Source: an uncultured bacterium (GTDB taxonomy: Bacteria > Edwardsbacteria > AC1 > EtOH8). Taken from it: a DNA stretch of 64,000 nt. The position numbers and the translations under genes are program-made. The stretch covers positions 186,001-250,000 of the forward strand of contig CALMGM010000008.1 of NCBI GenBank assembly GCA_937863685.1. The letters are read 5' to 3'. Shown piece after piece: positions 1-64,000 of this stretch (the stretch's first letter is position 1; every line of letters starts with the position of its first letter). The notes beneath the pieces are model-generated. The model was not told the origin of the DNA and made no database searches. It was given only the letters and a program-made list of their open reading frames with translations.

Positions 1-3000
1 ACGGCTCCCGGAGGAGGCGGAAGAAGCGTGGCGCTCACCGAAGCTCCCCAATCGCCGTAGCCGTAGTAGTTGACCGAGCGAATGGTGTAGATATGGGAGG
101 CCTTGGCGCTGTTGTCGAACATGCTGTCCACGGTATTGCCGAATTTCGAGACCACCGTGCCGATGGAATCGGCCGAGGAGACCGGCAGGCTGTCATTGCG
201 GCGGTAAATGACATACTTGTAAACCTTCTGCTGCGGGGCGTTGGCCTTGAACCACTTGACCTTGTTCTGGCTGGCGGTTATGACCGTCGCCACCACGCTG
301 TCCGGGGGGGTGGGCCGCACGAAGCCGGAGATGTTGATCTTGTATATCTTGCCTTCGTCCATGGCCACGGCATACAGGTAATGCACCGAGCCGTTGGCGT
401 ACGGTTTGTAGGCCACGGTGCCCACCGGGGCATAGGGCACTCCGGCGGCGTCGGTGGCTTCGACCGCCAGTCCGTAGATGGCAATGCCGCCGCCGTTGGA
501 GGGGTTGGGCATTATCTCGATGATCTTGCCGTCAACGGCATCGCGCCGGATGATCAGGTTCATGTCGGTAGCGGTGGTCCAGAAGTTGGAGCCGTCATGC
601 TCCAGAGCGCGGCCGTTCCAGGCATTGTAGCCGAACCCGTGGTCGTAGGCCCCCCAGGAGGAATCGTAGAAGGCATACCGCTTGGCAATGGTGGATGTGC
701 CGCTGGCCACTTTGCGCAGGTTGAATATGGAGTCGGTGCCGCCGTCGTTGGAGGCCATGCCCAGTTGCTGCCAGTAAAGCAACAGGGAGTCGCCGGGTAT
801 GACATCCGGTCCGACGGTATCGGTCACCGCGGGGCCTAAGCCCAGACCGCGGATACGGCGGTAGTAGGTGCCGTCGCCGCCCCAGATAACATTGGGGGCG
901 GTAAACTTGACCGGGGCGCTGTTGGTGCGGTTGGTATTCAGCACCGAATCGGCGATGGACCACCACAGGCGGCCGCTGTTGTCGATGTCCATGCCGCAGA
1001 TATAGCCGCCGCCGTTGACGGAGCCCAGGTTATTCAGCGAGCTTAAGGTATCGCCGCCGACCCCGCCCACCAGCGGGTTGTTGGTGGTGTTCTTCTTCAC
1101 CCGGTAGATGCGGTTATAGGGCGTACTAAAGTTAAGGTTGGCGTTGGCCAGGAAAATGGTGTCGGCCAGAATGGCGATATCGGACGGCTGGATCTTGTAC
1201 ATATAGGTGGTCCCGCCCACCCGGATATCCTGGAAGTCGTAAACCTGGACCACATTAAGGGCGCTGACCCTTAAACTGAAATAGCTGGTGCTGGTATAGG
1301 CCGGCGTGGTGCCCTTGATCTTGACGCCGAAAACTATATCGGTGAACCTGGGGACATCCTTGGCGATGCTCACCATAAAGGGGGCGCTCAGGGCCTCGGC
1401 GTTGGTGGCCAGGGCCCCGGAGCCGACGGTTTTCCAGGCCGGGGTGACCGAAGCCAACAGCGGGTCGGAGACCACATACAGCGAGCATTGAGCCCCGGCA
1501 GTGATGGCGGCGCCGGTATTGCGCAGGTTGACCTTGACCGAATCTATTTCCCAGGGATCCAGCAGGCTGTTATTGTTGTTGGCGGTTCCGGTGGTGACCG
1601 GGTCTTTGACCACGGCCGAAACATAACCCACTACGGGAACGGCGGCAGCCAAACCGGTCCTGGCCACGCTGAAGGTCATGGTGGGGCCTTCGCGGGAGAT
1701 ATCGTATATCCAGGGGCCGTTGCCGTTGCCGTTGCCGATACCCTTGTTGGTCTTGCAATTGGGTATGGTCAGGGAATCTATGGCATTCTCGACATATCCG
1801 CCGGGGCTGAAATCGTCGGCCGAATAGGCCGAATTAGCAATATACCAGTTACGGGCTATGGCGGTGTCGCCGGAGGCGTAGAGCAGGTTGGGATCGAACC
1901 CCGGCTGTTCCACAAACGAATAATAATATGCGGTCTGGGGAGGGCCGTCATTGAGACTTGACCCGCCGCCCATCCGGGTGTCGATGTGGGTTATGATCAA
2001 GCCGCTTTCGCCCAAGGCATACTCGTAGGGCGTGGTGGTGGTCCGCAATTCCACAAAATAGGCCTGCCCGGAATCCCGGAAAGCGTTGTTCCGGATGCGC
2101 CACAGGCGGATGCCGCTGGTGATGTTCCCCCGGCGGGCCTCTCCGGCCGAATCCAGAGATGCTATGGTATACTTGCCGTCACCGCGATACAGCGAGGATA
2201 TCGAATCGGTGTAAGCCACGTTATTAAGCCAGCCGTCGATGCCGTTGGTAAGGTTCCCGTCAATGTCATATTGCAGATGTCCGCCCGGGAAGCAGGGGGC
2301 ATCGCCGCCGTATTTTATTCCGTTCCAGGAGCCGTTGTCCATCAAACTCCACTGGCCCCAGGGGGTCCCGGAATAGCCGTAATCGTACAAATCCGGAGCG
2401 CCCAGCTGGTGGAACATTTCGTGCGAGAAAACCCCCAGCTGGCCGTTCTGTGCCAGGAACACGCACTTGGTCAGAGAAACGCCGTCCCTGGTGCCAAACG
2501 ATGTGGTTACCGACATCGACCAGATATCCTTGGTGTCGCCGGATTCGTCCTGTCCCGGCCCGGGGTGAACGATCATCAGGCCGTCGGCCACGCCGTTAGC
2601 ATCACTATCATAATTAACCACGGGATCGGCATTGGTAAGCACGGCATTGTAATAGGTCGAGGACGGAGACCCGCCGCTGGCAACGGCGCTACCGCGGGCC
2701 ACCGTGGTGGCTATGGGGCCGGCCACCGTTCCAAACCACCAGGCTTTTTTATAGGTGAAATCGTAGTAAAAGTTGGTCAGCGAACCCACACAGGAAGAGT
2801 CCGGATTGTAGGGGGAGATGGAATCGCCCAGGACCAAAAAGTTGAACCAGTTGGCATTGGCCGCGGCATGGTTGCTGGCAACATGGTCGTAAGGAAACGG
2901 GGTATAGGGGTTGTTTCCGGCCTTTTGGGTTCCGGAATACCAGGCAAAGGTGCTGTCGGAGAAGTCGCCCAGGATGACATTTATGTACTGCCGGGCAGCG

Positions 3001-3443
3001 GGAGCCTTGGTGGGATTGTCCGCCGTGCCGCCCACCCCGTAAAGCGCATCGGTTGACCATTTGTGCCTGGTCTCGACCGGGATGTTGATCATCTTGTTGG
3101 CATTCTCGGGCAAAGCAGCAATGGCACTGGCGCTGGGACGCAAATGAGCCTTAAAGGGACATTCGCTCTTCCCGACCTTGTAGCCGGTAGGCACCAACAG
3201 GCCGCTCTCCTGAGTGGCGTAGGTCCACCAGCCATCCTTGTCCGGGATAATGGAAAACCCCTCGGTGGTCTCGGCAAAATGAAAATGCTCATCGCCCTTT
3301 AAGGTGCCCATAAATGAGCTGCCGTCAGGCTGATTCAGCTTTACCGGCCTGGTTCTGGCAGGGACCGCAAAGCTGGAGCCGGCCAAAGCTACGATCATAA
3401 TGACCGCTAAAGCTAAAACCGGGAGTCTGAACCTTGATTGCAT
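1..3443 (-). CDS. M6 family (immune inhibitor A-like) secreted metalloprotease, 3' end outside window
   Basis: The frame is open from the ATG at 3443 to the window edge (at least 1147 codons), so the C-terminus is missing. A signal peptide covers about residues 1-27 (hydrophobic core LALAVIMIVALAG, small residues SSFA before the likely cut). The zinc site HEMFHQLGAPDLYD lies at about residues 341-354 and fits the M6 HExxHxxGxxD motif, with a QWSLMD segment just after it that is typical of the family. Downstream comes beta-rich, Gly/Asn/Thr-rich sequence resembling CARDB or propeller modules, then a fibronectin-III-like stretch at the window edge. The ribosome site AAAGGAG sits 6 nt before the ATG. 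Likely a secreted or surface peptidase that degrades proteins outside the cell. Catalytic family is clear; substrate is unknown. Antisense open frames across this gene are artefacts of its composition. Confidence 0.9.
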   Translation of the reverse strand, partial: MQSRFRLPVLALAVIMIVALAGSSFAVPARTRPVKLNQPDGSSFMGTLKGDEHFHFAETTEGFSIIPDKDGWWTYATQESGLLVPTGYKVGKSECPFKAHLRPSASAIAALPENANKMINIPVETRHKWSTDALYGVGGTADNPTKAPAARQYINVILGDFSDSTFAWYSGTQKAGNNPYTPFPYDHVASNHAAANANWFNFLVLGDSISPYNPDSSCVGSLTNFYYDFTYKKAWWFGTVAGPIATTVARGSAVASGGSPSSTYYNAVLTNADPVVNYDSDANGVADGLMIVHPGPGQDESGDTKDIWSMSVTTSFGTRDGVSLTKCVFLAQNGQLGVFSHEMFHQLGAPDLYDYGYSGTPWGQWSLMDNGSWNGIKYGGDAPCFPGGHLQYDIDGNLTNGIDGWLNNVAYTDSISSLYRGDGKYTIASLDSAGEARRGNITSGIRLWRIRNNAFRDSGQAYFVELRTTTTPYEYALGESGLIITHIDTRMGGGSSLNDGPPQTAYYYSFVEQPGFDPNLLYASGDTAIARNWYIANSAYSADDFSPGGYVENAIDSLTIPNCKTNKGIGNGNGNGPWIYDISREGPTMTFSVARTGLAAAVPVVGYVSAVVKDPVTTGTANNNNSLLDPWEIDSVKVNLRNTGAAITAGAQCSLYVVSDPLLASVTPAWKTVGSGALATNAEALSAPFMVSIAKDVPRFTDIVFGVKIKGTTPAYTSTSYFSLRVSALNVVQVYDFQDIRVGGTTYMYKIQPSDIAILADTIFLANANLNFSTPYNRIYRVKKNTTNNPLVGGVGGDTLSSLNNLGSVNGGGYICGMDIDNSGRLWWSIADSVLNTNRTNSAPVKFTAPNVIWGGDGTYYRRIRGLGLGPAVTDTVGPDVIPGDSLLLYWQQLGMASNDGGTDSIFNLRKVASGTSTIAKRYAFYDSSWGAYDHGFGYNAWNGRALEHDGSNFWTTATDMNLIIRRDAVDGKIIEIMPNPSNGGGIAIYGLAVEATDAAGVPYAPVGTVAYKPYANGSVHYLYAVAMDEGKIYKINISGFVRPTPPDSVVATVITASQNKVKWFKANAPQQKVYKYVIYRRNDSLPVSSADSIGTVVSKFGNTVDSMFDNSAKASHIYTIRSVNYYGYGDWGASVSATLLPPPPGA

Positions 3444-3709
3444 CGTTTGCTCCTTTTAAATGTTTGATGTTTATTAAATTTCAATATTATTGATATGTAT
3501 AATATGCAAATTATATGCCATCAACAGATAACGACCAAACATCAAGTTAAAACATTGCCAATTATTGATTTACGTATCTAATTGCATTTATGGTTATATC
3601 AGTATTTTAAATATGCTTGTGCAGAATTTTCATATTTCAGGCAATCAAGTAATAACTAATTTACTTTGCAATAAGTTATAATATAAGCATAATTTGCGTT
3701 AAGATCAAT
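3444..3709. other. AT-rich intergenic region upstream of the M6 protease
   Basis: About 266 bp of strongly AT-rich DNA between the stop of the TPR membrane protein and the protease start. It holds the protease ribosome site near 3450 and a possible promoter at its far end. I see no ORF, RNA gene or long repeat here. Confidence 0.7.
3680..3708 (-). promoter_or_regulatory. Possible sigma70 promoter for the M6 protease
   Basis: On the minus strand a TTGATC box (3703-3708) is separated by 17 bp from TATATT (3680-3685). It is near consensus but AT-rich DNA gives such matches by chance, and it would leave a leader of more than 220 nt before the start at 3443. Confidence 0.3.
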
Positions 3710-5794
3710 TTATTTATTGAAAACAGCCTTGAGGTTTTTGGCCGCTTCGGAATTAGGATCAATTTTTGCTCCTTTTTGCCAATATCTTATCGCCTTCTCC
3801 CTGTTGCCGGATTTCATCTCCATGATTCCCAGCCGGTTATACGGCCAGGCATCACCAGGCGTAACTTTGGTGGCGATGGCATATAATCTGATAGCCTCCT
3901 TGGTCTCTCCCCTGGCCTCCATCAGGTAACCCCAGTTGGAATAAGCCAATCCCAGATTGACGTCTATCCTGACCGCTTTTTTATACCAACTTATGGCTTC
4001 ATCCACTCGGCCCTGCCGCAGGCAGGCGTTGCCAAGGTTATTATAGATGGTGGCATTATACGGGTCTTTGGACAGCACAATTTTGAATTCTTTTTCGGCT
4101 GAAGTCGGATCATTGTGATAGAAAAAATAATTGCCGGCCAGGGTGTGCGGCAACAGCAATGCCGGATCATCCTCAAGCTGGCGGCTTAATTCTCCCAGGA
4201 ACAGCTTTGGCTCCAGGCTGAAATCCGGGATCGCCGGGTTGACATTCCGGTAGCCGTATCGGTCGATGACGGCCTTATACTTTTCGGTCCCGCGGACATA
4301 TATCAGGCAGGCGTCATCCCAAAACACCAGATGCCACATACCGCTGGAGGCGATGGTCTGGTTCAGCCGGTTAAATATTTCCGTTTGGTTTGTTATTGCA
4401 TAAGGCAGGATGATCCAGTCCACGTGATACTTATCAAGCAGGCGGAGGTTGCCATAAAAGATTTTATAATAATCGCCGAACACATCTGTTCCCAGATACG
4501 GCCCGACCCTCCCGTCGATAAAGACAGGGATCCCCTTCCAAAGCAAGTATCCGCCGATGTCAAAATCGTTGAACAATTTACCATCGCCCATGTTCTGTTT
4601 AAGGAACCCAGGGCCTTTGTCGCTGCTCATCCTGGGCTTCCACCCCAGTGCCACCCTCTGCCACAAATGTTTCCCGGTCCGCTGGTATAAGCCTGCCCCG
4701 GCTAACACCAGCAAAATCAACCCGAAAAAGATTATATTCCCAAGACTTTTGATTTTTAATTTTTCATTTTTAATTTTAAATTTATCTATTGAGGTCTCTA
4801 TCGCCCCCTGCCAGAGAAAGCCAACTCCGCCCATGGTGATGAAGACCTGCAGCCATAAAAAGCGAACATAGCCGACCGCCCAGTAGGTGAAAAGCGCCCA
4901 AAGGACCAGGGACGAGAATTTCAGACGCCGCCAGCCCAGCAATATTCCGATCAGCGAAAAAGCTATCCATATCAGTCCGTATATCACCAAAGGTTCGCGG
5001 GAAAAGCCCGGGGATAACAAAGGCTGATACTCCAGGATGCCGGTGTAGATCTGGGCGTCAGTTTTCTGCAGTTCAGGCCTGAAATAATATGACAGGGTTA
5101 TCCAAACATTGTAAAACCCGTAAGGGTTCAGCCCGGTAGCGGCAAAAGCCGCCGCAAAGGAGATCGCCGGCTTCTGGAGCATGGACCAGGTTTTCTTTCG
5201 GAAAGCAGCGATGATATCATCAAAGAGATACAGCCCGATGATGAATATCCCAAAGACATGGGTCATGTGGACATTGGCCCACAGGATCATCAGCGTGATC
5301 AGGCCCGACAGGAACAGCGGATATTTTATCCTGCCGGACCGGTTGATCTCCAGCCAGAAGATGAGCAGCACCAGGAAAAAGAACGAAAATATCTGGATCC
5401 GTTCACCAAAACCATAACTGGATGACAACAGAGCCAGGATTGCCGTAATAAAAGCAATCTGGGGAGAGACCCCCTTCAGCTTCATGGTATACAATGCCAG
5501 ACCAAAGGCCAGGGCCAGCAAGGCCGCCTTGAAAAGTATTATGCCGTTGATCCCCCACAGCGAGAACAGACCGTAGAATATCAGGCTGGAGAACCATTCG
5601 TGCATCTGCCAGGGCTGGCCGTAGGCGGTGTGGCTCCACAGGTCAACGGTGGGCGCCTGGCCGGTCTGGACCACATACCGCCCGGTGGCCAGCATGATGT
5701 ACAGGTCGGGGTCAGAGGCCGGGTAGATGGCGGCCGCCAATACCAGCACAGTTACCAAAAGCAGATATATTGTCCATTGTGTGTTTTTACTCAT
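3710..5794 (-). CDS. Multi-pass membrane protein with C-terminal TPR repeats (GT-C-like)
   Basis: 694 residues. The N-terminal half has about ten hydrophobic helices (from residue 8 to about 370); an acidic motif SDPDLY follows the first helix, where GT-C glycosyltransferases carry catalytic acidic residues. A soluble middle part follows, then three or four TPR units from about residue 565 to the end (for example the YNNLGNACLRQG and YSNWGYLMEARG helices). By family logic it could transfer a sugar from a lipid carrier to an outer substrate, but no family is firmly recognised. It is the last gene of the biosynthetic cluster, 22 bp after the radical SAM gene. Codons for about residues 336-349 (IDKFKIKNEKLKIK) come from an AT-rich repeat-like insert. 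Confidence 0.75.
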   Translation of the reverse strand: MSKNTQWTIYLLLVTVLVLAAAIYPASDPDLYIMLATGRYVVQTGQAPTVDLWSHTAYGQPWQMHEWFSSLIFYGLFSLWGINGIILFKAALLALAFGLALYTMKLKGVSPQIAFITAILALLSSSYGFGERIQIFSFFFLVLLIFWLEINRSGRIKYPLFLSGLITLMILWANVHMTHVFGIFIIGLYLFDDIIAAFRKKTWSMLQKPAISFAAAFAATGLNPYGFYNVWITLSYYFRPELQKTDAQIYTGILEYQPLLSPGFSREPLVIYGLIWIAFSLIGILLGWRRLKFSSLVLWALFTYWAVGYVRFLWLQVFITMGGVGFLWQGAIETSIDKFKIKNEKLKIKSLGNIIFFGLILLVLAGAGLYQRTGKHLWQRVALGWKPRMSSDKGPGFLKQNMGDGKLFNDFDIGGYLLWKGIPVFIDGRVGPYLGTDVFGDYYKIFYGNLRLLDKYHVDWIILPYAITNQTEIFNRLNQTIASSGMWHLVFWDDACLIYVRGTEKYKAVIDRYGYRNVNPAIPDFSLEPKLFLGELSRQLEDDPALLLPHTLAGNYFFYHNDPTSAEKEFKIVLSKDPYNATIYNNLGNACLRQGRVDEAISWYKKAVRIDVNLGLAYSNWGYLMEARGETKEAIRLYAIATKVTPGDAWPYNRLGIMEMKSGNREKAIRYWQKGAKIDPNSEAAKNLKAVFNK
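4750..4791. repeat. AT-rich low-complexity repeat inside a coding region
   Basis: Tandem variants of a TTTTTAATTTTTCA-type unit lie in frame within the TPR membrane protein and encode the basic linker IDKFKIKNEKLKIK. The surrounding gene is far richer in GC, so this looks like an inserted small repeat rather than ancestral coding sequence. Confidence 0.5.
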
Positions 5795-5816
5795 CAGGCA
5801 ATAATCTCTTTAACAT

Positions 5817-7175
5817 TCAAGATAAATTCTTCCCGCCATAGGCATTGTTAAACCTTGATTTTATAAATGCCTTGAGAATGGCCGGGATCCTTAACAGCGG
5901 GTACCTGATCAACGCCCTGATCCGATTAAAAAGAGGGATGCCCCAAAGGATCTCACGGTAGTACCGGTAAAATTCCTCCTCCGGCAGTCTGGTCTTGATC
6001 ACCGCATGAGCTCCGTCAAACAGGTCCCAATTACTGACCAGTATCTTGTCTTTATATTCAGCATAAAGGGGAGACCCGGGGAAGGGGGTCAGTATGCTAT
6101 ACCCCGGCCAGAAAAATCTTTGTTTTTTTACATAAGCCTTCAGGGTATTAAAATCCTTCCCGTCAAAATCCGGATCAATTATGAACAGCGGTTCAAAATC
6201 AATCTTCAGCTCATCAAGATATTTTGTCGCCTGGATCTGGGTTTCAACAGCAATATTCTTATTATATTTTTCAAGGAGGCCGGCAGAAGGAGATTCATAC
6301 CCCAGCATCAGCGTATCCAGCCCGGTTTTCTTCCATCGTTCAAAAAGATCACGGTGTTTTGCCACCGTATCGACCCTGGCCCACATCAAATACTTTTTCT
6401 TCATGCCTTCCTTTTGGATCATATCAGCTAATATCATCATCCGATTGTAATCGACCATGCTCTCATCATCGGTAAAATAAACAATCTGAGAGGATATCGT
6501 TTTCAGCTCAGAAATAACATTTTCAACCGATCGTTTTAAATATTTCCCTGCTGTCAGAGAATCAACCGAACAAAAACTGCATTTGAAAGGGCAGCCTACC
6601 GCAGTCCGAATTGAGGAAACATCGAAATGCCACCCATATCTGTAATTCCGTGAATATCTTTTCACCAATTCCCTTCTGGGAAACGGCTGGTTGTCGAAAT
6701 TATCATAGCCCCTCACGACGGTGTGGTTGAAAACCCCGTCTTCGTTTTTACTTAAGCCTGCTGTTTCATGGTCAAATTTCACCGGGGACAACAGATCTTT
6801 CATCACAGAATAACCGTCCCCTCTCACGATGAAATCCACTTGGGGGATCTCCAGTTCCGCAGGGCTTAATGTGGCATGCTGGCCTCCCACGATGATTTTT
6901 ATATGCGGCCAGCGGATTTTGATTTTAACTGCCAAATCCTTGACGGTGTTTACATGGCAGGTCAGGGCAGTAAACGCAATCATATCGGGCCTGAAGGACT
7001 GGATGGTCCGGTAGATGTCCGGTTCTAGTCTCATATCCTGTATTATCACCGGGATCCCTTGACAGGCCGCGGCCACATATTCCAGCCCCAAAGGTTCAAG
7101 CATCCACAAGGAATCGCTGATCCCGTTAATGCCCCTGGTCGGAGGATATATCAATAGAATCCTGTCAAGTGGCAT
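5817..7175 (-). CDS. B12-binding-domain radical SAM protein (1 of 3)
   Basis: About 452 residues from the ATG at 7175. A longer reading from 7211 only adds sequence inside the upstream gene, and the family start MPLDRILLIYPP begins at 7175. Residues 1-150 form the cobalamin-binding-like Rossmann domain (LLIYPPTRG, then GGQHATLSP). The radical SAM core follows with the CxxxCxxC cluster GCPFKCSFCS (Cys 195, 199, 202). Proteins of this architecture methylate or rearrange unactivated carbons. The classical B12 motif DxHxxG is not seen, as is common in this class, so cobalamin use is inferred. It is clearly paralogous to the gene at 10282-11649. The substrate is unknown. It overlaps the acyltransferase gene by 11 bp. 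Confidence 0.85.
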   Translation of the reverse strand: MPLDRILLIYPPTRGINGISDSLWMLEPLGLEYVAAACQGIPVIIQDMRLEPDIYRTIQSFRPDMIAFTALTCHVNTVKDLAVKIKIRWPHIKIIVGGQHATLSPAELEIPQVDFIVRGDGYSVMKDLLSPVKFDHETAGLSKNEDGVFNHTVVRGYDNFDNQPFPRRELVKRYSRNYRYGWHFDVSSIRTAVGCPFKCSFCSVDSLTAGKYLKRSVENVISELKTISSQIVYFTDDESMVDYNRMMILADMIQKEGMKKKYLMWARVDTVAKHRDLFERWKKTGLDTLMLGYESPSAGLLEKYNKNIAVETQIQATKYLDELKIDFEPLFIIDPDFDGKDFNTLKAYVKKQRFFWPGYSILTPFPGSPLYAEYKDKILVSNWDLFDGAHAVIKTRLPEEEFYRYYREILWGIPLFNRIRALIRYPLLRIPAILKAFIKSRFNNAYGGKNLS

Positions 7176-8217
7176 ATTTAGACCGACGGCCGTCAACTCT
7201 TTTAAACACATTCGGCATGGGATAATGCTTTCGATATTCGAATATATCGGTTTTTCGCAGGATCTGATTTGTCAGAACATTGGTGTGTCTGACCAGAAGA
7301 TATCTTTCGCAGGGATAGCCCCCGATCCTCATTTTGCTTAGCTCTGCGGTCTGCCCCAAATTCACCTTTTCAAATTTATTTTCGATTGAAAATCGTACTA
7401 TTGCCAGCAGCAGGTTGTTGTACAGATTATATGCGTCGTTTAATTTATCATTGAATCCTCCGAAAAGAAAATATAGATATCGTCCGGCAGGGACTAAAAA
7501 AGCCCAAGCTAAAGTGGCATCCTTTAGCTTCAGACCCAATATGTAACTTTCGGTCGGAAATTCCGTGAAAAAATTTCGCGGCAACACCAAAGAACGGTAT
7601 CGCCGGGCAACGCCGACATATAAGGCATATGTTTTTTCATCAAATTGTTCAGCCGAAATAAGGGAAACCTTCAATTTATGCCCTTTCTCCAACGAACTTG
7701 TTATCCTGGATTTATAATCTGAACGGAAACTGTCATGGTATTCGTCAAAAGAATCCCAACGGACGTCAAAATTAACCGTAGGCAGGTGCCTCCGCCAAGA
7801 CCAGCCTTCAATTTCTGCACCTTTCCGGGGTAGACCGTAGATTATTTGGAAACCTCCCCAAAAGCCGTCAAATGCAGCAGCCATACCTTCTAATTTATCG
7901 GCATCGGAAAAACCAGGGGTGGTACTGAATGGCATTGGCAATGAACAAACCGTCGCCGGACGATAAATGGTGATCGGCCCTAAAGCAAAATAAACACAGG
8001 CGCGCCACACCAGTCCAGCCAGAATCTTTTCATCCGATTTCTCCGCCCAGATATAATTTTGCTTTGCTGGATTGTGCAGAAACAGATGCCGGAGTATGAT
8101 CCTTTTGTTAAAAATATCATGCTCCGGATAGATCTCATCCCATTCGCTTGGCAGATCATCCGGAGAACTGAATACTTTTATTTTATATCCGGTTTTATTT
8201 TTTATAGGCTTTGACAT
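7165..8217 (-). CDS. GNAT/FemAB-like (BioF2-type) acyltransferase
   Basis: 350 residues. The central and C-terminal part (about 150-320) has the features of the BioF2/FemAB acyltransferase fold: a conserved region around YLYFLFGGFND and AYNLYNNLLLAIVRFSIENKFEKVNLGQT, which matches the late GNAT helix and strand of these enzymes. Relatives add amino acids to peptidoglycan precursors or acyl groups to exopolysaccharide and lipid intermediates, and FemAB-type proteins are frequent in exosortase-linked polysaccharide loci. It overlaps the methyltransferase gene by 23 bp and the radical SAM gene by 11 bp, so the three are probably translationally coupled. The exact donor and acceptor cannot be told from sequence. 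Confidence 0.7.
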   Translation of the reverse strand: MSKPIKNKTGYKIKVFSSPDDLPSEWDEIYPEHDIFNKRIILRHLFLHNPAKQNYIWAEKSDEKILAGLVWRACVYFALGPITIYRPATVCSLPMPFSTTPGFSDADKLEGMAAAFDGFWGGFQIIYGLPRKGAEIEGWSWRRHLPTVNFDVRWDSFDEYHDSFRSDYKSRITSSLEKGHKLKVSLISAEQFDEKTYALYVGVARRYRSLVLPRNFFTEFPTESYILGLKLKDATLAWAFLVPAGRYLYFLFGGFNDKLNDAYNLYNNLLLAIVRFSIENKFEKVNLGQTAELSKMRIGGYPCERYLLVRHTNVLTNQILRKTDIFEYRKHYPMPNVFKRVDGRRSKYAT

Positions 8218-8971
8218 ATATCATGATAGAATTGTAATCGATATGGGGGAGCAACGCGCCCGGATTGTCATAACTAAAATGTATTTTATGGAACCCGCAT
8301 TTATTAAGCCATCTTTTCAGCTGGTTCTTTTTATATCTTTTTAATATCTGGCTTTTCTCGTCCTGCCCCATAGGGAATAAAATTTCTCTGGATCTGATAA
8401 GTTCGGACCCTCCGCTTTTAACGTCTGGATAATAGCCATGGGCTAATAGCATATACAACGGCCAAAACGGCAATTCCCAGATGCTATGCTGGCGTAATGT
8501 CGTCATCAAAAACATTCCTCCAGGTTTCATCGCCTTCGAGACGTTCAGCAGGTATTCGCAAGGATTATCCGCTGTTTGCAGGACCCCAAATAACAAGGCC
8601 ACATCCAATGTGTTTTGTTTCAAAGGCAAGTTCGATATCTCCCCGCCTATCAGCCCTAAAATACGCCGATCCCCAGAATAATGATTTCTCTTTAGGGTCT
8701 CAAGGGAAAAGTCAAGACCCAGGGCAAGGCCGCCCTTTTCCAGGATCAAGTCCATGTATAAGCCCGGCCCGCACCCCAGATCGGCAACAACCGTTTTATC
8801 AAGATCACCCGAGTGGTGTCGGTTTAGATTATACTCCAAATATTTTCGCTGGTCGTTAACGAAACGAATATGCCTCCAGCTGGAGCGTTGCCATTCCGGG
8901 ATATCCAACAAAGCGAGTTCGTCGAACTTACGATGCCAGTATCTTTCTAACTCCTTCAAATATCTCTCCAT
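8195..8971 (-). CDS. Class I SAM-dependent methyltransferase
   Basis: 258 residues. The SAM-binding motif I VADLGCGPGLYMDLI is at about residues 62-76, with the acidic loop LGLDFS after strand 2 and the motif IV/post-motif region NTLDVALLFGVLQ. This is the Methyltransf_11/25 fold, with a C-terminal cap that likely selects the substrate. It sits between an ATP-grasp enzyme (16 bp overlap) and an acyltransferase (23 bp overlap). A small-molecule, sugar or lipid substrate is more likely than nucleic acid given the neighbours. Confidence 0.85.
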   Translation of the reverse strand: MERYLKELERYWHRKFDELALLDIPEWQRSSWRHIRFVNDQRKYLEYNLNRHHSGDLDKTVVADLGCGPGLYMDLILEKGGLALGLDFSLETLKRNHYSGDRRILGLIGGEISNLPLKQNTLDVALLFGVLQTADNPCEYLLNVSKAMKPGGMFLMTTLRQHSIWELPFWPLYMLLAHGYYPDVKSGGSELIRSREILFPMGQDEKSQILKRYKKNQLKRWLNKCGFHKIHFSYDNPGALLPHIDYNSIMIYVKAYKK

Positions 8972-10155
8972 AAGCTTAAAAGCCCGGCAAGCAACAGCAC
9001 GGAAGTTCTAAGTATCCTTTTGAATTTATAAGCCAATAAATTTTTGATATGGTGCAACTCCGGCCGGCAATCCCCGATATCGAATATTTTTGCAGTATTG
9101 CTGCTGTTCCTTAATTGCCGCAGATACATATTTCTCCAGGGCCAGGCTTTTTCCTTGGCCCATTCATCGAAATAAACCCAGAAGAAACCTGGCCGGGCTA
9201 TGACCTGGCTGTCGGGGACTTGGCCCATCGCCAATTTGACAGCCATATCTGCCAATCCCGCACCAGCCATTTGTGAGACTCTTTGCCCTAAACCGTAACG
9301 GGGATTGAATTCTATAAAATCGAATTCTCCGGTGTCCCAGTTCCACATGAATTCGATATCACATATTCCCGAATAATTTGACTCCTTTAACAAACGGCAT
9401 CCCGCTTTAAAAAGATCATCATGCCTTATAGTGCGTATGATAACTCCACTGCCGAACGGCCACGGGTCGGCTTTGATTTTTTGAGCCAGGCAGACAGCAT
9501 AAGGCTTTCCGCCCTTAACCGTGGCCCCAAACAGGAATTGATTATAATCCACTCCGGGGACTATCTCTTGAATTAATGGCTGGAAACCCCATTGCGTGAC
9601 CTTCGCAATTGCTGTTTTCAACTCGATTCTGTTTTTTGCCACTATGACTTTAGATCCCATCATACTGCGAAACTTTATGGTCTTGTGGCTGAAACGAGGT
9701 TTAACAACCAATGGATAATTCAATTTCCGGGAAAGTTCTAAATCATCACATACGATGGCTGTTTTAGGGGCATCCAGGCCAGCACAACTGGCCATCTGCG
9801 CCTGGTTCCATTTATCAAGAAGCGCGTCGATTTCTTCGACAGGACAAGTAAGCATTTTGAACCGTTTGGAAAGCTCATCCCTGTATCGCGATATCCATTT
9901 TCGATACCACTCGCCAGCCCCTATTATCACCTTTTCCCCGGGAATGTCGCCTGCCGCTTTAAACAGACCGGCCATCAAGGCATCCGAGTCATCCTGTGGC
10001 AGGGGCAGGACAATCCCCCTTACATCCTTGGCGTATATGGCAATATCCTGTTTTGAGTGTCCCACAACCACCACGCGATACCCAGTTTGGCACAGCTCTC
10101 TTGCCATTTCCAATCCCAGGAAACCGCCATCCAAAACGAATATCGTCGGTTTCAT
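8956..10155 (-). CDS. ATP-grasp ligase (carboxylate-amine ligase type)
   Basis: 399 residues. The N-terminal domain starts with a dinucleotide-fold-like strand and glycine turn (IFVLDGGFLGLEMARELC). The ATP-grasp core follows: the lysine strand YPLVVKPRFSHK at about 172-183, the central IQEIVPGVDYNQF, and the metal-binding FDFIEFNPRYGLGQ at about 308-321. Such enzymes activate a carboxylate as acyl phosphate and join it to an amine or thiol, as in carbamoyl-phosphate synthase, PylC and polysaccharide-linked amino acid ligases. With a PLP decarboxylase nearby, an amino-acid-derived amide is a reasonable guess. A 126 bp gap precedes it, the largest within this cluster. Confidence 0.8.
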   Translation of the reverse strand: MKPTIFVLDGGFLGLEMARELCQTGYRVVVVGHSKQDIAIYAKDVRGIVLPLPQDDSDALMAGLFKAAGDIPGEKVIIGAGEWYRKWISRYRDELSKRFKMLTCPVEEIDALLDKWNQAQMASCAGLDAPKTAIVCDDLELSRKLNYPLVVKPRFSHKTIKFRSMMGSKVIVAKNRIELKTAIAKVTQWGFQPLIQEIVPGVDYNQFLFGATVKGGKPYAVCLAQKIKADPWPFGSGVIIRTIRHDDLFKAGCRLLKESNYSGICDIEFMWNWDTGEFDFIEFNPRYGLGQRVSQMAGAGLADMAVKLAMGQVPDSQVIARPGFFWVYFDEWAKEKAWPWRNMYLRQLRNSSNTAKIFDIGDCRPELHHIKNLLAYKFKRILRTSVLLLAGLLSLWRDI

Positions 10156-10281
10156 TGATTTTCAGCTCAGTTGATAATATTTGTTCTATATGCCGTTATG
10201 CCAAACAAATCCTCATCGTTGTCCGGCAAAATATACATCGGTCCTTACGATTACGGATACAGGATCCATCCCGCCGGAGAT

Positions 10282-11649
10282 CTACTTCAAGGCTTTTTTA
10301 TCTTTGCCAAACATGTCAAAAATCAGTCTTACCCCGGCAATTATTCGCTGCAATATCACCTTCAATGAGCTCTGCCGTAAGATAGCTACCCTTTCCCATA
10401 ATGGAATAAAAGTCAAACCGAGCCAGGCATACTGCAAATAAAACATACCTTCGGGCAAAAATGGCTTAAAGACCGCATGGATCCCATCCCAGTAATCCCA
10501 ATTCTTTGTAATCAATTGATCCTTTTTATCCTCCCATATCTTGGATCCAGGCAAAGGGGTCAATACCGAAAAAGTTGAGTCCCACAACCTGTATTTCCTT
10601 ACGTATTCCCGCAGGGATTTAAAATCTCCCCGGCGATATTCCGGAGCTACTATGAACAACGCCTCAATAGAAATTCCCAATTCTCTCAATATCTCTATGG
10701 CCTTCCCCTGGACATCTATGTTCGTTTTCTTTCCCAGCATTCTCAAGCCTTCGTCACTGAATGACTCCAGCCCGATGCATATCCTATCCAGGCCCACCTT
10801 TTGCCATTGCTCAAACAGCTCCGGGGTATGCACTATGGTATCGGCCCTGGCATACAGGCAAAACTTTTTTTTAAGCGATGCCCGTTCTATCAGATTTGCC
10901 AGTTCAGTCATTCTTTTATAATCTATCATACTTTCGTCATCGGCAAAAAAGACAAACTCCGTTTTTATGGTCTTCAACTCCTCCAATACCTTTTCCGGAG
11001 TGCGGGTTAGATATTTGCCTTGATATATGCCCCATAGTGAACAAAAGCTGCACCGGAAAGGGCAACCGACCGTGGTGCGGATCATTGAACACCGCATATA
11101 ATCATAACAATAACTGGCGCCATAATCGGCTATCAATTCGCGCTTAGGGAAGGGCAGATCATCTAAATTGAAAGCCCCATCAGGAGGGTTATAAACCCTT
11201 TCTCCGCCACGGAAATACGCCAACCCGGGAATTTCGGCCACTACCTTGGAAGGATCGATCATATCGCTGATGACGCGGCAGCCCTCGCCCATAACAATGT
11301 AATCCACTTCCGGGATGTCGAAATCTGCCGGCCTAACCGTTGCATGATGCCCCCCTACTATGATTTTTATGTCGGGTAAGGCTATCTTGGCCTTCCGGGC
11401 CATTTTTAATATTTGATTAACGTGAATTGTGTACCCTGTGAAGCCAATGGTATCGGGTTGAAAATCCAGCAGCTCCTTTTCAAATCCCCGATCTATTCTC
11501 ATATCCAATATTTTCACTTCCCGCCCGGGCAATGCAGCAGCTATGTATTCCAAGGCTAAAGGTTCCAGAAGCCAACGTTCATTATGAACTATGCTATTGT
11601 CCCCTGCAGGAGGATAGATCAATAATACCTTTTTTATTTCCGCTGACAT
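10282..11649 (-). CDS. B12-binding-domain radical SAM protein (2 of 3)
   Basis: About 455 residues from the ATG at 11649, 10 bp after the upstream stop. The upstream extension to 11718 lies inside the decarboxylase gene and is rejected. The N-terminal domain begins KKVLLIYPPAGDNS and carries GGHHATVRP; the 4Fe-4S motif GCPFRCSFCS places Cys 196, 200 and 203, followed by a TIM-barrel core and a C-terminal region with several basic/hydrophobic helices. It is a close paralogue of the protein encoded at 5817-7175 (same LEPLALEY, FADDESM/FTDDESM and PFPGSPL/PLPGSKI regions), so one may have arisen by duplication. Likely catalyses radical methylation or C-C chemistry in the same pathway. Confidence 0.85.
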   Translation of the reverse strand: MSAEIKKVLLIYPPAGDNSIVHNERWLLEPLALEYIAAALPGREVKILDMRIDRGFEKELLDFQPDTIGFTGYTIHVNQILKMARKAKIALPDIKIIVGGHHATVRPADFDIPEVDYIVMGEGCRVISDMIDPSKVVAEIPGLAYFRGGERVYNPPDGAFNLDDLPFPKRELIADYGASYCYDYMRCSMIRTTVGCPFRCSFCSLWGIYQGKYLTRTPEKVLEELKTIKTEFVFFADDESMIDYKRMTELANLIERASLKKKFCLYARADTIVHTPELFEQWQKVGLDRICIGLESFSDEGLRMLGKKTNIDVQGKAIEILRELGISIEALFIVAPEYRRGDFKSLREYVRKYRLWDSTFSVLTPLPGSKIWEDKKDQLITKNWDYWDGIHAVFKPFLPEGMFYLQYAWLGLTFIPLWERVAILRQSSLKVILQRIIAGVRLIFDMFGKDKKALK

Positions 11650-11659
11650 TAATGCTCGT

Positions 11660-12871
11660 TTATCCAACCATTGTTGATTTCGGTTTATCGAACGAGAATT
11701 CCGTTTCCATTGGGACAAAATAAGCGCCAGCTCCTTCGATACACATTATATCATCGATCTCCAGTTCGGGCAAGCAAATCCCTGCCACCAAACGATCCCA
11801 GGGCATGCAGGTGGGCCCCATGATATCGTATACTTTCTTTTTACACCCTTCTTTGTTCCCCAAGACGGACAATTTTCTTGTCTCTCCCACCAGCGGCCCG
11901 GCCGCTCCCACCCGTCCGCCGTCTACAATGGCGTAATTCTTTCTTCCCGACCTGCGCAGGCCCACTACCTTGACCGCCAGTACCTGGGCATTGCCGGTGA
12001 TCAGCCGCCCCGGTTCGACCCACATCGTCAGATCGTTCAGGCCGTGCTCGGTTTTGGCCCGCTGGAAATACCGGGCTGTTCCGGCCAGGATTTCAAAGCC
12101 GTTGTTAGATGATTCCGCCATGAACGGCCAGGGGCGGTCAAAAATCCTGAGCCAGCCCTGTTCCCAAAGCGTCAGCAGGCGCATGTCCTGCCCCGGAAAG
12201 CCACCGCCGATGTCCAGCGTCCTGATATCCGCTCCTAGCCTCCGGTTTACGTTTCTGATGAAATCCAAGGATTCATCTATTGCCCGGCAATATATCGCTA
12301 AATTGCTGCTGCCCAGATGAAAATGGATAGTTTTAAGATCAAGTTTTTTGTTGGCAATTATCCTCTGAGCCATAGCGTAGGCCGAGCCGTCTTTGATGAT
12401 ATGTCCGAACTGGCCCTGCCAGCCCACTGACGGCCTGACCCTCAGGCCCACCCCTATCTTGCCTGAATATGTTTCTGTCAGGGCGTTGATAATATCCAGT
12501 TCCTGCGGAAAATCGATATTTATGCATTTGATCTTTTTCTCAACCGCAGTCCGCAAGGCCAATGGGGATTTATAAATACCGTTGAATACTATCCTGTCTG
12601 GAGGCACCCCCAGGCCGATGGCCATATTCAATTCGCGCTCCGAGATAACCTCGGCCCCGGCCCCGTTCTGGTGCAGTATCCTCAGAGCATCGGGCACCGG
12701 GTTGGTCTTGTAAGAATAGAATATATTATCCTGCCAGCCGCAGAAAGACAGAGCCCGACGGGCCCTGTCCATATTGCCGGAAAGCATCCCGGAGGAGGCG
12801 ATCTCCAGCGGGGTGCCGTGTTCTTGAACGGCTTTGATTATTATTTTATTTTCAAAACCCGGGATTTCCAT
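11660..12871 (-). CDS. PLP-dependent amino acid decarboxylase (LysA/ornithine decarboxylase fold III)
   Basis: About 403 residues from the ATG at 12871, which has an AGGAG ribosome site 6 nt upstream; the longer frame to 12979 overlaps the previous gene. Fold-type III signatures are all present: the PLP lysine in FYSYKTNP (Lys55), the SERELNMA segment, HFHLGS, the GGGFPG phosphate loop, EPGR, and the C-terminal GPTCMPWD with the catalytic Cys and Asp of the neighbouring subunit. Relatives decarboxylate diaminopimelate, lysine, ornithine, arginine or carboxynorspermidine. Lack of other lysine-pathway genes and the setting beside ATP-grasp and radical SAM genes favour a dedicated pathway role, similar to the decarboxylases linked to exosortase loci. 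Substrate uncertain. Confidence 0.88.
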   Translation of the reverse strand: MEIPGFENKIIIKAVQEHGTPLEIASSGMLSGNMDRARRALSFCGWQDNIFYSYKTNPVPDALRILHQNGAGAEVISERELNMAIGLGVPPDRIVFNGIYKSPLALRTAVEKKIKCINIDFPQELDIINALTETYSGKIGVGLRVRPSVGWQGQFGHIIKDGSAYAMAQRIIANKKLDLKTIHFHLGSSNLAIYCRAIDESLDFIRNVNRRLGADIRTLDIGGGFPGQDMRLLTLWEQGWLRIFDRPWPFMAESSNNGFEILAGTARYFQRAKTEHGLNDLTMWVEPGRLITGNAQVLAVKVVGLRRSGRKNYAIVDGGRVGAAGPLVGETRKLSVLGNKEGCKKKVYDIMGPTCMPWDRLVAGICLPELEIDDIMCIEGAGAYFVPMETEFSFDKPKSTMVG

Positions 12872-12887
12872 CAATGACTCCTGATGA

Positions 12888-14762
12888 TCATTTGATATTT
12901 TTGTATGCCGGATCGATCTGGGCGGCGAACACGAACTCCCTTTGGGCCTCGGGCAACCGATTCCCCGCTCTATAGACATAACCTAGGTTCAAGTGCCCCT
13001 CGGCCCTCTCCGGGGAAGCTTGGACCGCTCGTTCCAGCCAGGACTGGGCTTCCGAAATATTTTTGGCCCGAAATTCGATCACCCCCAGGTTAAGTAAAGC
13101 CTCAAAATTATTTCGATCTGTTTGCAAGACCGACAGGAATGATTCCTTGGCTTCCCCGTACCGGCCGATCTCGGCCAGCGAAGCTCCCAGCGCGACCCTG
13201 GCATCGACATTGGCTGGGTTGATCCCCACTTCCCGGCGATAGCATTCGGCGGCCCGAACGTATTCCTTCAGTTGAGCCATGGCCAACCCCAGATTGTAAT
13301 TGGCCCCAGGATAATCAGGATGGGCGGCCAACAATCCGGAAAAGATATCACAGGCCTGTATCGGTCTTCGGTTGTTCAAGTAAAGCAAACCCAGATCGAA
13401 GCGTGGTTTGGGGTTCCCCGGATTGATCTGCAGGGCCTTCAAATAGTACTTCTCGGCCAAGGCCGGATCGCCGCGCCGGGATGATATTAGGCCCATAGAC
13501 ATATTGGCCAACCATGAGTTGGGAGAGGTCTTGGCTGCCCTGGTCCAGGCTGTTTCCCGGTTTTTAAAGCTGGCCGTATGCCCGATGTTGATGAATATTA
13601 GGGAAGCAACCAGCACCGCCGCCGTCAATGCCAGTTTTCTATCGCTCAACCGGAATCCGGCCAGGGGTTTGATCGATCCCAAAGCAAACAGCAGTCCCAT
13701 CATGGGCACATAGAGGCGGTGCTCCAGAAAGGTTTCATTGGGCAGAGCCGGAAGCAGAAACAGGATATACCACAGCAATCCCAGAAATAGTCCCTGGAGA
13801 ACGGCCGGCCTCCAGTTCCAGAATACAAATGCCAAAAGAGCGATGGCGATCAATCCGGGGTAAATGTTTACATCCTGAAAGGCCGGAACGATGGATAGTT
13901 TGATCGGGTAGATTAATTTCCCGAAATACGACAGACATCCCTTCCCGGCGTAAGCCAGCCCCTCCTTTACCGGAATATCGTTTCCGGGCCTTCCTGCTGA
14001 TGACAGATGCCTGACTACAAACCAAAAAGCCGTCACTGTCGCCAATATCACCCCGGATAGATAAGCTTTTTTAGGATTTGACCTGACTTCGTTTGTTGCT
14101 AAAAGGAGCGGCAGAATCAGCAGGAATATTACCGCGGTCTCCTTGGAGAAAATTGCCAGCAGATAAGAAAGCGACGATGTCAGCAACCAGCACCAAGAAC
14201 CGCCCCTAAAGTATCGGAGAAGCCCGATAGCGGAAAACAGTAGGAATATGGCCAGCAGGATATCGTTACGTCCGGGGATCCAGGCTACGGCCTGGACCAG
14301 AACCGGGTGGATCCCAATAATGAGAGCTGCCAGCAAAGACCCCTCCGTTTGGAGGCCCATCTGTAGCAGCAGCCACAGGAATAGGCAGCAGGCTAGTATA
14401 TGAAGCAGAATATTGGACAGATGGTAAGACCACGGGGCGCCGCTCCCGATAACAGTGTCGGCCAACAGAGACAGCGAAAGTACCGGTCGGTAATAGAAGA
14501 TCCCGGTTTTATCGCCGAACACATCCCCGGTCAATATCCGGGAAAGCGTAACGTACCCCTGAATTTGCTGGCGGCTGAGGGCCACCAATTTGGTATCATC
14601 AAAATCAATGAAATCAAACCCGATCGCTTGGGAATATACCAGAAACACCAGCAGCCCCAGCAGCAAGTAAGGCCCTGACTTTGAGAGCCAACTGGGGGCT
14701 GTCCCCGTTCCGACGGCCTGTTCTATTTTTTTGTCGGACTTTCTAATACGTTTTGGAGACAT
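12888..14762 (-). CDS. Tmtc-like multi-pass membrane protein with C-terminal TPR repeats
   Basis: 624 residues. After a short basic N-terminus there are about ten to eleven transmembrane helices (residues 30-400). The first outer loop has FDFIDFDDTKLV, the acidic pattern seen in GT-C/PMT-type transferases, and a YYRPVLSLSL segment with HLSNILLHILACCLF matches the Tmtc family of O-mannosyltransferases with TPR tails. About six TPR units fill residues 410-620. The likely role is transfer of a lipid-linked sugar to a protein or glycan at the membrane, with the TPRs as a docking surface. It starts directly at the stop of the methyltransferase gene. Confidence 0.75.
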   Translation of the reverse strand: MSPKRIRKSDKKIEQAVGTGTAPSWLSKSGPYLLLGLLVFLVYSQAIGFDFIDFDDTKLVALSRQQIQGYVTLSRILTGDVFGDKTGIFYYRPVLSLSLLADTVIGSGAPWSYHLSNILLHILACCLFLWLLLQMGLQTEGSLLAALIIGIHPVLVQAVAWIPGRNDILLAIFLLFSAIGLLRYFRGGSWCWLLTSSLSYLLAIFSKETAVIFLLILPLLLATNEVRSNPKKAYLSGVILATVTAFWFVVRHLSSAGRPGNDIPVKEGLAYAGKGCLSYFGKLIYPIKLSIVPAFQDVNIYPGLIAIALLAFVFWNWRPAVLQGLFLGLLWYILFLLPALPNETFLEHRLYVPMMGLLFALGSIKPLAGFRLSDRKLALTAAVLVASLIFINIGHTASFKNRETAWTRAAKTSPNSWLANMSMGLISSRRGDPALAEKYYLKALQINPGNPKPRFDLGLLYLNNRRPIQACDIFSGLLAAHPDYPGANYNLGLAMAQLKEYVRAAECYRREVGINPANVDARVALGASLAEIGRYGEAKESFLSVLQTDRNNFEALLNLGVIEFRAKNISEAQSWLERAVQASPERAEGHLNLGYVYRAGNRLPEAQREFVFAAQIDPAYKNIK

Positions 14763-15560
14763 CTATCTTTTGATCCCCTCTAACACAATCCACCAACCGG
14801 TGAACAATTTCATCTTACCGCCCAGCCGGCCCCATTGGCGACAGGCGCTGATCATCATTCCATTGATCCGTCCGGTAACCGGGTTGTTGCATCTATCAAA
14901 ATTCTCGATCAGGGTGGTAAGCCCTATGGGAATATGCATGATGGCGGTCGATCGCCCAACGGCAAACCCGGCCTGTTTCAGCAGGGTTGTTGCCCGCCTG
15001 ACGGAATAGAAATAATCGGTCTGGTATTCGTGTTTTTTAAATCTCTCCGCCAGCCTGACCCCCAGCTTGAACAAAGGATTGTCGGCGGAATTGAGAGCCA
15101 GCACCAATCTCCCGTCCGGCTTTAGGATTCGATAGCATTCGGATAGGGCCTGGCCTATTTCCGGAAAGTGATCGAAAGTGGACGGAGAGATTATCAGGTC
15201 TGCGCTTCGGTCGGCCAAAGGTATTTGCCGGACATCGGCAGAAATGACATCGGTCTTTATATTAAGGGGTTTCAGGTTTTCTTTGGCATTAAGACACAAC
15301 TTGGGGGATATATCAATGACCGTGAGTCGTTGCGAGACATTGTCCAGATGACTATATATGCCAACGTTGCCGTTGGCGGCTTCGTAGAGATCGGTCACCA
15401 GTACGCTTTTCCGGTTGATCAGTCCCCATCTTTCGATAAGACTGATATACTCACGGCTCTTATAATCCGCCAACTTTGGGATCAGATAATACCCGGAGAT
15501 GTTGTCGGCCACCTTGTCCCAATAGTCTTTGCCAGAAATATTTTCCGGGTCGGGCCTCAC
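14763..15560 (-). CDS. SAM-dependent methyltransferase
   Basis: About 265 residues if the GTG at 15560 is used; this gives a 4 bp GTGA overlap with the glycosyltransferase stop, typical of translational coupling. Another GTG at 15575 is possible. The SAM fold is recognised from LVTDLYEAANGN as motif I (slightly degenerate in glycine), VIDISPKLC after strand 2, ISADVRQIPLADRSADLIISPSTFDHF, and the YRILKPDGRLVLALNS strand typical of the Methyltransf_11 group. It sits between a DPM-like glycosyltransferase and the Tmtc-like protein, so methylation of a sugar or polyprenyl-linked intermediate is plausible. Confidence 0.8.
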   Translation of the reverse strand: MRPDPENISGKDYWDKVADNISGYYLIPKLADYKSREYISLIERWGLINRKSVLVTDLYEAANGNVGIYSHLDNVSQRLTVIDISPKLCLNAKENLKPLNIKTDVISADVRQIPLADRSADLIISPSTFDHFPEIGQALSECYRILKPDGRLVLALNSADNPLFKLGVRLAERFKKHEYQTDYFYSVRRATTLLKQAGFAVGRSTAIMHIPIGLTTLIENFDRCNNPVTGRINGMMISACRQWGRLGGKMKLFTGWWIVLEGIKR

Positions 15561-16282
15561 CGCAGCTGCCCCCACTTTTCGCTTTTGGCCAGGTAGCGCA
15601 GGATGGGTATCATCATGAACCCCTCGTACATGATCCTGAAATTGAAACTGGAATTCCCCCGCTGGCGGTCGATGAACACTATCGGCACCTCTTTGACCCG
15701 GAATCCTGACAGGATGCTGCTGTACAGTATCTCCTGCACGATGGCCGGGCCGCGGGAGATCAAACTGTCCACGTCAATGGCTTCCAGCACCTCCCGCTTG
15801 AAGACCCGGTAGCCCGAAGTGCAGTCGCGAATCTTGAGGCCCAGTATCATCCGGATGTACCAGTTGGCAAAAACGGTGATGGCATGGCGCAGCCATCCCC
15901 GGCCCACATCGGCTCCGCCCCTGACAAACCTGGAACCCAGCACCACATCGGCCTCTTCCAATCCTTTGAGCAGGTCCGGAAGGTGTTTGGGATGGTGGGA
16001 AAAATCGGCATCCATCTCCACAATGGCTTCGGCCCCCCAATTCAGGGCGTAGCGCAGCCCGGCTATACCGGCCAGCCCCCGGCCCCGCAATTTTTTACGA
16101 TGCAGGATATGAACCCTGGGATCCTGGGCGGATACACTATCAATGATCTGCCCGGTGCCGTCCGGGGAATTATCATCCACCACCAGGATATCCACCCCGG
16201 GAGCATAGCCGAATATCTCCGTCACCAGCTTTTCGATATTTTCCGCTTCGTTGTAGGTGGGGATCATTATCATGGTCTTCAT
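15557..16282 (-). CDS. GT2 polyprenyl-phosphate glycosyltransferase (DPM1-like)
   Basis: 241 residues. It starts with MIMIPTYNEAENIEKLV and has VVDDNSPDGT, MDADFSHHP (the DxD metal motif), LGSRFVRGG and DCTSGYRVFKR, all hallmarks of dolichyl/polyprenyl-phosphate mannosyl- or glucosyltransferases. It lacks the C-terminal membrane helices of some relatives, so it is a soluble or peripheral enzyme. It would charge the lipid carrier with a sugar used by the two GT-C-like membrane proteins of the cluster (inference). The start at 16282 is preceded by a GGGGG ribosome site and lies at the stop of the radical SAM gene. Confidence 0.9.
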   Translation of the reverse strand: MKTMIMIPTYNEAENIEKLVTEIFGYAPGVDILVVDDNSPDGTGQIIDSVSAQDPRVHILHRKKLRGRGLAGIAGLRYALNWGAEAIVEMDADFSHHPKHLPDLLKGLEEADVVLGSRFVRGGADVGRGWLRHAITVFANWYIRMILGLKIRDCTSGYRVFKREVLEAIDVDSLISRGPAIVQEILYSSILSGFRVKEVPIVFIDRQRGNSSFNFRIMYEGFMMIPILRYLAKSEKWGQLR

Positions 16283-16283
16283 G

Positions 16284-17657
16284 TCACCGGCCCCCTAAAA
16301 ATATTACGACCGCTTCCCGAAGGTTTATGCCCAGCTCGGTCAAAGACCTGATCGATAATAATCTTTTGACCAGATACCGAGGCCTAAGGTAGAATTTACG
16401 CAGGGCCTGCTGCTGCCACCGCTTCAGCATGGCAACAGTCAGCCCGCCGGAAACGATGCCGGCCTCGGTGGACTGATCCCCCCGGCCGGAAATCGTCCAT
16501 CCCTCATCTTCGGCCCGGGATTTGAGCGGGGTGAGAGGTTTTGCCACCGGCAGGTTGAAGGAGGCGAAGTGCGGATCGATCTCCAGGGCCAGGGCCAGGG
16601 TCTGCCGGAAGGTCTGCCTGGTCTCCCCGGGCAGGCCGATAATGAAGGTGGCCAGGGTCCGGATGCCCTCCCTGCGGCAATCGCCGAACGCCCTCCTTAC
16701 GGTTTCAAGCTTTACTCCCTTATGGTGACGGTCCAGGATCTCCTGGCTGCCGGACTCCACTCCGATCATGATCAGATCGCAGCCGGACGCTTTCATGGAC
16801 CCCAGGGTTTCCGGAGTCAGCAGGTCGGCCCGGGAAAAACAACCCCAGGGAAGGCCTATTCCCCTGGCAGCCATCCCGGTCATCAACTCGGCCGTCCTTT
16901 GACGATCCACCCCGAAGGTCTGGTCGCCGAAGGAAAAATATTTAATCCCCAGTTGCTTGAGATATTCCAGTTCATCCAACACTTCCCCCACCGGCCTGAG
17001 CTTGTAAGGCAGCTGGCCGATCAGACAGAAATCACAATTGAAGGGGCAGCCAAAATCGGTGACCACTCCGGCGTAGGGCAGGCTGCGGGCGAACGGCATC
17101 CGGTATTTTTTAAAGGGAAACAACTCGTGCCGGGGAAGCCCGATAGAGTATTGGCGGGCCGGGATGCTGCGCTGGCTGTGATACTCCCCGGCCGTTAAAA
17201 AGGCGGCATCCCTGACATTCTCCCAGTCCCCCTCCAGGCAGGGCAACCAGCCATCCGAAGCATAATCCATCAGGACCGCGTCAATGGATGGATTCTCCCG
17301 CAGGACTTTTTCGGTTTCGTCAAACCCGGCATCGCCGCTGACGATGAGCTTGACCGATGGCAGGGCCGCTTTGACCTGCCTGAAAAAGGCCAGGTCGTTG
17401 GACAGGGAGACCAACCCAAACAGGGAGACTATAAAGTCCGGATGGATTTCCTTTAACCTGTCCAGCACCGTTCTGTCAGCCAGCCTGTCTGCCATGGCAT
17501 CCAGCACTAATACCTGATGCCTGGGATGGAGATACCCGCTGATCACCAGCAGGTCCATGGGCGGGGTCAGGTAGGCCGCCTTGGAGACCTTGCTGCAATA
17601 GCTGTCCCGCAGGTAAATCCGATCGCCTGGAGGATTCAATAACAATACTTTGGCCAT
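16284..17657 (-). CDS. B12-binding-domain radical SAM protein (3 of 3)
   Basis: About 457 residues from the ATG at 17657, 7 bp after the upstream stop; the extension to 17696 is inside the DUF362 gene. The Rossmann N-terminus (KVLLLNPPGDRIYLRDSYCSK) is followed by the cluster motif GCPFNCDFCLIG (Cys 204, 208, 211), then FSFGDQTFGVD and IMIGVESGSQEILDRHHKG, typical of the MiaB/NifB-like HemN-type core with an Elp3-like pattern. It is more distant from the two paralogues at 5817 and 10282. Similar enzymes act on hopanoid, bacteriochlorophyll and antibiotic precursors; the substrate here is unknown. Confidence 0.85.
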   Translation of the reverse strand: MAKVLLLNPPGDRIYLRDSYCSKVSKAAYLTPPMDLLVISGYLHPRHQVLVLDAMADRLADRTVLDRLKEIHPDFIVSLFGLVSLSNDLAFFRQVKAALPSVKLIVSGDAGFDETEKVLRENPSIDAVLMDYASDGWLPCLEGDWENVRDAAFLTAGEYHSQRSIPARQYSIGLPRHELFPFKKYRMPFARSLPYAGVVTDFGCPFNCDFCLIGQLPYKLRPVGEVLDELEYLKQLGIKYFSFGDQTFGVDRQRTAELMTGMAARGIGLPWGCFSRADLLTPETLGSMKASGCDLIMIGVESGSQEILDRHHKGVKLETVRRAFGDCRREGIRTLATFIIGLPGETRQTFRQTLALALEIDPHFASFNLPVAKPLTPLKSRAEDEGWTISGRGDQSTEAGIVSGGLTVAMLKRWQQQALRKFYLRPRYLVKRLLSIRSLTELGINLREAVVIFLGGR

Positions 17658-17664
17658 GGGACCA

Positions 17665-18804
17665 TCATCGTTTATATAATTGGGCAAAGGCCTCAACCAG
17701 CATCTCCGGCGAGGGGGGACAGCCCTCCACCCAGATCACGCCGGGATCATCCTTTAGATGCCGGGTGCAGTTGCCGACCGCTATCACCTTTTTACTTGCT
17801 TGGGGAATTGATGCTTCTTCCCCATAAACAAAATTTATCCGTCCAAAAACCATCTGCCATAACACCGGCAGAAGATTCCTGGCCCATTTGCCGGGATTTT
17901 TCACCGCTGATACCAGTCCTTCACGAGCCGCCCCCCCGCACATGCTGCAGGCCAGCGGGGTTCGCTGGTTATGCAGGCCCAGGATCTTCAGCATTTCCAT
18001 TTCGGGCCGTTTGAATTTCCTGGTGCATTCATCCAGTCGGTCCCCGATGACTTCCGGTTCGAGGCTGCCCAGCCCCATGCTGGCGGCCAGCTTCAGGTGC
18101 TCGACCTCAAGCGGGGTCATCCCCATCAACCGGCAGCCGATACTGTCCACCGCCACCGGGTCGGTCCCGACCACGATGGTTCCCAGTCTCACTTTTTTAC
18201 CGCCGGCCAAAGGGCCATCGCCTTCAAGGGCCAGGAACCCGTCAAGTATGGTCAGGTCGGGCCTGATGACGGACAGCAGTTCGGCCACCGGTCGGTGCAG
18301 GCCATTCCGGTGAAACCTCTTCTTGTCGGCATGGGCCAATAATCCCTTCTGATTCTTCAGCCCCAGGGTCACCAGGGTGTTCAAATGGGTCTTGAGCTTG
18401 GGAAGATTGATATAATAGGCATCCCGAAATATCTCCGGAAGCTGCAGTTCCCCGTCGTACCATTTGGCCGAATAGCGCCGGGCCTGGTTCAGGTCAATCA
18501 GGGGCACACCCATCTCCCGGCCCAGGGCGGCGAAGCCGCTCTGGGCAAAGGCCTCGGCGGGATCCACCCCTAATCCGGGGCCTTCGGCCATGGTGATCGA
18601 CCTGACCCCCAGCTCCTTCAGATATACTATCAGCATCCTGACCAGTCGGACATCGCTGACCACCCCGCTGTTCCAGCCGATGGGATAGACCAGATTGGGC
18701 TTGAGCACCACCGGACGGTCCCGGGGAATTCCCAACGGAAGCTCCCTAAGCCAGCCGGCGAACTGATTTATAAATTTTATTTTTCTTAAATACACCTCAG
18801 ACAT
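17665..18804 (-). CDS. DUF362 domain protein
   Basis: About 380 residues from the ATG at 18804 (another ATG at 18822 would overlap the previous gene by 11 bp; the longer frame to 19083 is within that gene and rejected). DUF362 features are clear: VVLKPNLVYP, ITMAEGPGLG, YYINLPKLKTHLNTLVTLGLKNQKGLL, LTILDGFLALEGDGP and GTDPVAVDSIG. The C-terminal third has clustered cysteines (CSMCGG, GNCT, EGCPP) that could hold an iron-sulfur cluster. Family members are poorly characterised and often associate with redox or radical SAM genes, as here. Confidence 0.85.
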   Translation of the reverse strand: MSEVYLRKIKFINQFAGWLRELPLGIPRDRPVVLKPNLVYPIGWNSGVVSDVRLVRMLIVYLKELGVRSITMAEGPGLGVDPAEAFAQSGFAALGREMGVPLIDLNQARRYSAKWYDGELQLPEIFRDAYYINLPKLKTHLNTLVTLGLKNQKGLLAHADKKRFHRNGLHRPVAELLSVIRPDLTILDGFLALEGDGPLAGGKKVRLGTIVVGTDPVAVDSIGCRLMGMTPLEVEHLKLAASMGLGSLEPEVIGDRLDECTRKFKRPEMEMLKILGLHNQRTPLACSMCGGAAREGLVSAVKNPGKWARNLLPVLWQMVFGRINFVYGEEASIPQASKKVIAVGNCTRHLKDDPGVIWVEGCPPSPEMLVEAFAQLYKR

Positions 18805-18811
18805 GGCTGGG

Positions 18812-19807
18812 TCACTTATCATTTTGGATGGGTCGGCCCAATATATACAGGTGATGGGCATTTTGGATCTTGAACCATAGGGGCAGATTGTCCTCCATCC
18901 ACTCGAACAAAGACAGCAAAAATCCTTTCTGCGGGTTGTCCGAGGCCGATTTCCATTCCCATTTTTTCCCGAACAGGATAGTGATTTTTGATATCTCTCC
19001 GCCCAGCGGCATATCCCAGGTGTCCCAGGTCGGTGGAACATCGACCGCTCCGGTCGATATGACATCGATCCCTGATTTTTCAAAGGCTTCCCTGATTCCG
19101 GATAATGTCATCATCCCGAAATTGCCGTGATCCCATCCTATGCCCTTGATCTGATGATATATCCTGTGCAGCCAGGTTCCATGATTGCCGGAATTTAATG
19201 TCACCATCAGAACCAATCGACCGGAGACCCTGGCGGTCTCCTTTAGATATGCGATGGGATCGTCAAACCGCTCCAGCATGCAAAAGCTCCACACCAGGTC
19301 GTATGATCCGGACTTAAACGGGAGGTTGGATACCGGCGCCGGGATGGTTTGAACATTGTTGGTCAATCCCCTTTTGGCCCAAGTATCACCGGCAACTATT
19401 AAAAGCCTTTCGGATGGATTGGTCAAAACAACCGGTTTGTATACAACAGCGGCCAAAGGAAGGGAGTTCGCCCCGGGAATCCCGGTGACCCCGTCGGCCG
19501 GAGATTCAAGCACGCTATGCAGGTCAAATCTGCCGGCCAAGCCCAGCAACAGTTTGGCCATCATGTGCCTCTCGAATCTGGTCCCAAATCCCTCGTCATC
19601 GGGGATCCCGGATTTCTCATTCAAGTGACTGTCGGCCCATGCTTTTATTTTATCGCTGTCGTTCATTTGCAGCGGGCTTTGGTCCGGCTGTTTTTTACCG
19701 GCCCCAATGATGTGTTTCGAGAAGATTAAAAATATTAAGCCGTTGAGCGGTAGATAGCACAACCACCATAATATAACAGCTCCGGTTTGCCTGATAAATT
19801 TCAGCAT
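18812..19807 (-). CDS. Membrane-anchored SAM-dependent methyltransferase-like protein
   Basis: 331 residues. A single hydrophobic segment near residues 8-30 (AVILWWLCYLPLNGLIFLIF) suggests an N-terminal membrane anchor. The rest resembles a Methyltransf_11 domain, with LPFKSGSYDLVWSFCMLERFDDPIAYLKETARV and VSGRLVLMVTLNSG corresponding to motifs IV-VI, but the glycine-rich motif I (VLESPADGVTGIPG) is weak. It may therefore be a divergent or inactive methyltransferase. It lies 19 bp after the SPASM radical SAM gene. Confidence 0.7.
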   Translation of the reverse strand: MLKFIRQTGAVILWWLCYLPLNGLIFLIFSKHIIGAGKKQPDQSPLQMNDSDKIKAWADSHLNEKSGIPDDEGFGTRFERHMMAKLLLGLAGRFDLHSVLESPADGVTGIPGANSLPLAAVVYKPVVLTNPSERLLIVAGDTWAKRGLTNNVQTIPAPVSNLPFKSGSYDLVWSFCMLERFDDPIAYLKETARVSGRLVLMVTLNSGNHGTWLHRIYHQIKGIGWDHGNFGMMTLSGIREAFEKSGIDVISTGAVDVPPTWDTWDMPLGGEISKITILFGKKWEWKSASDNPQKGFLLSLFEWMEDNLPLWFKIQNAHHLYILGRPIQNDK

Positions 19808-19826
19808 AAAAGATATTTCGGATAAG

Positions 19827-20891
19827 TTAGAATATCAGATCCCACAGGACCCCAAGTGAGGCCCGGAGATCGAATATCATATTGGTGTATGAAGCATTGG
19901 CCAAGGGGCAGGAGCACTTTCTGGATTTGATCCGCCGCCTGGCCTGGCGGGCCGTGGCCGAATGCCAAAGCTTTTTGAAGTCGCAGCCGTGATCGGACAG
20001 CCGGCCCATCTCATCGCCCCTGATGCAGCAGCCCCAGACCGCCCCGTCCGGCATTATCTGGACCGAGGCAAACCCGGCAAAGCAGGGCAGGCCGTCCTGG
20101 CCCTTGAGCACCTGATAGGCATATTGGTAATACTGCCGCCGGAATGACTGGGCAATGCCGGCCCAGCCCCGCTTCCTGTCTGAATCGATCTCTCCGACGA
20201 GGAGGCCGGCTATTTCCCGATAATCCTCCGGGGAGGGGGTGATGTCCAGATCGGAGTTCAGAAGCTCGGCCCTTTTTTCAGCCACCTCGGCCACCATGGA
20301 AACGGCCCCCAGCTTTGCCAGAACAGAACGCCGTTCTGCAAAATCAGCCAGGTTATTTTTCGAAATGACCGTACCGATGCCTATCAGCAGGTTGGCCGGC
20401 TGGTTATATTTGAGGGCTTCGATGGTCGAGACTGCATTATTCCAGGCCCCCTTGCTGCCCCGCAGAAAATCCTGTTCCTCCCCGGTGGAATCCAGCGAGA
20501 CGTTGACGATAAAATCCACCTTGGGATTCCGGCCGGCCAGTTCCCTGGCCATCCCGGCCGTCTTCTGGGGCAGGCTTCCATTGGTCGGGATATTTATCAG
20601 CCGGGGGCGGCAGATCCTGCAGCACAGGTCGACGATATCCTCCAGATCGTCCCTTAAAAAAGGCTCTCCCCCCGAGAAGGTGACCCAGTAAGGCGACCGA
20701 CCCAGTGATGTGAAAAGCTTCTGGTAGTCTTCAAGCGCCATCTCCGGAAGGTTTGATTTATAGATCCGGCAGGTGACGCAGCGGTAATTGCAGCGGGTGG
20801 TCAGGCTGATGGTGTAATTGAGCGGCAGGATCTCCGGCCGGCCCCAGGCCCGGAACATCCGGTAAGGGATCTGCCCGGCTATGGGGTTCAT
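19827..20891 (-). CDS. Radical SAM protein with SPASM-like C-terminus
   Basis: 354 residues. The core opens with ISLTTRCNYRCVTC, giving the CxxxCxxC cluster (Cys 34, 38, 41), then FSGGEPFLRDDLEDIV and NIPTNGSLP, standard for the MoaA/PqqE/anSME group. The C-terminal region has further cysteines (LPCFAG, GCCIRG, HGCDF, CSCPLAN) as expected for an auxiliary cluster domain. No B12 domain is present. SPASM proteins modify peptides, sugars or alcohols; several occur in polysaccharide loci as dehydrogenases or epimerases. The start shares a 4 bp ATGA overlap with the GT2 gene. Confidence 0.85.
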   Translation of the reverse strand: MNPIAGQIPYRMFRAWGRPEILPLNYTISLTTRCNYRCVTCRIYKSNLPEMALEDYQKLFTSLGRSPYWVTFSGGEPFLRDDLEDIVDLCCRICRPRLINIPTNGSLPQKTAGMARELAGRNPKVDFIVNVSLDSTGEEQDFLRGSKGAWNNAVSTIEALKYNQPANLLIGIGTVISKNNLADFAERRSVLAKLGAVSMVAEVAEKRAELLNSDLDITPSPEDYREIAGLLVGEIDSDRKRGWAGIAQSFRRQYYQYAYQVLKGQDGLPCFAGFASVQIMPDGAVWGCCIRGDEMGRLSDHGCDFKKLWHSATARQARRRIKSRKCSCPLANASYTNMIFDLRASLGVLWDLIF

Positions 20892-21781
20892 TTATTGCCC
20901 TCCGGATCCTTGGTGGAGGCGGCCGTTTCCCACACAAAGGGATTTTTCCTGGCCAGGTAAAAATCATACCGGGCCATCACCCTGGCCCAGAATTCCAATA
21001 ACATTGAGCCCAGGAGATAGGCCGTTTCTTTGGGGCTTAACGGCATTTCACTCATCACAAGTTTAAAGACCTTGAGATTGTTCATGGTGTCGGGAAGCTT
21101 CCAGTCGGGCCGCAATTTCAGCAGGTGATAGTAGCCTATCAGATGCCGGCGGCGGACTTTGAGGAAATCCCTGATGTTTTCCGGTCCCCTGTTCCGGAAA
21201 ACAGCCTGGGGGACGTATTGCGAAAGATACCCTTTTTCCAGCACCTGCTGGACTATCCAGGTCTCGTCGGTAGCGGTATCGGGCGGAATCCCGCCAAACA
21301 CCTTGCGGAAGGCCACCGCCTCTCCGGCTTTGAAGCTTTGCAACCCGATCCTGTGATGCAGGGACCAGAAAAGATTAACGTAATATCCCAAAAAACTGGA
21401 CCGGTCGTTGCCCGGGATTATCCGGCCGGCCGTAACCCCGATCTTTTTATCGGAGAACGGCTGGATCAGCCGGGGCAGAGCCCCCTGATCCGGCAGTATG
21501 TCGGCGCTCATCAGCACCAGCAGATCGCAGGCTGAATTCCCGATGAACAGATTGACCGCCGAGGCCTTTCCCTCCCGCCGGGGCTGGCTGATCAGCCGGA
21601 TCCTTCGGTCCCGGGCGGCGTATGCCCTGGCAATGTCCTCGGTGCCGTCGGTGCAGCCGGAGGCCACCACCAGTATCTCGGCCAGTCCTGTATCGTCATG
21701 CCGATATATCAAGAGGCGGTCCAGTAATCTGCCGATATTGGCCGCCTCGTTATATGCCGCAATGCCTATGCTGAATTCCAT
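20888..21781 (-). CDS. GT2 family glycosyltransferase
   Basis: About 297 residues from the ATG at 21781 (MEFSIGIAAYNEAANIGRLL); the longer frame to 21880 lies in the GT9 gene. GT-A signatures include VVASGCTDGTEDIARAYAARD, the acidic VLMSADILPDQGALPRLI in place of the usual DxD, and DETWIVQQVLEKG with the likely catalytic Asp. The tail is amphipathic rather than clearly membrane spanning. It probably adds a sugar in assembly of the surface glycan built by this cluster. It starts 2 bp after the GT9 stop. Confidence 0.85.
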   Translation of the reverse strand: MEFSIGIAAYNEAANIGRLLDRLLIYRHDDTGLAEILVVASGCTDGTEDIARAYAARDRRIRLISQPRREGKASAVNLFIGNSACDLLVLMSADILPDQGALPRLIQPFSDKKIGVTAGRIIPGNDRSSFLGYYVNLFWSLHHRIGLQSFKAGEAVAFRKVFGGIPPDTATDETWIVQQVLEKGYLSQYVPQAVFRNRGPENIRDFLKVRRRHLIGYYHLLKLRPDWKLPDTMNNLKVFKLVMSEMPLSPKETAYLLGSMLLEFWARVMARYDFYLARKNPFVWETAASTKDPEGNK

Positions 21782-21783
21782 GT

Positions 21784-22881
21784 TCACAGATTTCTCTTCA
21801 CCGCAGCCAGCACCGCCTCCGGCGAGATGCCGTCCATGCATTTGAGGCTCGAACAGGACTGGCGGTAACAGGGCGAGCACTCTGCTCCGGCCGATAGCTT
21901 TTCCCCCCTGCCATACAATTCAATCTCCTGCTGGCAGGTGGGGCCGAACAGGGCGATCACCTTTTTATCCAGGGCGATCCCCAGATGCATGGCCAGGCTG
22001 TCGGCGCTGACGATGATGTCCAGCCTGGAGATCAGGGCCGCAAACCGCCGGATATCAAGATCGCAGGCGGCGGCCGCGGTCCCGGGGGCCAGCCGGGAGA
22101 TATTTTTAACCAACGGCAGTTCGTCCGGCCCGCCCAGCAGCACCGGCAGGCCGATCCCCGCCTTTTTGACGGCCTTTGCCAGCCAAGCATAATTCAGGGC
22201 GGCCCAGGACTTGGTGGGGAAAGCCCTTCCCACCCCGGTATTCAGGCCGATCAAAGGAATCCGGCTCTGGTTCCTGATCAGTTTTCCCAGGTATTCGGTT
22301 GCCCAACCTATCTCCTCTTCGCTCGGGATATACTGGTACTTTTGACTGACATATTCCAGTCCGGCCATTTCGATGATCAACTGCTGGTAGCTTTTCCGGT
22401 TGGTCCGGAATTTGAGCTGGTCGGATAATCCCAGTTCATAGAGATACCGGGACCTTTTATCCAGCGGCACCAGGTATCCTTTGGCATGCCACCCGAACCC
22501 GGCCTTTTGGTCCGCCTCCAGGATGGTGGCCAGTGCGGCAGCCCTGGGTTCTTTATCCAGGCAGATAATCCTGGTAAAGCTCTGGGCCGACAGTTGGGTA
22601 AGCGAGGCGGCATCAAAACAGAGCAGATTGTCTATCGAGGGATTGTGGTCGAGCAGCGGGGCGGCATCATGGTCGGTCAGCCAGGTCACTTTAAGGTTCG
22701 GGTCGTCCCGCTTCAGGGCCGCGGCCAGAGGGGTGGTCCTCAGCACATCCCCCTTGGCAGCCAGTTTTATGATCAGGCAGCTTCTTTTCCAGGGTTGATG
22801 GTTTGTGCAGCCAGTGCATTCCTCTTGAAAGGCGCAGGGCCGGTCTCCCGCAAAATGGCGGCAGTCACTTCTCCAGCGCAT
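21784..22881 (-). CDS. GT9 family glycosyltransferase (heptosyltransferase-like)
   Basis: 365 residues. Typical GT9 features are the N-terminal strand LIIKLAAKGDVLRTTPLAAALK, IGLNTGVGRAFPTKSW, VLLGGPDELPLV, ISRLDIIVSADSLAMHLGIALDKKVIALFGPT and a closing ECSPCYRQSCSSLKCM cysteine group. An N-terminal extension with CRHFAGDRPCAFQEECTGC (four Cys) precedes the fold and occurs in some GT9 relatives; it could bind metal. The ATG at 22881 is supported by a GGAGG ribosome site and overlaps the regulator gene by 17 bp. The likely role is addition of heptose or a similar sugar to a core glycan from a nucleotide donor. Confidence 0.88.
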   Translation of the reverse strand: MRWRSDCRHFAGDRPCAFQEECTGCTNHQPWKRSCLIIKLAAKGDVLRTTPLAAALKRDDPNLKVTWLTDHDAAPLLDHNPSIDNLLCFDAASLTQLSAQSFTRIICLDKEPRAAALATILEADQKAGFGWHAKGYLVPLDKRSRYLYELGLSDQLKFRTNRKSYQQLIIEMAGLEYVSQKYQYIPSEEEIGWATEYLGKLIRNQSRIPLIGLNTGVGRAFPTKSWAALNYAWLAKAVKKAGIGLPVLLGGPDELPLVKNISRLAPGTAAAACDLDIRRFAALISRLDIIVSADSLAMHLGIALDKKVIALFGPTCQQEIELYGRGEKLSAGAECSPCYRQSCSSLKCMDGISPEAVLAAVKRNL

Positions 22882-24382
22882 GGCCCTCCTGCTTGAGCTC
22901 TTTCAGTTTGTACTGCAGGGTCCTCAGGCTTATTCCCAGCTGGCTGGCGGTCCTCTTGCGGTCTCCCTGGCAGGCCTTGAGGGTCGACAATATGTAGTCC
23001 AGCTCCATCTGGTGCATGGATTTCCCGGGGATCAGCGGAGGGGCTTCCGTTTTATGGGACAGCACCGGCCCCGGCAGGTCGTCAATCCCGATGATGTTTC
23101 CCTTGGCCATCACGATGGCGTAGGAAATCACGTTCTCCAGCTCCCGGATGTTGCCCGGCCAGTGGTAGGCGGACATGGCCTCCTGGGCCTCCCTGGTCAG
23201 CTCCCTTATCTTTTTGGCCGCGGCCTGGGGAGAGTGGTCCAGGAAATGGCGCACCAGCAGGGGAATGTCATCCCGCCGGTCTCTTAAGGGGGGCAGGTCT
23301 ATGGTGACAACATTCAGCCGGTAATACAGATCCTCCCGGAACCGGCCCTCGGCCACCTCCTGCTTGAGATTCTTGTTGGTGGCCGATATGATCCGGATGT
23401 CCACTTTGATGCTCTTGTTCTCCCCGATCCTCCGCATCTCGCCGTCCTGCAGAACCCGCAGCAGTTTGGCCTGAATGGTGGGGGAGATGTCCCCGATCTC
23501 GTCCAGGAAGAAAGTGCCCTTGTCGGCCTCCTCGAAAAGCCCGATCTTGTTGGCGGTGGCCCCGGTGAAGGAGCCTTTCTTGTAGCCGAACAACTCCGAT
23601 TCCAGAAGGGTCTCCGGCAGGGCCCCGCAGTACTGGGCCAGAAACATGGCCTCCCGGCGCGGCCCGTTGTAATGGATGGCCCGGGCGATCAATTCCTTGC
23701 CGGTCCCGGATTCCCCCTGGATCAGCACCGGCACCGAGCTGTCCAGCACCCTTTCCACCAGGGAAAGGGCCGCCATGAACTTGGCCGACCGGCCGATGAT
23801 GTTGTCAAACTGGTACTGGTGCCGTATCTCCTTTTTGAGGATCAGGTTCTCCTGCTGCAGCCGGGCCTGCAGTCTGGCGTTCTCTATGGATATGGCCGCC
23901 ATGTTGGCAAAGGCCGCCAGGAAGGCCCGGTCGTCCTCGGTAAAGACATTGGAGGTGGTCAGGCAGTCGATGTAGATCAGCCCGATTATCTGGTTCTGCT
24001 TCTTGAGCGGGGTACACAGCACCGAGCGGATATTGTACAGCATCACGCTCTCGGACCCGGTAAAACGGGGATCGGTCTTGGCGTCGGAGGTCAGCAGGGG
24101 CTCCCCGGTCTCCATCACCTGGTTGAGGGTGGTCTGGGATATCTCTCCGGAATTGTCGATATCCTGCTGTTCCAGGTTCCTGGCCACCTTGACGGACATT
24201 TCCTCCTGGGGGAAGTCCCGCAGCATCAGAAATCCCCGTTCGGCCCGGGTGGTGGATATCACCAGGTCCATCACCTTGCTCAGCAGCTCCTCGAAATCCG
24301 GAATGGAGTTGATGATCTGGCTGATATCGTAGAGGGCCAGGATCTCTTTTCTATCGGCGTTTTTGGTTTCTGGATCGGTCAT
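22865..24382 (-). CDS. GAF-AAA+-Fis sigma54-dependent transcription activator
   Basis: 505 residues. A GAF sensor domain (about 25-172) is followed by a linker coiled coil and the sigma54-interaction AAA+ domain (about 193-430): Walker A GESGTGKE (223-230), the sigma54-contacting loop as GSFTGA (270-275, Ser where Ala is usual), Walker B FFLDEIGDIS, and a Fis-type helix-turn-helix at the C-terminus (TASQLGISLRTLQYKLKEL). There is no receiver domain, so the input is probably a small ligand in the GAF domain or protein interaction. It heads the biosynthetic cluster and is likely its regulator, though I find no clear GG-N10-GC promoter in the short gaps. Confidence 0.93.
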   Translation of the reverse strand: MTDPETKNADRKEILALYDISQIINSIPDFEELLSKVMDLVISTTRAERGFLMLRDFPQEEMSVKVARNLEQQDIDNSGEISQTTLNQVMETGEPLLTSDAKTDPRFTGSESVMLYNIRSVLCTPLKKQNQIIGLIYIDCLTTSNVFTEDDRAFLAAFANMAAISIENARLQARLQQENLILKKEIRHQYQFDNIIGRSAKFMAALSLVERVLDSSVPVLIQGESGTGKELIARAIHYNGPRREAMFLAQYCGALPETLLESELFGYKKGSFTGATANKIGLFEEADKGTFFLDEIGDISPTIQAKLLRVLQDGEMRRIGENKSIKVDIRIISATNKNLKQEVAEGRFREDLYYRLNVVTIDLPPLRDRRDDIPLLVRHFLDHSPQAAAKKIRELTREAQEAMSAYHWPGNIRELENVISYAIVMAKGNIIGIDDLPGPVLSHKTEAPPLIPGKSMHQMELDYILSTLKACQGDRKRTASQLGISLRTLQYKLKELKQEGHALEK

Positions 24383-24399
24383 GGTCGGTTTAATATTAT

Positions 24400-25332
24400 T
24401 TATGGATTGTGGAATATCGCCTCAGCAACGGCCCGGTTGCCGTATTGATCGGTATTGATGATCTTCCAGACATAATCACGCCCTCCCTCCAGGGCCGTAT
24501 CGCAATAAACCTTTTCCACATTGGACAGGTCCCGTTGCCAGACGACCGTAATGTCCCTCCAGATCTCCACCCGGGCGGTCACGAACAAAGAAACATTATC
24601 CCACATAAAAGTGTCCGGCAGTCCGAAATTAGCATTGTTGGACGGCTGCAGAATGGAAGGCCACCCGAGGACCTGGGGAACCAAGATTTGGCTTGCCGGT
24701 TGGATAACGGTGCCGGCGCTGTCGATGGCAAATGTCATAGTGTCGCCTGTATGAATCGACGTATCGAAGATGCTCCAGAAATATCTGCGCGATATCAGGT
24801 CCAGTCCCAGGGAGCTGTCCGGGAAATACTTTTGGCCCTTGATGCTGCAGTTCAGATTGTAGTATCTTTCAAGAAGGCCCTCTCCGTCAGGATGGCGAAC
24901 GATGCACTGGGGCATGGTATATACCGGAAGCTGGCCATCCCACAGGGTGTGAACCGACCATCTCAACACCTTGGCATCGTCGATCCGCGGGATGCTATTG
25001 AGCACAAAATTATGCTTCAGGCGGCCATCGGAGGGAACAACGATGGTGTCCGTGCGGGAATGATAATAAGCATGTTCCGCGGTAAGAAGATATGTCCTCC
25101 CGCCTTCCAATTCGATATTGTACTGGCCGCTGCTGTTGGTGCGGACCGAAAGATTGGCCGGTACGGCGGTGACCACCGCATTGCTTATGACATTGCCTCC
25201 CCAGCCCGATACCGTACCGCTGACACCGCTTCCGTTCACCGGATCCAGCGGGTTATCGCGCTTGGCATCCGGCCCGCAGCTCAGCGACAAAACCGCCAAG
25301 AGACAAAACGCTATGATAAATCTGCCGTGCAT
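24400..25332 (-). CDS. Lipoprotein with carboxypeptidase-regulatory-like domain
   Basis: About 310 residues. The lipobox LSLSC follows a short signal sequence and the mature protein starts CGPDAKRDNPLDPV. DNPLDP after the lipid Cys is a recurring pattern in lipoproteins of several candidate phyla. Residues 40-110 match a carboxypeptidase-regulatory-like beta sandwich (GTVSGWGGNVISNAVVTAV, SGQYNIELEGGRTYLLTAEH). The remainder is beta-rich and unrecognised. The ATG at 25332 is chosen; a TTG at 25338 would give a TTGA overlap with the preceding stop. Probably a structural or binding lipoprotein in the envelope. Confidence 0.7.
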   Translation of the reverse strand: MHGRFIIAFCLLAVLSLSCGPDAKRDNPLDPVNGSGVSGTVSGWGGNVISNAVVTAVPANLSVRTNSSGQYNIELEGGRTYLLTAEHAYYHSRTDTIVVPSDGRLKHNFVLNSIPRIDDAKVLRWSVHTLWDGQLPVYTMPQCIVRHPDGEGLLERYYNLNCSIKGQKYFPDSSLGLDLISRRYFWSIFDTSIHTGDTMTFAIDSAGTVIQPASQILVPQVLGWPSILQPSNNANFGLPDTFMWDNVSLFVTARVEIWRDITVVWQRDLSNVEKVYCDTALEGGRDYVWKIINTDQYGNRAVAEAIFHNP

Positions 25333-25334
25333 CT

Positions 25335-26048
25335 TCAATTTGAGACTATCAGGTCCAAAATATTATAGGCCCAAAATGACACCGCTAAATTGACGGTGAA
25401 ATTCCGGGTCCGGTACCAGCTGTTATATGTTTTATACTTGGCCTCGATGTCCCCGGGATCGGTGGCATCCAGGTACCGCTGGTGGCTGACGTAGGTCCCC
25501 AGCACTGCCAGTCCGACACCGGCGGCGACCCCGGCCGCCCCCCATTTGAGGATCCGGCCCTTCCTGGTTTCCCCCCGCGCCGACTGCCCCCAGCCCGGCC
25601 AGAGGGATGACCGCCAAATACCCTGGAACTTGCCGGGCCGCCCCTTTTCGAACAACAGGGTTGGCCTTTGATCACCGTTGGATGCGGCCCGAAAGAACTC
25701 TGCCTGGGCCCTTTTGAACACCTCAATGATCTTGGGAGAGACGAACTCCGGATTGAGCTCCAGCTTTGGTTTTACGGTCAGGATCTGCTTGAACCTTTCA
25801 ATGGCGCCATCCTCCTGCCCCATGGCCACCAGTGAGAAAGCCAGGTAGGTCCGGAAGTAGATGATCTCATCCTGGGCAAACCCCGCCGTGTCCCCCAGGG
25901 CTTTTTCGGCGATCCCGATCACCTCCTGGAAATAACCCTGCTCGTAGGATCTGATGACAGTGTTCATCGGGGTCTCCTGCTGGCCCAGGGCGGCAACGGA
26001 AGCCAGCCAGATCAAAACCCCGGCAAATAATATATGTTTGTTCATCAT
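25335..26048 (-). CDS. DUF5683-like membrane protein with N-terminal TPR-like region
   Basis: About 237 residues from the ATG at 26048, which forms an ATGA overlap with the kinase stop. A signal peptide (MMNKHILFAGVLIWLASVAALG) is followed by a helical repeat region (residues 25-120) and a segment SSLWPGWGQSARGETRKGRILKW, the characteristic PGxGQ motif of the DUF5683 family, then one or two transmembrane helices. The family often accompanies envelope assembly or lipoprotein genes. Function not established. Co-expressed with the PEGA kinase. Confidence 0.7.
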   Translation of the reverse strand: MMNKHILFAGVLIWLASVAALGQQETPMNTVIRSYEQGYFQEVIGIAEKALGDTAGFAQDEIIYFRTYLAFSLVAMGQEDGAIERFKQILTVKPKLELNPEFVSPKIIEVFKRAQAEFFRAASNGDQRPTLLFEKGRPGKFQGIWRSSLWPGWGQSARGETRKGRILKWGAAGVAAGVGLAVLGTYVSHQRYLDATDPGDIEAKYKTYNSWYRTRNFTVNLAVSFWAYNILDLIVSN

Positions 26049-27757
26049 TGCAAAACGATCTGTCTTTCGGTGACAATATCCTCGGCGATCCGGATGGTCT
26101 CCTTCCATTCCTTGCCCTCCGGCCCCACCAGTTTAAGTTCATGCTCCCCGATGGATATCTTTATCGGCTGTCCCAGGGGGGTGGTGCCGTGCTCGATGCC
26201 GTCGATATAGACCCTGGCCCAGGGCAGCACGCTTAATTTAAGCAGGCCGAAGGCCTCGGGCAGGGTCAGGGCAATGACCGTGGTGTCGCCGGGTTTGATG
26301 CTTACCTCCCGCCGGTACTCCTTGCGGTTGGGGTGGCGCAGGAGCAGGGAATGGGCTCCGGCGGCCAGCTTGACGGGGGATCTTATCGGGGTGCGATCGA
26401 TATAGCTCCCATCGACGTATACCTCCGCCCAGGGGCTGATGGAAAATTTGAGATAACCCGGGGGCAGCACCATCGGCAACAGGTCCAAGGTCAGCGAAAG
26501 CTCCTGACCCTGCTTGAGCACGAAATCCGACTGGTGGTCCTGATACCCCTCCAGCCGGGCCGCCAGGCGATGCTTGCCGGTTGCCAGGGTGTTGACGGCC
26601 ACCGGCACCTTGCCCTGATAGACATCATCCACGTATACCCTGGCCCCGGTGGTCCCGGAAACATTAAGCACCTGGGGATTTTGGGGCGCCGGGACCGGCA
26701 ATCCGGGCAGGGTATCGGCCGGGGCCACCGCCGCCGGCAGATTCCTTTTGAAATAACGGCCCAGGTATTTGACCCCGTAGAACGCCGCACTCAGGGCTAC
26801 CGCCGTTCCCACAAAATATATTATCAGCCGTTTCAGGAACAGGTCCCACCGCTCCTGCCTGACCAGCTTCACGATCAGCTCCTGGTCGTCCTGCCGGGGC
26901 AGGTATTTATCGGGGGCCGCCAGGTAGCGGGACAAGGCCTCGTTGCTTATAAGATAATAAGGCTCCAGGTCCGAGGACACCTGGGAGGCCCGGGAATAGC
27001 GGCGGTGCTTGTCCTTCTCCAGCAGCCTGAAGACCAGGTGGTCGATGCCGATCGGAATTTCGCCGTTAAGTTTTGATAGCCTGCGGGGCGACAGCCTCAA
27101 GGTCCGGTCGATGCTCTCGGAATGGGTCTCCCCGGCAAAAGGATTGCCGCCGGTCAGCATCTGGTACAGGATCACGCCGGCCGCGTAGAGGTCCGAAGAC
27201 TCATCGCCCTTCTGCCCCTTGATCTGCTCCGGGGCCAGGTAGGCCAAAGTCCCCACGAAAGTGCCGGGATCGGTGATGGTCAGGGATTCCTTGGCATAGG
27301 CCAGCCCGAAATCGGTTATCTTGACTATCCCCGACCTGGTGATCATGATGTTGGCCGGCTTGATGTCCCGGTGGACGATGCCTTTGTCGTGGGCATATCC
27401 CAGCCCGCCGATCACCTGGCGGATTATAAAGACCGCCACGGTCAGGGGGATGGTGTTCACCCGGTCCAGCAGCTGTTTCAGGGAACAACCGTCGATATAT
27501 TCCAGGACTATGTAGTACGAGCCGTCAAATACGAAATAATCGATTATGTCCACTATATTCTGGTGGTGCAGGCCCCCCAGGATGTTGGCCTCCCGCTCAA
27601 AGCGCTTGACGAATTCGGAATCGCGGGACAGGTGGGGGTGCAGCTGCTTGATCACCACCTGGCGTCCCATCTCCCGGTGGGTACCCAAGTAGATGGTGGC
27701 CATGCCTCCGGTTGAGAGCAGTTCGACCGCCTGATATTTCCCGATGGTCTTGTTCAC
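26045..27757 (-). CDS. Ser/Thr protein kinase with three extracytoplasmic PEGA domains
   Basis: 570 residues, GTG start at 27757 in a GTGA overlap with the CheW-like gene. The kinase domain (8-270) has the Gly-rich loop LSTGGMATIYLG, Lys37, HRDIKPAN with catalytic Asp131, DFG at 149-151 and LAPE, so it should be active. A transmembrane helix lies at about 310-327. The periplasmic part carries three PEGA repeats (about 355-418, 425-490, 495-565; each with YVDDVYQGKVP-, YVDGSYIDRTP- or YIDGIEHGTTP-like motifs). It is therefore a membrane receptor kinase. Coupling to a CheW-like protein suggests crosstalk with the chemosensory array; targets are unknown. Confidence 0.93.
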   Translation of the reverse strand: MNKTIGKYQAVELLSTGGMATIYLGTHREMGRQVVIKQLHPHLSRDSEFVKRFEREANILGGLHHQNIVDIIDYFVFDGSYYIVLEYIDGCSLKQLLDRVNTIPLTVAVFIIRQVIGGLGYAHDKGIVHRDIKPANIMITRSGIVKITDFGLAYAKESLTITDPGTFVGTLAYLAPEQIKGQKGDESSDLYAAGVILYQMLTGGNPFAGETHSESIDRTLRLSPRRLSKLNGEIPIGIDHLVFRLLEKDKHRRYSRASQVSSDLEPYYLISNEALSRYLAAPDKYLPRQDDQELIVKLVRQERWDLFLKRLIIYFVGTAVALSAAFYGVKYLGRYFKRNLPAAVAPADTLPGLPVPAPQNPQVLNVSGTTGARVYVDDVYQGKVPVAVNTLATGKHRLAARLEGYQDHQSDFVLKQGQELSLTLDLLPMVLPPGYLKFSISPWAEVYVDGSYIDRTPIRSPVKLAAGAHSLLLRHPNRKEYRREVSIKPGDTTVIALTLPEAFGLLKLSVLPWARVYIDGIEHGTTPLGQPIKISIGEHELKLVGPEGKEWKETIRIAEDIVTERQIVLQ

Positions 27758-28131
27758 TCCCGGCCCTTCAGCCTGCTCACTTTCGCCAGATCCAGCAGCA
27801 GATACATCACTGTATCGGTGGTCCCCACCCCGCAGAACAAGGGGATCCGGTCCAGTATCGCCGGCCAGCCGACCAGGGCCTCCTCCTTCAGGTCCACCAG
27901 CCCGATGATCTTTTCCACCAGCAGGTTCATCTCCCGGCCATCCAGATTGCAGCTGATGACCCGGTCGCAGGAGCCCACGGCCACGCTCATGGCCTGGCCC
28001 AGGTTATACTCCAGGACGCGGCCGGACCTTTTCTTTTTGTCCTGCGACAGGTCGCGCCTACCCACCGATCCGACCTGATCGGCCGGCAGGCCCAGGTAAT
28101 GCTGTCCTATGGTGAATGCCAAGATCCTCAT
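27754..28131 (-). CDS. Divergent CheW-like protein
   Basis: 125 residues, shorter than usual CheW (about 150). CheW-fold signs are the opening strand ILAFTIGQHYLGLPADQVGSVG, LLVEKIIGLVDLKEEAL and LGLPADQV-like turns, but much of the hydrophobic core pattern is altered and the usual LRG segment is missing. It likely docks to chemoreceptors or CheA, or to the neighbouring kinase with which it shares the GTGA junction. It follows the MCP gene directly (1 bp gap). Confidence 0.7.
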   Translation of the reverse strand: MRILAFTIGQHYLGLPADQVGSVGRRDLSQDKKKRSGRVLEYNLGQAMSVAVGSCDRVISCNLDGREMNLLVEKIIGLVDLKEEALVGWPAILDRIPLFCGVGTTDTVMYLLLDLAKVSRLKGRE

Positions 28132-28132
28132 T

Positions 28133-29896
28133 TTACGATTCGAACTCCGAGACCAGCATGTTCAGTTTGTCGGCTGACTGTGACAGGGTCTGGGCCACTG
28201 CCGTGAGCTCCTCCATCGAAGCCGTCAGCTCCTGCACTGCCGCCGCCACCTCCTGGGTCGAAGCGGCGGTGTCGATGGCCACGTTGGAAACATCCGAGGC
28301 CAGCTTGACCACCTCGGTGGCGCTTTTGCTTTGGTTGCGGGTGGCCTCGGCTATCTGCTTGACCATGGTCCCGGCCACCGCCACCGTGCTGTTGATCACC
28401 TTGAGCGACTGCTCGGTCTGGTCCACCGTTATCTTGCTGGCGTCAATGGTGCTCCGGCTGGAGTCGATGACCTCCACGGTCCTGGCTATCTCCTTCTCCA
28501 CCTCGCCGATCAGGGTGGCCACTTTCAGGGCCGAGTTGCCGGCCTCCACCGCCAGTACCCGGATCTCGTCGGCCACCACCGAGAATCCCTTGCCGGCCTC
28601 GCCGGCCCGGGCCGCTTCGATGGCGGCATTGAGGGCCAGAAAATCGGTCTGCTGGGAAAGATTGGAGATCAGGCTGACCACCACCCCGATCTCGGCCGAT
28701 TTCTTCTGCAGGTCCTGGACCTTCTGATTGGTAAGGGCCGCTGACTGGTATATCTCGGCCATCTTGGACACCGCCTCGAAGGTCTTGGCGGCCCCGGATT
28801 GCGAGGCATCGATGGCCTTCTGGGAGGAGACCATGGTCATCCGGCCCTGGGATTCTATCAACTTGATGGAATTGGAGAGTTTCTCCACTTCCTTGGCCAT
28901 CTGGGTCAGCCTCTCCGACTGAACGGTGGTGCCCCGGGATATCTGCTGGACGGTGGAGGATATCTCCTGGCTGGAGGCGCTCATCTCCTGGGAGGAGGCC
29001 GCCAATTGCTGGGAGCTGGCCGCCAGGTTGGAGGCCACATTGGTTATCTCCCTGACCATCTGGCGGATCTGCCCCACAAAGCGGTTGTAGGCCTGGCAGA
29101 GGTCCCCCAGTTCGTTGTTGCCCAGCACCGGAAGCTTCCGGGACAGGCCGCCCTTGCCCTCGGAAATATTCTGCAGGATGGAGGTCAGCATGGTCACGGT
29201 GCGGTTTATGCCTTTGGCTGTAAGATAGGCTATGATCAGGGTGGCCACGATCCCCAGGATGGACACATACCAGATGCCGGGATATTTGGCGATGATCACC
29301 CCGAAAGCAAAAGCCAGGATCATTATCACGGTGAACAAAATTATCAGTCTCCACCGGATGCTCAGGCGGTAGGAATTCCGGTATATTTTCTCGGTATCGA
29401 CTGAGCCGGCCGCCAGCTTGGTGATATAGGGGGAAAGCAGGGTCTCCTCCAGAAGGAATATCAACGAGCCGGCCACAATGCCGGTCAAAAATCCCGGCAG
29501 GATTATCTGCAGGGTGTGGGCCAGGGTGACCCCGGTGCCCATGAACATCATCAGCAGGGCGCAGGCGGGAACCCCGACGGTAAAATGCCCCAGCATGTGC
29601 AGCGAGGTGACCAGCGGAAAATTAAGAGCACAGTTGAAAGCCTGGTCGCTCCCGGTATTATCGCCTTCCTCCCGGCTGAAATAGGCCATGATCGGCTTCA
29701 GCCTTCGGCGGTTTATCGCCTGCAGTTCGGCGGCCAGGACCAGGGCCCAGGCCGGGCCGAAAAAGAAAAGGAATTTCAGGGCCGCCGGGGGAAGGTTCAC
29801 CGAATGACCCACGAAAATTATTACCAGGGGGACCCCCAGGAAGACCGCGATCACATCCGGGATCGCCAGGATCAGATGGAACTTGTTATTTTTCAT
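28133..29896 (-). CDS. Methyl-accepting chemotaxis protein with multi-pass membrane sensor
   Basis: 587 residues. Six or seven hydrophobic helices occupy residues 8-240 with no sizeable periplasmic domain, then a HAMP domain (about 240-290) and a cytoplasmic signalling coiled coil with the conserved hairpin [27 protein letters not shown] (residues abbreviated; tip around 425-445). Methylation helices flank it. No CheR-binding pentapeptide is seen at the C-terminus. Ribosome site GGGGGCG upstream. Likely senses a signal in the membrane (lipid, redox state or proton motive force) and controls CheA. Confidence 0.92.
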
Positions 29897-31967
29897 TTTC
29901 CGCCCCCTTTATCTGGAAGCTGTCCACCTGCCGTTTGAGCTCCTCCGCCAGATGGGCCAGCTCCTGGGCCGAGGCCGTCATCTCCTGCATGGAGGCCATC
30001 TGTTCCTGCTGAGCGGCGGCGGTCTGCTCCATGCCCGAGGCCGCCTCCTCGGCCACCACCGCCACCTGTTCGATGGCCTTGGCGATCTTCTTGACCCCCT
30101 CCACCTGGCTGCCGGTGGCCAGGGATATCTGGGAGGCCCGGTCGGCCGAGAGTTTCACCGCCTGGATGATCTGGGAGAAGGCCTGGTTGCCTTTGGCCGC
30201 AAAGTCCTTGCCCTCGGCCACCTGGTCATCGACCTTTTTCATGGCCAGCACCGTCTGCTCGGTCTCGGCCTGTATTTCTTTGATGAGGTCCTCGATCTCC
30301 CTGGTGGCACCGGCGGTGCGCTCGGCCAGCTTCTTGACCTCCCCGGCCACCACCGCAAAGCCCTTGCCGGCGTCGCCGGCCCGGGCGGCCTCGATGGCCG
30401 CGTTGAGCGCCAGCAGGTTGGTGCGCCGGGCCACCGAGGAGATCAGTTCGGTGATCCGGCCGATCTCGCTGGTGCGCTTCTCCAGATCGCCCACCACGTT
30501 GGTCAGGTGGGACATGGTCTCGTCTATTTTGCCCATTTGGTGGACGATGCTCATCATGGTGGCCCCGCCCTGCGAGGCCACCTCCACCGCCTGGTTGGCC
30601 GATTGGGCCGAATCCCCGGCGTTGCTGCTGACCTGCTCCACCGATGAGGAGATGTCGTCGATGGCCTCCTTGGTCACCCGGACCGACGTCACCTGGGTGC
30701 CGATGCCCTGGGAGATCCTCTGGACGGTGGCCGAGATCTCCTGCTGTGAGGCGTTCATCTCCTGGGTGGAGGCCGCCAGCTCCTCGGAGGTGGTGGCCAC
30801 CCCGTTGGCCGTGTTGATGATGGTCTTGACCAGGTTCTCCAGCTTGTCGGTGAAGGTGTTGAAATGCCTGGTCAGTATTCCGATATCGTCGTTGGACTGC
30901 TGCTGGATCTTGGTGGTCAGATCGGCCGAACCGGTGGCCATGTCGCCGATCATCCGGCTGATCACGTTGACCGGCTTGACCACCATCCGCCGGATGATAT
31001 ACCGCACCAGCAGCAGCACCACCACGAAGGTCACCAGCAGGACCAACACCACGTTGCTCAGCAGTCTCTGGAACAGCTGGGTTATTATCATGCCGTCCAG
31101 GTTGAGCTGGGCCGCCAGTTTGGTCATCAGTTGCAGGATGGTCACCAGGATCATCCCCATGGACAGGGTCAGGGCCGAGAACAGGATTATCACGAATCCG
31201 CTGGTGATCTTGGATTCCAGACTCACCTCCCGGCCCTTCTCCATGGCCTTGAACAGGGTGACCAGGGCCCAGCCGATGATGCCGGCCGGCACCAGCATGG
31301 TCAGCAGGCCGGTGATCCCCAGCTTGGAGAACAGGTAGACCCCGATTATGGAGATGGGGGCCAGGACCAGGTTCAGCTTCAGGTCCGACCAGGTCAGGCC
31401 CAAAACATCCCGGACGGTGAAGGTGCCTTCGATAAGGTGATAGGCGCTGACCAAAAGATCGTTCACCAGGACATAGATCAACAGGGCGGCCAGCAATTTA
31501 GGCAGGTTGCCCCAGCTTAAAATATCGGTGCCGCTCTGTCCTCCCACGGCGGAAAATACCCAGGCCATGGCCAGGACCGCGAATACGAACTGACCCGGGA
31601 TGAAGAAAACCCTGGGCCATGGTTTCTTCCTTTTGATCTGGTGAAAGATGGAGGGCAGATATATGGCCAGGATCGCCGGGACCGGGCCGAATACCAGAAA
31701 GGTAAAGTAGACCACCACCAGGTCCAGGGAGACGAACACCCCGCCTGGCAGGGCCACGGTGAACCACTGGCAGATGGTCACGGTCAGCATCAACAGCAGC
31801 GCTGCCCACCATTGGATGTTCAGTTCGCCCAGCCGGAATCCCAGGACCAGAATGACCGCACCGGCCGCCGCCACCGTCCAGGCAAACAGATTGCGCAAAT
31901 TTATTCTGCTCAGCACTTTTTTATCTCCATAATGTGATTTCCTGTGTCGATTGGACCGCCCCGCCAT
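29886..31967 (-). CDS. Methyl-accepting chemotaxis protein with MASE-like membrane domain
   Basis: 693 residues. The N-terminal 230 residues form seven or eight transmembrane helices ([17 protein letters not shown] is typical of integral-membrane sensor domains of HD-GYP and GGDEF proteins). A second pair of helices (about 235-330) encloses a short loop and leads into HAMP (about 325-380). The signalling domain has the tip [20 protein letters not shown] and [20 protein letters not shown]. So it looks like a fusion of a membrane-sensor module to an ordinary small chemoreceptor. It overlaps the next receptor gene by 11 bp. No C-terminal tether for CheR/CheB. Confidence 0.92.
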
Positions 31968-31969
31968 CC

Positions 31970-32395
31970 TCAGACAATGGACAGGTATAATTGCCTGGGA
32001 TTTATGGCAAAGATTATTTGGTTGTTATATTCAAAAGCATCATCCACCGATCCCAGGCTGGCTGTCAGTAACGGGTCGATCTCGATGGTGCTGCCCAGCC
32101 CTTTGGGAATGATATCCCCCACCTCGTCGGTCAGCAGCCCGATGGCCGTCTCCCCGGCCTGCAGAACGATCACCTGTCTCCGTTCCGCCCCGGGTTGACC
32201 GTCCCCGGATATCTCCGAAAGATCCACCACCGATATCTCCCGGCCCAGCCATTCCATGATCCCGGCCACCGACCGGCCCAGGGCCGGCAGGCTGATCAGG
32301 GACGGTTCGAAAACTATCTCCTGCACCTGGGCCAGATCCAGGCCGAACCAGACGCTGCCCAGCCGGCATAACAGCCATTTGCCGTCCCGGCTCAT
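31970..32395 (-). CDS. cheW: CheW coupling protein
   Basis: 141 residues with the CheW fold: [22 protein letters not shown] at the start, [27 protein letters not shown] in the middle, and [21 protein letters not shown] before the closing strand. It links the two downstream chemoreceptors to the CheA kinase. A GAGG ribosome site precedes the ATG at 32395, which directly abuts the upstream TPR gene. One of three CheW-type proteins in the window, so arrays may be of mixed composition. Confidence 0.88.
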
Positions 32396-33250
32396 CTATA
32401 CCTCATCGTTCCTCAGGAGCTCCATCTGCTCGGCGGCCTTCTTGGCCCACCAATTGTGGGGCGACAGCTTGAGGCATTTCTCCCATTCCTTAAGGGCCGC
32501 ACCGTACATCTTCTTCATATGGTATACCTGGCCCAGGTGATAATAGGCCTCGATCAGGTTGGGCCCCAGCACCGTGGACTTGGAGAAGAAGAACATGGCG
32601 TCGTCCAGCATCTGCCGCTCCAGATAGACCAGTCCCAGATAATAATGGGCGTACAGCACCGCGGTGCGGTCCTTGCCGGACTTGATCACCCGGCTCAGGT
32701 GTTCGATGGCCTCGCCGAAGATCCCCTTTTTGAAGGAGATGAAGCCCAGGTTGTTCCGCACCGCGTCATTGTTGGGCTCCAGCTGCAGCACCTTCAGGCA
32801 GACCGACAGCCCCTCGTCGTACATCCCCTGGTAGCTGTAGGCCCAGCCCAGCAGGCCCAGGGCCTTGGTATCGTTGGGATTGAGTTTGACGGCGCTGGAC
32901 AGCGAACCGATGGCCTGCTCGAACTGGCCGGAGCATATCTGGTTCCAGCCCTCGGCCACATAGGTGGAGCTGCCCAGCGAATCGGTGCGCATGGTCTCCA
33001 CAAAGGACTTGATCATCACCCGGGACTCGTCCTCGCTGACAGTGGCCGACTTGTACTGGTCGATCAGCGATTTCACCGAATCGTGCAGAACGCCAAGATG
33101 CTTGATGGCCACTGCGATCTCCTTGTACAGCGACCGGATCTCCTGTTCCAGCCTGGCCGACTGGGTCTTGGCATCCGGGCTTTTAAGGGACTGCTGGATG
33201 GAGGCTATCTTGTCCTGGAAGCCATTGACCAGTTCCGACAATGCGGCCAT
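32396..33250 (-). CDS. TPR protein of the chemosensory cluster
   Basis: 284 residues. A helical N-terminus (about 1-95, coiled-coil-like, NGFQDKIASIQQSLK) is followed by about five TPR units (GWNQICSGQFEQAI, LGLLGWAYSYQGMYDEGL, RNNLGFISFKKGIFGEAI, YYLGLVYLERQMLDDAM, YYHLGQVYHMKKMYGAAL). No enzyme motif. Ribosome site AGGTGG before the ATG at 33250. Probably a scaffold binding one of the Che or Mgl proteins; the partner cannot be named from sequence. Confidence 0.8.
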   Translation of the reverse strand: MAALSELVNGFQDKIASIQQSLKSPDAKTQSARLEQEIRSLYKEIAVAIKHLGVLHDSVKSLIDQYKSATVSEDESRVMIKSFVETMRTDSLGSSTYVAEGWNQICSGQFEQAIGSLSSAVKLNPNDTKALGLLGWAYSYQGMYDEGLSVCLKVLQLEPNNDAVRNNLGFISFKKGIFGEAIEHLSRVIKSGKDRTAVLYAHYYLGLVYLERQMLDDAMFFFSKSTVLGPNLIEAYYHLGQVYHMKKMYGAALKEWEKCLKLSPHNWWAKKAAEQMELLRNDEV

Positions 33251-33297
33251 AGTGCACCACCTCGTTATTGATTGCTGACAGTTTTATTTACAGGATA

Positions 33298-34344
33298 TCA
33301 CCGGCAGGACCTGACGATGGCCCCGGGGATCTGCTCCAGAGGCAGCACCTCGTCCACCGCTCCGGTCTCCACCGCCGCCTTGGGCATGCCGTATACCACG
33401 CAGGTGGAGCGGTCCTCGGCGATGATGTGTCCGCCTTTCTTCTTGAGGCTGGCCACCCCGTTGGCCCCGTCGTGCCCCATCCCGGTCAGTATCACCCCCA
33501 CCGTCTCGGCCGGGGAGTAAAGAGCCACCGACTCCATCATCACATCCACCGAGGGCCGGACCCCGAACTTGGGGGGATTCTGATTCAGCTTGATCCGGTC
33601 CCCGGAGGGGGACAGCTCCATATGGTATCCGGCCGGGGCCAGCAGGGCCAGCCCCCTTTCCAGCATATCGCCCTCCTGGGCCTCCTTGATCCTGATCTTG
33701 CTGCGGTTGTCCAGCCGTTCGGCCAGGGATTTGGTGAAGCCCACCGGCATGTGCTGGACCAGCAGCAGGGCGGCGTTTATCTCCCGGGGCAGCTTGGGCA
33801 GGATCTCGGACAGGGCCCGGGTCCCGCCGGTGGACGAGCCGATGGCCAGGGTCTTCATGACCCCGGACGGGGCCCTGCCCTCGGGCATGGCCGGGGCCGG
33901 GTGATGCCCGGTGCCGGGTTTCATCTTGGCCAGATCCACCTCGGCGGCGATCCTGATCTTCTCCACCAGCTCCACCCGGACCTTGTCTATGTCCAGGGAG
34001 ATCGAGCCCGAGGGTTTGGTCACAAAATCCACCGCCCCCAGTTCCAGGGCCAGCAGGGTGGACTCGGCCCCCTCCTTGGCGTGGGCCGACAGCATCACCG
34101 TGGCCACCGGCGATTCGGTCATCAGCCGGGCCAGGGCCTGCAGGCCGTCCATCTTGGGCATCTCGATGTCCATGGTGACCACGTCGGGCGACAGCTGGCG
34201 GACCTGTTCGATGGCCTCCAGGCCGTTCTTGGCCGAGCCCACCAGCTTGAAGCCCGGGGTGGCCTTGATGATATCGCCCACCATGTTGCGCATCAGGGTG
34301 GAGTCGTCCACCACCAGGACCTTTATGGTGCGGAGGTCAGTCAT
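33298..34344 (-). CDS. cheB: Chemotaxis response regulator methylesterase CheB
   Basis: 348 residues, normal CheB length. Receiver domain with VVDD (11-14), phosphoacceptor Asp59 in TMDIEMPKMDG and Lys110 in DFVTKPSG. Methylesterase domain with the catalytic triad Ser170 or 171 (AIGSSTGG), His198 (LLVQHMP) and Asp292 (GMGHDGANG). It removes methyl groups from (and deamidates) chemoreceptor glutamates when phosphorylated by CheA, opposing CheR encoded nearby. Confidence 0.97.
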   Translation of the reverse strand: MTDLRTIKVLVVDDSTLMRNMVGDIIKATPGFKLVGSAKNGLEAIEQVRQLSPDVVTMDIEMPKMDGLQALARLMTESPVATVMLSAHAKEGAESTLLALELGAVDFVTKPSGSISLDIDKVRVELVEKIRIAAEVDLAKMKPGTGHHPAPAMPEGRAPSGVMKTLAIGSSTGGTRALSEILPKLPREINAALLLVQHMPVGFTKSLAERLDNRSKIRIKEAQEGDMLERGLALLAPAGYHMELSPSGDRIKLNQNPPKFGVRPSVDVMMESVALYSPAETVGVILTGMGHDGANGVASLKKKGGHIIAEDRSTCVVYGMPKAAVETGAVDEVLPLEQIPGAIVRSCR

Positions 34345-34375
34345 AATTTTGTCGGATGTTGAATATGTATGTTTG

Positions 34376-34870
34376 TTACAGCTCCTTCAGCCCGGCCCGG
34401 AAGGAATGGACGATCACCGTGCCCGAAGATATCAAAAATTCCACCGACCGGCCGTAGTCGGCCCCGGTGTCCTCGGCCACGACGGGGATCCCGTAATTGT
34501 TCAGCTCCTGCTTGGCCTGCAGGGTGTTCCTCTGCCCGATGTTGCTGTAGCTGGTCTTGCCCGAATTGAGCAGCTTGGAGAACATGTTGGCCCCGCCCAC
34601 CAGCTTGCTGACCATCCGGATCCGGGAGCAGCCCATCCCCTCCAGCGTCGTGATCAGCTCCTTGATGGCGGTGGTGGCGAATTTGGCCGGGTTGCTCTGG
34701 TTGCGCACCAGGTCGGGCTCGGGAAGCATCACATGGGCCAGCCCGCCGATCTTCAGCTGGGGATCGTAGATGACGATGGCCAGGCAGGAACCCAGCCCGT
34801 GGGTGGTTATGATGGCGGGGCTCTTGGCTATTTTATAGTCCGCTATTTTCACGATCAGCTCGTTGGACAA
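34376..34870 (-). CDS. cheD: Chemoreceptor glutamine deamidase CheD
   Basis: 164 residues, the usual CheD length. The catalytic pair is present: Cys29 in THGLGSCLAIVIYD and His46 in GLAHVMLPEP; the conserved SKLVGGANMF and IGQRN motifs follow. It converts receptor Gln residues to Glu and, with CheC, forms a feedback loop. The start codon is TTG at 34870, supported by an AAGGAA ribosome site about 7 nt upstream. Confidence 0.95.
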   Translation of the reverse strand: MSNELIVKIADYKIAKSPAIITTHGLGSCLAIVIYDPQLKIGGLAHVMLPEPDLVRNQSNPAKFATTAIKELITTLEGMGCSRIRMVSKLVGGANMFSKLLNSGKTSYSNIGQRNTLQAKQELNNYGIPVVAEDTGADYGRSVEFLISSGTVIVHSFRAGLKEL

Positions 34871-34899
34871 GCTTTATTCCTTTTCGTCAAATAAGGTGA

Positions 34900-35721
34900 T
34901 TATTTTACGGTCCGGTATATTCTTTCCTTGATGTCGAAGGAGACGAAGGTGTCCTTCATCTGCCCGAACATGTTCTCCACCTTGCCCAGCACCAGAAATC
35001 CGTTGGCCCGAAGTGCTTCGGCGAACTTATAGAAGATGTCCTCCTGGGTCTGCCGGGAGAAGTAGATCAGCACGTTGCGGCAGAAGATCAGGTCCACTTC
35101 GCGGTAGGGATACCGGGAGAACAGGTCCAGCTTCTCGAACTGCACCATGTCCTTGATCTGCTGGGACAGGTGATATTTGTCGCCGCGGTTCTCAAAGTAT
35201 TTCCCGATCAGTTTCTGGGGGATCTCATCCATGCTGGACCGGGGATAGATCCCGGCCCTGGCCTTCTCCAGTATCTGGGCGTCTATGTCGGTGGCGTAGA
35301 TGCTGCATTCCTTGGACAGGCCCCGGGCCTGGGAGAATTCGCGCCACATGATGGCCAGCGAATAGGGCTCCTCGCCCGAGGAACATCCCGCGCTCCATAT
35401 CTGGACCGGGCGGTTCTGGCTTTCCTCCAGGATTATCGGCAGAACCTTGCCAAAGACCGCCAGATAGGTCTCGGCATTGCGGTAGAATTTTGTGACGTTG
35501 ATGGTCAGGGTATCTAGCAGCTTGGCGTACTCCCCGGGGTCGTCCTTGAGCTTCCGGCTGTATTCCTCATAACTGCTCACCTGGCAGGAACGCATCCTTA
35601 CCGCCAGCCTTCTCTTGAGGGGGCGCTCCTTGTACTGTCTTATGTCGAAACCGCTGTCGGCCAGTATCTTGTTGGCCAGGGCCAGCAGTTCCGGGTCGCC
35701 GAGGTTACTTGGCGAAAGCAT
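34900..35721 (-). CDS. cheR: Chemotaxis protein methyltransferase CheR
   Basis: 273 residues. The N-terminal helical domain has the basic receptor-binding patch (RPLKRRLAVRMR) and TINVTKFYRN; the SAM domain has IWSAGCSSGEEPYSLAI (108-123), IYATDID and DLIFCRNVLIYF. It methylates glutamates of the two chemoreceptors. It overlaps the PATAN-TPR gene by 17 bp. Confidence 0.97.
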   Translation of the reverse strand: MLSPSNLGDPELLALANKILADSGFDIRQYKERPLKRRLAVRMRSCQVSSYEEYSRKLKDDPGEYAKLLDTLTINVTKFYRNAETYLAVFGKVLPIILEESQNRPVQIWSAGCSSGEEPYSLAIMWREFSQARGLSKECSIYATDIDAQILEKARAGIYPRSSMDEIPQKLIGKYFENRGDKYHLSQQIKDMVQFEKLDLFSRYPYREVDLIFCRNVLIYFSRQTQEDIFYKFAEALRANGFLVLGKVENMFGQMKDTFVSFDIKERIYRTVK

Positions 35722-37324
35722 TCTTGTCCATCAGTGAAAGGTTTCTTTTGACCATCTGGTTCTCCGGGTCGGCCTCCAGGGTCTTCCTCCACCACTGGAC
35801 GGCCAGTTCCTTCTGGCCCTGCTTGAGATAGAGGTTCCCCAGCCGGGACATGTCCTGGGGCTCCAGCAGTTCCAGCTCGGCCATCCGGTTGAGTGTCTCC
35901 ACCGACTGTGAGGCCATGCCGTTCTGGTAATACAGCTCCAGCAGGTTGCGCAGCACTGTCCGGTCGTTGGGCCTGGCCTTGAGGGCCGCGCTGTAATACC
36001 TTTCCGCCTCCTCGTCCTGGCCCTTGGCCTGCATCATGGCCCCGATATTGTTCTGCACCGCATGGTTGCTTTTGCTGCTGTTCTCGATGGAAACCCACAG
36101 TTTCAGGGCCTGTTCGGGATCATTATCCTTGAGGGCGATCAGCCCGGACAGGAAGGTCACCAGATCCGGCCGGGGGGCCGCCGGGTCCAGCCGGTTAAGC
36201 TGTTCCCGGGCCGATTCTATCTCGCCGTCGGCGCACAGCAGCAGGGCCAGATTGGCCCGGGGCAGAGCATATTCCGGGGCCAGCTCGGTGGCCCGGCGGT
36301 ACTGGCGGGCGGCATCATCCCTCTCGCCCATCATCTCCAGGCTAAGGCCCAGGTTGTTGTAGGCCACAGCCCTCTTTGGCTCCACCGCAATGGCCTCCAG
36401 GAACTCGGTGGCCGATTCGGCGTATTCCCCTTTGCGGAAATGGATCAGGCCCAGATAGAAGCGGGCCTCATAATGGTCCGGCCTGATCTCGATGATCCGG
36501 CGGTACTCCCGCAGGGCCTCGTCGAACATCTGGGTGCGGTAGAAGGCCATCCCCAGGTTGCGGTGATCCTCGATGATGTTCAGGTTCCAGGAGGCGGCCT
36601 GCTTGCTTTTCTCGCTTCCCCGCTTGACCAGCCCGGCCAGCAGCAGCCCGTAGATTATCTTGGAGGTCGAGAACTCGCCCAGGGCCGACGTTTCCATGAT
36701 CTCGGCCAGCGAGCGGTATCCGTCGACCAGCGACAGCACCTGCTTCTCCTCGCCGTTGAGATTCAACTCATCCTGCTTCTGCACCTCCATCATCACCCTC
36801 TCCAAGACGGTCTGGGGGGTGGGAAGCTTCTTCTCCAGGGTCCGCCATTCGTCCACCCGGCGGGCCTCCTCCAACAGCAGGTTCATGGCGTCCAGGGACA
36901 CCAGGATGGTCTCGCCCTCCGGCAGGGAATCCGGCTCGAAGAAGAATTCTCCGTCGGGCCAGCGCAGCAGATAGAAGATGGTGTCCTCGATCTGGCCGGA
37001 GACATCGCTTTCGATGTCCGGCTGCCGGATCAGCCCCATCTCCAGCAGGATCCCTCCCAGCCGGCGGGTCCCGCCCTCCTGCTGCTGCAGGGCCAGTGCA
37101 TCCTGCAGGTTCTGGGAGGTGATCAGGCCCCGGGAGAACAGCCTGTCCCCCAGTCGGTCCGGCCGGTTGAGCAGATTGGCGAAACAGATCTTGCCTTCGG
37201 CAAAATAAATGCTGCCGAAATTGCTGCCGTCGGTGACCTTCAGGCAGCCGGTCTTCCGCCCCACCGCTAGAAGCTGCAGGACGTCCGGCAGGCTTACCTC
37301 TTTGAATGATCCCTTTATCGCCAT
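35705..37324 (-). CDS. PATAN (DUF4388) domain protein with TPR repeats
   Basis: 539 residues. Residues 1-60 hold the PATAN/DUF4388 signature (GSFKEVSLPDVLQLLAVGRKTGCLKVTDG, then GSIYFAEGKICFANL), followed by a second winged-helix-like region (FSRGLITSQNLQDALALQQ, LGGILLEMGLI). The C-terminal 300 residues are TPRs (for example AFYRTQMFDEALREYRRI, YNNLGLSLEMMGERDDAARQY). PATAN proteins are adaptor scaffolds common in chemosensory and MglA/Frz-like systems. A paralogue lies at 41364-42629. Probably links phospho-signalling to the GTPase module (inference). Confidence 0.88.
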   Translation of the reverse strand: MAIKGSFKEVSLPDVLQLLAVGRKTGCLKVTDGSNFGSIYFAEGKICFANLLNRPDRLGDRLFSRGLITSQNLQDALALQQQEGGTRRLGGILLEMGLIRQPDIESDVSGQIEDTIFYLLRWPDGEFFFEPDSLPEGETILVSLDAMNLLLEEARRVDEWRTLEKKLPTPQTVLERVMMEVQKQDELNLNGEEKQVLSLVDGYRSLAEIMETSALGEFSTSKIIYGLLLAGLVKRGSEKSKQAASWNLNIIEDHRNLGMAFYRTQMFDEALREYRRIIEIRPDHYEARFYLGLIHFRKGEYAESATEFLEAIAVEPKRAVAYNNLGLSLEMMGERDDAARQYRRATELAPEYALPRANLALLLCADGEIESAREQLNRLDPAAPRPDLVTFLSGLIALKDNDPEQALKLWVSIENSSKSNHAVQNNIGAMMQAKGQDEEAERYYSAALKARPNDRTVLRNLLELYYQNGMASQSVETLNRMAELELLEPQDMSRLGNLYLKQGQKELAVQWWRKTLEADPENQMVKRNLSLMDKNAFAK

Positions 37325-37361
37325 ATATGCCGTTGTTGGTTGAAAGATTGGCTGTTGATCA

Positions 37362-38696
37362 TCATATATCCTCGGCCAGCCTGTCCTCCAGGGACGGCCA
37401 GTTCTCCACTATGATCCCCAGGTGGGCCGGGGCCGCTTCGGGCTTGGCTCCTTCAGCCTCCTGGCTGAGTGAGGCGATCTTGGCCAGCACCGGCGCCTCC
37501 CCGGTCGGCAGATCGGGCTGGGGCGGCGGGGCAGGAGGCTGGGGCCGGCTGGGGGCCGGGGCCGCCGCCGGGGGTGCCGTCCGGGACAGCGACCTGACCG
37601 CCATCTCCAGATCGTCGGCCTTGTCGGGGTCGAACATCAGGCTTTCGATCTTCCCTATCTGCTCCGGTGAGGCCTTGGTTGACAGCGGTCCGAACTCCTG
37701 CTGCAGGGCTATCAGTTTTTCGATGTTGCGGGTGTACTCCTGGTAGGCCTCGGTGACGATGGAGATGTCCTGTTCCAGGATCTTCTCTATATTGGCGGTG
37801 TTGAAGCCCTTCATCTTCCAGATGAACAGCCTCTCCTTGTATTCCTGGCGCAGCTGGTCGGCGTTCTGCTGCTCGTCGATCAGGGCGGTGACCTTGTGGT
37901 CCAGGCCGGAGATGAAATCGCCGAACTCGCCCGTCTGGATGTCGCCGGGGGAAGTCTCCGGCGGGAGCGGGATATCCGGCTCCGCCTGGACGGCGGGGGA
38001 TTGCACCGGTGGCAGGGCTTCGTCTATCACCTCCCGGGTCAGCGGCCCATCGGAGAGCGAGGCATACAGCAGCACCTTGTTGAGGGCCCCTTCCAGCTCC
38101 CTGATATTGGTGGGGACCCGGGAGGCTATCAGCAAGGCGATGTCATCGGGCAGTTCGGCGCCCCGGTCCCGGCTCTTGCGGGAGATGATCAGGCTCTTCT
38201 CCCTGATGTCCAGTTCCTTGAGTCCGATGATCAGGCCGCCCAGCAGCCGGGAGAGCAGCTTCTGGTCGATGCTCTCGATCTTCTGGGGGGTGATGTCGGT
38301 GGTGGCTATTATCTGGCGGCCGGAGCCCACCATCCGGTCGAACAGGGGGAGCAGGCGGATCTGGATCTTCTTGTCTTGCAGGCCCAGATGCAGGTCGTCA
38401 AAAAGCAGCAGATCCGACTTCTCGGCGGCGATCAGGTCCTCCAGCGACATCTGGCTGCCGTTCAAAAAGACCAGGTTCCAGGCGGGATGGATCAGGGACA
38501 CCGCGTTGCCGATGGCCTGCATCAGGTGGGTCTTGCCCAGGCCCACCCCGCCGTGGATCAGCAGGGGATTATAGATGTTGCCGGGATTCTCGGACACCTT
38601 GCGGGCGGCGGCAAAGGCCAGCCGGTTGCTGGGCCCGGTGACGAAATTATCGAACTGATAAACGCTCTTTAATATGTCGGGCATCCCTTCGGTCAT
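37362..38696 (-). CDS. DnaA-like AAA+ ATPase lacking the DNA-binding domain
   Basis: 444 residues. Residues 10-235 match the DnaA AAA+ domain: YQFDNFVTGPSNRLAFAAARKV, Walker A GGVGLGKTHL (49-58), Walker B LLLFDD (96-101), sensor I IIATTD, box VII LLSRLLGG, and sensor II PTNIRELEGALNKVLLYA (about 195-212). There is neither the N-terminal DnaB-binding domain nor the C-terminal helix-turn-helix domain IV, so it should not initiate replication. Instead a helical part (270-370, with RLFIWKMKGFNTANIEKILEQ) and a Pro/Ala-rich tail follow. Ribosome site AGAGGA before the ATG. It lies directly before mglA in transcription terms next to the PATAN gene. Function unknown; an ATP-driven assembly factor in the polarity module is a guess. 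Confidence 0.88.
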   Translation of the reverse strand: MTEGMPDILKSVYQFDNFVTGPSNRLAFAAARKVSENPGNIYNPLLIHGGVGLGKTHLMQAIGNAVSLIHPAWNLVFLNGSQMSLEDLIAAEKSDLLLFDDLHLGLQDKKIQIRLLPLFDRMVGSGRQIIATTDITPQKIESIDQKLLSRLLGGLIIGLKELDIREKSLIISRKSRDRGAELPDDIALLIASRVPTNIRELEGALNKVLLYASLSDGPLTREVIDEALPPVQSPAVQAEPDIPLPPETSPGDIQTGEFGDFISGLDHKVTALIDEQQNADQLRQEYKERLFIWKMKGFNTANIEKILEQDISIVTEAYQEYTRNIEKLIALQQEFGPLSTKASPEQIGKIESLMFDPDKADDLEMAVRSLSRTAPPAAAPAPSRPQPPAPPPQPDLPTGEAPVLAKIASLSQEAEGAKPEAAPAHLGIIVENWPSLEDRLAEDI

Positions 38697-38710
38697 TGAT
38701 ATTCCTCTTC

Positions 38711-39304
38711 CTATCTCCGGTATTTGGCGCTGAGCGACTGCAGGACCAGGGCGGAGATGGCCTTGAGGGTGTCGAACACCCCGGCCCCGGTGGTGGCCAC
38801 CGCCTCGTAATGGGGGACCTTCCTGAAATTGAGGGCATGGTCCAGCTCGGCCACCGAGACGATGTTGGGCATGTCCCTTTTATTGTACTGCATCACCAGG
38901 GGCACCTTGCTGATGTCCATGCCCAGGATGCCCAGATTGTCGCGCAGGTTGGCCAAGCTCTCGGTGTTCTCCTGCCACAGGTCCACCTGGGAATCGGCCA
39001 CGAACACGATACCGTCGGCCCCCTGCAGCACCAGCTTGCGGGTGGAGTTGTAGAACACCTGCCCCGGAACGGTGTACAGCTGGACCCTGGTCTTGTACCC
39101 GGCAATGTCCCCCAGCTCCAGAGGCAGAAAATCGAAGAACAGGGTCCGGTCCTTCTCGGTGGCCAGGCTGACCATGGAGCTGCGCTTGGCGTCGGGGATC
39201 TTGCCGTAGATGTACTGCAGGTTGGTGGTCTTGCCGCAGCGCCCCGGGCCGTAATAGACGATCTTGCAGGTGATCTCTTTTGATGAATAGTTGATTAGCG
39301 ACAT
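38711..39304 (-). CDS. mglA: MglA-type Ras-like GTPase
   Basis: 197 residues, almost the length of Myxococcus MglA. The start SLINYSSKEITCKIVYYGPG, P-loop GPGRCGKTT (19-27), the unusual TVPGQ at 78-82 (Thr where Ras has Asp), NKRD (141-144) and an FFDFLPLELG switch I region are all MglA hallmarks. MglA-GTP marks the leading pole in gliding and type IV pilus motility; Roadblock (MglB-like) proteins act as its GAP. Three Roadblock-domain genes lie just upstream in transcription. Confidence 0.95.
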   Translation of the reverse strand: MSLINYSSKEITCKIVYYGPGRCGKTTNLQYIYGKIPDAKRSSMVSLATEKDRTLFFDFLPLELGDIAGYKTRVQLYTVPGQVFYNSTRKLVLQGADGIVFVADSQVDLWQENTESLANLRDNLGILGMDISKVPLVMQYNKRDMPNIVSVAELDHALNFRKVPHYEAVATTGAGVFDTLKAISALVLQSLSAKYRR

Positions 39305-39331
39305 TTGGGATGAATGATATTTCTGATTTAT

Positions 39332-39352
39332 ATTCTCCGCGTCTCCGCGGTT
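39332..39352. repeat. Short GC-rich dispersed-type motif between mglA and a Roadblock gene
   Basis: The 60 bp gap holds a CTCCGCGTCTCCGCGG block. Motifs built on this pattern recur in the gaps of many bacterial genomes; a related block (CTCTGCGTTCTTTGTGC) is seen at 52400-52416. Copy number in this genome cannot be judged from one window. Confidence 0.3.
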
Positions 39353-39364
39353 GATGATCCCGGA

Positions 39365-39916
39365 TCAGGAGAACAGCTTGGACAGGGCGTCCTCCACCGC
39401 CTGGTTGAAATCGGGCAGGGCCTCTTCCTGAGGCGCCGGGACCCCGGCGGCGGGGGCCGGAGCCTGGTCCATCTCCTGGGAAAGGTCACGGGCCGCCTGG
39501 TCGGTATCGGCCACAATGGCCCGGGCCAGCACCGGGGACATCTCCCGCTCGGCCTCGCCGGCGGCGTGGCGGATCATTCCCACCACGGTGGACTTGTCGA
39601 ACACCGTGGCCAGGATGAACTGGTCGGAGATCAGGCAGAAGTACACGTTCCAGTTCTTCCCCTCCTGGAACATCACCTTGAACTTCTCCTCATCCACAAT
39701 TTTGGCCAGGGCCTGGGTGGAGGTGAATATCCCTCCGATCAGGGCGGCGATGGATTGGACGTTGAAGTTGGAGGTGAAGCCGGCCTGGCTGATCAAATGG
39801 CCGCTCTTGGACAGCAGCAGGACGCAGCTGGCCCGGCTGTCCTTGAGGTAGCGGCCCATGGAGGCCTCCACCGCCCGGTTGATATCATCCGACAGGACGA
39901 ACTGAATGTTGGTCAT
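39365..39916 (-). CDS. Roadblock/LC7 domain protein (MglB-like)
   Basis: About 183 residues from the ATG at 39916, which overlaps the preceding Roadblock gene's stop as ATGA; the longer frame to 40021 is rejected. The N-terminal 120 residues have the Roadblock pattern: INRAVEASMGRYLKDSRASCVLLLSKSGHLISQAG, SIAALIGGIFTSTQAL and VYFCLISDQFILATVFDKSTVVGMIRHAA. An acidic, Pro/Ala-rich tail ends in an amphipathic helix (DFNQAVEDALSKLF). Likely regulator or scaffold of MglA. Confidence 0.82.
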   Translation of the reverse strand: MTNIQFVLSDDINRAVEASMGRYLKDSRASCVLLLSKSGHLISQAGFTSNFNVQSIAALIGGIFTSTQALAKIVDEEKFKVMFQEGKNWNVYFCLISDQFILATVFDKSTVVGMIRHAAGEAEREMSPVLARAIVADTDQAARDLSQEMDQAPAPAAGVPAPQEEALPDFNQAVEDALSKLFS

Positions 39917-40254
39917 AGCATATCCATCAAGTGTTCCAGGCTGGCCTTCATCTTTATGGACACCAGGCCGATATTGGCCCCGGTCTCGGTGATCACGATC
40001 AGGATGCAGTGCTGGGCGCACAGGAAGATGATGTTGCCCTCGCTGGCCAGCAGCTGCACCCCGTAGATCTGCTCTTCCTGGCCCCGGGCCAGCGATTTGA
40101 CCACCTGGTTGAAGATGGAGGCCACCATGGCGCTGATGGTCCGCTCCTCCAGGCCGGACATCAGGTTGGAGGCGATCACCAGGCCCTCCTTGTCGATCAC
40201 CACGCTGCCCTTGACCCCGGGGATGTCGTTTATCTGGTTGAGTATGTTCTTCAT
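39913..40254 (-). CDS. Roadblock/LC7 domain protein (MglB-like)
   Basis: 113 residues, a bare Roadblock domain: INDIPGVKGSVVIDKEGLVIASNL, ISAMVASIFNQVVKSL, QIYGVQLLASEGNIIFLCAQHCILIVITETGANIGLVSIKMK. It matches MglB-type dimers that stimulate GTP hydrolysis by MglA. ATGA overlap with the next gene. Best single candidate here for the MglA GAP, by size and context. Confidence 0.82.
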   Translation of the reverse strand: MKNILNQINDIPGVKGSVVIDKEGLVIASNLMSGLEERTISAMVASIFNQVVKSLARGQEEQIYGVQLLASEGNIIFLCAQHCILIVITETGANIGLVSIKMKASLEHLMDML

Positions 40255-40281
40255 TTTATGTCAAAGCCCTGTTCAAGTTTT

Positions 40282-41283
40282 TTATGAGGACAGGTTCTTG
40301 ATCCGGTCGATGGCCCGTTTGACGTTGACCGCCACCAGACCGGTCTTGGCCGAGCTCTCGGCGGTCACCATCAGCACCTGGCTGCCCACCCGGCTGAGGA
40401 AGATCTTTTCGTTCCTGGTATCTATCACCACCCTCTCCAGCTCGCCCAGCTTCACCTTCTGCATGGCCTCCGAAGCCGAGGTGAACACCAGGGACGACAG
40501 GGCCCCCGATGACTCTTCATCCAGCCCGGCGCTCTGGGGGGCCGTGGCGCTGGCCACCGGATAGCCGGACTCATCAACCAGCAGGCTGGCCCGGACCTGC
40601 GGGGTCTGGATTATCTCATTGAGGATCCGACCGTAGGAACTCATGGTCTTGGGATCGGCCTCGGTCGGCGGTTTGGGCGGAATGGCGGTCTTCTCCGGAG
40701 CCGGCTCGGCGGGGACCTCCATCGGGCCGGCCTGGCTTGCCGGTTCCGGCGGCACGAATTCGATCTTGGGTTTTTCAGCCGATTCGGCGGCCAAAGCCAT
40801 CATGGCCTGTGCCCCTTTGTGAAAATCGGAGGGGTCGGCCATCGCCGGTCCCGCCGGGACGGCTGTCGGGGTCGGGATGGCTTCCTCGGCCAAGGGGGTC
40901 TCTTCCGCCTTCTCGGGGTGGATCGGCGATTCTTCGGCAGGCGATATCGCGATCTCCTGGAGTTCCGATCCGCCTGGTTTGTCCAACTCAGCCAGGACCT
41001 TCTTGGCCAGGGAATTCTGGGGCTGGACCGAAAGGATCTTGGTCAGCTCGGCCCGGGCCCGTTCCGTATGGCCGGTCCCCTTGTAGCACTGGGCCAGCAC
41101 CAGCCGGGCCTCGATGTTGTTGGGATGGCTCTCCAATCCGGTCAGGCAGATATTGATGGCCTCCTGATACAGCCCGTTCTCGCGGTAGAAGTCGGCCAGG
41201 GAACCGAACAGCAGCGACGACGGATCGTCGACCACCTGATCGGAAAAATCCTTGACGCTGTCCGAAGGGATATCCGATAACAT
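40282..41283 (-). CDS. TPR-Roadblock fusion protein
   Basis: 333 residues. Residues 20-110 hold two or three TPR units (FGSLADFYRENGLYQEAI, ARLVLAQCYKGTGHTERA); a Pro/Glu/Ala-rich linker spans about 110-215; the C-terminal 115 residues form a Roadblock domain (NEIIQTPQVRASLLVDESGYPVASA ... VLMVTAESSAKTGLVAVNVKRAI, shortened). Ribosome site AGGACC before the ATG at 41283. Third Roadblock protein of this cluster; the TPR part could tether the GTPase module to another partner. Confidence 0.85.
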   Translation of the reverse strand: MLSDIPSDSVKDFSDQVVDDPSSLLFGSLADFYRENGLYQEAINICLTGLESHPNNIEARLVLAQCYKGTGHTERARAELTKILSVQPQNSLAKKVLAELDKPGGSELQEIAISPAEESPIHPEKAEETPLAEEAIPTPTAVPAGPAMADPSDFHKGAQAMMALAAESAEKPKIEFVPPEPASQAGPMEVPAEPAPEKTAIPPKPPTEADPKTMSSYGRILNEIIQTPQVRASLLVDESGYPVASATAPQSAGLDEESSGALSSLVFTSASEAMQKVKLGELERVVIDTRNEKIFLSRVGSQVLMVTAESSAKTGLVAVNVKRAIDRIKNLSS

Positions 41284-41363
41284 ATCAGGTCCTAATTTTA
41301 TTGTTTTTGAAGGCTTGCGTTATTCCTTATTACAGAGCGCTGCCGGAGAGTATTTGGTGCCGA

Positions 41364-42629
41364 TCATTCCCCGGCTATCGGCAGCCGGCGTTCCTTGATC
41401 TTCTTCATCTTCTCCAGCCAGGCCTTGACCTCGGGACTCAGCTCCGGGGCCGGCGCCTCCGGCTTCTCGAAGCCGGCCATGGTCTGCTTCCCGTCGGCGA
41501 TATCGGCCTTGTCCTCCAGTCCCTCGGCCCACCTCACCGCCAGGTCCACCAACTCCCTGATCTTCCCGCCCCTCTTGTCCTGGTGCGAAAAGGACAAAAA
41601 CCTCTCCCACCTTTCCACCGCCAGTTCCAGTCGTCCGATCTTGGCGTAGGCAAAACCCAGGCAGTAGTTGATCTCCGGATTGTCGTCCCGTCCCTGGCTG
41701 GCCAGCTTGTATTCCATGATGGCCTCGTCGAAGGACTCGGTCTTGTAATAGGCTTCGGCCAGATAGAGGTGGGCCAGCGGGGAATCCGGGTCCTTCTGCA
41801 GGATGTCGGAAAAGGCCTCGATGGCTTTTTCCAGCTGGTCCTTTTTGATCAGCTCCAGGCCGGCCTTGACGGGATCCTTCACCGGCTCCTGGACATCCAG
41901 CGACAAAGGGCCTTTCAGGGCGGTGGCCTTCACCAGGCCGGTGGCGCACAGACCGTAGATGACCTTGGCGGTCTCGAACTCGCGGCCCCCCACCGAGGCT
42001 ATCACCTGGCGGGCGGTCTTCTGGCCGTCGATGTTGGCCAGGATCAGCCACTCCTCGGGCTTCAGGTCCAGCCGGGCCGAGGTCAGGTCGCTGCCCGGGG
42101 CCAGGGTCAGCACCATATTCAGGTCGGGCAGCTTGGACTGGATCTTGGACCATTCGTCCAGCCGGCGGGAGACCTCCATGATCACGTTCTCGGTGATCTG
42201 CACGAAGGCCAGATTGGGATCCGAGACCAGCTCCATGTCCTCGAACCGGAAATAGCCCTCCTGCCAGCCCATGATGGTGGATACCGTCTCCTCCACCTGG
42301 GTCTTCAGCATGCCCAGGACCGTGTTCTTGGTGGCGAAACCGCGCTCCACCGACAAAGCGCCGATCTTCTTTTTCTGTTTGGTGCTGGCCTGCTCCTTGA
42401 GCAGGATGTCCAGCTGATCCTTGCTGAGCTTGCCGGATGACAGCATCATCTGGCCCAGCTTCTCCTGGCCCTGCTGCAGGGTGCTGCGGATGATGTTGCC
42501 GGAGACGAAGAACACCTGGCCCACGTTGCGGGTGCAGTCCAGGGTCAGCACGCCGGATTTGCGGGACATGGCCAGCAGCTGGAACAGGTCCATCAGGCTG
42601 AGTTCTTTTATGGGGCCTTCGATCGCCAT
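41364..42629 (-). CDS. PATAN (DUF4388) domain protein with TPR repeats
   Basis: 421 residues. The N-terminus MAIEGPIKELSLMDLFQLLAMSRKSGVLTL and VGQVFFVSGNIIRSTLQQG fits PATAN, followed by a helical region (KLSKDQLDILLKEQ) and C-terminal TPRs (FSDILQKDPDSPLAHLYLAEAYYK, YCLGFAYAKIGRLELAVERW; abbreviated). It is a shorter paralogue of the protein at 35705-37324. It is the last chemosensory gene before the AT-rich defence island in coordinate order. Confidence 0.86.
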   Translation of the reverse strand: MAIEGPIKELSLMDLFQLLAMSRKSGVLTLDCTRNVGQVFFVSGNIIRSTLQQGQEKLGQMMLSSGKLSKDQLDILLKEQASTKQKKKIGALSVERGFATKNTVLGMLKTQVEETVSTIMGWQEGYFRFEDMELVSDPNLAFVQITENVIMEVSRRLDEWSKIQSKLPDLNMVLTLAPGSDLTSARLDLKPEEWLILANIDGQKTARQVIASVGGREFETAKVIYGLCATGLVKATALKGPLSLDVQEPVKDPVKAGLELIKKDQLEKAIEAFSDILQKDPDSPLAHLYLAEAYYKTESFDEAIMEYKLASQGRDDNPEINYCLGFAYAKIGRLELAVERWERFLSFSHQDKRGGKIRELVDLAVRWAEGLEDKADIADGKQTMAGFEKPEAPAPELSPEVKAWLEKMKKIKERRLPIAGE

Positions 42630-42668
42630 CTTTTAAAACAAAAATTTAAAATATTAAAAATAAAATAC

Positions 42669-43661
42669 TTATTGTCGTACACGGCTATGTTTACTGATTT
42701 TAGTTTTTACAATGAGAACCTCATCTTTGTAATTAACCAAAGGTTCATGGGCAGCAGGTAATTTATCCAGCCAAGTTAAATTTTTGCCTATTACTAATTC
42801 TTCCATTGTAGCATGGTGAGTGTTGGTCATTGGTATCAGTCGCATTTGAAAACCGTGTTTACGCGCCAAAGCTTTAACTTCTTCAGCATTATCATAGGTC
42901 ATCAAAAAATCGCCTTTTAAAGTCTCACAAACTTTAAACAATTCTTCATGATCCAATTCGCAATGCCTATATAATCTATTCCCAGCTTTTTTCCCGCCGG
43001 CAGTATACGGCGGGTCAATAAAATACCGTACGTTATTGTGGCTTGCGTATTCTTTCATCACTTTTATTCCATCTTCACACCGGAAATCAATTTTATTCGC
43101 CAAATGACTTATGTCGTCAAGCCTGCGGGCCAGCGTTTCAGGATACCAACGGGATTTTATTCCCTTTCCGTTTTCACCATGCTTTAAGAAACCTGATCCG
43201 TTAGCTAGTATGCCACCGTGAAAAGTACGGTTTTTTAAAATCGTCTGGAAAGCCTTTTCTTTTACTGATGAAGTCTTGTTTGATATTTCTTCAATCACAT
43301 TTTCACGTGTCAAATCAAAAGAAAGAATCCTTTTTGCCAGCCAATTAGCATTGCCGCTAATAATAGCTTGCCATACTGCCGCAATCTCTTCATCTAATTC
43401 AACCATTACTACCTTAGAAACAAGCTTATCAAAGAGGGCCGTCAGGCTTATGATGCCACCACCGGCAAAAGGCTCGACTAAAATGGCTGGTCGGGCATTA
43501 ACACTGTCAAACCATTTTCTGAAAGTCGGTACAAACCACGTCTTGCCGCCGGGATAACGGAAAATACTCCTCTGCGGCACAGATGAAACATTAACAGGCT
43601 TAATTATCTCTTTCTCAACGCTGAACCCGGGTATCGGGAGTGTACCCCTTAATGCTGTCAT
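42669..43661 (-). CDS. D12-class (Dam-like) DNA adenine methyltransferase
   Basis: 330 residues. Class alpha order is seen: FRYPGGK (34-40, motif X), EPFAGGGI (63-70, SAM-binding motif I), VVMVELDEE after strand 2, and the catalytic FIDPPY (214-219). The target recognition part lies between motifs I and IV with WYPETLARR. D12 enzymes methylate adenine N6 as a rule. It begins 1 bp after the NotI-like endonuclease stop, so it should be the protecting methylase of a type II restriction system. GC content is clearly below that of the flanking che genes. Confidence 0.92.
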   Translation of the reverse strand: MTALRGTLPIPGFSVEKEIIKPVNVSSVPQRSIFRYPGGKTWFVPTFRKWFDSVNARPAILVEPFAGGGIISLTALFDKLVSKVVMVELDEEIAAVWQAIISGNANWLAKRILSFDLTRENVIEEISNKTSSVKEKAFQTILKNRTFHGGILANGSGFLKHGENGKGIKSRWYPETLARRLDDISHLANKIDFRCEDGIKVMKEYASHNNVRYFIDPPYTAGGKKAGNRLYRHCELDHEELFKVCETLKGDFLMTYDNAEEVKALARKHGFQMRLIPMTNTHHATMEELVIGKNLTWLDKLPAAHEPLVNYKDEVLIVKTKISKHSRVRQ

Positions 43662-43662
43662 A

Positions 43663-44544
43663 TTAAAATGGTTTTTCTATGGTTTTGTTTACTGGAGGTG
43701 TTTCCATTTGTTCGTCTAATTTATCTTGCAATAATTTCATGAAGTCATCAATTTTACCGGGTATTGGCTTTGTGATTGAAAGCAGCGATGATTCAAACTC
43801 AGTATAGATTTCGTCAACCTTTTGCAACTTATAAACGCCGGTCCCTTTCTGCAAAATCAAATCGTAAATGAACCAGGCGATATCGGCATTTTCTTTTTTA
43901 ACTTTTTTAATTTGAGGCAATGTTTCAAAGAAACCCTTGCTTAAGGCAACTACGGTTTTCTTTTTCCAATTATTGAGTATGCCCCCTTTAAAAAGAAGTT
44001 GCGGTGCAAGCCGTTTTCTTGAGGATGACAGATAATCCGGCCTTGGATAATTAGGACGGGTTGACCAGTCAAACCCTGCCCTCTTTTTAGGGCCCTCCAT
44101 GTAATACTCAAATGGGTCTCTTACGTTGCCGGAGATATACACTGCCTGCACTTCCAAAGCACCAAAATCATATACTTTCCCCTTTTTATCATAAGCGACT
44201 AACACAACATCAATGTTGCCCGCTGCCTTACCATTAGCATCGCTAAGCCGTACTTCTGTCAAAGAACTCCATTTTGCATCTTCTTTGAAGAAAAATGATG
44301 CGGCATCATCAGTAATGATCCAATCTTCCCTAAAACGTATCGGGCAGGTAATGACCGGGTGCTGTTCGTAAAATATACTGCATACACCAAGTGGATTTTC
44401 TGCTTTATCTTTAGTGCAATTAGGTACTTTATTGTTGAAGGGACAGAGACGGCGTTTCCGATATCTAATTGCTTCATCTGATTTGTCGGATATTAAATGG
44501 CCGAATACTTCTGCCAGTGGCTGAGAAGGTGCTTTTATAGGCAT
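43663..44544 (-). CDS. NotI-family type II restriction endonuclease
   Basis: About 293 residues from the ATG at 44544 (a TTG at 44553 is also in frame). NotI-family features: four cysteines in the first 75 residues (RRLCPFNNKVPNC, LGVCSIFYEQHPVITCP) that in NotI bind an iron atom, DAASFFF, and the nuclease region EVRLSDANGKAAGNIDVVLV followed by DFGALEVQAVYISGNVR with the catalytic Asp, Glu and Gln of a PD-(D/E)xK-type site. It should cut unmodified DNA at a long, palindromic site; the site itself cannot be read from sequence. Confidence 0.88.
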   Translation of the reverse strand: MPIKAPSQPLAEVFGHLISDKSDEAIRYRKRRLCPFNNKVPNCTKDKAENPLGVCSIFYEQHPVITCPIRFREDWIITDDAASFFFKEDAKWSSLTEVRLSDANGKAAGNIDVVLVAYDKKGKVYDFGALEVQAVYISGNVRDPFEYYMEGPKKRAGFDWSTRPNYPRPDYLSSSRKRLAPQLLFKGGILNNWKKKTVVALSKGFFETLPQIKKVKKENADIAWFIYDLILQKGTGVYKLQKVDEIYTEFESSLLSITKPIPGKIDDFMKLLQDKLDEQMETPPVNKTIEKPF

Positions 44545-44579
44545 AATAACCAATATCTTGATAATAAAGTTTTAGTTAA

Positions 44580-45050
44580 TTATTTTTTCTTTGCCAACAA
44601 TGCTATTAAGACTATCAATGCGGCCCCCCCAAGCAACCAAGCCGCAGAAGCATTGTTAGATTCCCTGCCTTGAATTTGATTAATGTGTTGTTTAACAAAA
44701 CTTATAGCAGTTTCAGGACTACGTTTATTAAACCGAACGATATTGCTATTATGTGTTTTTTCTAATATTTCATCATTTAATATAATATTATCTTCAATAA
44801 GTAATAGAGAAGGTGTGCTCTTGGACAAAGCATATTTCCACTCACCTAATACTTTATTGGTATTAATACTTTCACTTGTAATTAGTCCAATAAAAATATG
44901 TGTTTTTTCAATTAATGCTAATGTATTCCCATCAATTGTATTTTGATAACTAGTAACAATAGTATGCCCTTCTTGTTTAATTTTCTCGGCAAGCAGGATC
45001 AAAACATATTGTTCGTTATCGTTTAACGAATATGATAAAAATATTTTCAT
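44580..45050 (-). CDS. TIR-like domain protein with C-terminal membrane anchor
   Basis: 156 residues. The start KIFLSYSLNDNEQYVLILLAEKI and later HIFIGLITSESINTNKVLGEWKYAL resemble TIR/TIR-like domains, with Glu70 at the place of the catalytic Glu of NADase TIRs. A single transmembrane helix lies near the C-terminus (AAWLLGGAALIVLIALLAKKK region, residues 136-153). It shares an ATGA overlap with the nuclease gene, so the two are co-translated. Prokaryotic TIR proteins often act in antiphage defence by signalling or NAD depletion; that role here is inference. Confidence 0.7.
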   Translation of the reverse strand: MKIFLSYSLNDNEQYVLILLAEKIKQEGHTIVTSYQNTIDGNTLALIEKTHIFIGLITSESINTNKVLGEWKYALSKSTPSLLLIEDNIILNDEILEKTHNSNIVRFNKRSPETAISFVKQHINQIQGRESNNASAAWLLGGAALIVLIALLAKKK

Positions 45051-45574
45051 TTTTGTGACTCCAGCAAACGCTTAGCTTCAATTGATTTTCTTTGCATTCC
45101 CTCGTAATATGTTGGAAAATATTGCTGAATAATTGTCGGGTGTATTAATAACCTTTCAGTAAAATCATACCCATTCCATACTTTATATTTATATTTAAAA
45201 ATGCACTGCTCTTCCAATTTTTCAAACATCTGGGTAACTGGACTAGAACAAACAATTTTACAAATTAATAAATATCCACTAGCTCCGTATTGATGAATTA
45301 GCGTTGGTATATTGATATCAGATAAGTGTGATTTATTAACAGCACCATTATGAAATTTACATTGGATTACCCATTTTCTATCAAATGTGCCAAACCCATC
45401 CCCTAATTGTAGCTTTACAAAGATATCCCTCCCACCATCACTACCTCTACCAGTTGGTAAAACTTCGACATCCGAAATATTATTATCTTCTTCTTTCAAC
45501 TTTCTAAAATAGGAGACAGCTAAATTTTCAAACTCCTCCCAATTTTTAATTTCATCAAAACTTAACTTATCCAT
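45047..45574 (-). CDS. Mrr-like restriction endonuclease domain protein
   Basis: 175 residues. After an N-terminal helix (WEEFENLAVSYFRKL) come GRGSDGGRDIFV (Asp46 and Asp50) and WVIQCKFH (Gln71-Cys-Lys73), which together fit the D-x(n)-QxK catalytic site of Mrr-cat nucleases in the PD-(D/E)xK superfamily. There is no DNA-binding Mrr N-domain, so targeting must come from a partner or the C-terminal half, which has no recognised domain. Coupled to the TIR-like gene by a 4 bp overlap. Confidence 0.75.
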   Translation of the reverse strand: MDKLSFDEIKNWEEFENLAVSYFRKLKEEDNNISDVEVLPTGRGSDGGRDIFVKLQLGDGFGTFDRKWVIQCKFHNGAVNKSHLSDINIPTLIHQYGASGYLLICKIVCSSPVTQMFEKLEEQCIFKYKYKVWNGYDFTERLLIHPTIIQQYFPTYYEGMQRKSIEAKRLLESQK

Positions 45575-45588
45575 ATATTCTTAGGCAA

Positions 45589-45840
45589 TTATATTATACG
45601 CCAAACTGCCGTGGTGGTTGGCCTGCCATTGTCATCAAAGTCAGGTTTATTATCTTCTACTAACTCAATGCCAAGTTCTTCTTGATGCAATGATAGGTAT
45701 CTACCAAAAGCAGCGTTGGCTGATTCATTAACAGATACATCTATATCTGCAATGTATCTGCCACCATATGCCCTGATTATTTCAATGGTCGTAAAACAAG
45801 CTACCATCTGTATTGCAGTATGTAATCTTTGTGTATCCAT
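45589..45840 (-). CDS. Small protein of unknown function, first gene of the defence island
   Basis: 83 residues, with an AAAGG ribosome site before the ATG at 45840, 14 bp ahead of the nuclease gene. It has a hydrophobic-helical N-terminal half (LHTAIQMVACFTTIEIIRAYGG) and an acidic C-terminal half ending in TTAVWRII. I recognise no family. The position and shared low GC content suggest it belongs to the nuclease/TIR pair, perhaps as a specificity or regulatory partner; this is only context. Confidence 0.55.
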   Translation of the reverse strand: MDTQRLHTAIQMVACFTTIEIIRAYGGRYIADIDVSVNESANAAFGRYLSLHQEELGIELVEDNKPDFDDNGRPTTTAVWRII

Positions 45841-45851
45841 AACCTTTTTCT

Positions 45852-45888
45852 ATATTCCAAATTCATAATTCTAAATTCTGAATTCTCG
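45852..45888. repeat. AT-rich low-complexity block at the island boundary
   Basis: Repeats of ATTCT/AATTC-type words (TTCATAATTCTAAATTCTG) fill the gap between the big TPR gene and the defence island. The other side of the island, 42632-42668, is an A/T run too. They may mark insertion junctions or be repeat family members; no direct repeats were found. Confidence 0.4.
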
Positions 45889-45890
45889 GC

Positions 45891-48578
45891 TCACCTTCCC
45901 CCCGCCACCTGCTCCCATTGCATGGCAGCTTCGATGGCCTTCCCGGCCAGGGATTTTAAGACCTCGTCGCTGGTGAAGGAGATGGCCTTCTGCCAGGCCT
46001 CCACCGCGTCCCGGGTCTTGCCCCGCTGGGCCAGCAGCCGGCCCCACAGCAGGTACAACTCGGGCTGGTCGCCGTGGGTCTGCATCAGCTCCTGGCATAA
46101 CTGGTAGGCCTTGTCTGGATTGCCGGCCTTGACCGCCAGCTGGGCCAGCCCCAGTTTGGCGGCAAACGAATCGGGAGATATCTTGGCCGACAGGGCATAT
46201 TCCACCGCGGCCTTGTCCAGCTGGCCCAGCTTGGCGTAGGACTCGCCCAGGGCCAGGTGCGATTCCAGATGGGCCGGGCTGTTGGTCACCGCCTTTTTCA
46301 GTTCCTCCACCGCCGGCTCCAGCTTGTCCTGCGAGATGTACAGTTGGGCCAGCTTGAAATAACCCTGGGGCATTTTGGGATTGAGTTTTATCACCTGGCG
46401 GTAGGCCATGACGGCCTCCTCGGGCTCGTTCTGCACCGCAAAGATCTGCCCCAGCCCCAGGAAAAGCGAGATATCGGAGGGATTTATCTTCAAAGCATTT
46501 TCGTAACAGGCTCTGGCCTCCTGATAGTCGCAGCGCTCCAGGTATATCCGGCCCAGCTCGGACAACAGTTCCACGTCCTCCGGCCGGGCACCTATCTCCT
46601 CCCGCAGGATGGCAATGGCGTTGTCGCCGTCGCCCTGCATCAGGTGAGCCCTGGCCAGCCCGATCTTGAATTCCTTGCGCTCCGGGCTCAGCTTGGCCAG
46701 CACCCCGTACCTGACTATGGCCTCGGGCCCCTGCTTCTCGTCCATCGCCAGCTGGGCCAGGGTCTCCAGGGCCAGCAGGTTCTGGGGCTGCTGCTCCAGG
46801 ATGGCCTTGGCCTTCTTCTTCATCTCATCGCCTTTGCCCTCGGTGCGGAGCTTTTTCAGGCTTTCGATGTCGGACTCCAGGGCCGCTTCGTCCCATTTGC
46901 CGGCCTTGGCCCGGATGGAGGCCTCCTCCAGCACCCCGCCGAAGATGTCCTGGGCCACGGTGGTGCCCTGCTCCTGGCCGGACCCCTGCCAGCCGTCCAG
47001 GATCAGCAACTCCGGATCGTCCACGTAAAAGTCGATGCCCAGTTTGAACGAGCCGCCGGTGTAGTAGGACTTGAGCTCCATGGCCCGCTTGGTGGCGGCC
47101 AGCGATTCCTGGTACTTCTCCTGAGCCGCCAGGGCGAAGCCCAGGTTGTAATAGGCTTCGGCGAAGTCGGAATCCAGCTTGATGCAGTGCTCGAATTGGG
47201 CCAGGGCCTCGGTATAGGATTTCTGCTTAAGGAAGAGCAGGCCGATGTTGTTGTGGGCCAGGGCCGAATCCTGGTTCAGCTTCAGTACCTCCTGATATTC
47301 GGACATGGCCAGATCGTTCTTGTCCTGCTTGTAGTACAGCAGTCCCAGGTTGAAATGGGCATCGCCGTACTGCGGCATTTGAGCGACGGCCTTTCGGAAG
47401 GTCTCCTCGGCCAGGCCCTGCTGTTCCTGATAGACATAGGCGATCCCCAGATTGTTGAAGCTGACCACGTACCCGGGGTCGGAATCGATGGCCCGCTGGT
47501 ACCATTTGATCGCCTCGGCCGAGGTCCCCATCCGATGATAGGCCAGGCCGATGTCGTTGTAAAGTTTGGCGTTGTCGGGGTCGAACTCCAGGGCTTTCTT
47601 GTAGGCCTCTATGGCCTTCTGGTTCTGCCCCATGAACAGGTAGATCTCGCCCACCTCCTTGTGAACGATCCGGTTCTCCCCTTCCAGGGAAAGGGCCTGT
47701 TCGAACTCCTTGAGGGCCTGCTTGAAAAGCCCCTTGCGCCGGAAGCCCACTCCCAGGTTGTAATGGGTCATGAATCCGTCCGGGGCCACCTGCACCTGGT
47801 TCTCCGAATGGCGTTTGATCTCGGTCAGCAGGTCCTGGCTGTAATAATCGATGCCCAGGTTGGCCTGGGCCTTGGAGTAATTGGGATTGAGGGCGATGGC
47901 CTGGCGGGATTCCTCGATGGCTTTTTCCAGCAGCCCTTTTTCGCCGTAGGTGAAGCCCAGCAGGAAATGGGCCTCCGAGCCGCCGGGATTCAGTTTGATG
48001 GCTGTCTCCAGCTGGTTGATGGACTGGTCCAGCAGCCCCAGGTTGTAGTAGATCTCCCCCAGCGCGGTATGGATGACGTAGGAATCGGCGTCCAGCTTCA
48101 GGGCCTGCTGGTAGATCTCCACCGCTTCGTTGAACTGTCCCTGTTGTTTCAGGGTCAACCCCAGATAGAGGTAAGCCAGCATGTCGCCGGGCCTGAGTTC
48201 CACCGCCTTCTGGTAGTTGGCAATGGCCGACTTGTACTGACCGGTGTTGCGCAGCGCCTCGGCCAGCCGGAAATAGGCGTTGGCATCGGGATTCTTCTTC
48301 AAGGCATCCTCGGCCTGCTGGATCTCGTTGTGGTAGTAGCCGCTCTTTCGGTAGACCACCTCCAGGTTGTTCCTGGCCAGAACATTCTGGGGATCTATCT
48401 CCAGGGCCATCTGCAGGACCTCGATGGCTTCGGCATACATGCCCTTGTTGAAATAGACCACCCCCAGATTGTTGTGGGCCGAGGCATCCTTGGCGTCGAT
48501 CCGGCTCCTGAAGCCCCGCAGTATCTTCTGCTCCTCGGGGCTGACCGGGGAGATGTTTTTTTCTTCAGCGTGTTCCAT
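45891..48578 (-). CDS. Large TPR protein (895 residues)
   Basis: Nearly the whole protein is built of 34-residue TPR units (over twenty; for example HNNLGVVYFNKGMYAEAI, THYNLGVGFRRKGLFKQAL, YFRLAEALRNTGQYKSAI), interrupted near residues 530-590 by a non-repeat stretch. There is no signal peptide, membrane helix or enzyme motif. It is an interaction scaffold sited between the defence island and cheC. The antisense strand has a 775-codon open frame due only to GC-rich codon use. Confidence 0.88.
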   Translation of the reverse strand: MEHAEEKNISPVSPEEQKILRGFRSRIDAKDASAHNNLGVVYFNKGMYAEAIEVLQMALEIDPQNVLARNNLEVVYRKSGYYHNEIQQAEDALKKNPDANAYFRLAEALRNTGQYKSAIANYQKAVELRPGDMLAYLYLGLTLKQQGQFNEAVEIYQQALKLDADSYVIHTALGEIYYNLGLLDQSINQLETAIKLNPGGSEAHFLLGFTYGEKGLLEKAIEESRQAIALNPNYSKAQANLGIDYYSQDLLTEIKRHSENQVQVAPDGFMTHYNLGVGFRRKGLFKQALKEFEQALSLEGENRIVHKEVGEIYLFMGQNQKAIEAYKKALEFDPDNAKLYNDIGLAYHRMGTSAEAIKWYQRAIDSDPGYVVSFNNLGIAYVYQEQQGLAEETFRKAVAQMPQYGDAHFNLGLLYYKQDKNDLAMSEYQEVLKLNQDSALAHNNIGLLFLKQKSYTEALAQFEHCIKLDSDFAEAYYNLGFALAAQEKYQESLAATKRAMELKSYYTGGSFKLGIDFYVDDPELLILDGWQGSGQEQGTTVAQDIFGGVLEEASIRAKAGKWDEAALESDIESLKKLRTEGKGDEMKKKAKAILEQQPQNLLALETLAQLAMDEKQGPEAIVRYGVLAKLSPERKEFKIGLARAHLMQGDGDNAIAILREEIGARPEDVELLSELGRIYLERCDYQEARACYENALKINPSDISLFLGLGQIFAVQNEPEEAVMAYRQVIKLNPKMPQGYFKLAQLYISQDKLEPAVEELKKAVTNSPAHLESHLALGESYAKLGQLDKAAVEYALSAKISPDSFAAKLGLAQLAVKAGNPDKAYQLCQELMQTHGDQPELYLLWGRLLAQRGKTRDAVEAWQKAISFTSDEVLKSLAGKAIEAAMQWEQVAGGR

Positions 48579-48612
48579 TTTTAAAAATCAGGGTTCACAA
48601 GAGAATTTTTAT

Positions 48613-49230
48613 TTATCCCAGATGGATGGCTTTCAGTATCACTCCCAGCGAGTCGGAGTCCGGCAGCAGCAGGAAATAACCATGCAGGATCGCATTCTTC
48701 TCCACGAAGCGGAATTCGGTCTCGATGCACACCACCAGGTCCTTGTCGTTGCCGAAATCCAGCGACACCGCGTCCAGCACCGCCGAGGCCATGTCCACCG
48801 TCATGCTGGGCACCGAGGGCACCACCACCAGGCCCAAAAGATCTCCCAAGGCGTTCATGTAGGCGCAGGTCAGGACGTTGGAAACCTCCTTGAGGGCCGA
48901 CTCCTCCAGCTCCCCGATCCCGGTGGTGGTCCCCACCGGGCGGCGCAGCAGGCAGTCGGTCAGGTGCCAGGCCGCCTCCTGGGGGAACATCAGCAGGGTC
49001 CGGCCGGTCATGTCGCCCAGGAAATATATCAGCACCCCGGCCACCACCTCGCTGGGCTTGGCGGCCATGTTGAATATCTCCTCGATGGGGTTGATCCTGA
49101 TCACCGGAACGTTGACCAGCACCTTCTCGTTGGTCAGCTCCGACAGGGCGGTGGCAGCATGGCAGGCCCCGATGTTGGCCACCTCCTTCAGGGCATCCAG
49201 TTGTATCGCTCCAAGTTCGTTGAGTTCCAT
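48613..49230 (-). CDS. cheC: CheC family CheY-P phosphatase
   Basis: 205 residues. Both CheC active-site signatures are present: LDALKEVANIGACHAATALSEL (Glu16, Asn19) and EESALKEVSNVLTCAYMNALGDL (Glu114, Asn117; quoted in part). Two sites mark CheC rather than FliY or CheX. It dephosphorylates CheY-P and is stimulated by CheD, also encoded here. GAGAGG ribosome site before the ATG. Confidence 0.93.
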   Translation of the reverse strand: MELNELGAIQLDALKEVANIGACHAATALSELTNEKVLVNVPVIRINPIEEIFNMAAKPSEVVAGVLIYFLGDMTGRTLLMFPQEAAWHLTDCLLRRPVGTTTGIGELEESALKEVSNVLTCAYMNALGDLLGLVVVPSVPSMTVDMASAVLDAVSLDFGNDKDLVVCIETEFRFVEKNAILHGYFLLLPDSDSLGVILKAIHLG

Positions 49231-49276
49231 CTTTCTACCTCTCTATATCGCCTGGTGTATTTATTTTATCAAATCC

Positions 49277-51214
49277 TCAAGCCGCGATGTTGTTGAGATC
49301 CAGGATCAGCATGGGCCGGCCCTCCCGGCTGATGGTGGCCCCGCTGAATACCTTGATCTGTTTGACAAAGCGGGATAGCGGCTTGACCACTATCTCCTGT
49401 TGGCCGATCATGGTGTCGAACAGCAGGGCCAGCTCAGAGCCCTGCCGTTCCACTATCAGGGCCGGCCCGTCGCAGATGTCGTTCTCCCGGGAAAGCCCTA
49501 TGGCATTGGACAGCCGCACCACCGGGATAACCCGGTTGCGGAACTGCAGCAGTCTTTTGCCGTGAAGTGTCTTCAGGGATTTCTGTTTGACATTGGTGGT
49601 CTCCTTGACCTGGGTGATGGGGACCGCATAGGTCTGGTCGTCGGCCGAGATCAGCAGTGTCCGGATGATGGCCAGGCTCAAGGGGACCGTGATGATGAAG
49701 ACCGAACCTTTGCCGGTCTGGCTCTCCATGGTGAAGTTCCCGCCCATCTCCTCGATCCGGCGCTTGACCACGTCCAGCCCCACCCCCCGCCCCGACAGTT
49801 CGCTGATCTTGTCGGCGGTGGAGAATCCCGGCAGCAGCAGGTATTCGTAAAGCTGCTTCTCGGTCAGTTCGGCGGCCTTGTCGGCGGTCAGGTATCCGTT
49901 GTCTATCACTTTGCGGCGGATCCGGTCCAGGTCGAAGCCCTTCCCGTCATCCGTCACCTTTATCAGGACCTGGTCCTTCTGTTTCTGGGCGGCCAGGGTG
50001 ACGGACCCCACCTGGGACTTGCCGGCCTGCTTGCGCTGGTGCGGCAGCTCGATGCCGTGGTCCACCGCGTTCCTCAGCAGGTGGATCACCGGCTCGGACA
50101 GCATCTGCAGGATGGAACGATCCATCTCCAGCTCCCGGCCCTCCACCGCGAAATCTATCTCCTTGCCCAGCCCCTTGGCGGCGTCGCGCACCACCCGGGG
50201 GAAGCGGTCCAGCACCTCGGCCATCGGCACCAGCCGGGCGGTCAGCACCTCCTGCTGGAGGTCGGAGGCGATCTGGGCGATCTTGTCCACCCCGTCCTGG
50301 ATGGCCGGGTCCCCGTTCTGGACGGCCAGCTGCTTGAGCCTCTCCCGCCACACCACCAGCTCGCCCACCAGATTCATCAGGCTGTCCAGGCGGGCCACGC
50401 TGACCTTGACGTCCTTGGCCTTCTCCTGGGCCAGCTGCACGAAGGCTCCTATGGTCTTCCTCTCCAGGGCCTCCTCGGCGCTTTCCTCCCGCACCTCCTC
50501 TATCTGGATGTCCTCGACATCGGCGCAGGTGATGCCGTTCCTGATCTCCTCCTGGTCGCTCTGGTCGGTGACCAGGAATATGGAAAAGCCCCGGTCGAAT
50601 TTCTCGGCTTCCAGGTCGTGCCTCTCCGGGACGGTGTAGGCCAGCCGGCCCATCCTCTCCAGGGTGTGCAGGATCAAAAAGGCCCGGGCCGATTTCAGTG
50701 ACACATCCTGCTCCAGCAGTATCCGGATCTTGAAGACGTGTGAGTTCTCTGTCTTGAGGGGGTTTATCCGCTTGAAATCGCTGCCCCCGTTGGAGGCCAC
50801 CTTGGACGGGGCCGCCTCCTGGGCCTCGGCGGTCAGTCCGCCTATCCGGTCCACCAGTTCCCGGCACCTCTGGGTAAGGTTCTCGCCCGGCTGCTTTCCG
50901 GCCGCCACCAGGCCCACCGCCTCCTCCAGAAAATCCAGCACCGCAAATATCAGGTCGATCTCCCCGGGAGCGGCCGCCGTCTGCCGGCGCCGCATCCGGT
51001 CCAGCAGGTCCTCGCCCTTGTGTGTCAGGTCGGCGATGAAATCTAGGCCGATGGAGGCCGCCATGCCCTTGATGGTGTGCATGGACCGGAATATCTCATC
51101 CAGCCGGGAGCTCTCGTCGGGCTTCTTCTCCAGCGCCAGCAGTGCCTGGTTCAGGCTGACCAGGTGTTCCCTGGTCTCCGCCACGAACAGGTTTATGTAT
51201 TTTGCGGTATCCAT
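49277..51214 (-). CDS. cheA: Chemotaxis histidine kinase CheA
   Basis: About 645 residues from the ATG at 51214 (an in-frame TTG at 51232 is less likely). HPt domain with phospho-His46 in SMHTIKGMAA; a P2-like region (about 165-240); dimerisation helices (LDSLMNLVGELVVWRERL); HATPase with N box HLLRNAVDHGIE, DDGKGFD and GRGVGLDVVK; and a C-terminal CheW-like domain. It autophosphorylates under receptor control and passes phosphate to CheY and CheB. Confidence 0.97.
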   Translation of the reverse strand: MDTAKYINLFVAETREHLVSLNQALLALEKKPDESSRLDEIFRSMHTIKGMAASIGLDFIADLTHKGEDLLDRMRRRQTAAAPGEIDLIFAVLDFLEEAVGLVAAGKQPGENLTQRCRELVDRIGGLTAEAQEAAPSKVASNGGSDFKRINPLKTENSHVFKIRILLEQDVSLKSARAFLILHTLERMGRLAYTVPERHDLEAEKFDRGFSIFLVTDQSDQEEIRNGITCADVEDIQIEEVREESAEEALERKTIGAFVQLAQEKAKDVKVSVARLDSLMNLVGELVVWRERLKQLAVQNGDPAIQDGVDKIAQIASDLQQEVLTARLVPMAEVLDRFPRVVRDAAKGLGKEIDFAVEGRELEMDRSILQMLSEPVIHLLRNAVDHGIELPHQRKQAGKSQVGSVTLAAQKQKDQVLIKVTDDGKGFDLDRIRRKVIDNGYLTADKAAELTEKQLYEYLLLPGFSTADKISELSGRGVGLDVVKRRIEEMGGNFTMESQTGKGSVFIITVPLSLAIIRTLLISADDQTYAVPITQVKETTNVKQKSLKTLHGKRLLQFRNRVIPVVRLSNAIGLSRENDICDGPALIVERQGSELALLFDTMIGQQEIVVKPLSRFVKQIKVFSGATISREGRPMLILDLNNIAA

Positions 51215-51288
51215 GGAATGCCTATATCCCAAGGCCTCCGCCGATGGCGGAAGCTGCAGGATATCAGGTTATCCTGATGCTCCGGCGG

Positions 51289-51651
51289 CTATTTAAGCGC
51301 CCGCTGGGCCGCTTCCAGCACCCGCGAAGGCTGGAATGGCTTGACCACAAAGTCCCTGGCCCCGGCCTGGATGGCCTCCACCACCAGGGCCTGCTGGCCC
51401 ATGGCGCTGCACATCAGGATCCGGGCATTGGGATCGATCTGCATGATGGCCTTGACCGCTTCGATGCCGCCCATGTCGGGCATGATGATGTCCATGATCA
51501 CCAGGTCCGGCTTCAGCTTCTTGTACTGCTCCACTGCCTCGGCGCCGGTGGCTCCCTCGCCGCAGACCTCGAACTCGCCCTTTTTCAGGATGTCCGAGAT
51601 CATGGTCCTCATGAAGATGGCATCGTCCACCACTAAAACCCTGCGACTCAT
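51289..51651 (-). CDS. cheY: Single-domain response regulator CheY
   Basis: 120 residues, a lone receiver domain: VVDD (7-10), phosphoacceptor Asp54 (VIMDIIMPDMGG), Ser82 in MCSAMG in the Thr/Ser switch position, and Lys104 in VVKPFQ. It is phosphorylated by CheA and dephosphorylated by CheC. ATGA overlap with the upstream cheW and a GGAGG ribosome site. The output could be the flagellar switch or the MglA polarity module; no flagellar genes are in the window. Confidence 0.95.
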   Translation of the reverse strand: MSRRVLVVDDAIFMRTMISDILKKGEFEVCGEGATGAEAVEQYKKLKPDLVIMDIIMPDMGGIEAVKAIMQIDPNARILMCSAMGQQALVVEAIQAGARDFVVKPFQPSRVLEAAQRALK

Positions 51652-52094
51652 TTACCCTCCTCCAAAGATAATATTTTATCCAAGTTTAGTATTATTATTT
51701 TCTCCCGGTTGATCTCTATCACCGTTTCGTAGAACCGCCCGTTGGCGGACTTCCGAATGCTGTCGGGAACATTCTTGGGCTCGGCCTTGAGGGTCTCCAC
51801 GCTGTCCACCCGGTCTACCACCAGTCCGGCGGTCTCCTGATGGTGATCCACGATGATGATCACCACATCCAGGCCGATCAAAGCATCTTCCAGGTGCAGC
51901 CTCCTCCGCAGGTCGATGACGGTGGTTATCTCGCCCCTCAGGTTGATAAGGCCGGAGAGGTAGTCCGGGGCCATGGGCACCGGAACGATATCCTGCATCT
52001 CTTCGATGCTTCTCACCTGATCGGTGAAAAGTGCAAACTTTTCTTTACCCAGGTTGAATATCACGATTTCCCGGGATGCAATTTTTTCCGTCAT
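51648..52094 (-). CDS. cheW: CheW coupling protein, first gene of the chemosensory operon
   Basis: 148 residues: EIVIFNLGKEKFALFTDQVRSIEEM, MAPDYLSGLINLRGEITTVIDLRRRL (the conserved LRG) and TAGLVVDRVDSV are textbook CheW. It bridges receptors and CheA. AGGA ribosome site at about 52104 and a candidate promoter upstream. Translationally coupled to cheY. Confidence 0.95.
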   Translation of the reverse strand: MTEKIASREIVIFNLGKEKFALFTDQVRSIEEMQDIVPVPMAPDYLSGLINLRGEITTVIDLRRRLHLEDALIGLDVVIIIVDHHQETAGLVVDRVDSVETLKAEPKNVPDSIRKSANGRFYETVIEINREKIIILNLDKILSLEEGK

Positions 52095-52293
52095 AGAACG
52101 GTTATCCTATTAAATATATAATACTTAACAGTTTATAACTTTTTTTAGAAGAAGTCAATAAAAAAATGCCGAGAAATTTCAATGCCAGGCATCCTTCAAT
52201 TCCAAAATTAAAATTAACCATTATTTCCTGAACCAATGTCGCGGAAAAAGAAAAAACTCCAGCAAAAGCCGCCATTTCGCAATAATAAAAAAT
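52095..52293. other. Intergenic region between che operon start and efflux operon terminator
   Basis: About 200 bp, AT-rich. It contains the cheW ribosome site and a candidate promoter, and no coding sequence I trust (a 68-codon minus frame here has no ribosome site or family resemblance). Confidence 0.6.
52132..52158 (-). promoter_or_regulatory. Candidate promoter of the che operon
   Basis: Minus-strand TTGACT (52153-52158) and TATAAA (52132-52137) with a 15 bp spacer, about 40 bp before the cheW start. The spacer is short for sigma70, hence low confidence. Confidence 0.35.
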
Positions 52294-52315
52294 CCCCTCC
52301 TTAAACAAGGAGGGG
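52283..52315 (-). terminator. Rho-independent terminator of the efflux operon
   Basis: Perfect 9 bp stem CCCCTCCTT / AAGGAGGGG (52294-52302 and 52307-52315) with a 4 nt loop; on the minus strand it is followed by ATTTTTTATTATT. It lies about 160 bp past the stop of the last permease gene and separates that operon from cheW. Confidence 0.85.
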
Positions 52316-52396
52316 ACAAAGGGGTGGTCAGATTCTTCGATTTGCCGAGCAAAGATGTAAAATTCAGGATGACGGGGTCTTATTTATGATTAAAAT

Positions 52397-52426
52397 TTCT
52401 CTGCGTTCTTTGTGCACTTTATGGTT
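52397..52426. repeat. Dispersed-type short intergenic motif
   Basis: The block CTCTGCGTTCTTTGTGCAC, followed by TTTATGGTT, resembles short repeats often found in gaps of bacterial genomes and is related in pattern to the block at 39334. The rest of the 52316-52473 gap shows nothing else. Confidence 0.3.
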
Positions 52427-52473
52427 CAGAACTCTTCTTTTTATAAACTTGTTATCACACGCAGAAGGCCTCA

Positions 52474-53718
52474 TCACTCGTATCTCAGCGCCTCTATCGG
52501 GTCCAGGTCCGCCGCCTTCCGGGCGGGATACCACCCGAAGAATATCCCCACCGCGGCCGAGAAGCCGAAGCCCAGCAGCACCGACCACCAGGTGACGGTG
52601 GACGGCAGCTTGATGGCAAATGATATCGCCGCCGCCAGAATGAAGCCCAGTATCATACCGCACACACCCCCGACGGAGGACACCGCCACCGCCTCCACCA
52701 GGAACTGCCGCATGATGTCCCCCTTGCGGGCCCCGATGGCCTTGCGGATCCCGATCTCCCGGGTGCGCTCGGACACCGAGACCATCATGATGTTCATGAT
52801 GCCGATGCCGCCCACCAACAGCGACAGGAAGGTCACCCCTATCATCAGCCCGAAGATCCCGGCGGTGATGCTGCGGTATACCGCCATCAGCTGATCGGCG
52901 GAATTTATGCTGAAATCATCCGGCTGGGAGGGCGGAACCCGGCGCCTGCGGCGCAGCAGCTCGGTGATCTCGTCCCGGGCCGATGCGACATGTCCAATAT
53001 CTATCGGCTGGACCACCACCTGAACTGAAGTACCGAACCCGCCGTGTTCCCGGACCTGGCCGGAGATGCATTTCATGTAGGCGGTGATGGGAACGACCAC
53101 ATAGCTGTCCTTGTCGTTGCCCAGGAATACACCCTGCTTCTCCAGCAGCGCGATCACCTCGAACCTCTTGCCCTCGATGATGATCTCTTTGCCCACCGGG
53201 TCCTGGCCCAGGGCCAGCTTCTCGGCTATGGTGGGACCGATCAGGCAGACCTGTCTTTTGTGATCCACGTCGAAATAGCTCATGGGGCGGCCCAGGGCGA
53301 TCTCGTAATCGCCGATATACTGATCGTCGGGCGTGGTGCCGTTGACATGGATGCCGATGGCTTCTTCGCTGCGATATCTTACTGTGGTCATCATGTGCAG
53401 ATTGGGGGCCACCCGGCGCACCGAGGGGCAGTTGTCGCGGATGGCGTAGGCATCGGTCAAGGTGAGGTTTTTCCGCTTTTGGATCTTCAGTTGTTCGGCT
53501 ACATCCTGGGGGCCCCAGGAGCTTTTTTGGACGTAAAGGGTGGTGCTGCCGATGGAATCCAGTTCCCTGGTGACCATCCGGTTCAATCCATCTATCATGG
53601 ACATCATCACGATCACCGCCAGCACCCCTATCAGTATACCCAGGGTGGTCAAACCTGACCTCAGCTTGTGGGACCTGATGGCTTCAAACGCCAGCTTGAT
53701 CGATTCCCAGTACCGCAC
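52474..53718 (-). CDS. MacB/FtsX-like ABC transporter permease (second of two)
   Basis: About 414 residues if started at the GTG at 53718 (VRYWESIKLAFEAIRSHKLRSGL), which has a GGGAG site 6 nt upstream and lines up with the paralogue's start MNIWESVRLAFDAI. The ATG at 53763 lies within a hairpin and is unlikely. One N-terminal membrane helix (TTLGILIGVLAVIVMM), a large periplasmic MacB_PCD domain, then three C-terminal helices with an FtsX domain (LMIGVTFLSLLVGGIGIMNIM; in part) and the ending DPIEALRYE. Works with the ATPase at 55022. Confidence 0.9.
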   Translation of the reverse strand: MRYWESIKLAFEAIRSHKLRSGLTTLGILIGVLAVIVMMSMIDGLNRMVTRELDSIGSTTLYVQKSSWGPQDVAEQLKIQKRKNLTLTDAYAIRDNCPSVRRVAPNLHMMTTVRYRSEEAIGIHVNGTTPDDQYIGDYEIALGRPMSYFDVDHKRQVCLIGPTIAEKLALGQDPVGKEIIIEGKRFEVIALLEKQGVFLGNDKDSYVVVPITAYMKCISGQVREHGGFGTSVQVVVQPIDIGHVASARDEITELLRRRRRVPPSQPDDFSINSADQLMAVYRSITAGIFGLMIGVTFLSLLVGGIGIMNIMMVSVSERTREIGIRKAIGARKGDIMRQFLVEAVAVSSVGGVCGMILGFILAAAISFAIKLPSTVTWWSVLLGFGFSAAVGIFFGWYPARKAADLDPIEALRYE

Positions 53719-53732
53719 AGCGTTCTCCCAAA

Positions 53733-53764
53733 GATGAAGGATGCCCTGAAGGGCATCCTTCATC
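53733..53764. other. Perfect 15 bp inverted repeat between the permease genes
   Basis: Arms GATGAAGGATGCCCT (53733-53747) and its exact complement (53750-53764) around a GA centre. In the transcript this is a very stable hairpin immediately upstream of the second permease's ribosome site, without a U-tract. It could limit read-through, protect upstream mRNA or modulate translation. Confidence 0.7.
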
Positions 53765-53778
53765 GTCTTTATGAAATA

Positions 53779-55017
53779 TTATTCGTACCTCAGGGCCTCT
53801 ATCGGGTCCAGCTCGGCGGCCCGCTGGGCCGGGTACCATCCGAAGAAGATACCCACCGCAGCCGAGAAACCGAATCCCAGCAGCACCGACCACCAGCTGA
53901 CCGAGGCCGGCAGCTTGATGACCAGCGACACCAGCCCGGCCAGGATGAATCCCAGCACCATCCCGGTGATGCCCCCCACCAGGGATAGGGTCACCGCCTC
54001 GATGATGAACTGCTGCAGGATGTCCTTCTTGCGGGCCCCGATGGCCTTGCGGATGCCGATCTCCTTGATCCGCTCGTTGACCGACACCAGCATGATGTTC
54101 ATGATGCCGATGCCGCCCACCAGCAGGGACAGCAGGGTAACGCCTATCATCAGGCCGAACACCCCGGCGGTGATCTTCTTGAAGATGCCCATTATCTGAT
54201 CGGCGGTGACGATGCCGAAATCGTCCGGTTTGGAGGGCGGCACCTTGCGCCGGCGCCGCAGCAGCTCGGTGACCTCGTCCTTGGCCTGTTCCACGTGGGC
54301 CATGTCCAGCGGCTGGACGGCGATGGTCACCGAACCGCCCCTCCCCCGGTTGCGGATCTGTCCGGAAAAGATCTTCTGATAGGTGGAAATGGGGATGATC
54401 AGCATGTTGTCCTGATCGTTTCCCAAAAATGATCCCTTTTTGCCCAACAGGGCTATCACCTCGAATCTATTGCCGCTGATGGTTATTTCTTTTCCCAGAG
54501 GATCCTGTTGTCCGAACAATTTTTCAACCACAGTTGAACCCAGCATGGCCACCTGCCGGCTGTGGGTCATATCGACATTGGACATGGCCCGTCCGTCTAT
54601 GATCTCGTAGTCGGCGATGAACTGGAATTCCGGGGTGGTTCCATTGACTTCGGTTCCCAGCACCTCCTGCTTGCCATATTTGACGTTGGCCATAATGTCC
54701 AGCATCGGGGCCACCCGCAGCACCGATGGGCAGTTGTCCCGCACCGCGTAGGCATCTTCAATGGTCAGGTTCTTGCGGCCCCTGGTATTCAACCAGTCGT
54801 CATGGCTCATAACCAGGCCCTGTTTTTGGACATAGAGCGTGGTGGTGCCCAGGGACGACAGCTGCTTGGCTATCATCTTGTTGAATCCGTCTATCAGTGC
54901 CAGCATCCCGATCACCGTCAGTACCCCGATCAGTATCCCCAGGGTGGTCAGCCCGGAGCGGAGTTTGTGAGCCCAGATGGCGTCAAAGGCCAGCCGGACC
55001 GATTCCCAAATATTCAT
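53779..55017 (-). CDS. MacB/FtsX-like ABC transporter permease (first of two)
   Basis: About 412 residues from the ATG at 55017 (ribosome site AGGATAAGG; the frame to 55089 overlaps the ATPase). Same plan as its neighbour: N-terminal helix (TTLGILIGVLTVIGMLALI), MacB periplasmic domain, three C-terminal helices and the end DPIEALRYE. The two share long near-identical stretches (RRRRKVPPSKPDDF versus RRRRRVPPSQPDDF), showing tandem duplication; they may form a heterodimer. Confidence 0.92.
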   Translation of the reverse strand: MNIWESVRLAFDAIWAHKLRSGLTTLGILIGVLTVIGMLALIDGFNKMIAKQLSSLGTTTLYVQKQGLVMSHDDWLNTRGRKNLTIEDAYAVRDNCPSVLRVAPMLDIMANVKYGKQEVLGTEVNGTTPEFQFIADYEIIDGRAMSNVDMTHSRQVAMLGSTVVEKLFGQQDPLGKEITISGNRFEVIALLGKKGSFLGNDQDNMLIIPISTYQKIFSGQIRNRGRGGSVTIAVQPLDMAHVEQAKDEVTELLRRRRKVPPSKPDDFGIVTADQIMGIFKKITAGVFGLMIGVTLLSLLVGGIGIMNIMLVSVNERIKEIGIRKAIGARKKDILQQFIIEAVTLSLVGGITGMVLGFILAGLVSLVIKLPASVSWWSVLLGFGFSAAVGIFFGWYPAQRAAELDPIEALRYE

Positions 55018-55021
55018 GGCC

Positions 55022-55705
55022 TTATCCTTTCCTAACCATTTGATCGGAGACGATCTCTCCGTCCAGTATCCGGACCGCCCGGCGGGCATGCTCCCCCACC
55101 TTCTGGTCGTGGGTCACCAGGATCACCGTCTTGCCCTCCTGGTGCAGCCGGTCGAACAAGGCCATGATCTCGACCCCGGTCTTGCTGTCCAGATTCCCGG
55201 TGGGCTCGTCTGCCAGCAATATCGAAGGATTGTTGACCAGGGCCCGGGCGATGGAGACCCGCTGCCGCTCGCCGCCCGACATTTCGGTGGGCTTGTGGTG
55301 TATGCGGTGGGCCAGGCCCACCGACTCCAGCGAGGCTATGGCCTTGTCCCGCCTGATCCCGGAATCGACCCCGGCGTACTGCATGGGCAATTCCACGTTA
55401 TGCAGGGCCGAGGAACGGGGCAGCAGGTTGAAGGTCTGGAAAACGAATCCTATCTTCTTGTTGCGCACCGCAGCCAGCTGATCATCGTCCATTTCGGAGA
55501 CCAGCAGGCCGTCCAGATGGTAATTGCCGGTGGTGGGGGTATCCAGGCAGCCCACTAAGTTCATCAGAGTGGACTTGCCGGAGCCCGATGGTCCCATGAT
55601 GGATACATACTCCCCGGCCTCAATGTTGAGCGACACCCCCTTCAGGGCATCCACTGTTACGCCGTCCATTTTATAGGTTTTGGACAGGTTCACCATTTTA
55701 ATCAT
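55022..55705 (-). CDS. ABC transporter ATPase, MacB/LolD type
   Basis: 227 residues. Walker [11 protein letters not shown]-loop [11 protein letters not shown], signature [15 protein letters not shown], Walker [10 protein letters not shown] and H-loop VTHD are intact. The [13 protein letters not shown] and [10 protein letters not shown] segments place it in the LolD/MacB subfamily. It powers the two permeases for export of a drug, peptide or lipid through the MacA-like adaptor and TolC. GTAGG ribosome site before the ATG at 55705. Confidence 0.95.
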
Positions 55706-55711
55706 AATGAC

Positions 55712-56974
55712 CTACTTTCCCCGATTGCCCTGTTTGCCGGCAGCCTGATCTTTGGTCACTTTCACCTTGTCGTTGTGCTTTAAATTTCTCAGCACGCTGA
55801 ACGGCCCCTTGATCACTTCCTGGCCGTCCGAAAGCCCGGAAAGCACTTCGATGTTATCCTGATCGGAGACCCCGGTCTCTACCGGCATGATCACTGCCTT
55901 GCCCTTCTCCACGATATAGACCACCTCCTGCTCTTTCTCCTTGACCTTTTTGCCGTCAGTGGGATTTTCTCCGGCCAGGGCCCCGCCTTTGTCCTTGCCT
56001 TTCTTGCGCTCGGCAGCCTTGCGTTCGGAGTCGACCTTGCGCATCACCACCGACTGGATGGGGATCAGCAGGATGTCCTTCTTGTTGGAGGTGGTGATAT
56101 CCACATTGGCCGACATCCCGGACTTCAGGTCCTCCGATTTGTCGATGAATCTTACCTTCACCGTATAGTTGACTGAAGCATTGCTGGAACTTGAAGTGGT
56201 CGAAGAAATGGCGGCGTTCCCCACTTCGGAGACCTCTCCCTTGAACGTTTTGCCTATGATTGCGTCCACCTCGATCTCGGCCGGCTGTCCTACCTTAATA
56301 TCTTTGACATCGCTTTCATCCACCTGGGATTCCACCTCCATCTGCGACATGTCGGCCACGGTCATGATCACCGAACCGGCATTGTTCATGGTTCCGGTGA
56401 CCACCACCTCGCCCACCTCCACGTTAAGCTGAACCACCGTGCCGTTGATCGGCGAAGTAATGGTGGTCTTGGCATATGTATCCTGGGCCTGCTCCAGCGA
56501 GGCCTCGGCCTGAGTCAAACGAGCCCGGTCCAGGTTGTATTGTGTAGTAGTGGCCTCATGTTCCTCCTGGGATATCAGCCCGGCGGCAAACAACTCCTGC
56601 TTCCGTTTGTAGATCAGCTCAGTCTGGGCCAGGTTGGCCTGGGCCAGTTCCAGGCTGGCGCGTGCCTGCTTGACCTGAGCGGCGTAGTTGGTGGGATCTA
56701 TCTGCACCAGAATCTGGCCTTTTTTAACCAGATCCCCCTCCTTCACCGGAAGCCGGCTGACCTTGCCCATCACATAGGCGGATATCTGGACCTCGGTCTC
56801 GGCCTTGACGTTACCGGGGGCCGAGACGATGGACACTATCTCGCCTTTTTTCACCTTGGCGGATTGAATGGCCAGTTTCTTGGTGCCCTTTACGATATTG
56901 GAAACCACCAGGATTATCACCAACAGCAACGCCGCGGTTATTATCCATAATTTTTTGCTTTTAAAGTTTATCAT
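55712..56974 (-). CDS. MacA-like periplasmic adaptor (HlyD family)
   Basis: About 420 residues from the ATG at 56974 with GGAGA upstream. One N-terminal membrane helix (KLWIITAALLLVIILVVSNIV), lipoyl and hairpin region (VKEGDLVKKGQILVQIDPTNYAAQVKQAR in pieces), a second lipoyl half with SPINGTVVQLNVEVGEVV, beta-barrel and membrane-proximal domains, plus a Lys-rich insert (about 345-380). Joins the inner-membrane transporter to TolC. Frame extension upstream of 56974 reads an AT-rich repeat and is rejected. Confidence 0.92.
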   Translation of the reverse strand: MINFKSKKLWIITAALLLVIILVVSNIVKGTKKLAIQSAKVKKGEIVSIVSAPGNVKAETEVQISAYVMGKVSRLPVKEGDLVKKGQILVQIDPTNYAAQVKQARASLELAQANLAQTELIYKRKQELFAAGLISQEEHEATTTQYNLDRARLTQAEASLEQAQDTYAKTTITSPINGTVVQLNVEVGEVVVTGTMNNAGSVIMTVADMSQMEVESQVDESDVKDIKVGQPAEIEVDAIIGKTFKGEVSEVGNAAISSTTSSSSNASVNYTVKVRFIDKSEDLKSGMSANVDITTSNKKDILLIPIQSVVMRKVDSERKAAERKKGKDKGGALAGENPTDGKKVKEKEQEVVYIVEKGKAVIMPVETGVSDQDNIEVLSGLSDGQEVIKGPFSVLRNLKHNDKVKVTKDQAAGKQGNRGK

Positions 56975-56988
56975 CGGGCTTTCTCCAT

Positions 56989-57031
56989 TCTCGTGTTCTA
57001 ATTTTCGATTATCGATTCCCAATTTTTGATC
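56989..57031. repeat. AT-rich repeat-like gap between TolC and adaptor genes
   Basis: Tandem variants of a TCGATT/TTTTCGATT word in the 67 bp gap. The minus frame through it reads IDNRKLEHENGE, a peptide pattern commonly produced by such repeats, which explains the false N-terminal extension of the adaptor ORF. Confidence 0.45.
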
Positions 57032-57041
57032 GTAAAATAAA

Positions 57042-58343
57042 TCACCACTTACCCAAGGCTTTGGCTGTTCTGGCATCCGCCAGGTAATATTCGCATAGCG
57101 CACTGGTGGCCTGCTGTTGGGCTTGATTATAGGTAAGCTGGCTGGTCAACAGATCCAGTACCGAGGCCGAACCCAATTTATATTTTTCGTTGGTCAAACG
57201 GTAATCCTCCCCGGCCTGCTGCAGCAGATCCCCCACCAATGCTACAGCCTCCCTGGCGGTCTTAAGGCCGATCTGTGCCTGTTTAAGTTCGGAATAGACC
57301 GATTGCCGGGCTGATATCATGTCGGCCTCGGCCGCTCTGGCCTGAGCCCTGGCCTGCCTGATCCTGGCCATCGATGCCGTGCCGTCAAAAATATTCCAGT
57401 TAAGAGCTAGGCTGGCATTCCAGGAATCATGGGCGTTCCAGCTGTCGTTGTTGGTAAATTGCATACTGTCGGAATATCCATAGCTATAGGAAAAAGACAG
57501 ATAGGGAAACTTGCTTAAGTATGCTGACCAGGCGGATGATTTCTTGGCCTGGTAGTTTTTTTGGGCCGACAGATAGCCGGGATTGCTTTCGATGGTCTTG
57601 TCATCCAGCGATTCTATGGTGTATGTCTGCTTGGTAGTGTCCGGAAAGGCCAGGTCAGAACCTACTTTCACCTCTCCGGCCAGACCCAGGATATTGGCCA
57701 GGGTCTGTCGTCCGGTCAACTGGGCGCTCTGGGCGTTCAGCAGGTCTATTTTGCTCTGCATCAGGCGCACCTGTATCTTCAACATATCAGCCTGGCTGAT
57801 GGAGCCCAGCTGGTACATCAGTTTGGCCTGCTTGGACTGTTCCTCGCTTTGTTTGACCGAAGCCTCGGCCACTTCCATGGCCTTCTGGAGTTTTACCAGG
57901 CTATAGTATGCCGTTTTGACATTGTAAACCAGCGAAGCCACCGATTGCAGGTAGCCCGATTTGGCCGCCTGCCGCGATTTGTATGATCCCAAAATGTCCG
58001 CCCACTGGGAAAGATTAACCACGCTCTGGCTGGCGGACAATGATGTCCGGTAGCTTTCGTTTTTTCCGCCCTCGATGGCATTGTAATATGCATCATAAGT
58101 TGTCGCCGGACCGCTTTGCCCGTAGCTGGATGAAGCGCTGATGTGCGGCAGGATGCCCGATACTGACGTCTGGAGACCGGCGCCGGCAATGGTCAGATTG
58201 CTTTGGGCCCGCACCAGGTCCGGGCTCTGTTTAAGGGCCATTCCCACGCATTGTTCGACGGTCAATAGCTGGTCGGCCGGTTGGGCGTTTGTAATAGATG
58301 CCGGCAACCAGAAAAGAATAAATAAGAGGAACAGGTTTTTCAT
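57042..58343 (-). CDS. TolC family outer membrane efflux protein
   Basis: 433 residues. Signal peptide (LFLLFILFWLPASITNA), then two OEP repeats: LTVEQCVGMALKQSPDLVRAQSNL at the start of the first and NPGYLSAQKNYQAKKSSAWSAYLSKFPYLSF in the second (quoted in part), each with long coiled helices and two porin strands. It forms a trimeric outer-membrane channel for the adaptor/ABC system encoded after it. AAAGG ribosome site. Confidence 0.92.
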   Translation of the reverse strand: MKNLFLLFILFWLPASITNAQPADQLLTVEQCVGMALKQSPDLVRAQSNLTIAGAGLQTSVSGILPHISASSSYGQSGPATTYDAYYNAIEGGKNESYRTSLSASQSVVNLSQWADILGSYKSRQAAKSGYLQSVASLVYNVKTAYYSLVKLQKAMEVAEASVKQSEEQSKQAKLMYQLGSISQADMLKIQVRLMQSKIDLLNAQSAQLTGRQTLANILGLAGEVKVGSDLAFPDTTKQTYTIESLDDKTIESNPGYLSAQKNYQAKKSSAWSAYLSKFPYLSFSYSYGYSDSMQFTNNDSWNAHDSWNASLALNWNIFDGTASMARIRQARAQARAAEADMISARQSVYSELKQAQIGLKTAREAVALVGDLLQQAGEDYRLTNEKYKLGSASVLDLLTSQLTYNQAQQQATSALCEYYLADARTAKALGKW

Positions 58344-58412
58344 AAATCTGCCTTTGATCTGTTTTGGTTTGATTATTGCTGAAAACTACGTTCTTAAGGG
58401 AAATAAAGTTTC

Positions 58413-58985
58413 TTAACTTTTGGCTATGCCGTAAAAGAAAAGGTCGGTTATGTTCTTGATGTTCTTCCCCTTGGAAATAGTCGTCTGCGAGTGGAAAGCT
58501 CCCCGGCTAGCCATGGCCATCATTCCGGCCCACAGTTTATAGTCACCACGCTTGAATTTGCCCTCCCGGGCGCCATTTTTAAGCTCATCGGCCAGCACCT
58601 GTATAACCTTTTGATTATGAGCCTTTACCTTTTTAACTCTTTTCATTATCTCTTTGCTCTCGATCTCGTGCACCAAATTCATCAAAGTTCTGTTTTCTAT
58701 CACGAAGTCCGCCAGGGCCTCGATCATCTTCTCCACTTTGTTTTCCGGAGGATCCTGTTTTTTCCGTACTGCCATTAGCCGGGAGTATAACTCATCCATG
58801 GCGTTTTCCAGAATGCTGAAGAACAGGTCCTCTTTATGGGAAAAATAACGATAGATGGTCCCCTTGCCGATCTTTGCCTCCCGGGCGACATCGTCCATCA
58901 AGGTCTTATGAAAGCCTTTTTTGGGAAACACTTTCCCGGCGGCCTTCAGGATAGATACCTTTTTCTTGTCGTTGCGGGTTCTCAT
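58413..58985 (-). CDS. TetR family repressor of the efflux operon
   Basis: About 190 residues from the ATG at 58985 (GGAG site 6 nt upstream; a GTG two codons earlier is possible). The N-terminal helix-turn-helix is typical: ILKAAGKVFPKKGFHKT, MDDVAREAKIGKGTIYRYFSHKEDLF. The C-terminal ligand domain is helical (TetR_C type). A perfect palindrome over its own promoter indicates autoregulation, and the transporter genes follow it in the same direction, so they are probably derepressed together when a ligand binds. Confidence 0.93.
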   Translation of the reverse strand: MRTRNDKKKVSILKAAGKVFPKKGFHKTLMDDVAREAKIGKGTIYRYFSHKEDLFFSILENAMDELYSRLMAVRKKQDPPENKVEKMIEALADFVIENRTLMNLVHEIESKEIMKRVKKVKAHNQKVIQVLADELKNGAREGKFKRGDYKLWAGMMAMASRGAFHSQTTISKGKNIKNITDLFFYGIAKS

Positions 58986-58996
58986 TGTCACTCCAA

Positions 58997-59032
58997 TTTA
59001 TAATAGAACTGACTGGTCAGTTCTATTATAAA
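58997..59032. promoter_or_regulatory. TetR operator palindrome
   Basis: Perfect 17 bp arms (58997-59013 and 59016-59032) around a TG centre, core GAACTGACTGGTCAGTTC. It covers the -10 box of the tetR promoter, so bound repressor would block RNA polymerase. Confidence 0.85.
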
Positions 59033-59053
59033 CAACAAACCTTATTTTGTCAA
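59025..59053 (-). promoter_or_regulatory. Consensus sigma70 promoter of tetR-efflux operon
   Basis: Exact TTGACA (59048-59053) and TATAAT (59025-59030) on the minus strand with a 17 bp spacer. Overlaps the operator. Confidence 0.92.
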
Positions 59054-59091
59054 GAGGCCGTACATTTATTTTCCGGAGCCGGCCAATGTTT

Positions 59092-59153
59092 AGAACGGCC
59101 TTTCGCCGTAGGCCTGTTCTGGAGGAAACAAGCTGCTCGGCTAGGGCCGTTCT
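59092..59153. repeat. Long-loop inverted repeat downstream of the exonuclease gene
   Basis: Arms AGAACGGCC (59092-59100) and GGCCGTTCT (59145-59153) separated by 44 nt. It could be a remnant element or a structured 3' region of the upstream transcript. No U-tract, so not a clear terminator. The rest of 59054-59204 shows nothing. Confidence 0.4.
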
Positions 59154-59204
59154 GTGAGTTATGAACACTCTCTTCAATATTAGACTAAATATGTTAAGAA
59201 AGGT

Positions 59205-59705
59205 TTAATTTCCCAAATTATATTCCCTTATTATTTCCGCTATCCTTGCCAGGTTCATCACATCTTCTTTATTATATGCCAGCAAAGTACTTAGCGAGGC
59301 TTGATCGCCACAATCAACATAATTTTGCCATAGATATAAGGCATCGCGGCCGTCCATATCCGGCAGGTCCCTCCTGATCCCCAGCATTTTTTCGATAGCT
59401 TTCTGCCCGCCGGTCAGGCCGTGTTTTTTGCAAAGATATCGCAGGTCGATGGAAGCGTACTTTTCCCTCAGATCCAGCCCCAGCCTTTTCTTTATGACCG
59501 GAAGATCGAAACAATGCCCATTGAAAGTGACCAATTCCCTCATTCCCCGTTCATCCCGAATGTTCGGCTTGGGCAGCTTTCTGGAGAGTCTGTGCCTGGT
59601 TATATCGCCGCCCACCAACTGCTGAAACCCTGTTTCTTCGGAAAAGAGACCTATCACAGTGATATTTCCGAAAAAGTCGGTTTCGATATCTAAAAATATA
59701 GACAT
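59205..59705 (-). CDS. RNase H-like (DEDD fold) exonuclease domain protein
   Basis: 166 residues, a lone ribonuclease H-like domain of the YprB/RNase_H_2 type. Asp6 and Glu8 (FLDIETD), LVTFNGHCFDLPVI with the third acidic residue, and YNKEDVMNLARI with the fourth give a full DEDD set. Relatives are 3'-5' exonucleases or exonuclease domains of DNA metabolism proteins. It is monocistronic as far as can be seen. Confidence 0.85.
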   Translation of the reverse strand: MSIFLDIETDFFGNITVIGLFSEETGFQQLVGGDITRHRLSRKLPKPNIRDERGMRELVTFNGHCFDLPVIKKRLGLDLREKYASIDLRYLCKKHGLTGGQKAIEKMLGIRRDLPDMDGRDALYLWQNYVDCGDQASLSTLLAYNKEDVMNLARIAEIIREYNLGN

Positions 59706-59795
59706 GCTCTTATGGCGATATCGGTTTTATTGAAATATTTGATTTGTTCCCAGACGATGAACGAGAGTTTTTACACTCCCGTCTAAAATTTAAGA

Positions 59796-62381
59796 TCAAT
59801 GGCCTCCGAATAAATTCTTAAGCTTGTCGCCGGCTTTCTTCTTGAGTTCATCGGCTTCCTTCTTGGCCTTCTCTTCGGCGGCTTTCTTGGCTTTGTCTGC
59901 TTCGGCCTTGGCTTTAGCTTCGGCCTCGGTCTTGGCCTTGTCGATTTCCTCCTGGGCCTTACCCTTTAACCTGGCCTGGGCCATCTGGGTGTCCCAGCTG
60001 ATGGAGGGTTTTTGGGCCGGGCCCTTCACCAAAAGATCCAGCACCATCCGGCCGTCCTTGTCGGAGAACAAATTGACAGCAGATGACGATGACTTGGCCC
60101 GCAGCTTGTCGGATTCGTCCTTGGTCAGCTTGATGGATACGCGGTAATCCAGGGTCCCATCGAATCCGGAGCTGCCGGTGAGATTGACGTCGCCGAAGCG
60201 GCTGTCCATCTTCAGGTCATCCAGATACAATCTTTCATTTAATATCCGGAATCCCATGGACAGGCTTTTGAAGGTCAGGTCCCGGTCGTTGGTCAGCTTG
60301 GTGTATTCAAACACCTTGCCCAAAAGATCCCAGTTGACGATCTTGCCATCGCCGGTCTTGGCTTTGCCCGAGCCTTTTAAGGATTTTTTGATCAGGACGG
60401 TATCCGGAGCCAGTCCCGAGAATTCGCCATCCAGGTCCAGCTTGGTGAACATCCGGTCCTTGAACGGGGTCAGGGCGCTTAAGAAATCGTTGGCCTCCAG
60501 CTGGCTGGCCTGGGTTTTCAGCTTGTATTCGATCTTGGTAAGGTCATTCAGATCCGACCACAGACTGCCCAGCACTTTGCCGCTGTATACGCCCACTTGG
60601 CCGTCCAGGTTGAGCTTTCGATTGTCCATGGTCAGATTCCCGGTCAGGTTGTCATAATCTATCTTGAGAAATTTGATCTTGGCGATCCGGACCTTGCCGT
60701 CCATCAAAAAGTTCGGCAGGGGCGGCAGCACCGGCATCGGAGCCGCTGGGGTCTGTCCCTTGGCATCCGCTGCCTCGCCGGGCTTGGGAAGCGGCGGCAG
60801 CATCTCGTCCAGATCAAGCAAAGGAGAGTTGAGGGCGAAGGTGATGACCGCCTTCCCCTGCTTGGGCAGGGCGATGGCCGGCTGGCCGGGCTGGACCGGA
60901 ATTTCCGGGGCCAAGCTGAGGAAATTTTTGACCTGGGCGGTTAAGGACATTGAACTGCGGCCGATCCTGCAGGAGATGTCCGGAACGTTGATAAGATTCT
61001 TGGTCAGCTGGATTGTGCCGCTTAAATCGGTCACCGGCTTCATCAGGGCCTTGGTGGCCAAAGCGATCTTTTCAATGTCCACCCGGCCGTCCATGTTGAA
61101 AGTATTGATATTATTGACTTTCCCGTCCACCTTGAAATCGGCCTTGATCTTCCCGGCCAAAGTCATGCCCTCCTCCAACGGCACGTATTCCTTGACCTCG
61201 CCCAGGTCGAAATTGCCCTTGAAAGCCGCTTTGATGTAAGGATCCTCGAAATTTTTCACTAAGCAGGACATCTCAAAACCGGCGGTGCCCAGTTTGGCCG
61301 CAATCTTCTTGATATCCAGGTCTTTCTCGGAGAAAAAGATGTCGCCGTTGACGTCGGAGATGGACTTGGGCAGCATGGCGTATTTCACCCCGATGTTCCG
61401 CAGACCCACCATCCCGTCCACCTTGGGCATGGACTTGGGATCCTTGGGGTCAATCTGTCCGGTGATCTTCAATCCCAGCTCGATCTTGCCGGTGGCTTGG
61501 ACATCCTTGGCCTGGGCCTTGAACTCCGGCGGAATGGCGGCGAATATCTGCTTCATGTCGATGGCGGTGGTCTTAAGGGCCAGATCCAGCACCGGCAGGC
61601 TGTCGAAGTCGGATACAGTTCCGGCCAGGGTCAGGGCGATGCCCTGGGGCGCCACGGTCAGGTGATTGATGGTGACCACCGCGGCTGGCAGGTTGATGCT
61701 GATATCGTGATCGACGTTAACGTAGATGCCGCTAAGATTGACGCCCGGGATGGAGGTCCTGATCTCCTTGACCTTGATCCAGCCTGTGGTGCGGATGTTC
61801 TCCAGCTTGGCGTCGGCGTCCAGTTTGAGCTGTTCATTGATGCCCAGAACCTCAGCCCGCATATTGAGCTGTCTGTCCTCGAATACAAAACTGCCGTCGT
61901 TGATCCTGAAGGATTGCACGGCTATGGACACCGGACTGGAGCCCGGAGGTGGCTGTTTCTTGGCCGAATCGGCCGGCAAAACCTTGATCAGATCGTCAAA
62001 ATTGAAGGCGCCCTTGACACTCTTCTGGATGAGGATGGATGGCTTATCTATGCTAAGGCTGGTGACCGCCAGCTGCCGTTTAAGCAGGGCCAGAAGATTG
62101 ACCTTCAGGGTCACGGCCTCTATGGTGGCCATGGGTTGGGAATCGAAATTCTTGGCGTTGGCCAGCTCTATGCCCTTAAGCTGGACGCCCAGCCCGGTCC
62201 ATACTTTTAAAGAGAAGCTTTCCACCTTGACCGGCCGGCCCACCGCCTCTTCTATCTTGGGCATCAAAAGGGCCCGCAGTTTGGCCGGGGGGAACATCAA
62301 CTTTAGGGTGATCCCCGCAGCGACGAAGATGAAGACGACAACCGCCAGGATTATCAGCGGGATTTTCAAATACTTCGGCAT
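59796..62381 (-). CDS. AsmA family protein (inner-membrane anchored, periplasmic)
   Basis: About 861 residues from the ATG at 62381 (AAGGA site upstream; the earlier ATG at 62396 has none). N-terminal membrane helix (IPLIILAVVVFIFVAAGITL), AsmA N-domain (LRALLMPKIEEAVGRPVKVESFSL; in part), a long beta-rich body and the AsmA_2 C-terminal domain (LKGSGKAKTGDGKIVNWDLLG). The last 75 residues are a Lys/Ala/Glu coiled tail (EAEAKAKAEADKAKKAAEE). AsmA-like proteins form lipid-transfer bridges between membranes; the cargo here is inferred to be phospholipid. Confidence 0.9.
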   Translation of the reverse strand: MPKYLKIPLIILAVVVFIFVAAGITLKLMFPPAKLRALLMPKIEEAVGRPVKVESFSLKVWTGLGVQLKGIELANAKNFDSQPMATIEAVTLKVNLLALLKRQLAVTSLSIDKPSILIQKSVKGAFNFDDLIKVLPADSAKKQPPPGSSPVSIAVQSFRINDGSFVFEDRQLNMRAEVLGINEQLKLDADAKLENIRTTGWIKVKEIRTSIPGVNLSGIYVNVDHDISINLPAAVVTINHLTVAPQGIALTLAGTVSDFDSLPVLDLALKTTAIDMKQIFAAIPPEFKAQAKDVQATGKIELGLKITGQIDPKDPKSMPKVDGMVGLRNIGVKYAMLPKSISDVNGDIFFSEKDLDIKKIAAKLGTAGFEMSCLVKNFEDPYIKAAFKGNFDLGEVKEYVPLEEGMTLAGKIKADFKVDGKVNNINTFNMDGRVDIEKIALATKALMKPVTDLSGTIQLTKNLINVPDISCRIGRSSMSLTAQVKNFLSLAPEIPVQPGQPAIALPKQGKAVITFALNSPLLDLDEMLPPLPKPGEAADAKGQTPAAPMPVLPPLPNFLMDGKVRIAKIKFLKIDYDNLTGNLTMDNRKLNLDGQVGVYSGKVLGSLWSDLNDLTKIEYKLKTQASQLEANDFLSALTPFKDRMFTKLDLDGEFSGLAPDTVLIKKSLKGSGKAKTGDGKIVNWDLLGKVFEYTKLTNDRDLTFKSLSMGFRILNERLYLDDLKMDSRFGDVNLTGSSGFDGTLDYRVSIKLTKDESDKLRAKSSSSAVNLFSDKDGRMVLDLLVKGPAQKPSISWDTQMAQARLKGKAQEEIDKAKTEAEAKAKAEADKAKKAAEEKAKKEADELKKKAGDKLKNLFGGH

Positions 62382-62462
62382 TTTTCTATCCTTCATATGA
62401 TTGATTGTGCGTTGAGTAAAAAAGATATCATAACCGGGATGAAAAAACAAGCGGAAAGTAAA

Positions 62463-62486
62463 ACAGCCCCATATTAAGGAGGCTGT
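62463..62486 (-). terminator. Weak terminator after the small HTH gene
   Basis: Stem ACAGCC / GGCTGT with a 12 nt loop; the minus-strand transcript continues TTTTACTTT. May reduce read-through into the AsmA gene. Confidence 0.5.
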
Positions 62487-62495
62487 CAAAACATC

Positions 62496-62687
62496 TTATT
62501 TTTTCTTCTTGGGTTTCTTCTTGCGGAAATCCAGGGACATGCCCATATAGCTGGCCTTGGCGGTTATGGCGGCCGGAGTGCGGTCCATCTTGTCGGCTAT
62601 CTCCCGGGCCGAAAGTTTTTGCTGGGCATATTTCTTGAAAAGCGCCAGCTGCTCTTCGGTCCATAGTTTGTTTACCGGTCTTCCCAT
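62496..62687 (-). CDS. Small HTH/SANT-like DNA-binding protein
   Basis: 63 residues from the ATG at 62687, chosen for its AGGAG site (the frame to 62789 would cross the promoter). It has WTEEQLALFKKYAQQKLSAREIADKMDRTPAAITAKAS, a compact three-helix pattern like SANT/GcrA-type or homeodomain-like binders, and a basic tail RKKKPKKKK. Probably binds DNA; targets unknown. Confidence 0.75.
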   Translation of the reverse strand: MGRPVNKLWTEEQLALFKKYAQQKLSAREIADKMDRTPAAITAKASYMGMSLDFRKKKPKKKK

Positions 62688-62754
62688 TGATTTGCTCCTA
62701 AGGTAGATTTGCAATTTAAAATTTATTTGATTTTGATCACTTTCCCTATAGTTC

Positions 62755-62783
62755 ATGATAACCCATAAAAAGCCCAATGTCAA
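62755..62783 (-). promoter_or_regulatory. Sigma70 promoter of the small HTH gene
   Basis: TTGACA (62778-62783), 17 bp spacer and TATCAT (62755-62760) on the minus strand, about 70 bp before the start at 62687. Confidence 0.75.
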
Positions 62784-62873
62784 TATCAAGCAGTAGATCG
62801 CTGTATCTGCCTTGAAATATAAAATTCAGGGACTCGCCCGGGACAGGTGGACCGACAACCCCGGGGCTAAGAT

Positions 62874-63431
62874 TCAATTCATCTCAATAATTCCTGCCGA
62901 TAACTGGGTATATTGGTATATCTTGCACCAAAGGCATCTTCCGCGCATATTTTTTTCTTTTTCCGCTACCAGACTATAGCCCGCCTTCTCCAGCACTCTG
63001 CAGGACCCGGGATTCTCGCCGGCCGCTATCCCCAAGATTTCCGAAAGCTCCAATTCCCTGACCGCCCAGCGGCTCATGGCACGAACCGCTTCCGTGGCAT
63101 AGCCTTTGCCCTGGTGATTTTCCTCTATGGCATACCCTATCTCCACGCTGTTCTCTGCCGGGCTTAATCCGACATGGCCGATCAGCTCCCCGGTTTGTTT
63201 CAACTCGACTCCCAGCACGAATGGTCTTCTTTGTGGTGCCGGTTCGCCCGGGTATTGCCCGATCAGAAATTTGAGCACCCCGGTCGATTCCCTTTCATCC
63301 TTGTATGCCTGGTCCGGAATCCATATACACATTCCTTCCTCCTGGCTCATTTGCAGCACTTTGCCCGCGTCATCCAAGGAAAATTGACGCAATAATAGAT
63401 TGTCTGTTTCGATCAATATGGTTTTCCCCAT
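62874..63431 (-). CDS. GNAT acetyltransferase, RimJ/RimL type
   Basis: About 185 residues from the ATG at 63431 (GGAAGG upstream). The start ETDNLLLRQFSLDDAGKVLQM, GELIGHVGLSP, IGYAIEENHQGKGYATEAVRAM (acetyl-CoA loop QGKGYA) and NPGSCRVLEKAGYSLVAEKEKNMRGR are standard for the ribosomal-protein or small-molecule N-acetyltransferase group. Its substrate cannot be assigned. Confidence 0.88.
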   Translation of the reverse strand: MGKTILIETDNLLLRQFSLDDAGKVLQMSQEEGMCIWIPDQAYKDERESTGVLKFLIGQYPGEPAPQRRPFVLGVELKQTGELIGHVGLSPAENSVEIGYAIEENHQGKGYATEAVRAMSRWAVRELELSEILGIAAGENPGSCRVLEKAGYSLVAEKEKNMRGRCLWCKIYQYTQLSAGIIEMN

Positions 63432-63467
63432 TTTGGCATACCTTCCCAATTTTTCCCGGGATAACAC

Positions 63468-63700
63468 AGTGAAATGGTATAAAACAGCTAAAAAAATACA
63501 GGTCTTTCACACTGAGAAAACATGCTTGCCTTGCAGGTTGAATGTGCGAATCTGGAAAATTATCACCCGTTCAGGCTGTCGGGGGTCACTATTTCTCAGA
63601 GTGGCAATTGCCTTAGAATAAATACCTTCGTGGCTCAGCGATACTGTGGCTAAAAGCCCTGGATTCGGTTTTATATTGTACTTCTGCGGCCATATAAATG
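63468..63700. other. Gap between the acetyltransferase gene and the rRNA terminator
   Basis: About 230 bp with no gene I can support. A 74-codon minus frame runs through it and into the terminator but has no ribosome site. Confidence 0.6.
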
Positions 63701-63701
63701 G

Positions 63702-63727
63702 AAAACCCCCGCTATAAAACGGGGGTT
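63702..63727 (-). terminator. rRNA operon terminator
   Basis: 8 bp GC-rich stem AACCCCCG / CGGGGGTT (63704-63711, 63720-63727) with an 8 nt loop, then TTTTCC on the minus strand. It lies just past the 5S gene. Confidence 0.85.
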
Positions 63728-63737
63728 CCAAATTTAA

Positions 63738-63853
<116 letters not shown>

Positions 63854-63955
63854 AATCTTTATTCGATAACCGAATAGGGATCTTAAATTGTTTTGAATAA
63901 CACTCCAAGCATTTAGCCGCCGATCGTAGAACAACGGCTATTAACTTTATAAATT

Positions 63956-64000
63956 ATGGTCAAGCCTCACGGCCGATTTAGTACCACTTGGCTGAAATCC
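63956..64000 (-). rRNA. rrl: 23S ribosomal RNA, 3' end only
   Basis: The minus strand ends with GGCCGTGAGGCTTGACC preceded by GTACTAAATC, the conserved 23S 3' terminus. The gene continues beyond the window. The roughly 100 bp spacer to 5S contains no tRNA. Confidence 0.9.

Follow-up and report, generated by a model that had tools for sequence, protein, structure and literature searches.

DnaA-type AAA+ domains have been described in the initiation of replication and in its regulation. Among them, Hda and HdaA are short DnaA-domain proteins without a DNA-binding domain or an initiator-specific motif (ISM). In DnaA itself, the ISM binds single-stranded DNA and ATP is associated with filament formation (PMC5448010). 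A 2014 survey of prokaryotic small GTPases already placed MglA close to PATAN genes and makes no mention of a DnaA-type gene (Wuichet and Sogaard-Andersen, 2014; PMC4316618), and nothing relevant linking DnaA with MglA, PATAN/DUF4388 or Gemmatimonas was found in the open-licence literature. Here, we analysed a window of 64,000 nucleotides from an uncultured bacterium of the Edwardsbacteria, in which a gene for a DnaA-like ATPase (37362..38696; this gene, its protein segments and the operon genes positioned below are all on the minus strand) stands among chemosensory genes. At a probability of roughly 0.5, its product is a chemosensory adaptor with a built-in DnaA-type ATPase, which would dock on the neighbouring PATAN2 protein and act as an ATP-dependent self-assembly switch.

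The open reading frame encodes 444 amino acids, and residues 9-232 (38001..38672) correspond to DnaA domain III, as identified by profile and structure matches and by motif alignment. These residues match TIGR00362 (E 9.2e-59; 199.6 bits, below the cut-off of 343.9), Pfam Bac_DnaA (E 1.1e-36) and the best solved DnaA structure (E 8e-38), and share with DnaA the AAA+ fold, Walker A and B motifs, sensors and arginine finger. The protein differs from DnaA in that domains I, II and IV are missing, the ISM region is 12 residues shorter in the Edwardsbacteria lineage, and the gene stands in a che/MglA operon and not in a dnaA-dnaN pair. A Pfam scan gave no match to DnaA_N or Bac_DnaA_C, the domain IV helix-turn-helix for DnaA boxes is absent by both scan and alignment, and domains I and IV were found in none of the family members scanned. 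The sequence-only reading of this gene, a DnaA-like ATPase next to mglA that is devoid of the N-terminal and helix-turn-helix domains, is thus confirmed. The genome's own DnaA (446 aa, complete) is encoded on another contig (G000:C5), adjoins a dnaN-like gene and is 37% identical to the DnaA-like protein, which is neither the sole initiator of the genome nor above the DnaA equivalog cut-off. Both proteins are encoded in each of the nine further genomes searched from this genus or family, where the DnaA-like protein is 51-82% identical to that of the window, and the nearest named relative, a Candidatus Edwardsbacteria MAG (L032), encodes a protein with 80% identity within a syntenic operon. Because of this conservation and synteny, the gene is no chance reading frame.

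In minus-strand order, the operon starts with CheA (49277..51232), CheC (48613..49230) and an 895-aa TPR protein (45891..48578), and continues with PATAN1 (DUF4388 and TPR; 41364..42629), a TPR-Roadblock protein (40282..41283), the MglB-like Roadblock protein 1 (39913..40254), Roadblock-like protein 2 (39365..39916) and the GTPase MglA (38711..39304), whose match to M. xanthus MglA structures has E 3e-82 and whose gene lies 14 bp upstream of the DnaA-like gene. Directly downstream of the latter comes PATAN2 (DUF4388 and TPR with an MshEN-like insertion; 35705..37324), followed by CheR (34900..35721), CheD (34376..34870), CheB (33298..34344), a 284-aa TPR protein (32396..33250), a CheW-like protein (31970..32395) and two methyl-accepting chemotaxis proteins (29886..31967 and 28133..29896). 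Apart from MglA, these assignments come from domain scans, or from synteny (both TPR-only proteins, which are conserved operon members), sequence and position (Roadblock-like protein 2), sequence and synteny (CheW) or sequence (both chemotaxis proteins). The neighbourhood of PATAN, CheR and mglA genes described from the sequence alone therefore widens to a whole che operon. Described MglA-Roadblock (MglB)/PATAN neighbourhoods have the same three kinds of genes side by side, whereas in the window they form part of a complete CheA/C/R/D/B operon. A predicted MglA GTPase and a putative Roadblock partner are encoded in one operon, as would be expected of a polarity module, and the DnaA-like gene very probably belongs to this conserved chemosensory-MglA operon. 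A restriction-modification island (window 42669-45840), consisting of a D12 methylase, a NotI-type endonuclease, a predicted membrane protein (no family match) and an Mrr-type nuclease, sits between the 895-aa TPR gene and PATAN1. The island is missing from the corresponding position of the syntenic L032 operon, into which a small XRE regulator and a lipoprotein-like gene have been inserted at other points (L032:6835-7200 and 14702-15463).

With a profile of the helical region that follows the AAA+ domain, the protein family was detected in 10 of 10 genomes of the window's taxonomic family. It was also detected in both genomes searched of a second small phylum, as proteins of ~700 aa with an AAA-hairpin-AAA-tail architecture; their genes adjoin TPR, PATAN, CheC, CheW or CheA genes, and no mglA occurs in the stretches read around them. 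Iteration of the profile reached the Gemmatimonadota (assigned from contig G470:C3, identical to Gemmatirosa kalamazoonensis NZ_CP007129.1 across the 20 kb compared). Here, 80 of 150 genomes gave profile matches and five apparent negatives have the gene beside mglA, so at least 85 carry the family, usually as a tandem-AAA protein of ~650 aa; one homologue of 1227 aa is aberrant (L174). The gene order is that of the window, CheA-CheC-TPR-PATAN-Roadblocks-MglA-(DnaA-like)-PATAN/TPR-CheR-CheD-CheB. In 52 of the 61 full-length loci read, the gene immediately before the DnaA-like one, on the same strand, is mglA, most often with a 4-bp stop/start overlap; in the other nine mglA does not hold this position, and some loci of the Gemmatimonadota family f262 are without mglA. 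PATAN2 is within the next genes downstream in nearly all 61, and dnaN is in none of the family loci read. An MglA homologue is present in all 80 profile-match Gemmatimonadota genomes, compared with 33 of the 70 others (Fisher p 5e-16, a value that overstates independence as the genomes are related). Profile matches in a histidine kinase (G100), an SMC-like protein (G016), UvrA (G220) and GatB (G349) were dismissed as chance after the reading frames had been inspected. Homologues are thus not found mainly with replication genes, and the position of mglA, the absence of dnaN from the loci read and the separate DnaA support a non-replication role in an MglA/chemosensory pathway across phyla. The distribution suggests that the DnaA motor has been put to a use that does not involve DNA.

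C-terminal to the AAA+ domain, the window protein carries a GEFGDFISGLD segment, and GEFGDFISGLDHKVTALIDE (residues 256-275; 37872..37931) is one of two segments kept in minimal forms of the family. The helical region spans residues 255-374 (37575..37934). A low-confidence structure model, derived from the window protein and the L032 homologue (mean pLDDT 43.6; used for secondary structure only), suggests that residues 259-295 and 301-335 form a helical hairpin, with WKMKGFN (residues 293-299; 37800..37820; family consensus W-x3-G-[FY]-x-T) at the predicted turn. In the alignment, a variable Pro/Ala-rich linker follows (residues 375-426; 37419..37574), at the site where tandem homologues have their second AAA+ domain, and conservation delimits a C-terminal tail, GIIVENWPSLEDRLAEDI (residues 427-444; 37365..37418). 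The helical region, the WKMKGFN motif and the Pro-rich sequence had all been described correctly in the sequence-only reading, but the final 18 residues form a conserved motif and are not plain Pro-rich sequence. The tail and the GEF segment are conserved across phyla, and the tail had no other clear match in 12 genomes searched. The protein combines all the defining features of the family, namely a DnaA AAA+ domain, GEF segment, W-x3-G[FY] hairpin and WP tail, with PATAN2 downstream.

Naturally reduced forms of the gene occur in the Gemmatimonadota. In seven genomes of this phylum, mglA and PATAN2 are adjacent with no DnaA-like match, and the 150-240 bp between them correspond to proteins of ~65-81 aa. 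These minimal (MINI) proteins keep only the GEF segment (the 'GEFxxFL' helix) and the C-terminal 'WPxxxDRxIEE' tail. A MINI profile detected a gene of this kind (60-95 aa) in 23 Gemmatimonadota genomes and also matches both ends of full-length members. Frameshift debris of full genes is ruled out by this occurrence and by substitutions that fall mainly at third codon positions. PATAN2 is directly downstream of the MINI gene in 19 of 19 loci checked (12 of these read in a second round), while mglA is not directly upstream in eight. In four genomes (G411, G413, G589 and G598), CheC-MINI-PATAN2 remains, and mglA, Roadblock, long TPR and PATAN1 genes are all missing between CheC and the MINI gene. 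MglA is therefore probably not the obligate partner, since nine full-length and eight MINI loci are without it directly upstream and the downstream PATAN/TPR gene is almost always present. The AAA modules were lost at least twice, and the same two segments survived both times. Because both segments survive, the docking function would lie in them, with PATAN2 and not MglA as the likeliest partner; the genetic evidence for this partnership is gene adjacency. The reduced forms point to the two short segments as the docking core, which makes the partner directly testable.

The DUF4388 domain of PATAN2 holds an insertion that matches an MshE-related c-di-GMP-binding motif (43.1 in the window, cut-off 38; also matched in L032, L058, L079 and L082). 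MshE, PilB and GspE likewise have an MshEN-type module together with a P-loop ATPase; the ATPase here is DnaA-type and not T2SSE-type, and the module and the ATPase are separate proteins. The insertion is present in PATAN2 of all AAA-bearing loci classified, whereas in 15 of 16 MINI loci PATAN2 is without exactly that 53-residue stretch. These 15 form one clade in the tree, and the remaining locus (L268) has kept the insertion and lost the ATPase independently. We had considered repeated co-evolution of the two losses and dropped it, given a single event for 15 of the 16 loci, and the joint loss is only suggestive as a co-evolution signal. An MshEN and DnaA AAA+ fusion of 468 aa without a DNA-binding domain (L039:3899-5305) is encoded elsewhere, in a genome that also carries a true DnaA (L040). 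The insertion pattern and this fusion suggest that the ATPase and the PATAN2 insertion may work together. In one alternative, the small adaptor made of the GEF segment and the tail would do all the biological work, and the ATPase would be a minor add-on that serves as a stability factor or local chaperone. This is rather unlikely: MINI does stand in for the complete gene in 23 genomes, and the loci read retain the che core of the operon, but Walker A and B are conserved across three phyla, MINI forms occur in only two branches, and the large MINI branch also loses the MshEN-like insertion, so the loss of the ATPase looks like a change of mechanism. The AAA part may nevertheless tune rather than drive the process, because it is dispensable in some lineages.

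The states of the ATPase motifs were read in 10 members of the Edwardsbacteria lineage, 62 N-terminal AAA domains and 59 second AAA domains. All 10 Edwardsbacteria-lineage members keep the Walker A lysine, the Walker B DD, the box VII arginine finger and the sensor 2 arginine, and nine have threonine at the sensor 1 S/T position. The claim that all DnaA motifs are intact holds for these elements but not for two others: the first arginine of box VII is lysine, and a 12-residue stretch that covers the ISM, between the two Walker motifs, is deleted, each in 10 of 10 members. Among tandem members, the N-terminal AAA domain keeps the Walker A lysine in 62 of 62 and the finger in 51 of 62, and the second domain keeps the finger in 56 of 59, Walker A in 52 and sensor 2 in 40, which fits a second domain that would increasingly serve as an activating surface. 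In the tree, the second AAA domains group as a single clade (0.98) and the domain from Edwardsbacteria is placed on the side of the first domains (0.87), as would be expected if the window's lineage had lost its second domain. An ISM-length segment (29 residues, as in DnaA) is present in 56 of 62 N-terminal and 57 of 59 second domains, and such tandem homologues could still bind DNA.

The retained arginine finger, the 37% identity to the genome's own DnaA and the absence of domain IV and the ISM, as in Hda, would also suit an Hda-like regulator, whose AAA+ domain would bind the DnaA of the cell, promote ATP hydrolysis by DnaA and so couple the chemosensory or polarity state to replication initiation. 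One tandem homologue even starts with a beta-clamp-like QLQLF. However, the first 60 residues of the window protein, as of the other members (73 besides that homologue), contain no clamp-binding motif, the protein scores 84.7 bits, far under the Hda cut-off of 194.8, and the family is never with replication genes and always with che/PATAN genes. The protein further differs from Hda by its hairpin, linker and conserved tail and by the existence of tandem forms. On the features tested, the protein qualifies as neither DnaA nor Hda, and an Hda-like role appears improbable. A nucleoid tether or DNA sensor, in which the ISMs of tandem AAA+ proteins bind DNA and anchor the chemosensory/MglA cluster and the window form is a derived DNA-free variant, draws on the many ISM-length segments but is distinctly improbable, given the lack of the DnaA-box-binding domain IV, the loss of the ISM in 10 of 10 Edwardsbacteria-lineage members with the operon unchanged, and an ATPase that is wholly dispensable in 23 genomes.

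The adaptor reading with its built-in ATPase can be put in mechanistic terms. The adaptor core would consist of an amphipathic 'GEFxxFLxDI' helix and the 'WPxxxDRxIEE' tail, which would most likely dock on PATAN2, and we regard the odds of such docking as even. Added to this core, the DnaA domain, which has lost DNA binding in the Edwardsbacteria lineage, would serve as a switch for ATP-dependent self-assembly, a part of the reading that we consider evenly balanced as well. In the ATP-bound state, subunits would associate head to tail, by way of the retained arginine finger and the surface of box VII, and come apart on hydrolysis. We infer that, through this assembly, the stoichiometry or the polar placement of PATAN2 and the Roadblock/MglA module would follow CheA/CheC/CheD signalling, with motility or polarity as the output. 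In Synechocystis, the PATAN response regulator PixE is reported to act on the pilus motor PilB1 (PMC7690835), and type IV pili are therefore a reasonable guess, by analogy, for the output; array assembly, proposed together with polarity in the sequence-only reading, would be a further candidate. A more tentative proposal, which we hold to be possible but somewhat doubtful, is that a DnaA-family motor works wholly away from DNA and that its ATP-driven assembly builds or times a polar chemosensory-MglA complex, perhaps gated by the MshEN-like, possibly c-di-GMP-binding insertion of PATAN2. If true, cell polarity would have its first DnaA-type assembly clock. If recruitment of this kind took place, DnaA's ATP-dependent assembly unit would have been re-used in signalling, in a family that occurs in three phyla, with MglA in two.

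The tandem architecture also affects annotation. Because the scores of two domains add up, the tandem homologues L057, L059 and L079 reach 514-616 bits, above the DnaA equivalog cut-off of 343.9 (NCBIfam). An automatic pipeline using this cut-off would label them replication initiators, and they are likely misnamed as such in databases, which is corrected here. Several other proteins with DnaA-type domains were observed. A relative in G124 and G261 has a STAS-like N-terminus and one DnaA domain and lies outside any che operon. Near housekeeping genes in L080 and L081, a protein with STAS-like, helical and DnaA AAA+ parts and an acidic tail has the hairpin motif (W-x3-GY-x-T) in common with the family, but not the operon. 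A 1746-aa protein (L033:3512-8752) has a very long coiled coil between two DnaA-type AAA+ domains, and another of 2132 aa (L034:6958-13356) has a possible zinc-finger-like start, then TPR over ~1700 residues, and a DnaA AAA+ domain at its C-terminus.
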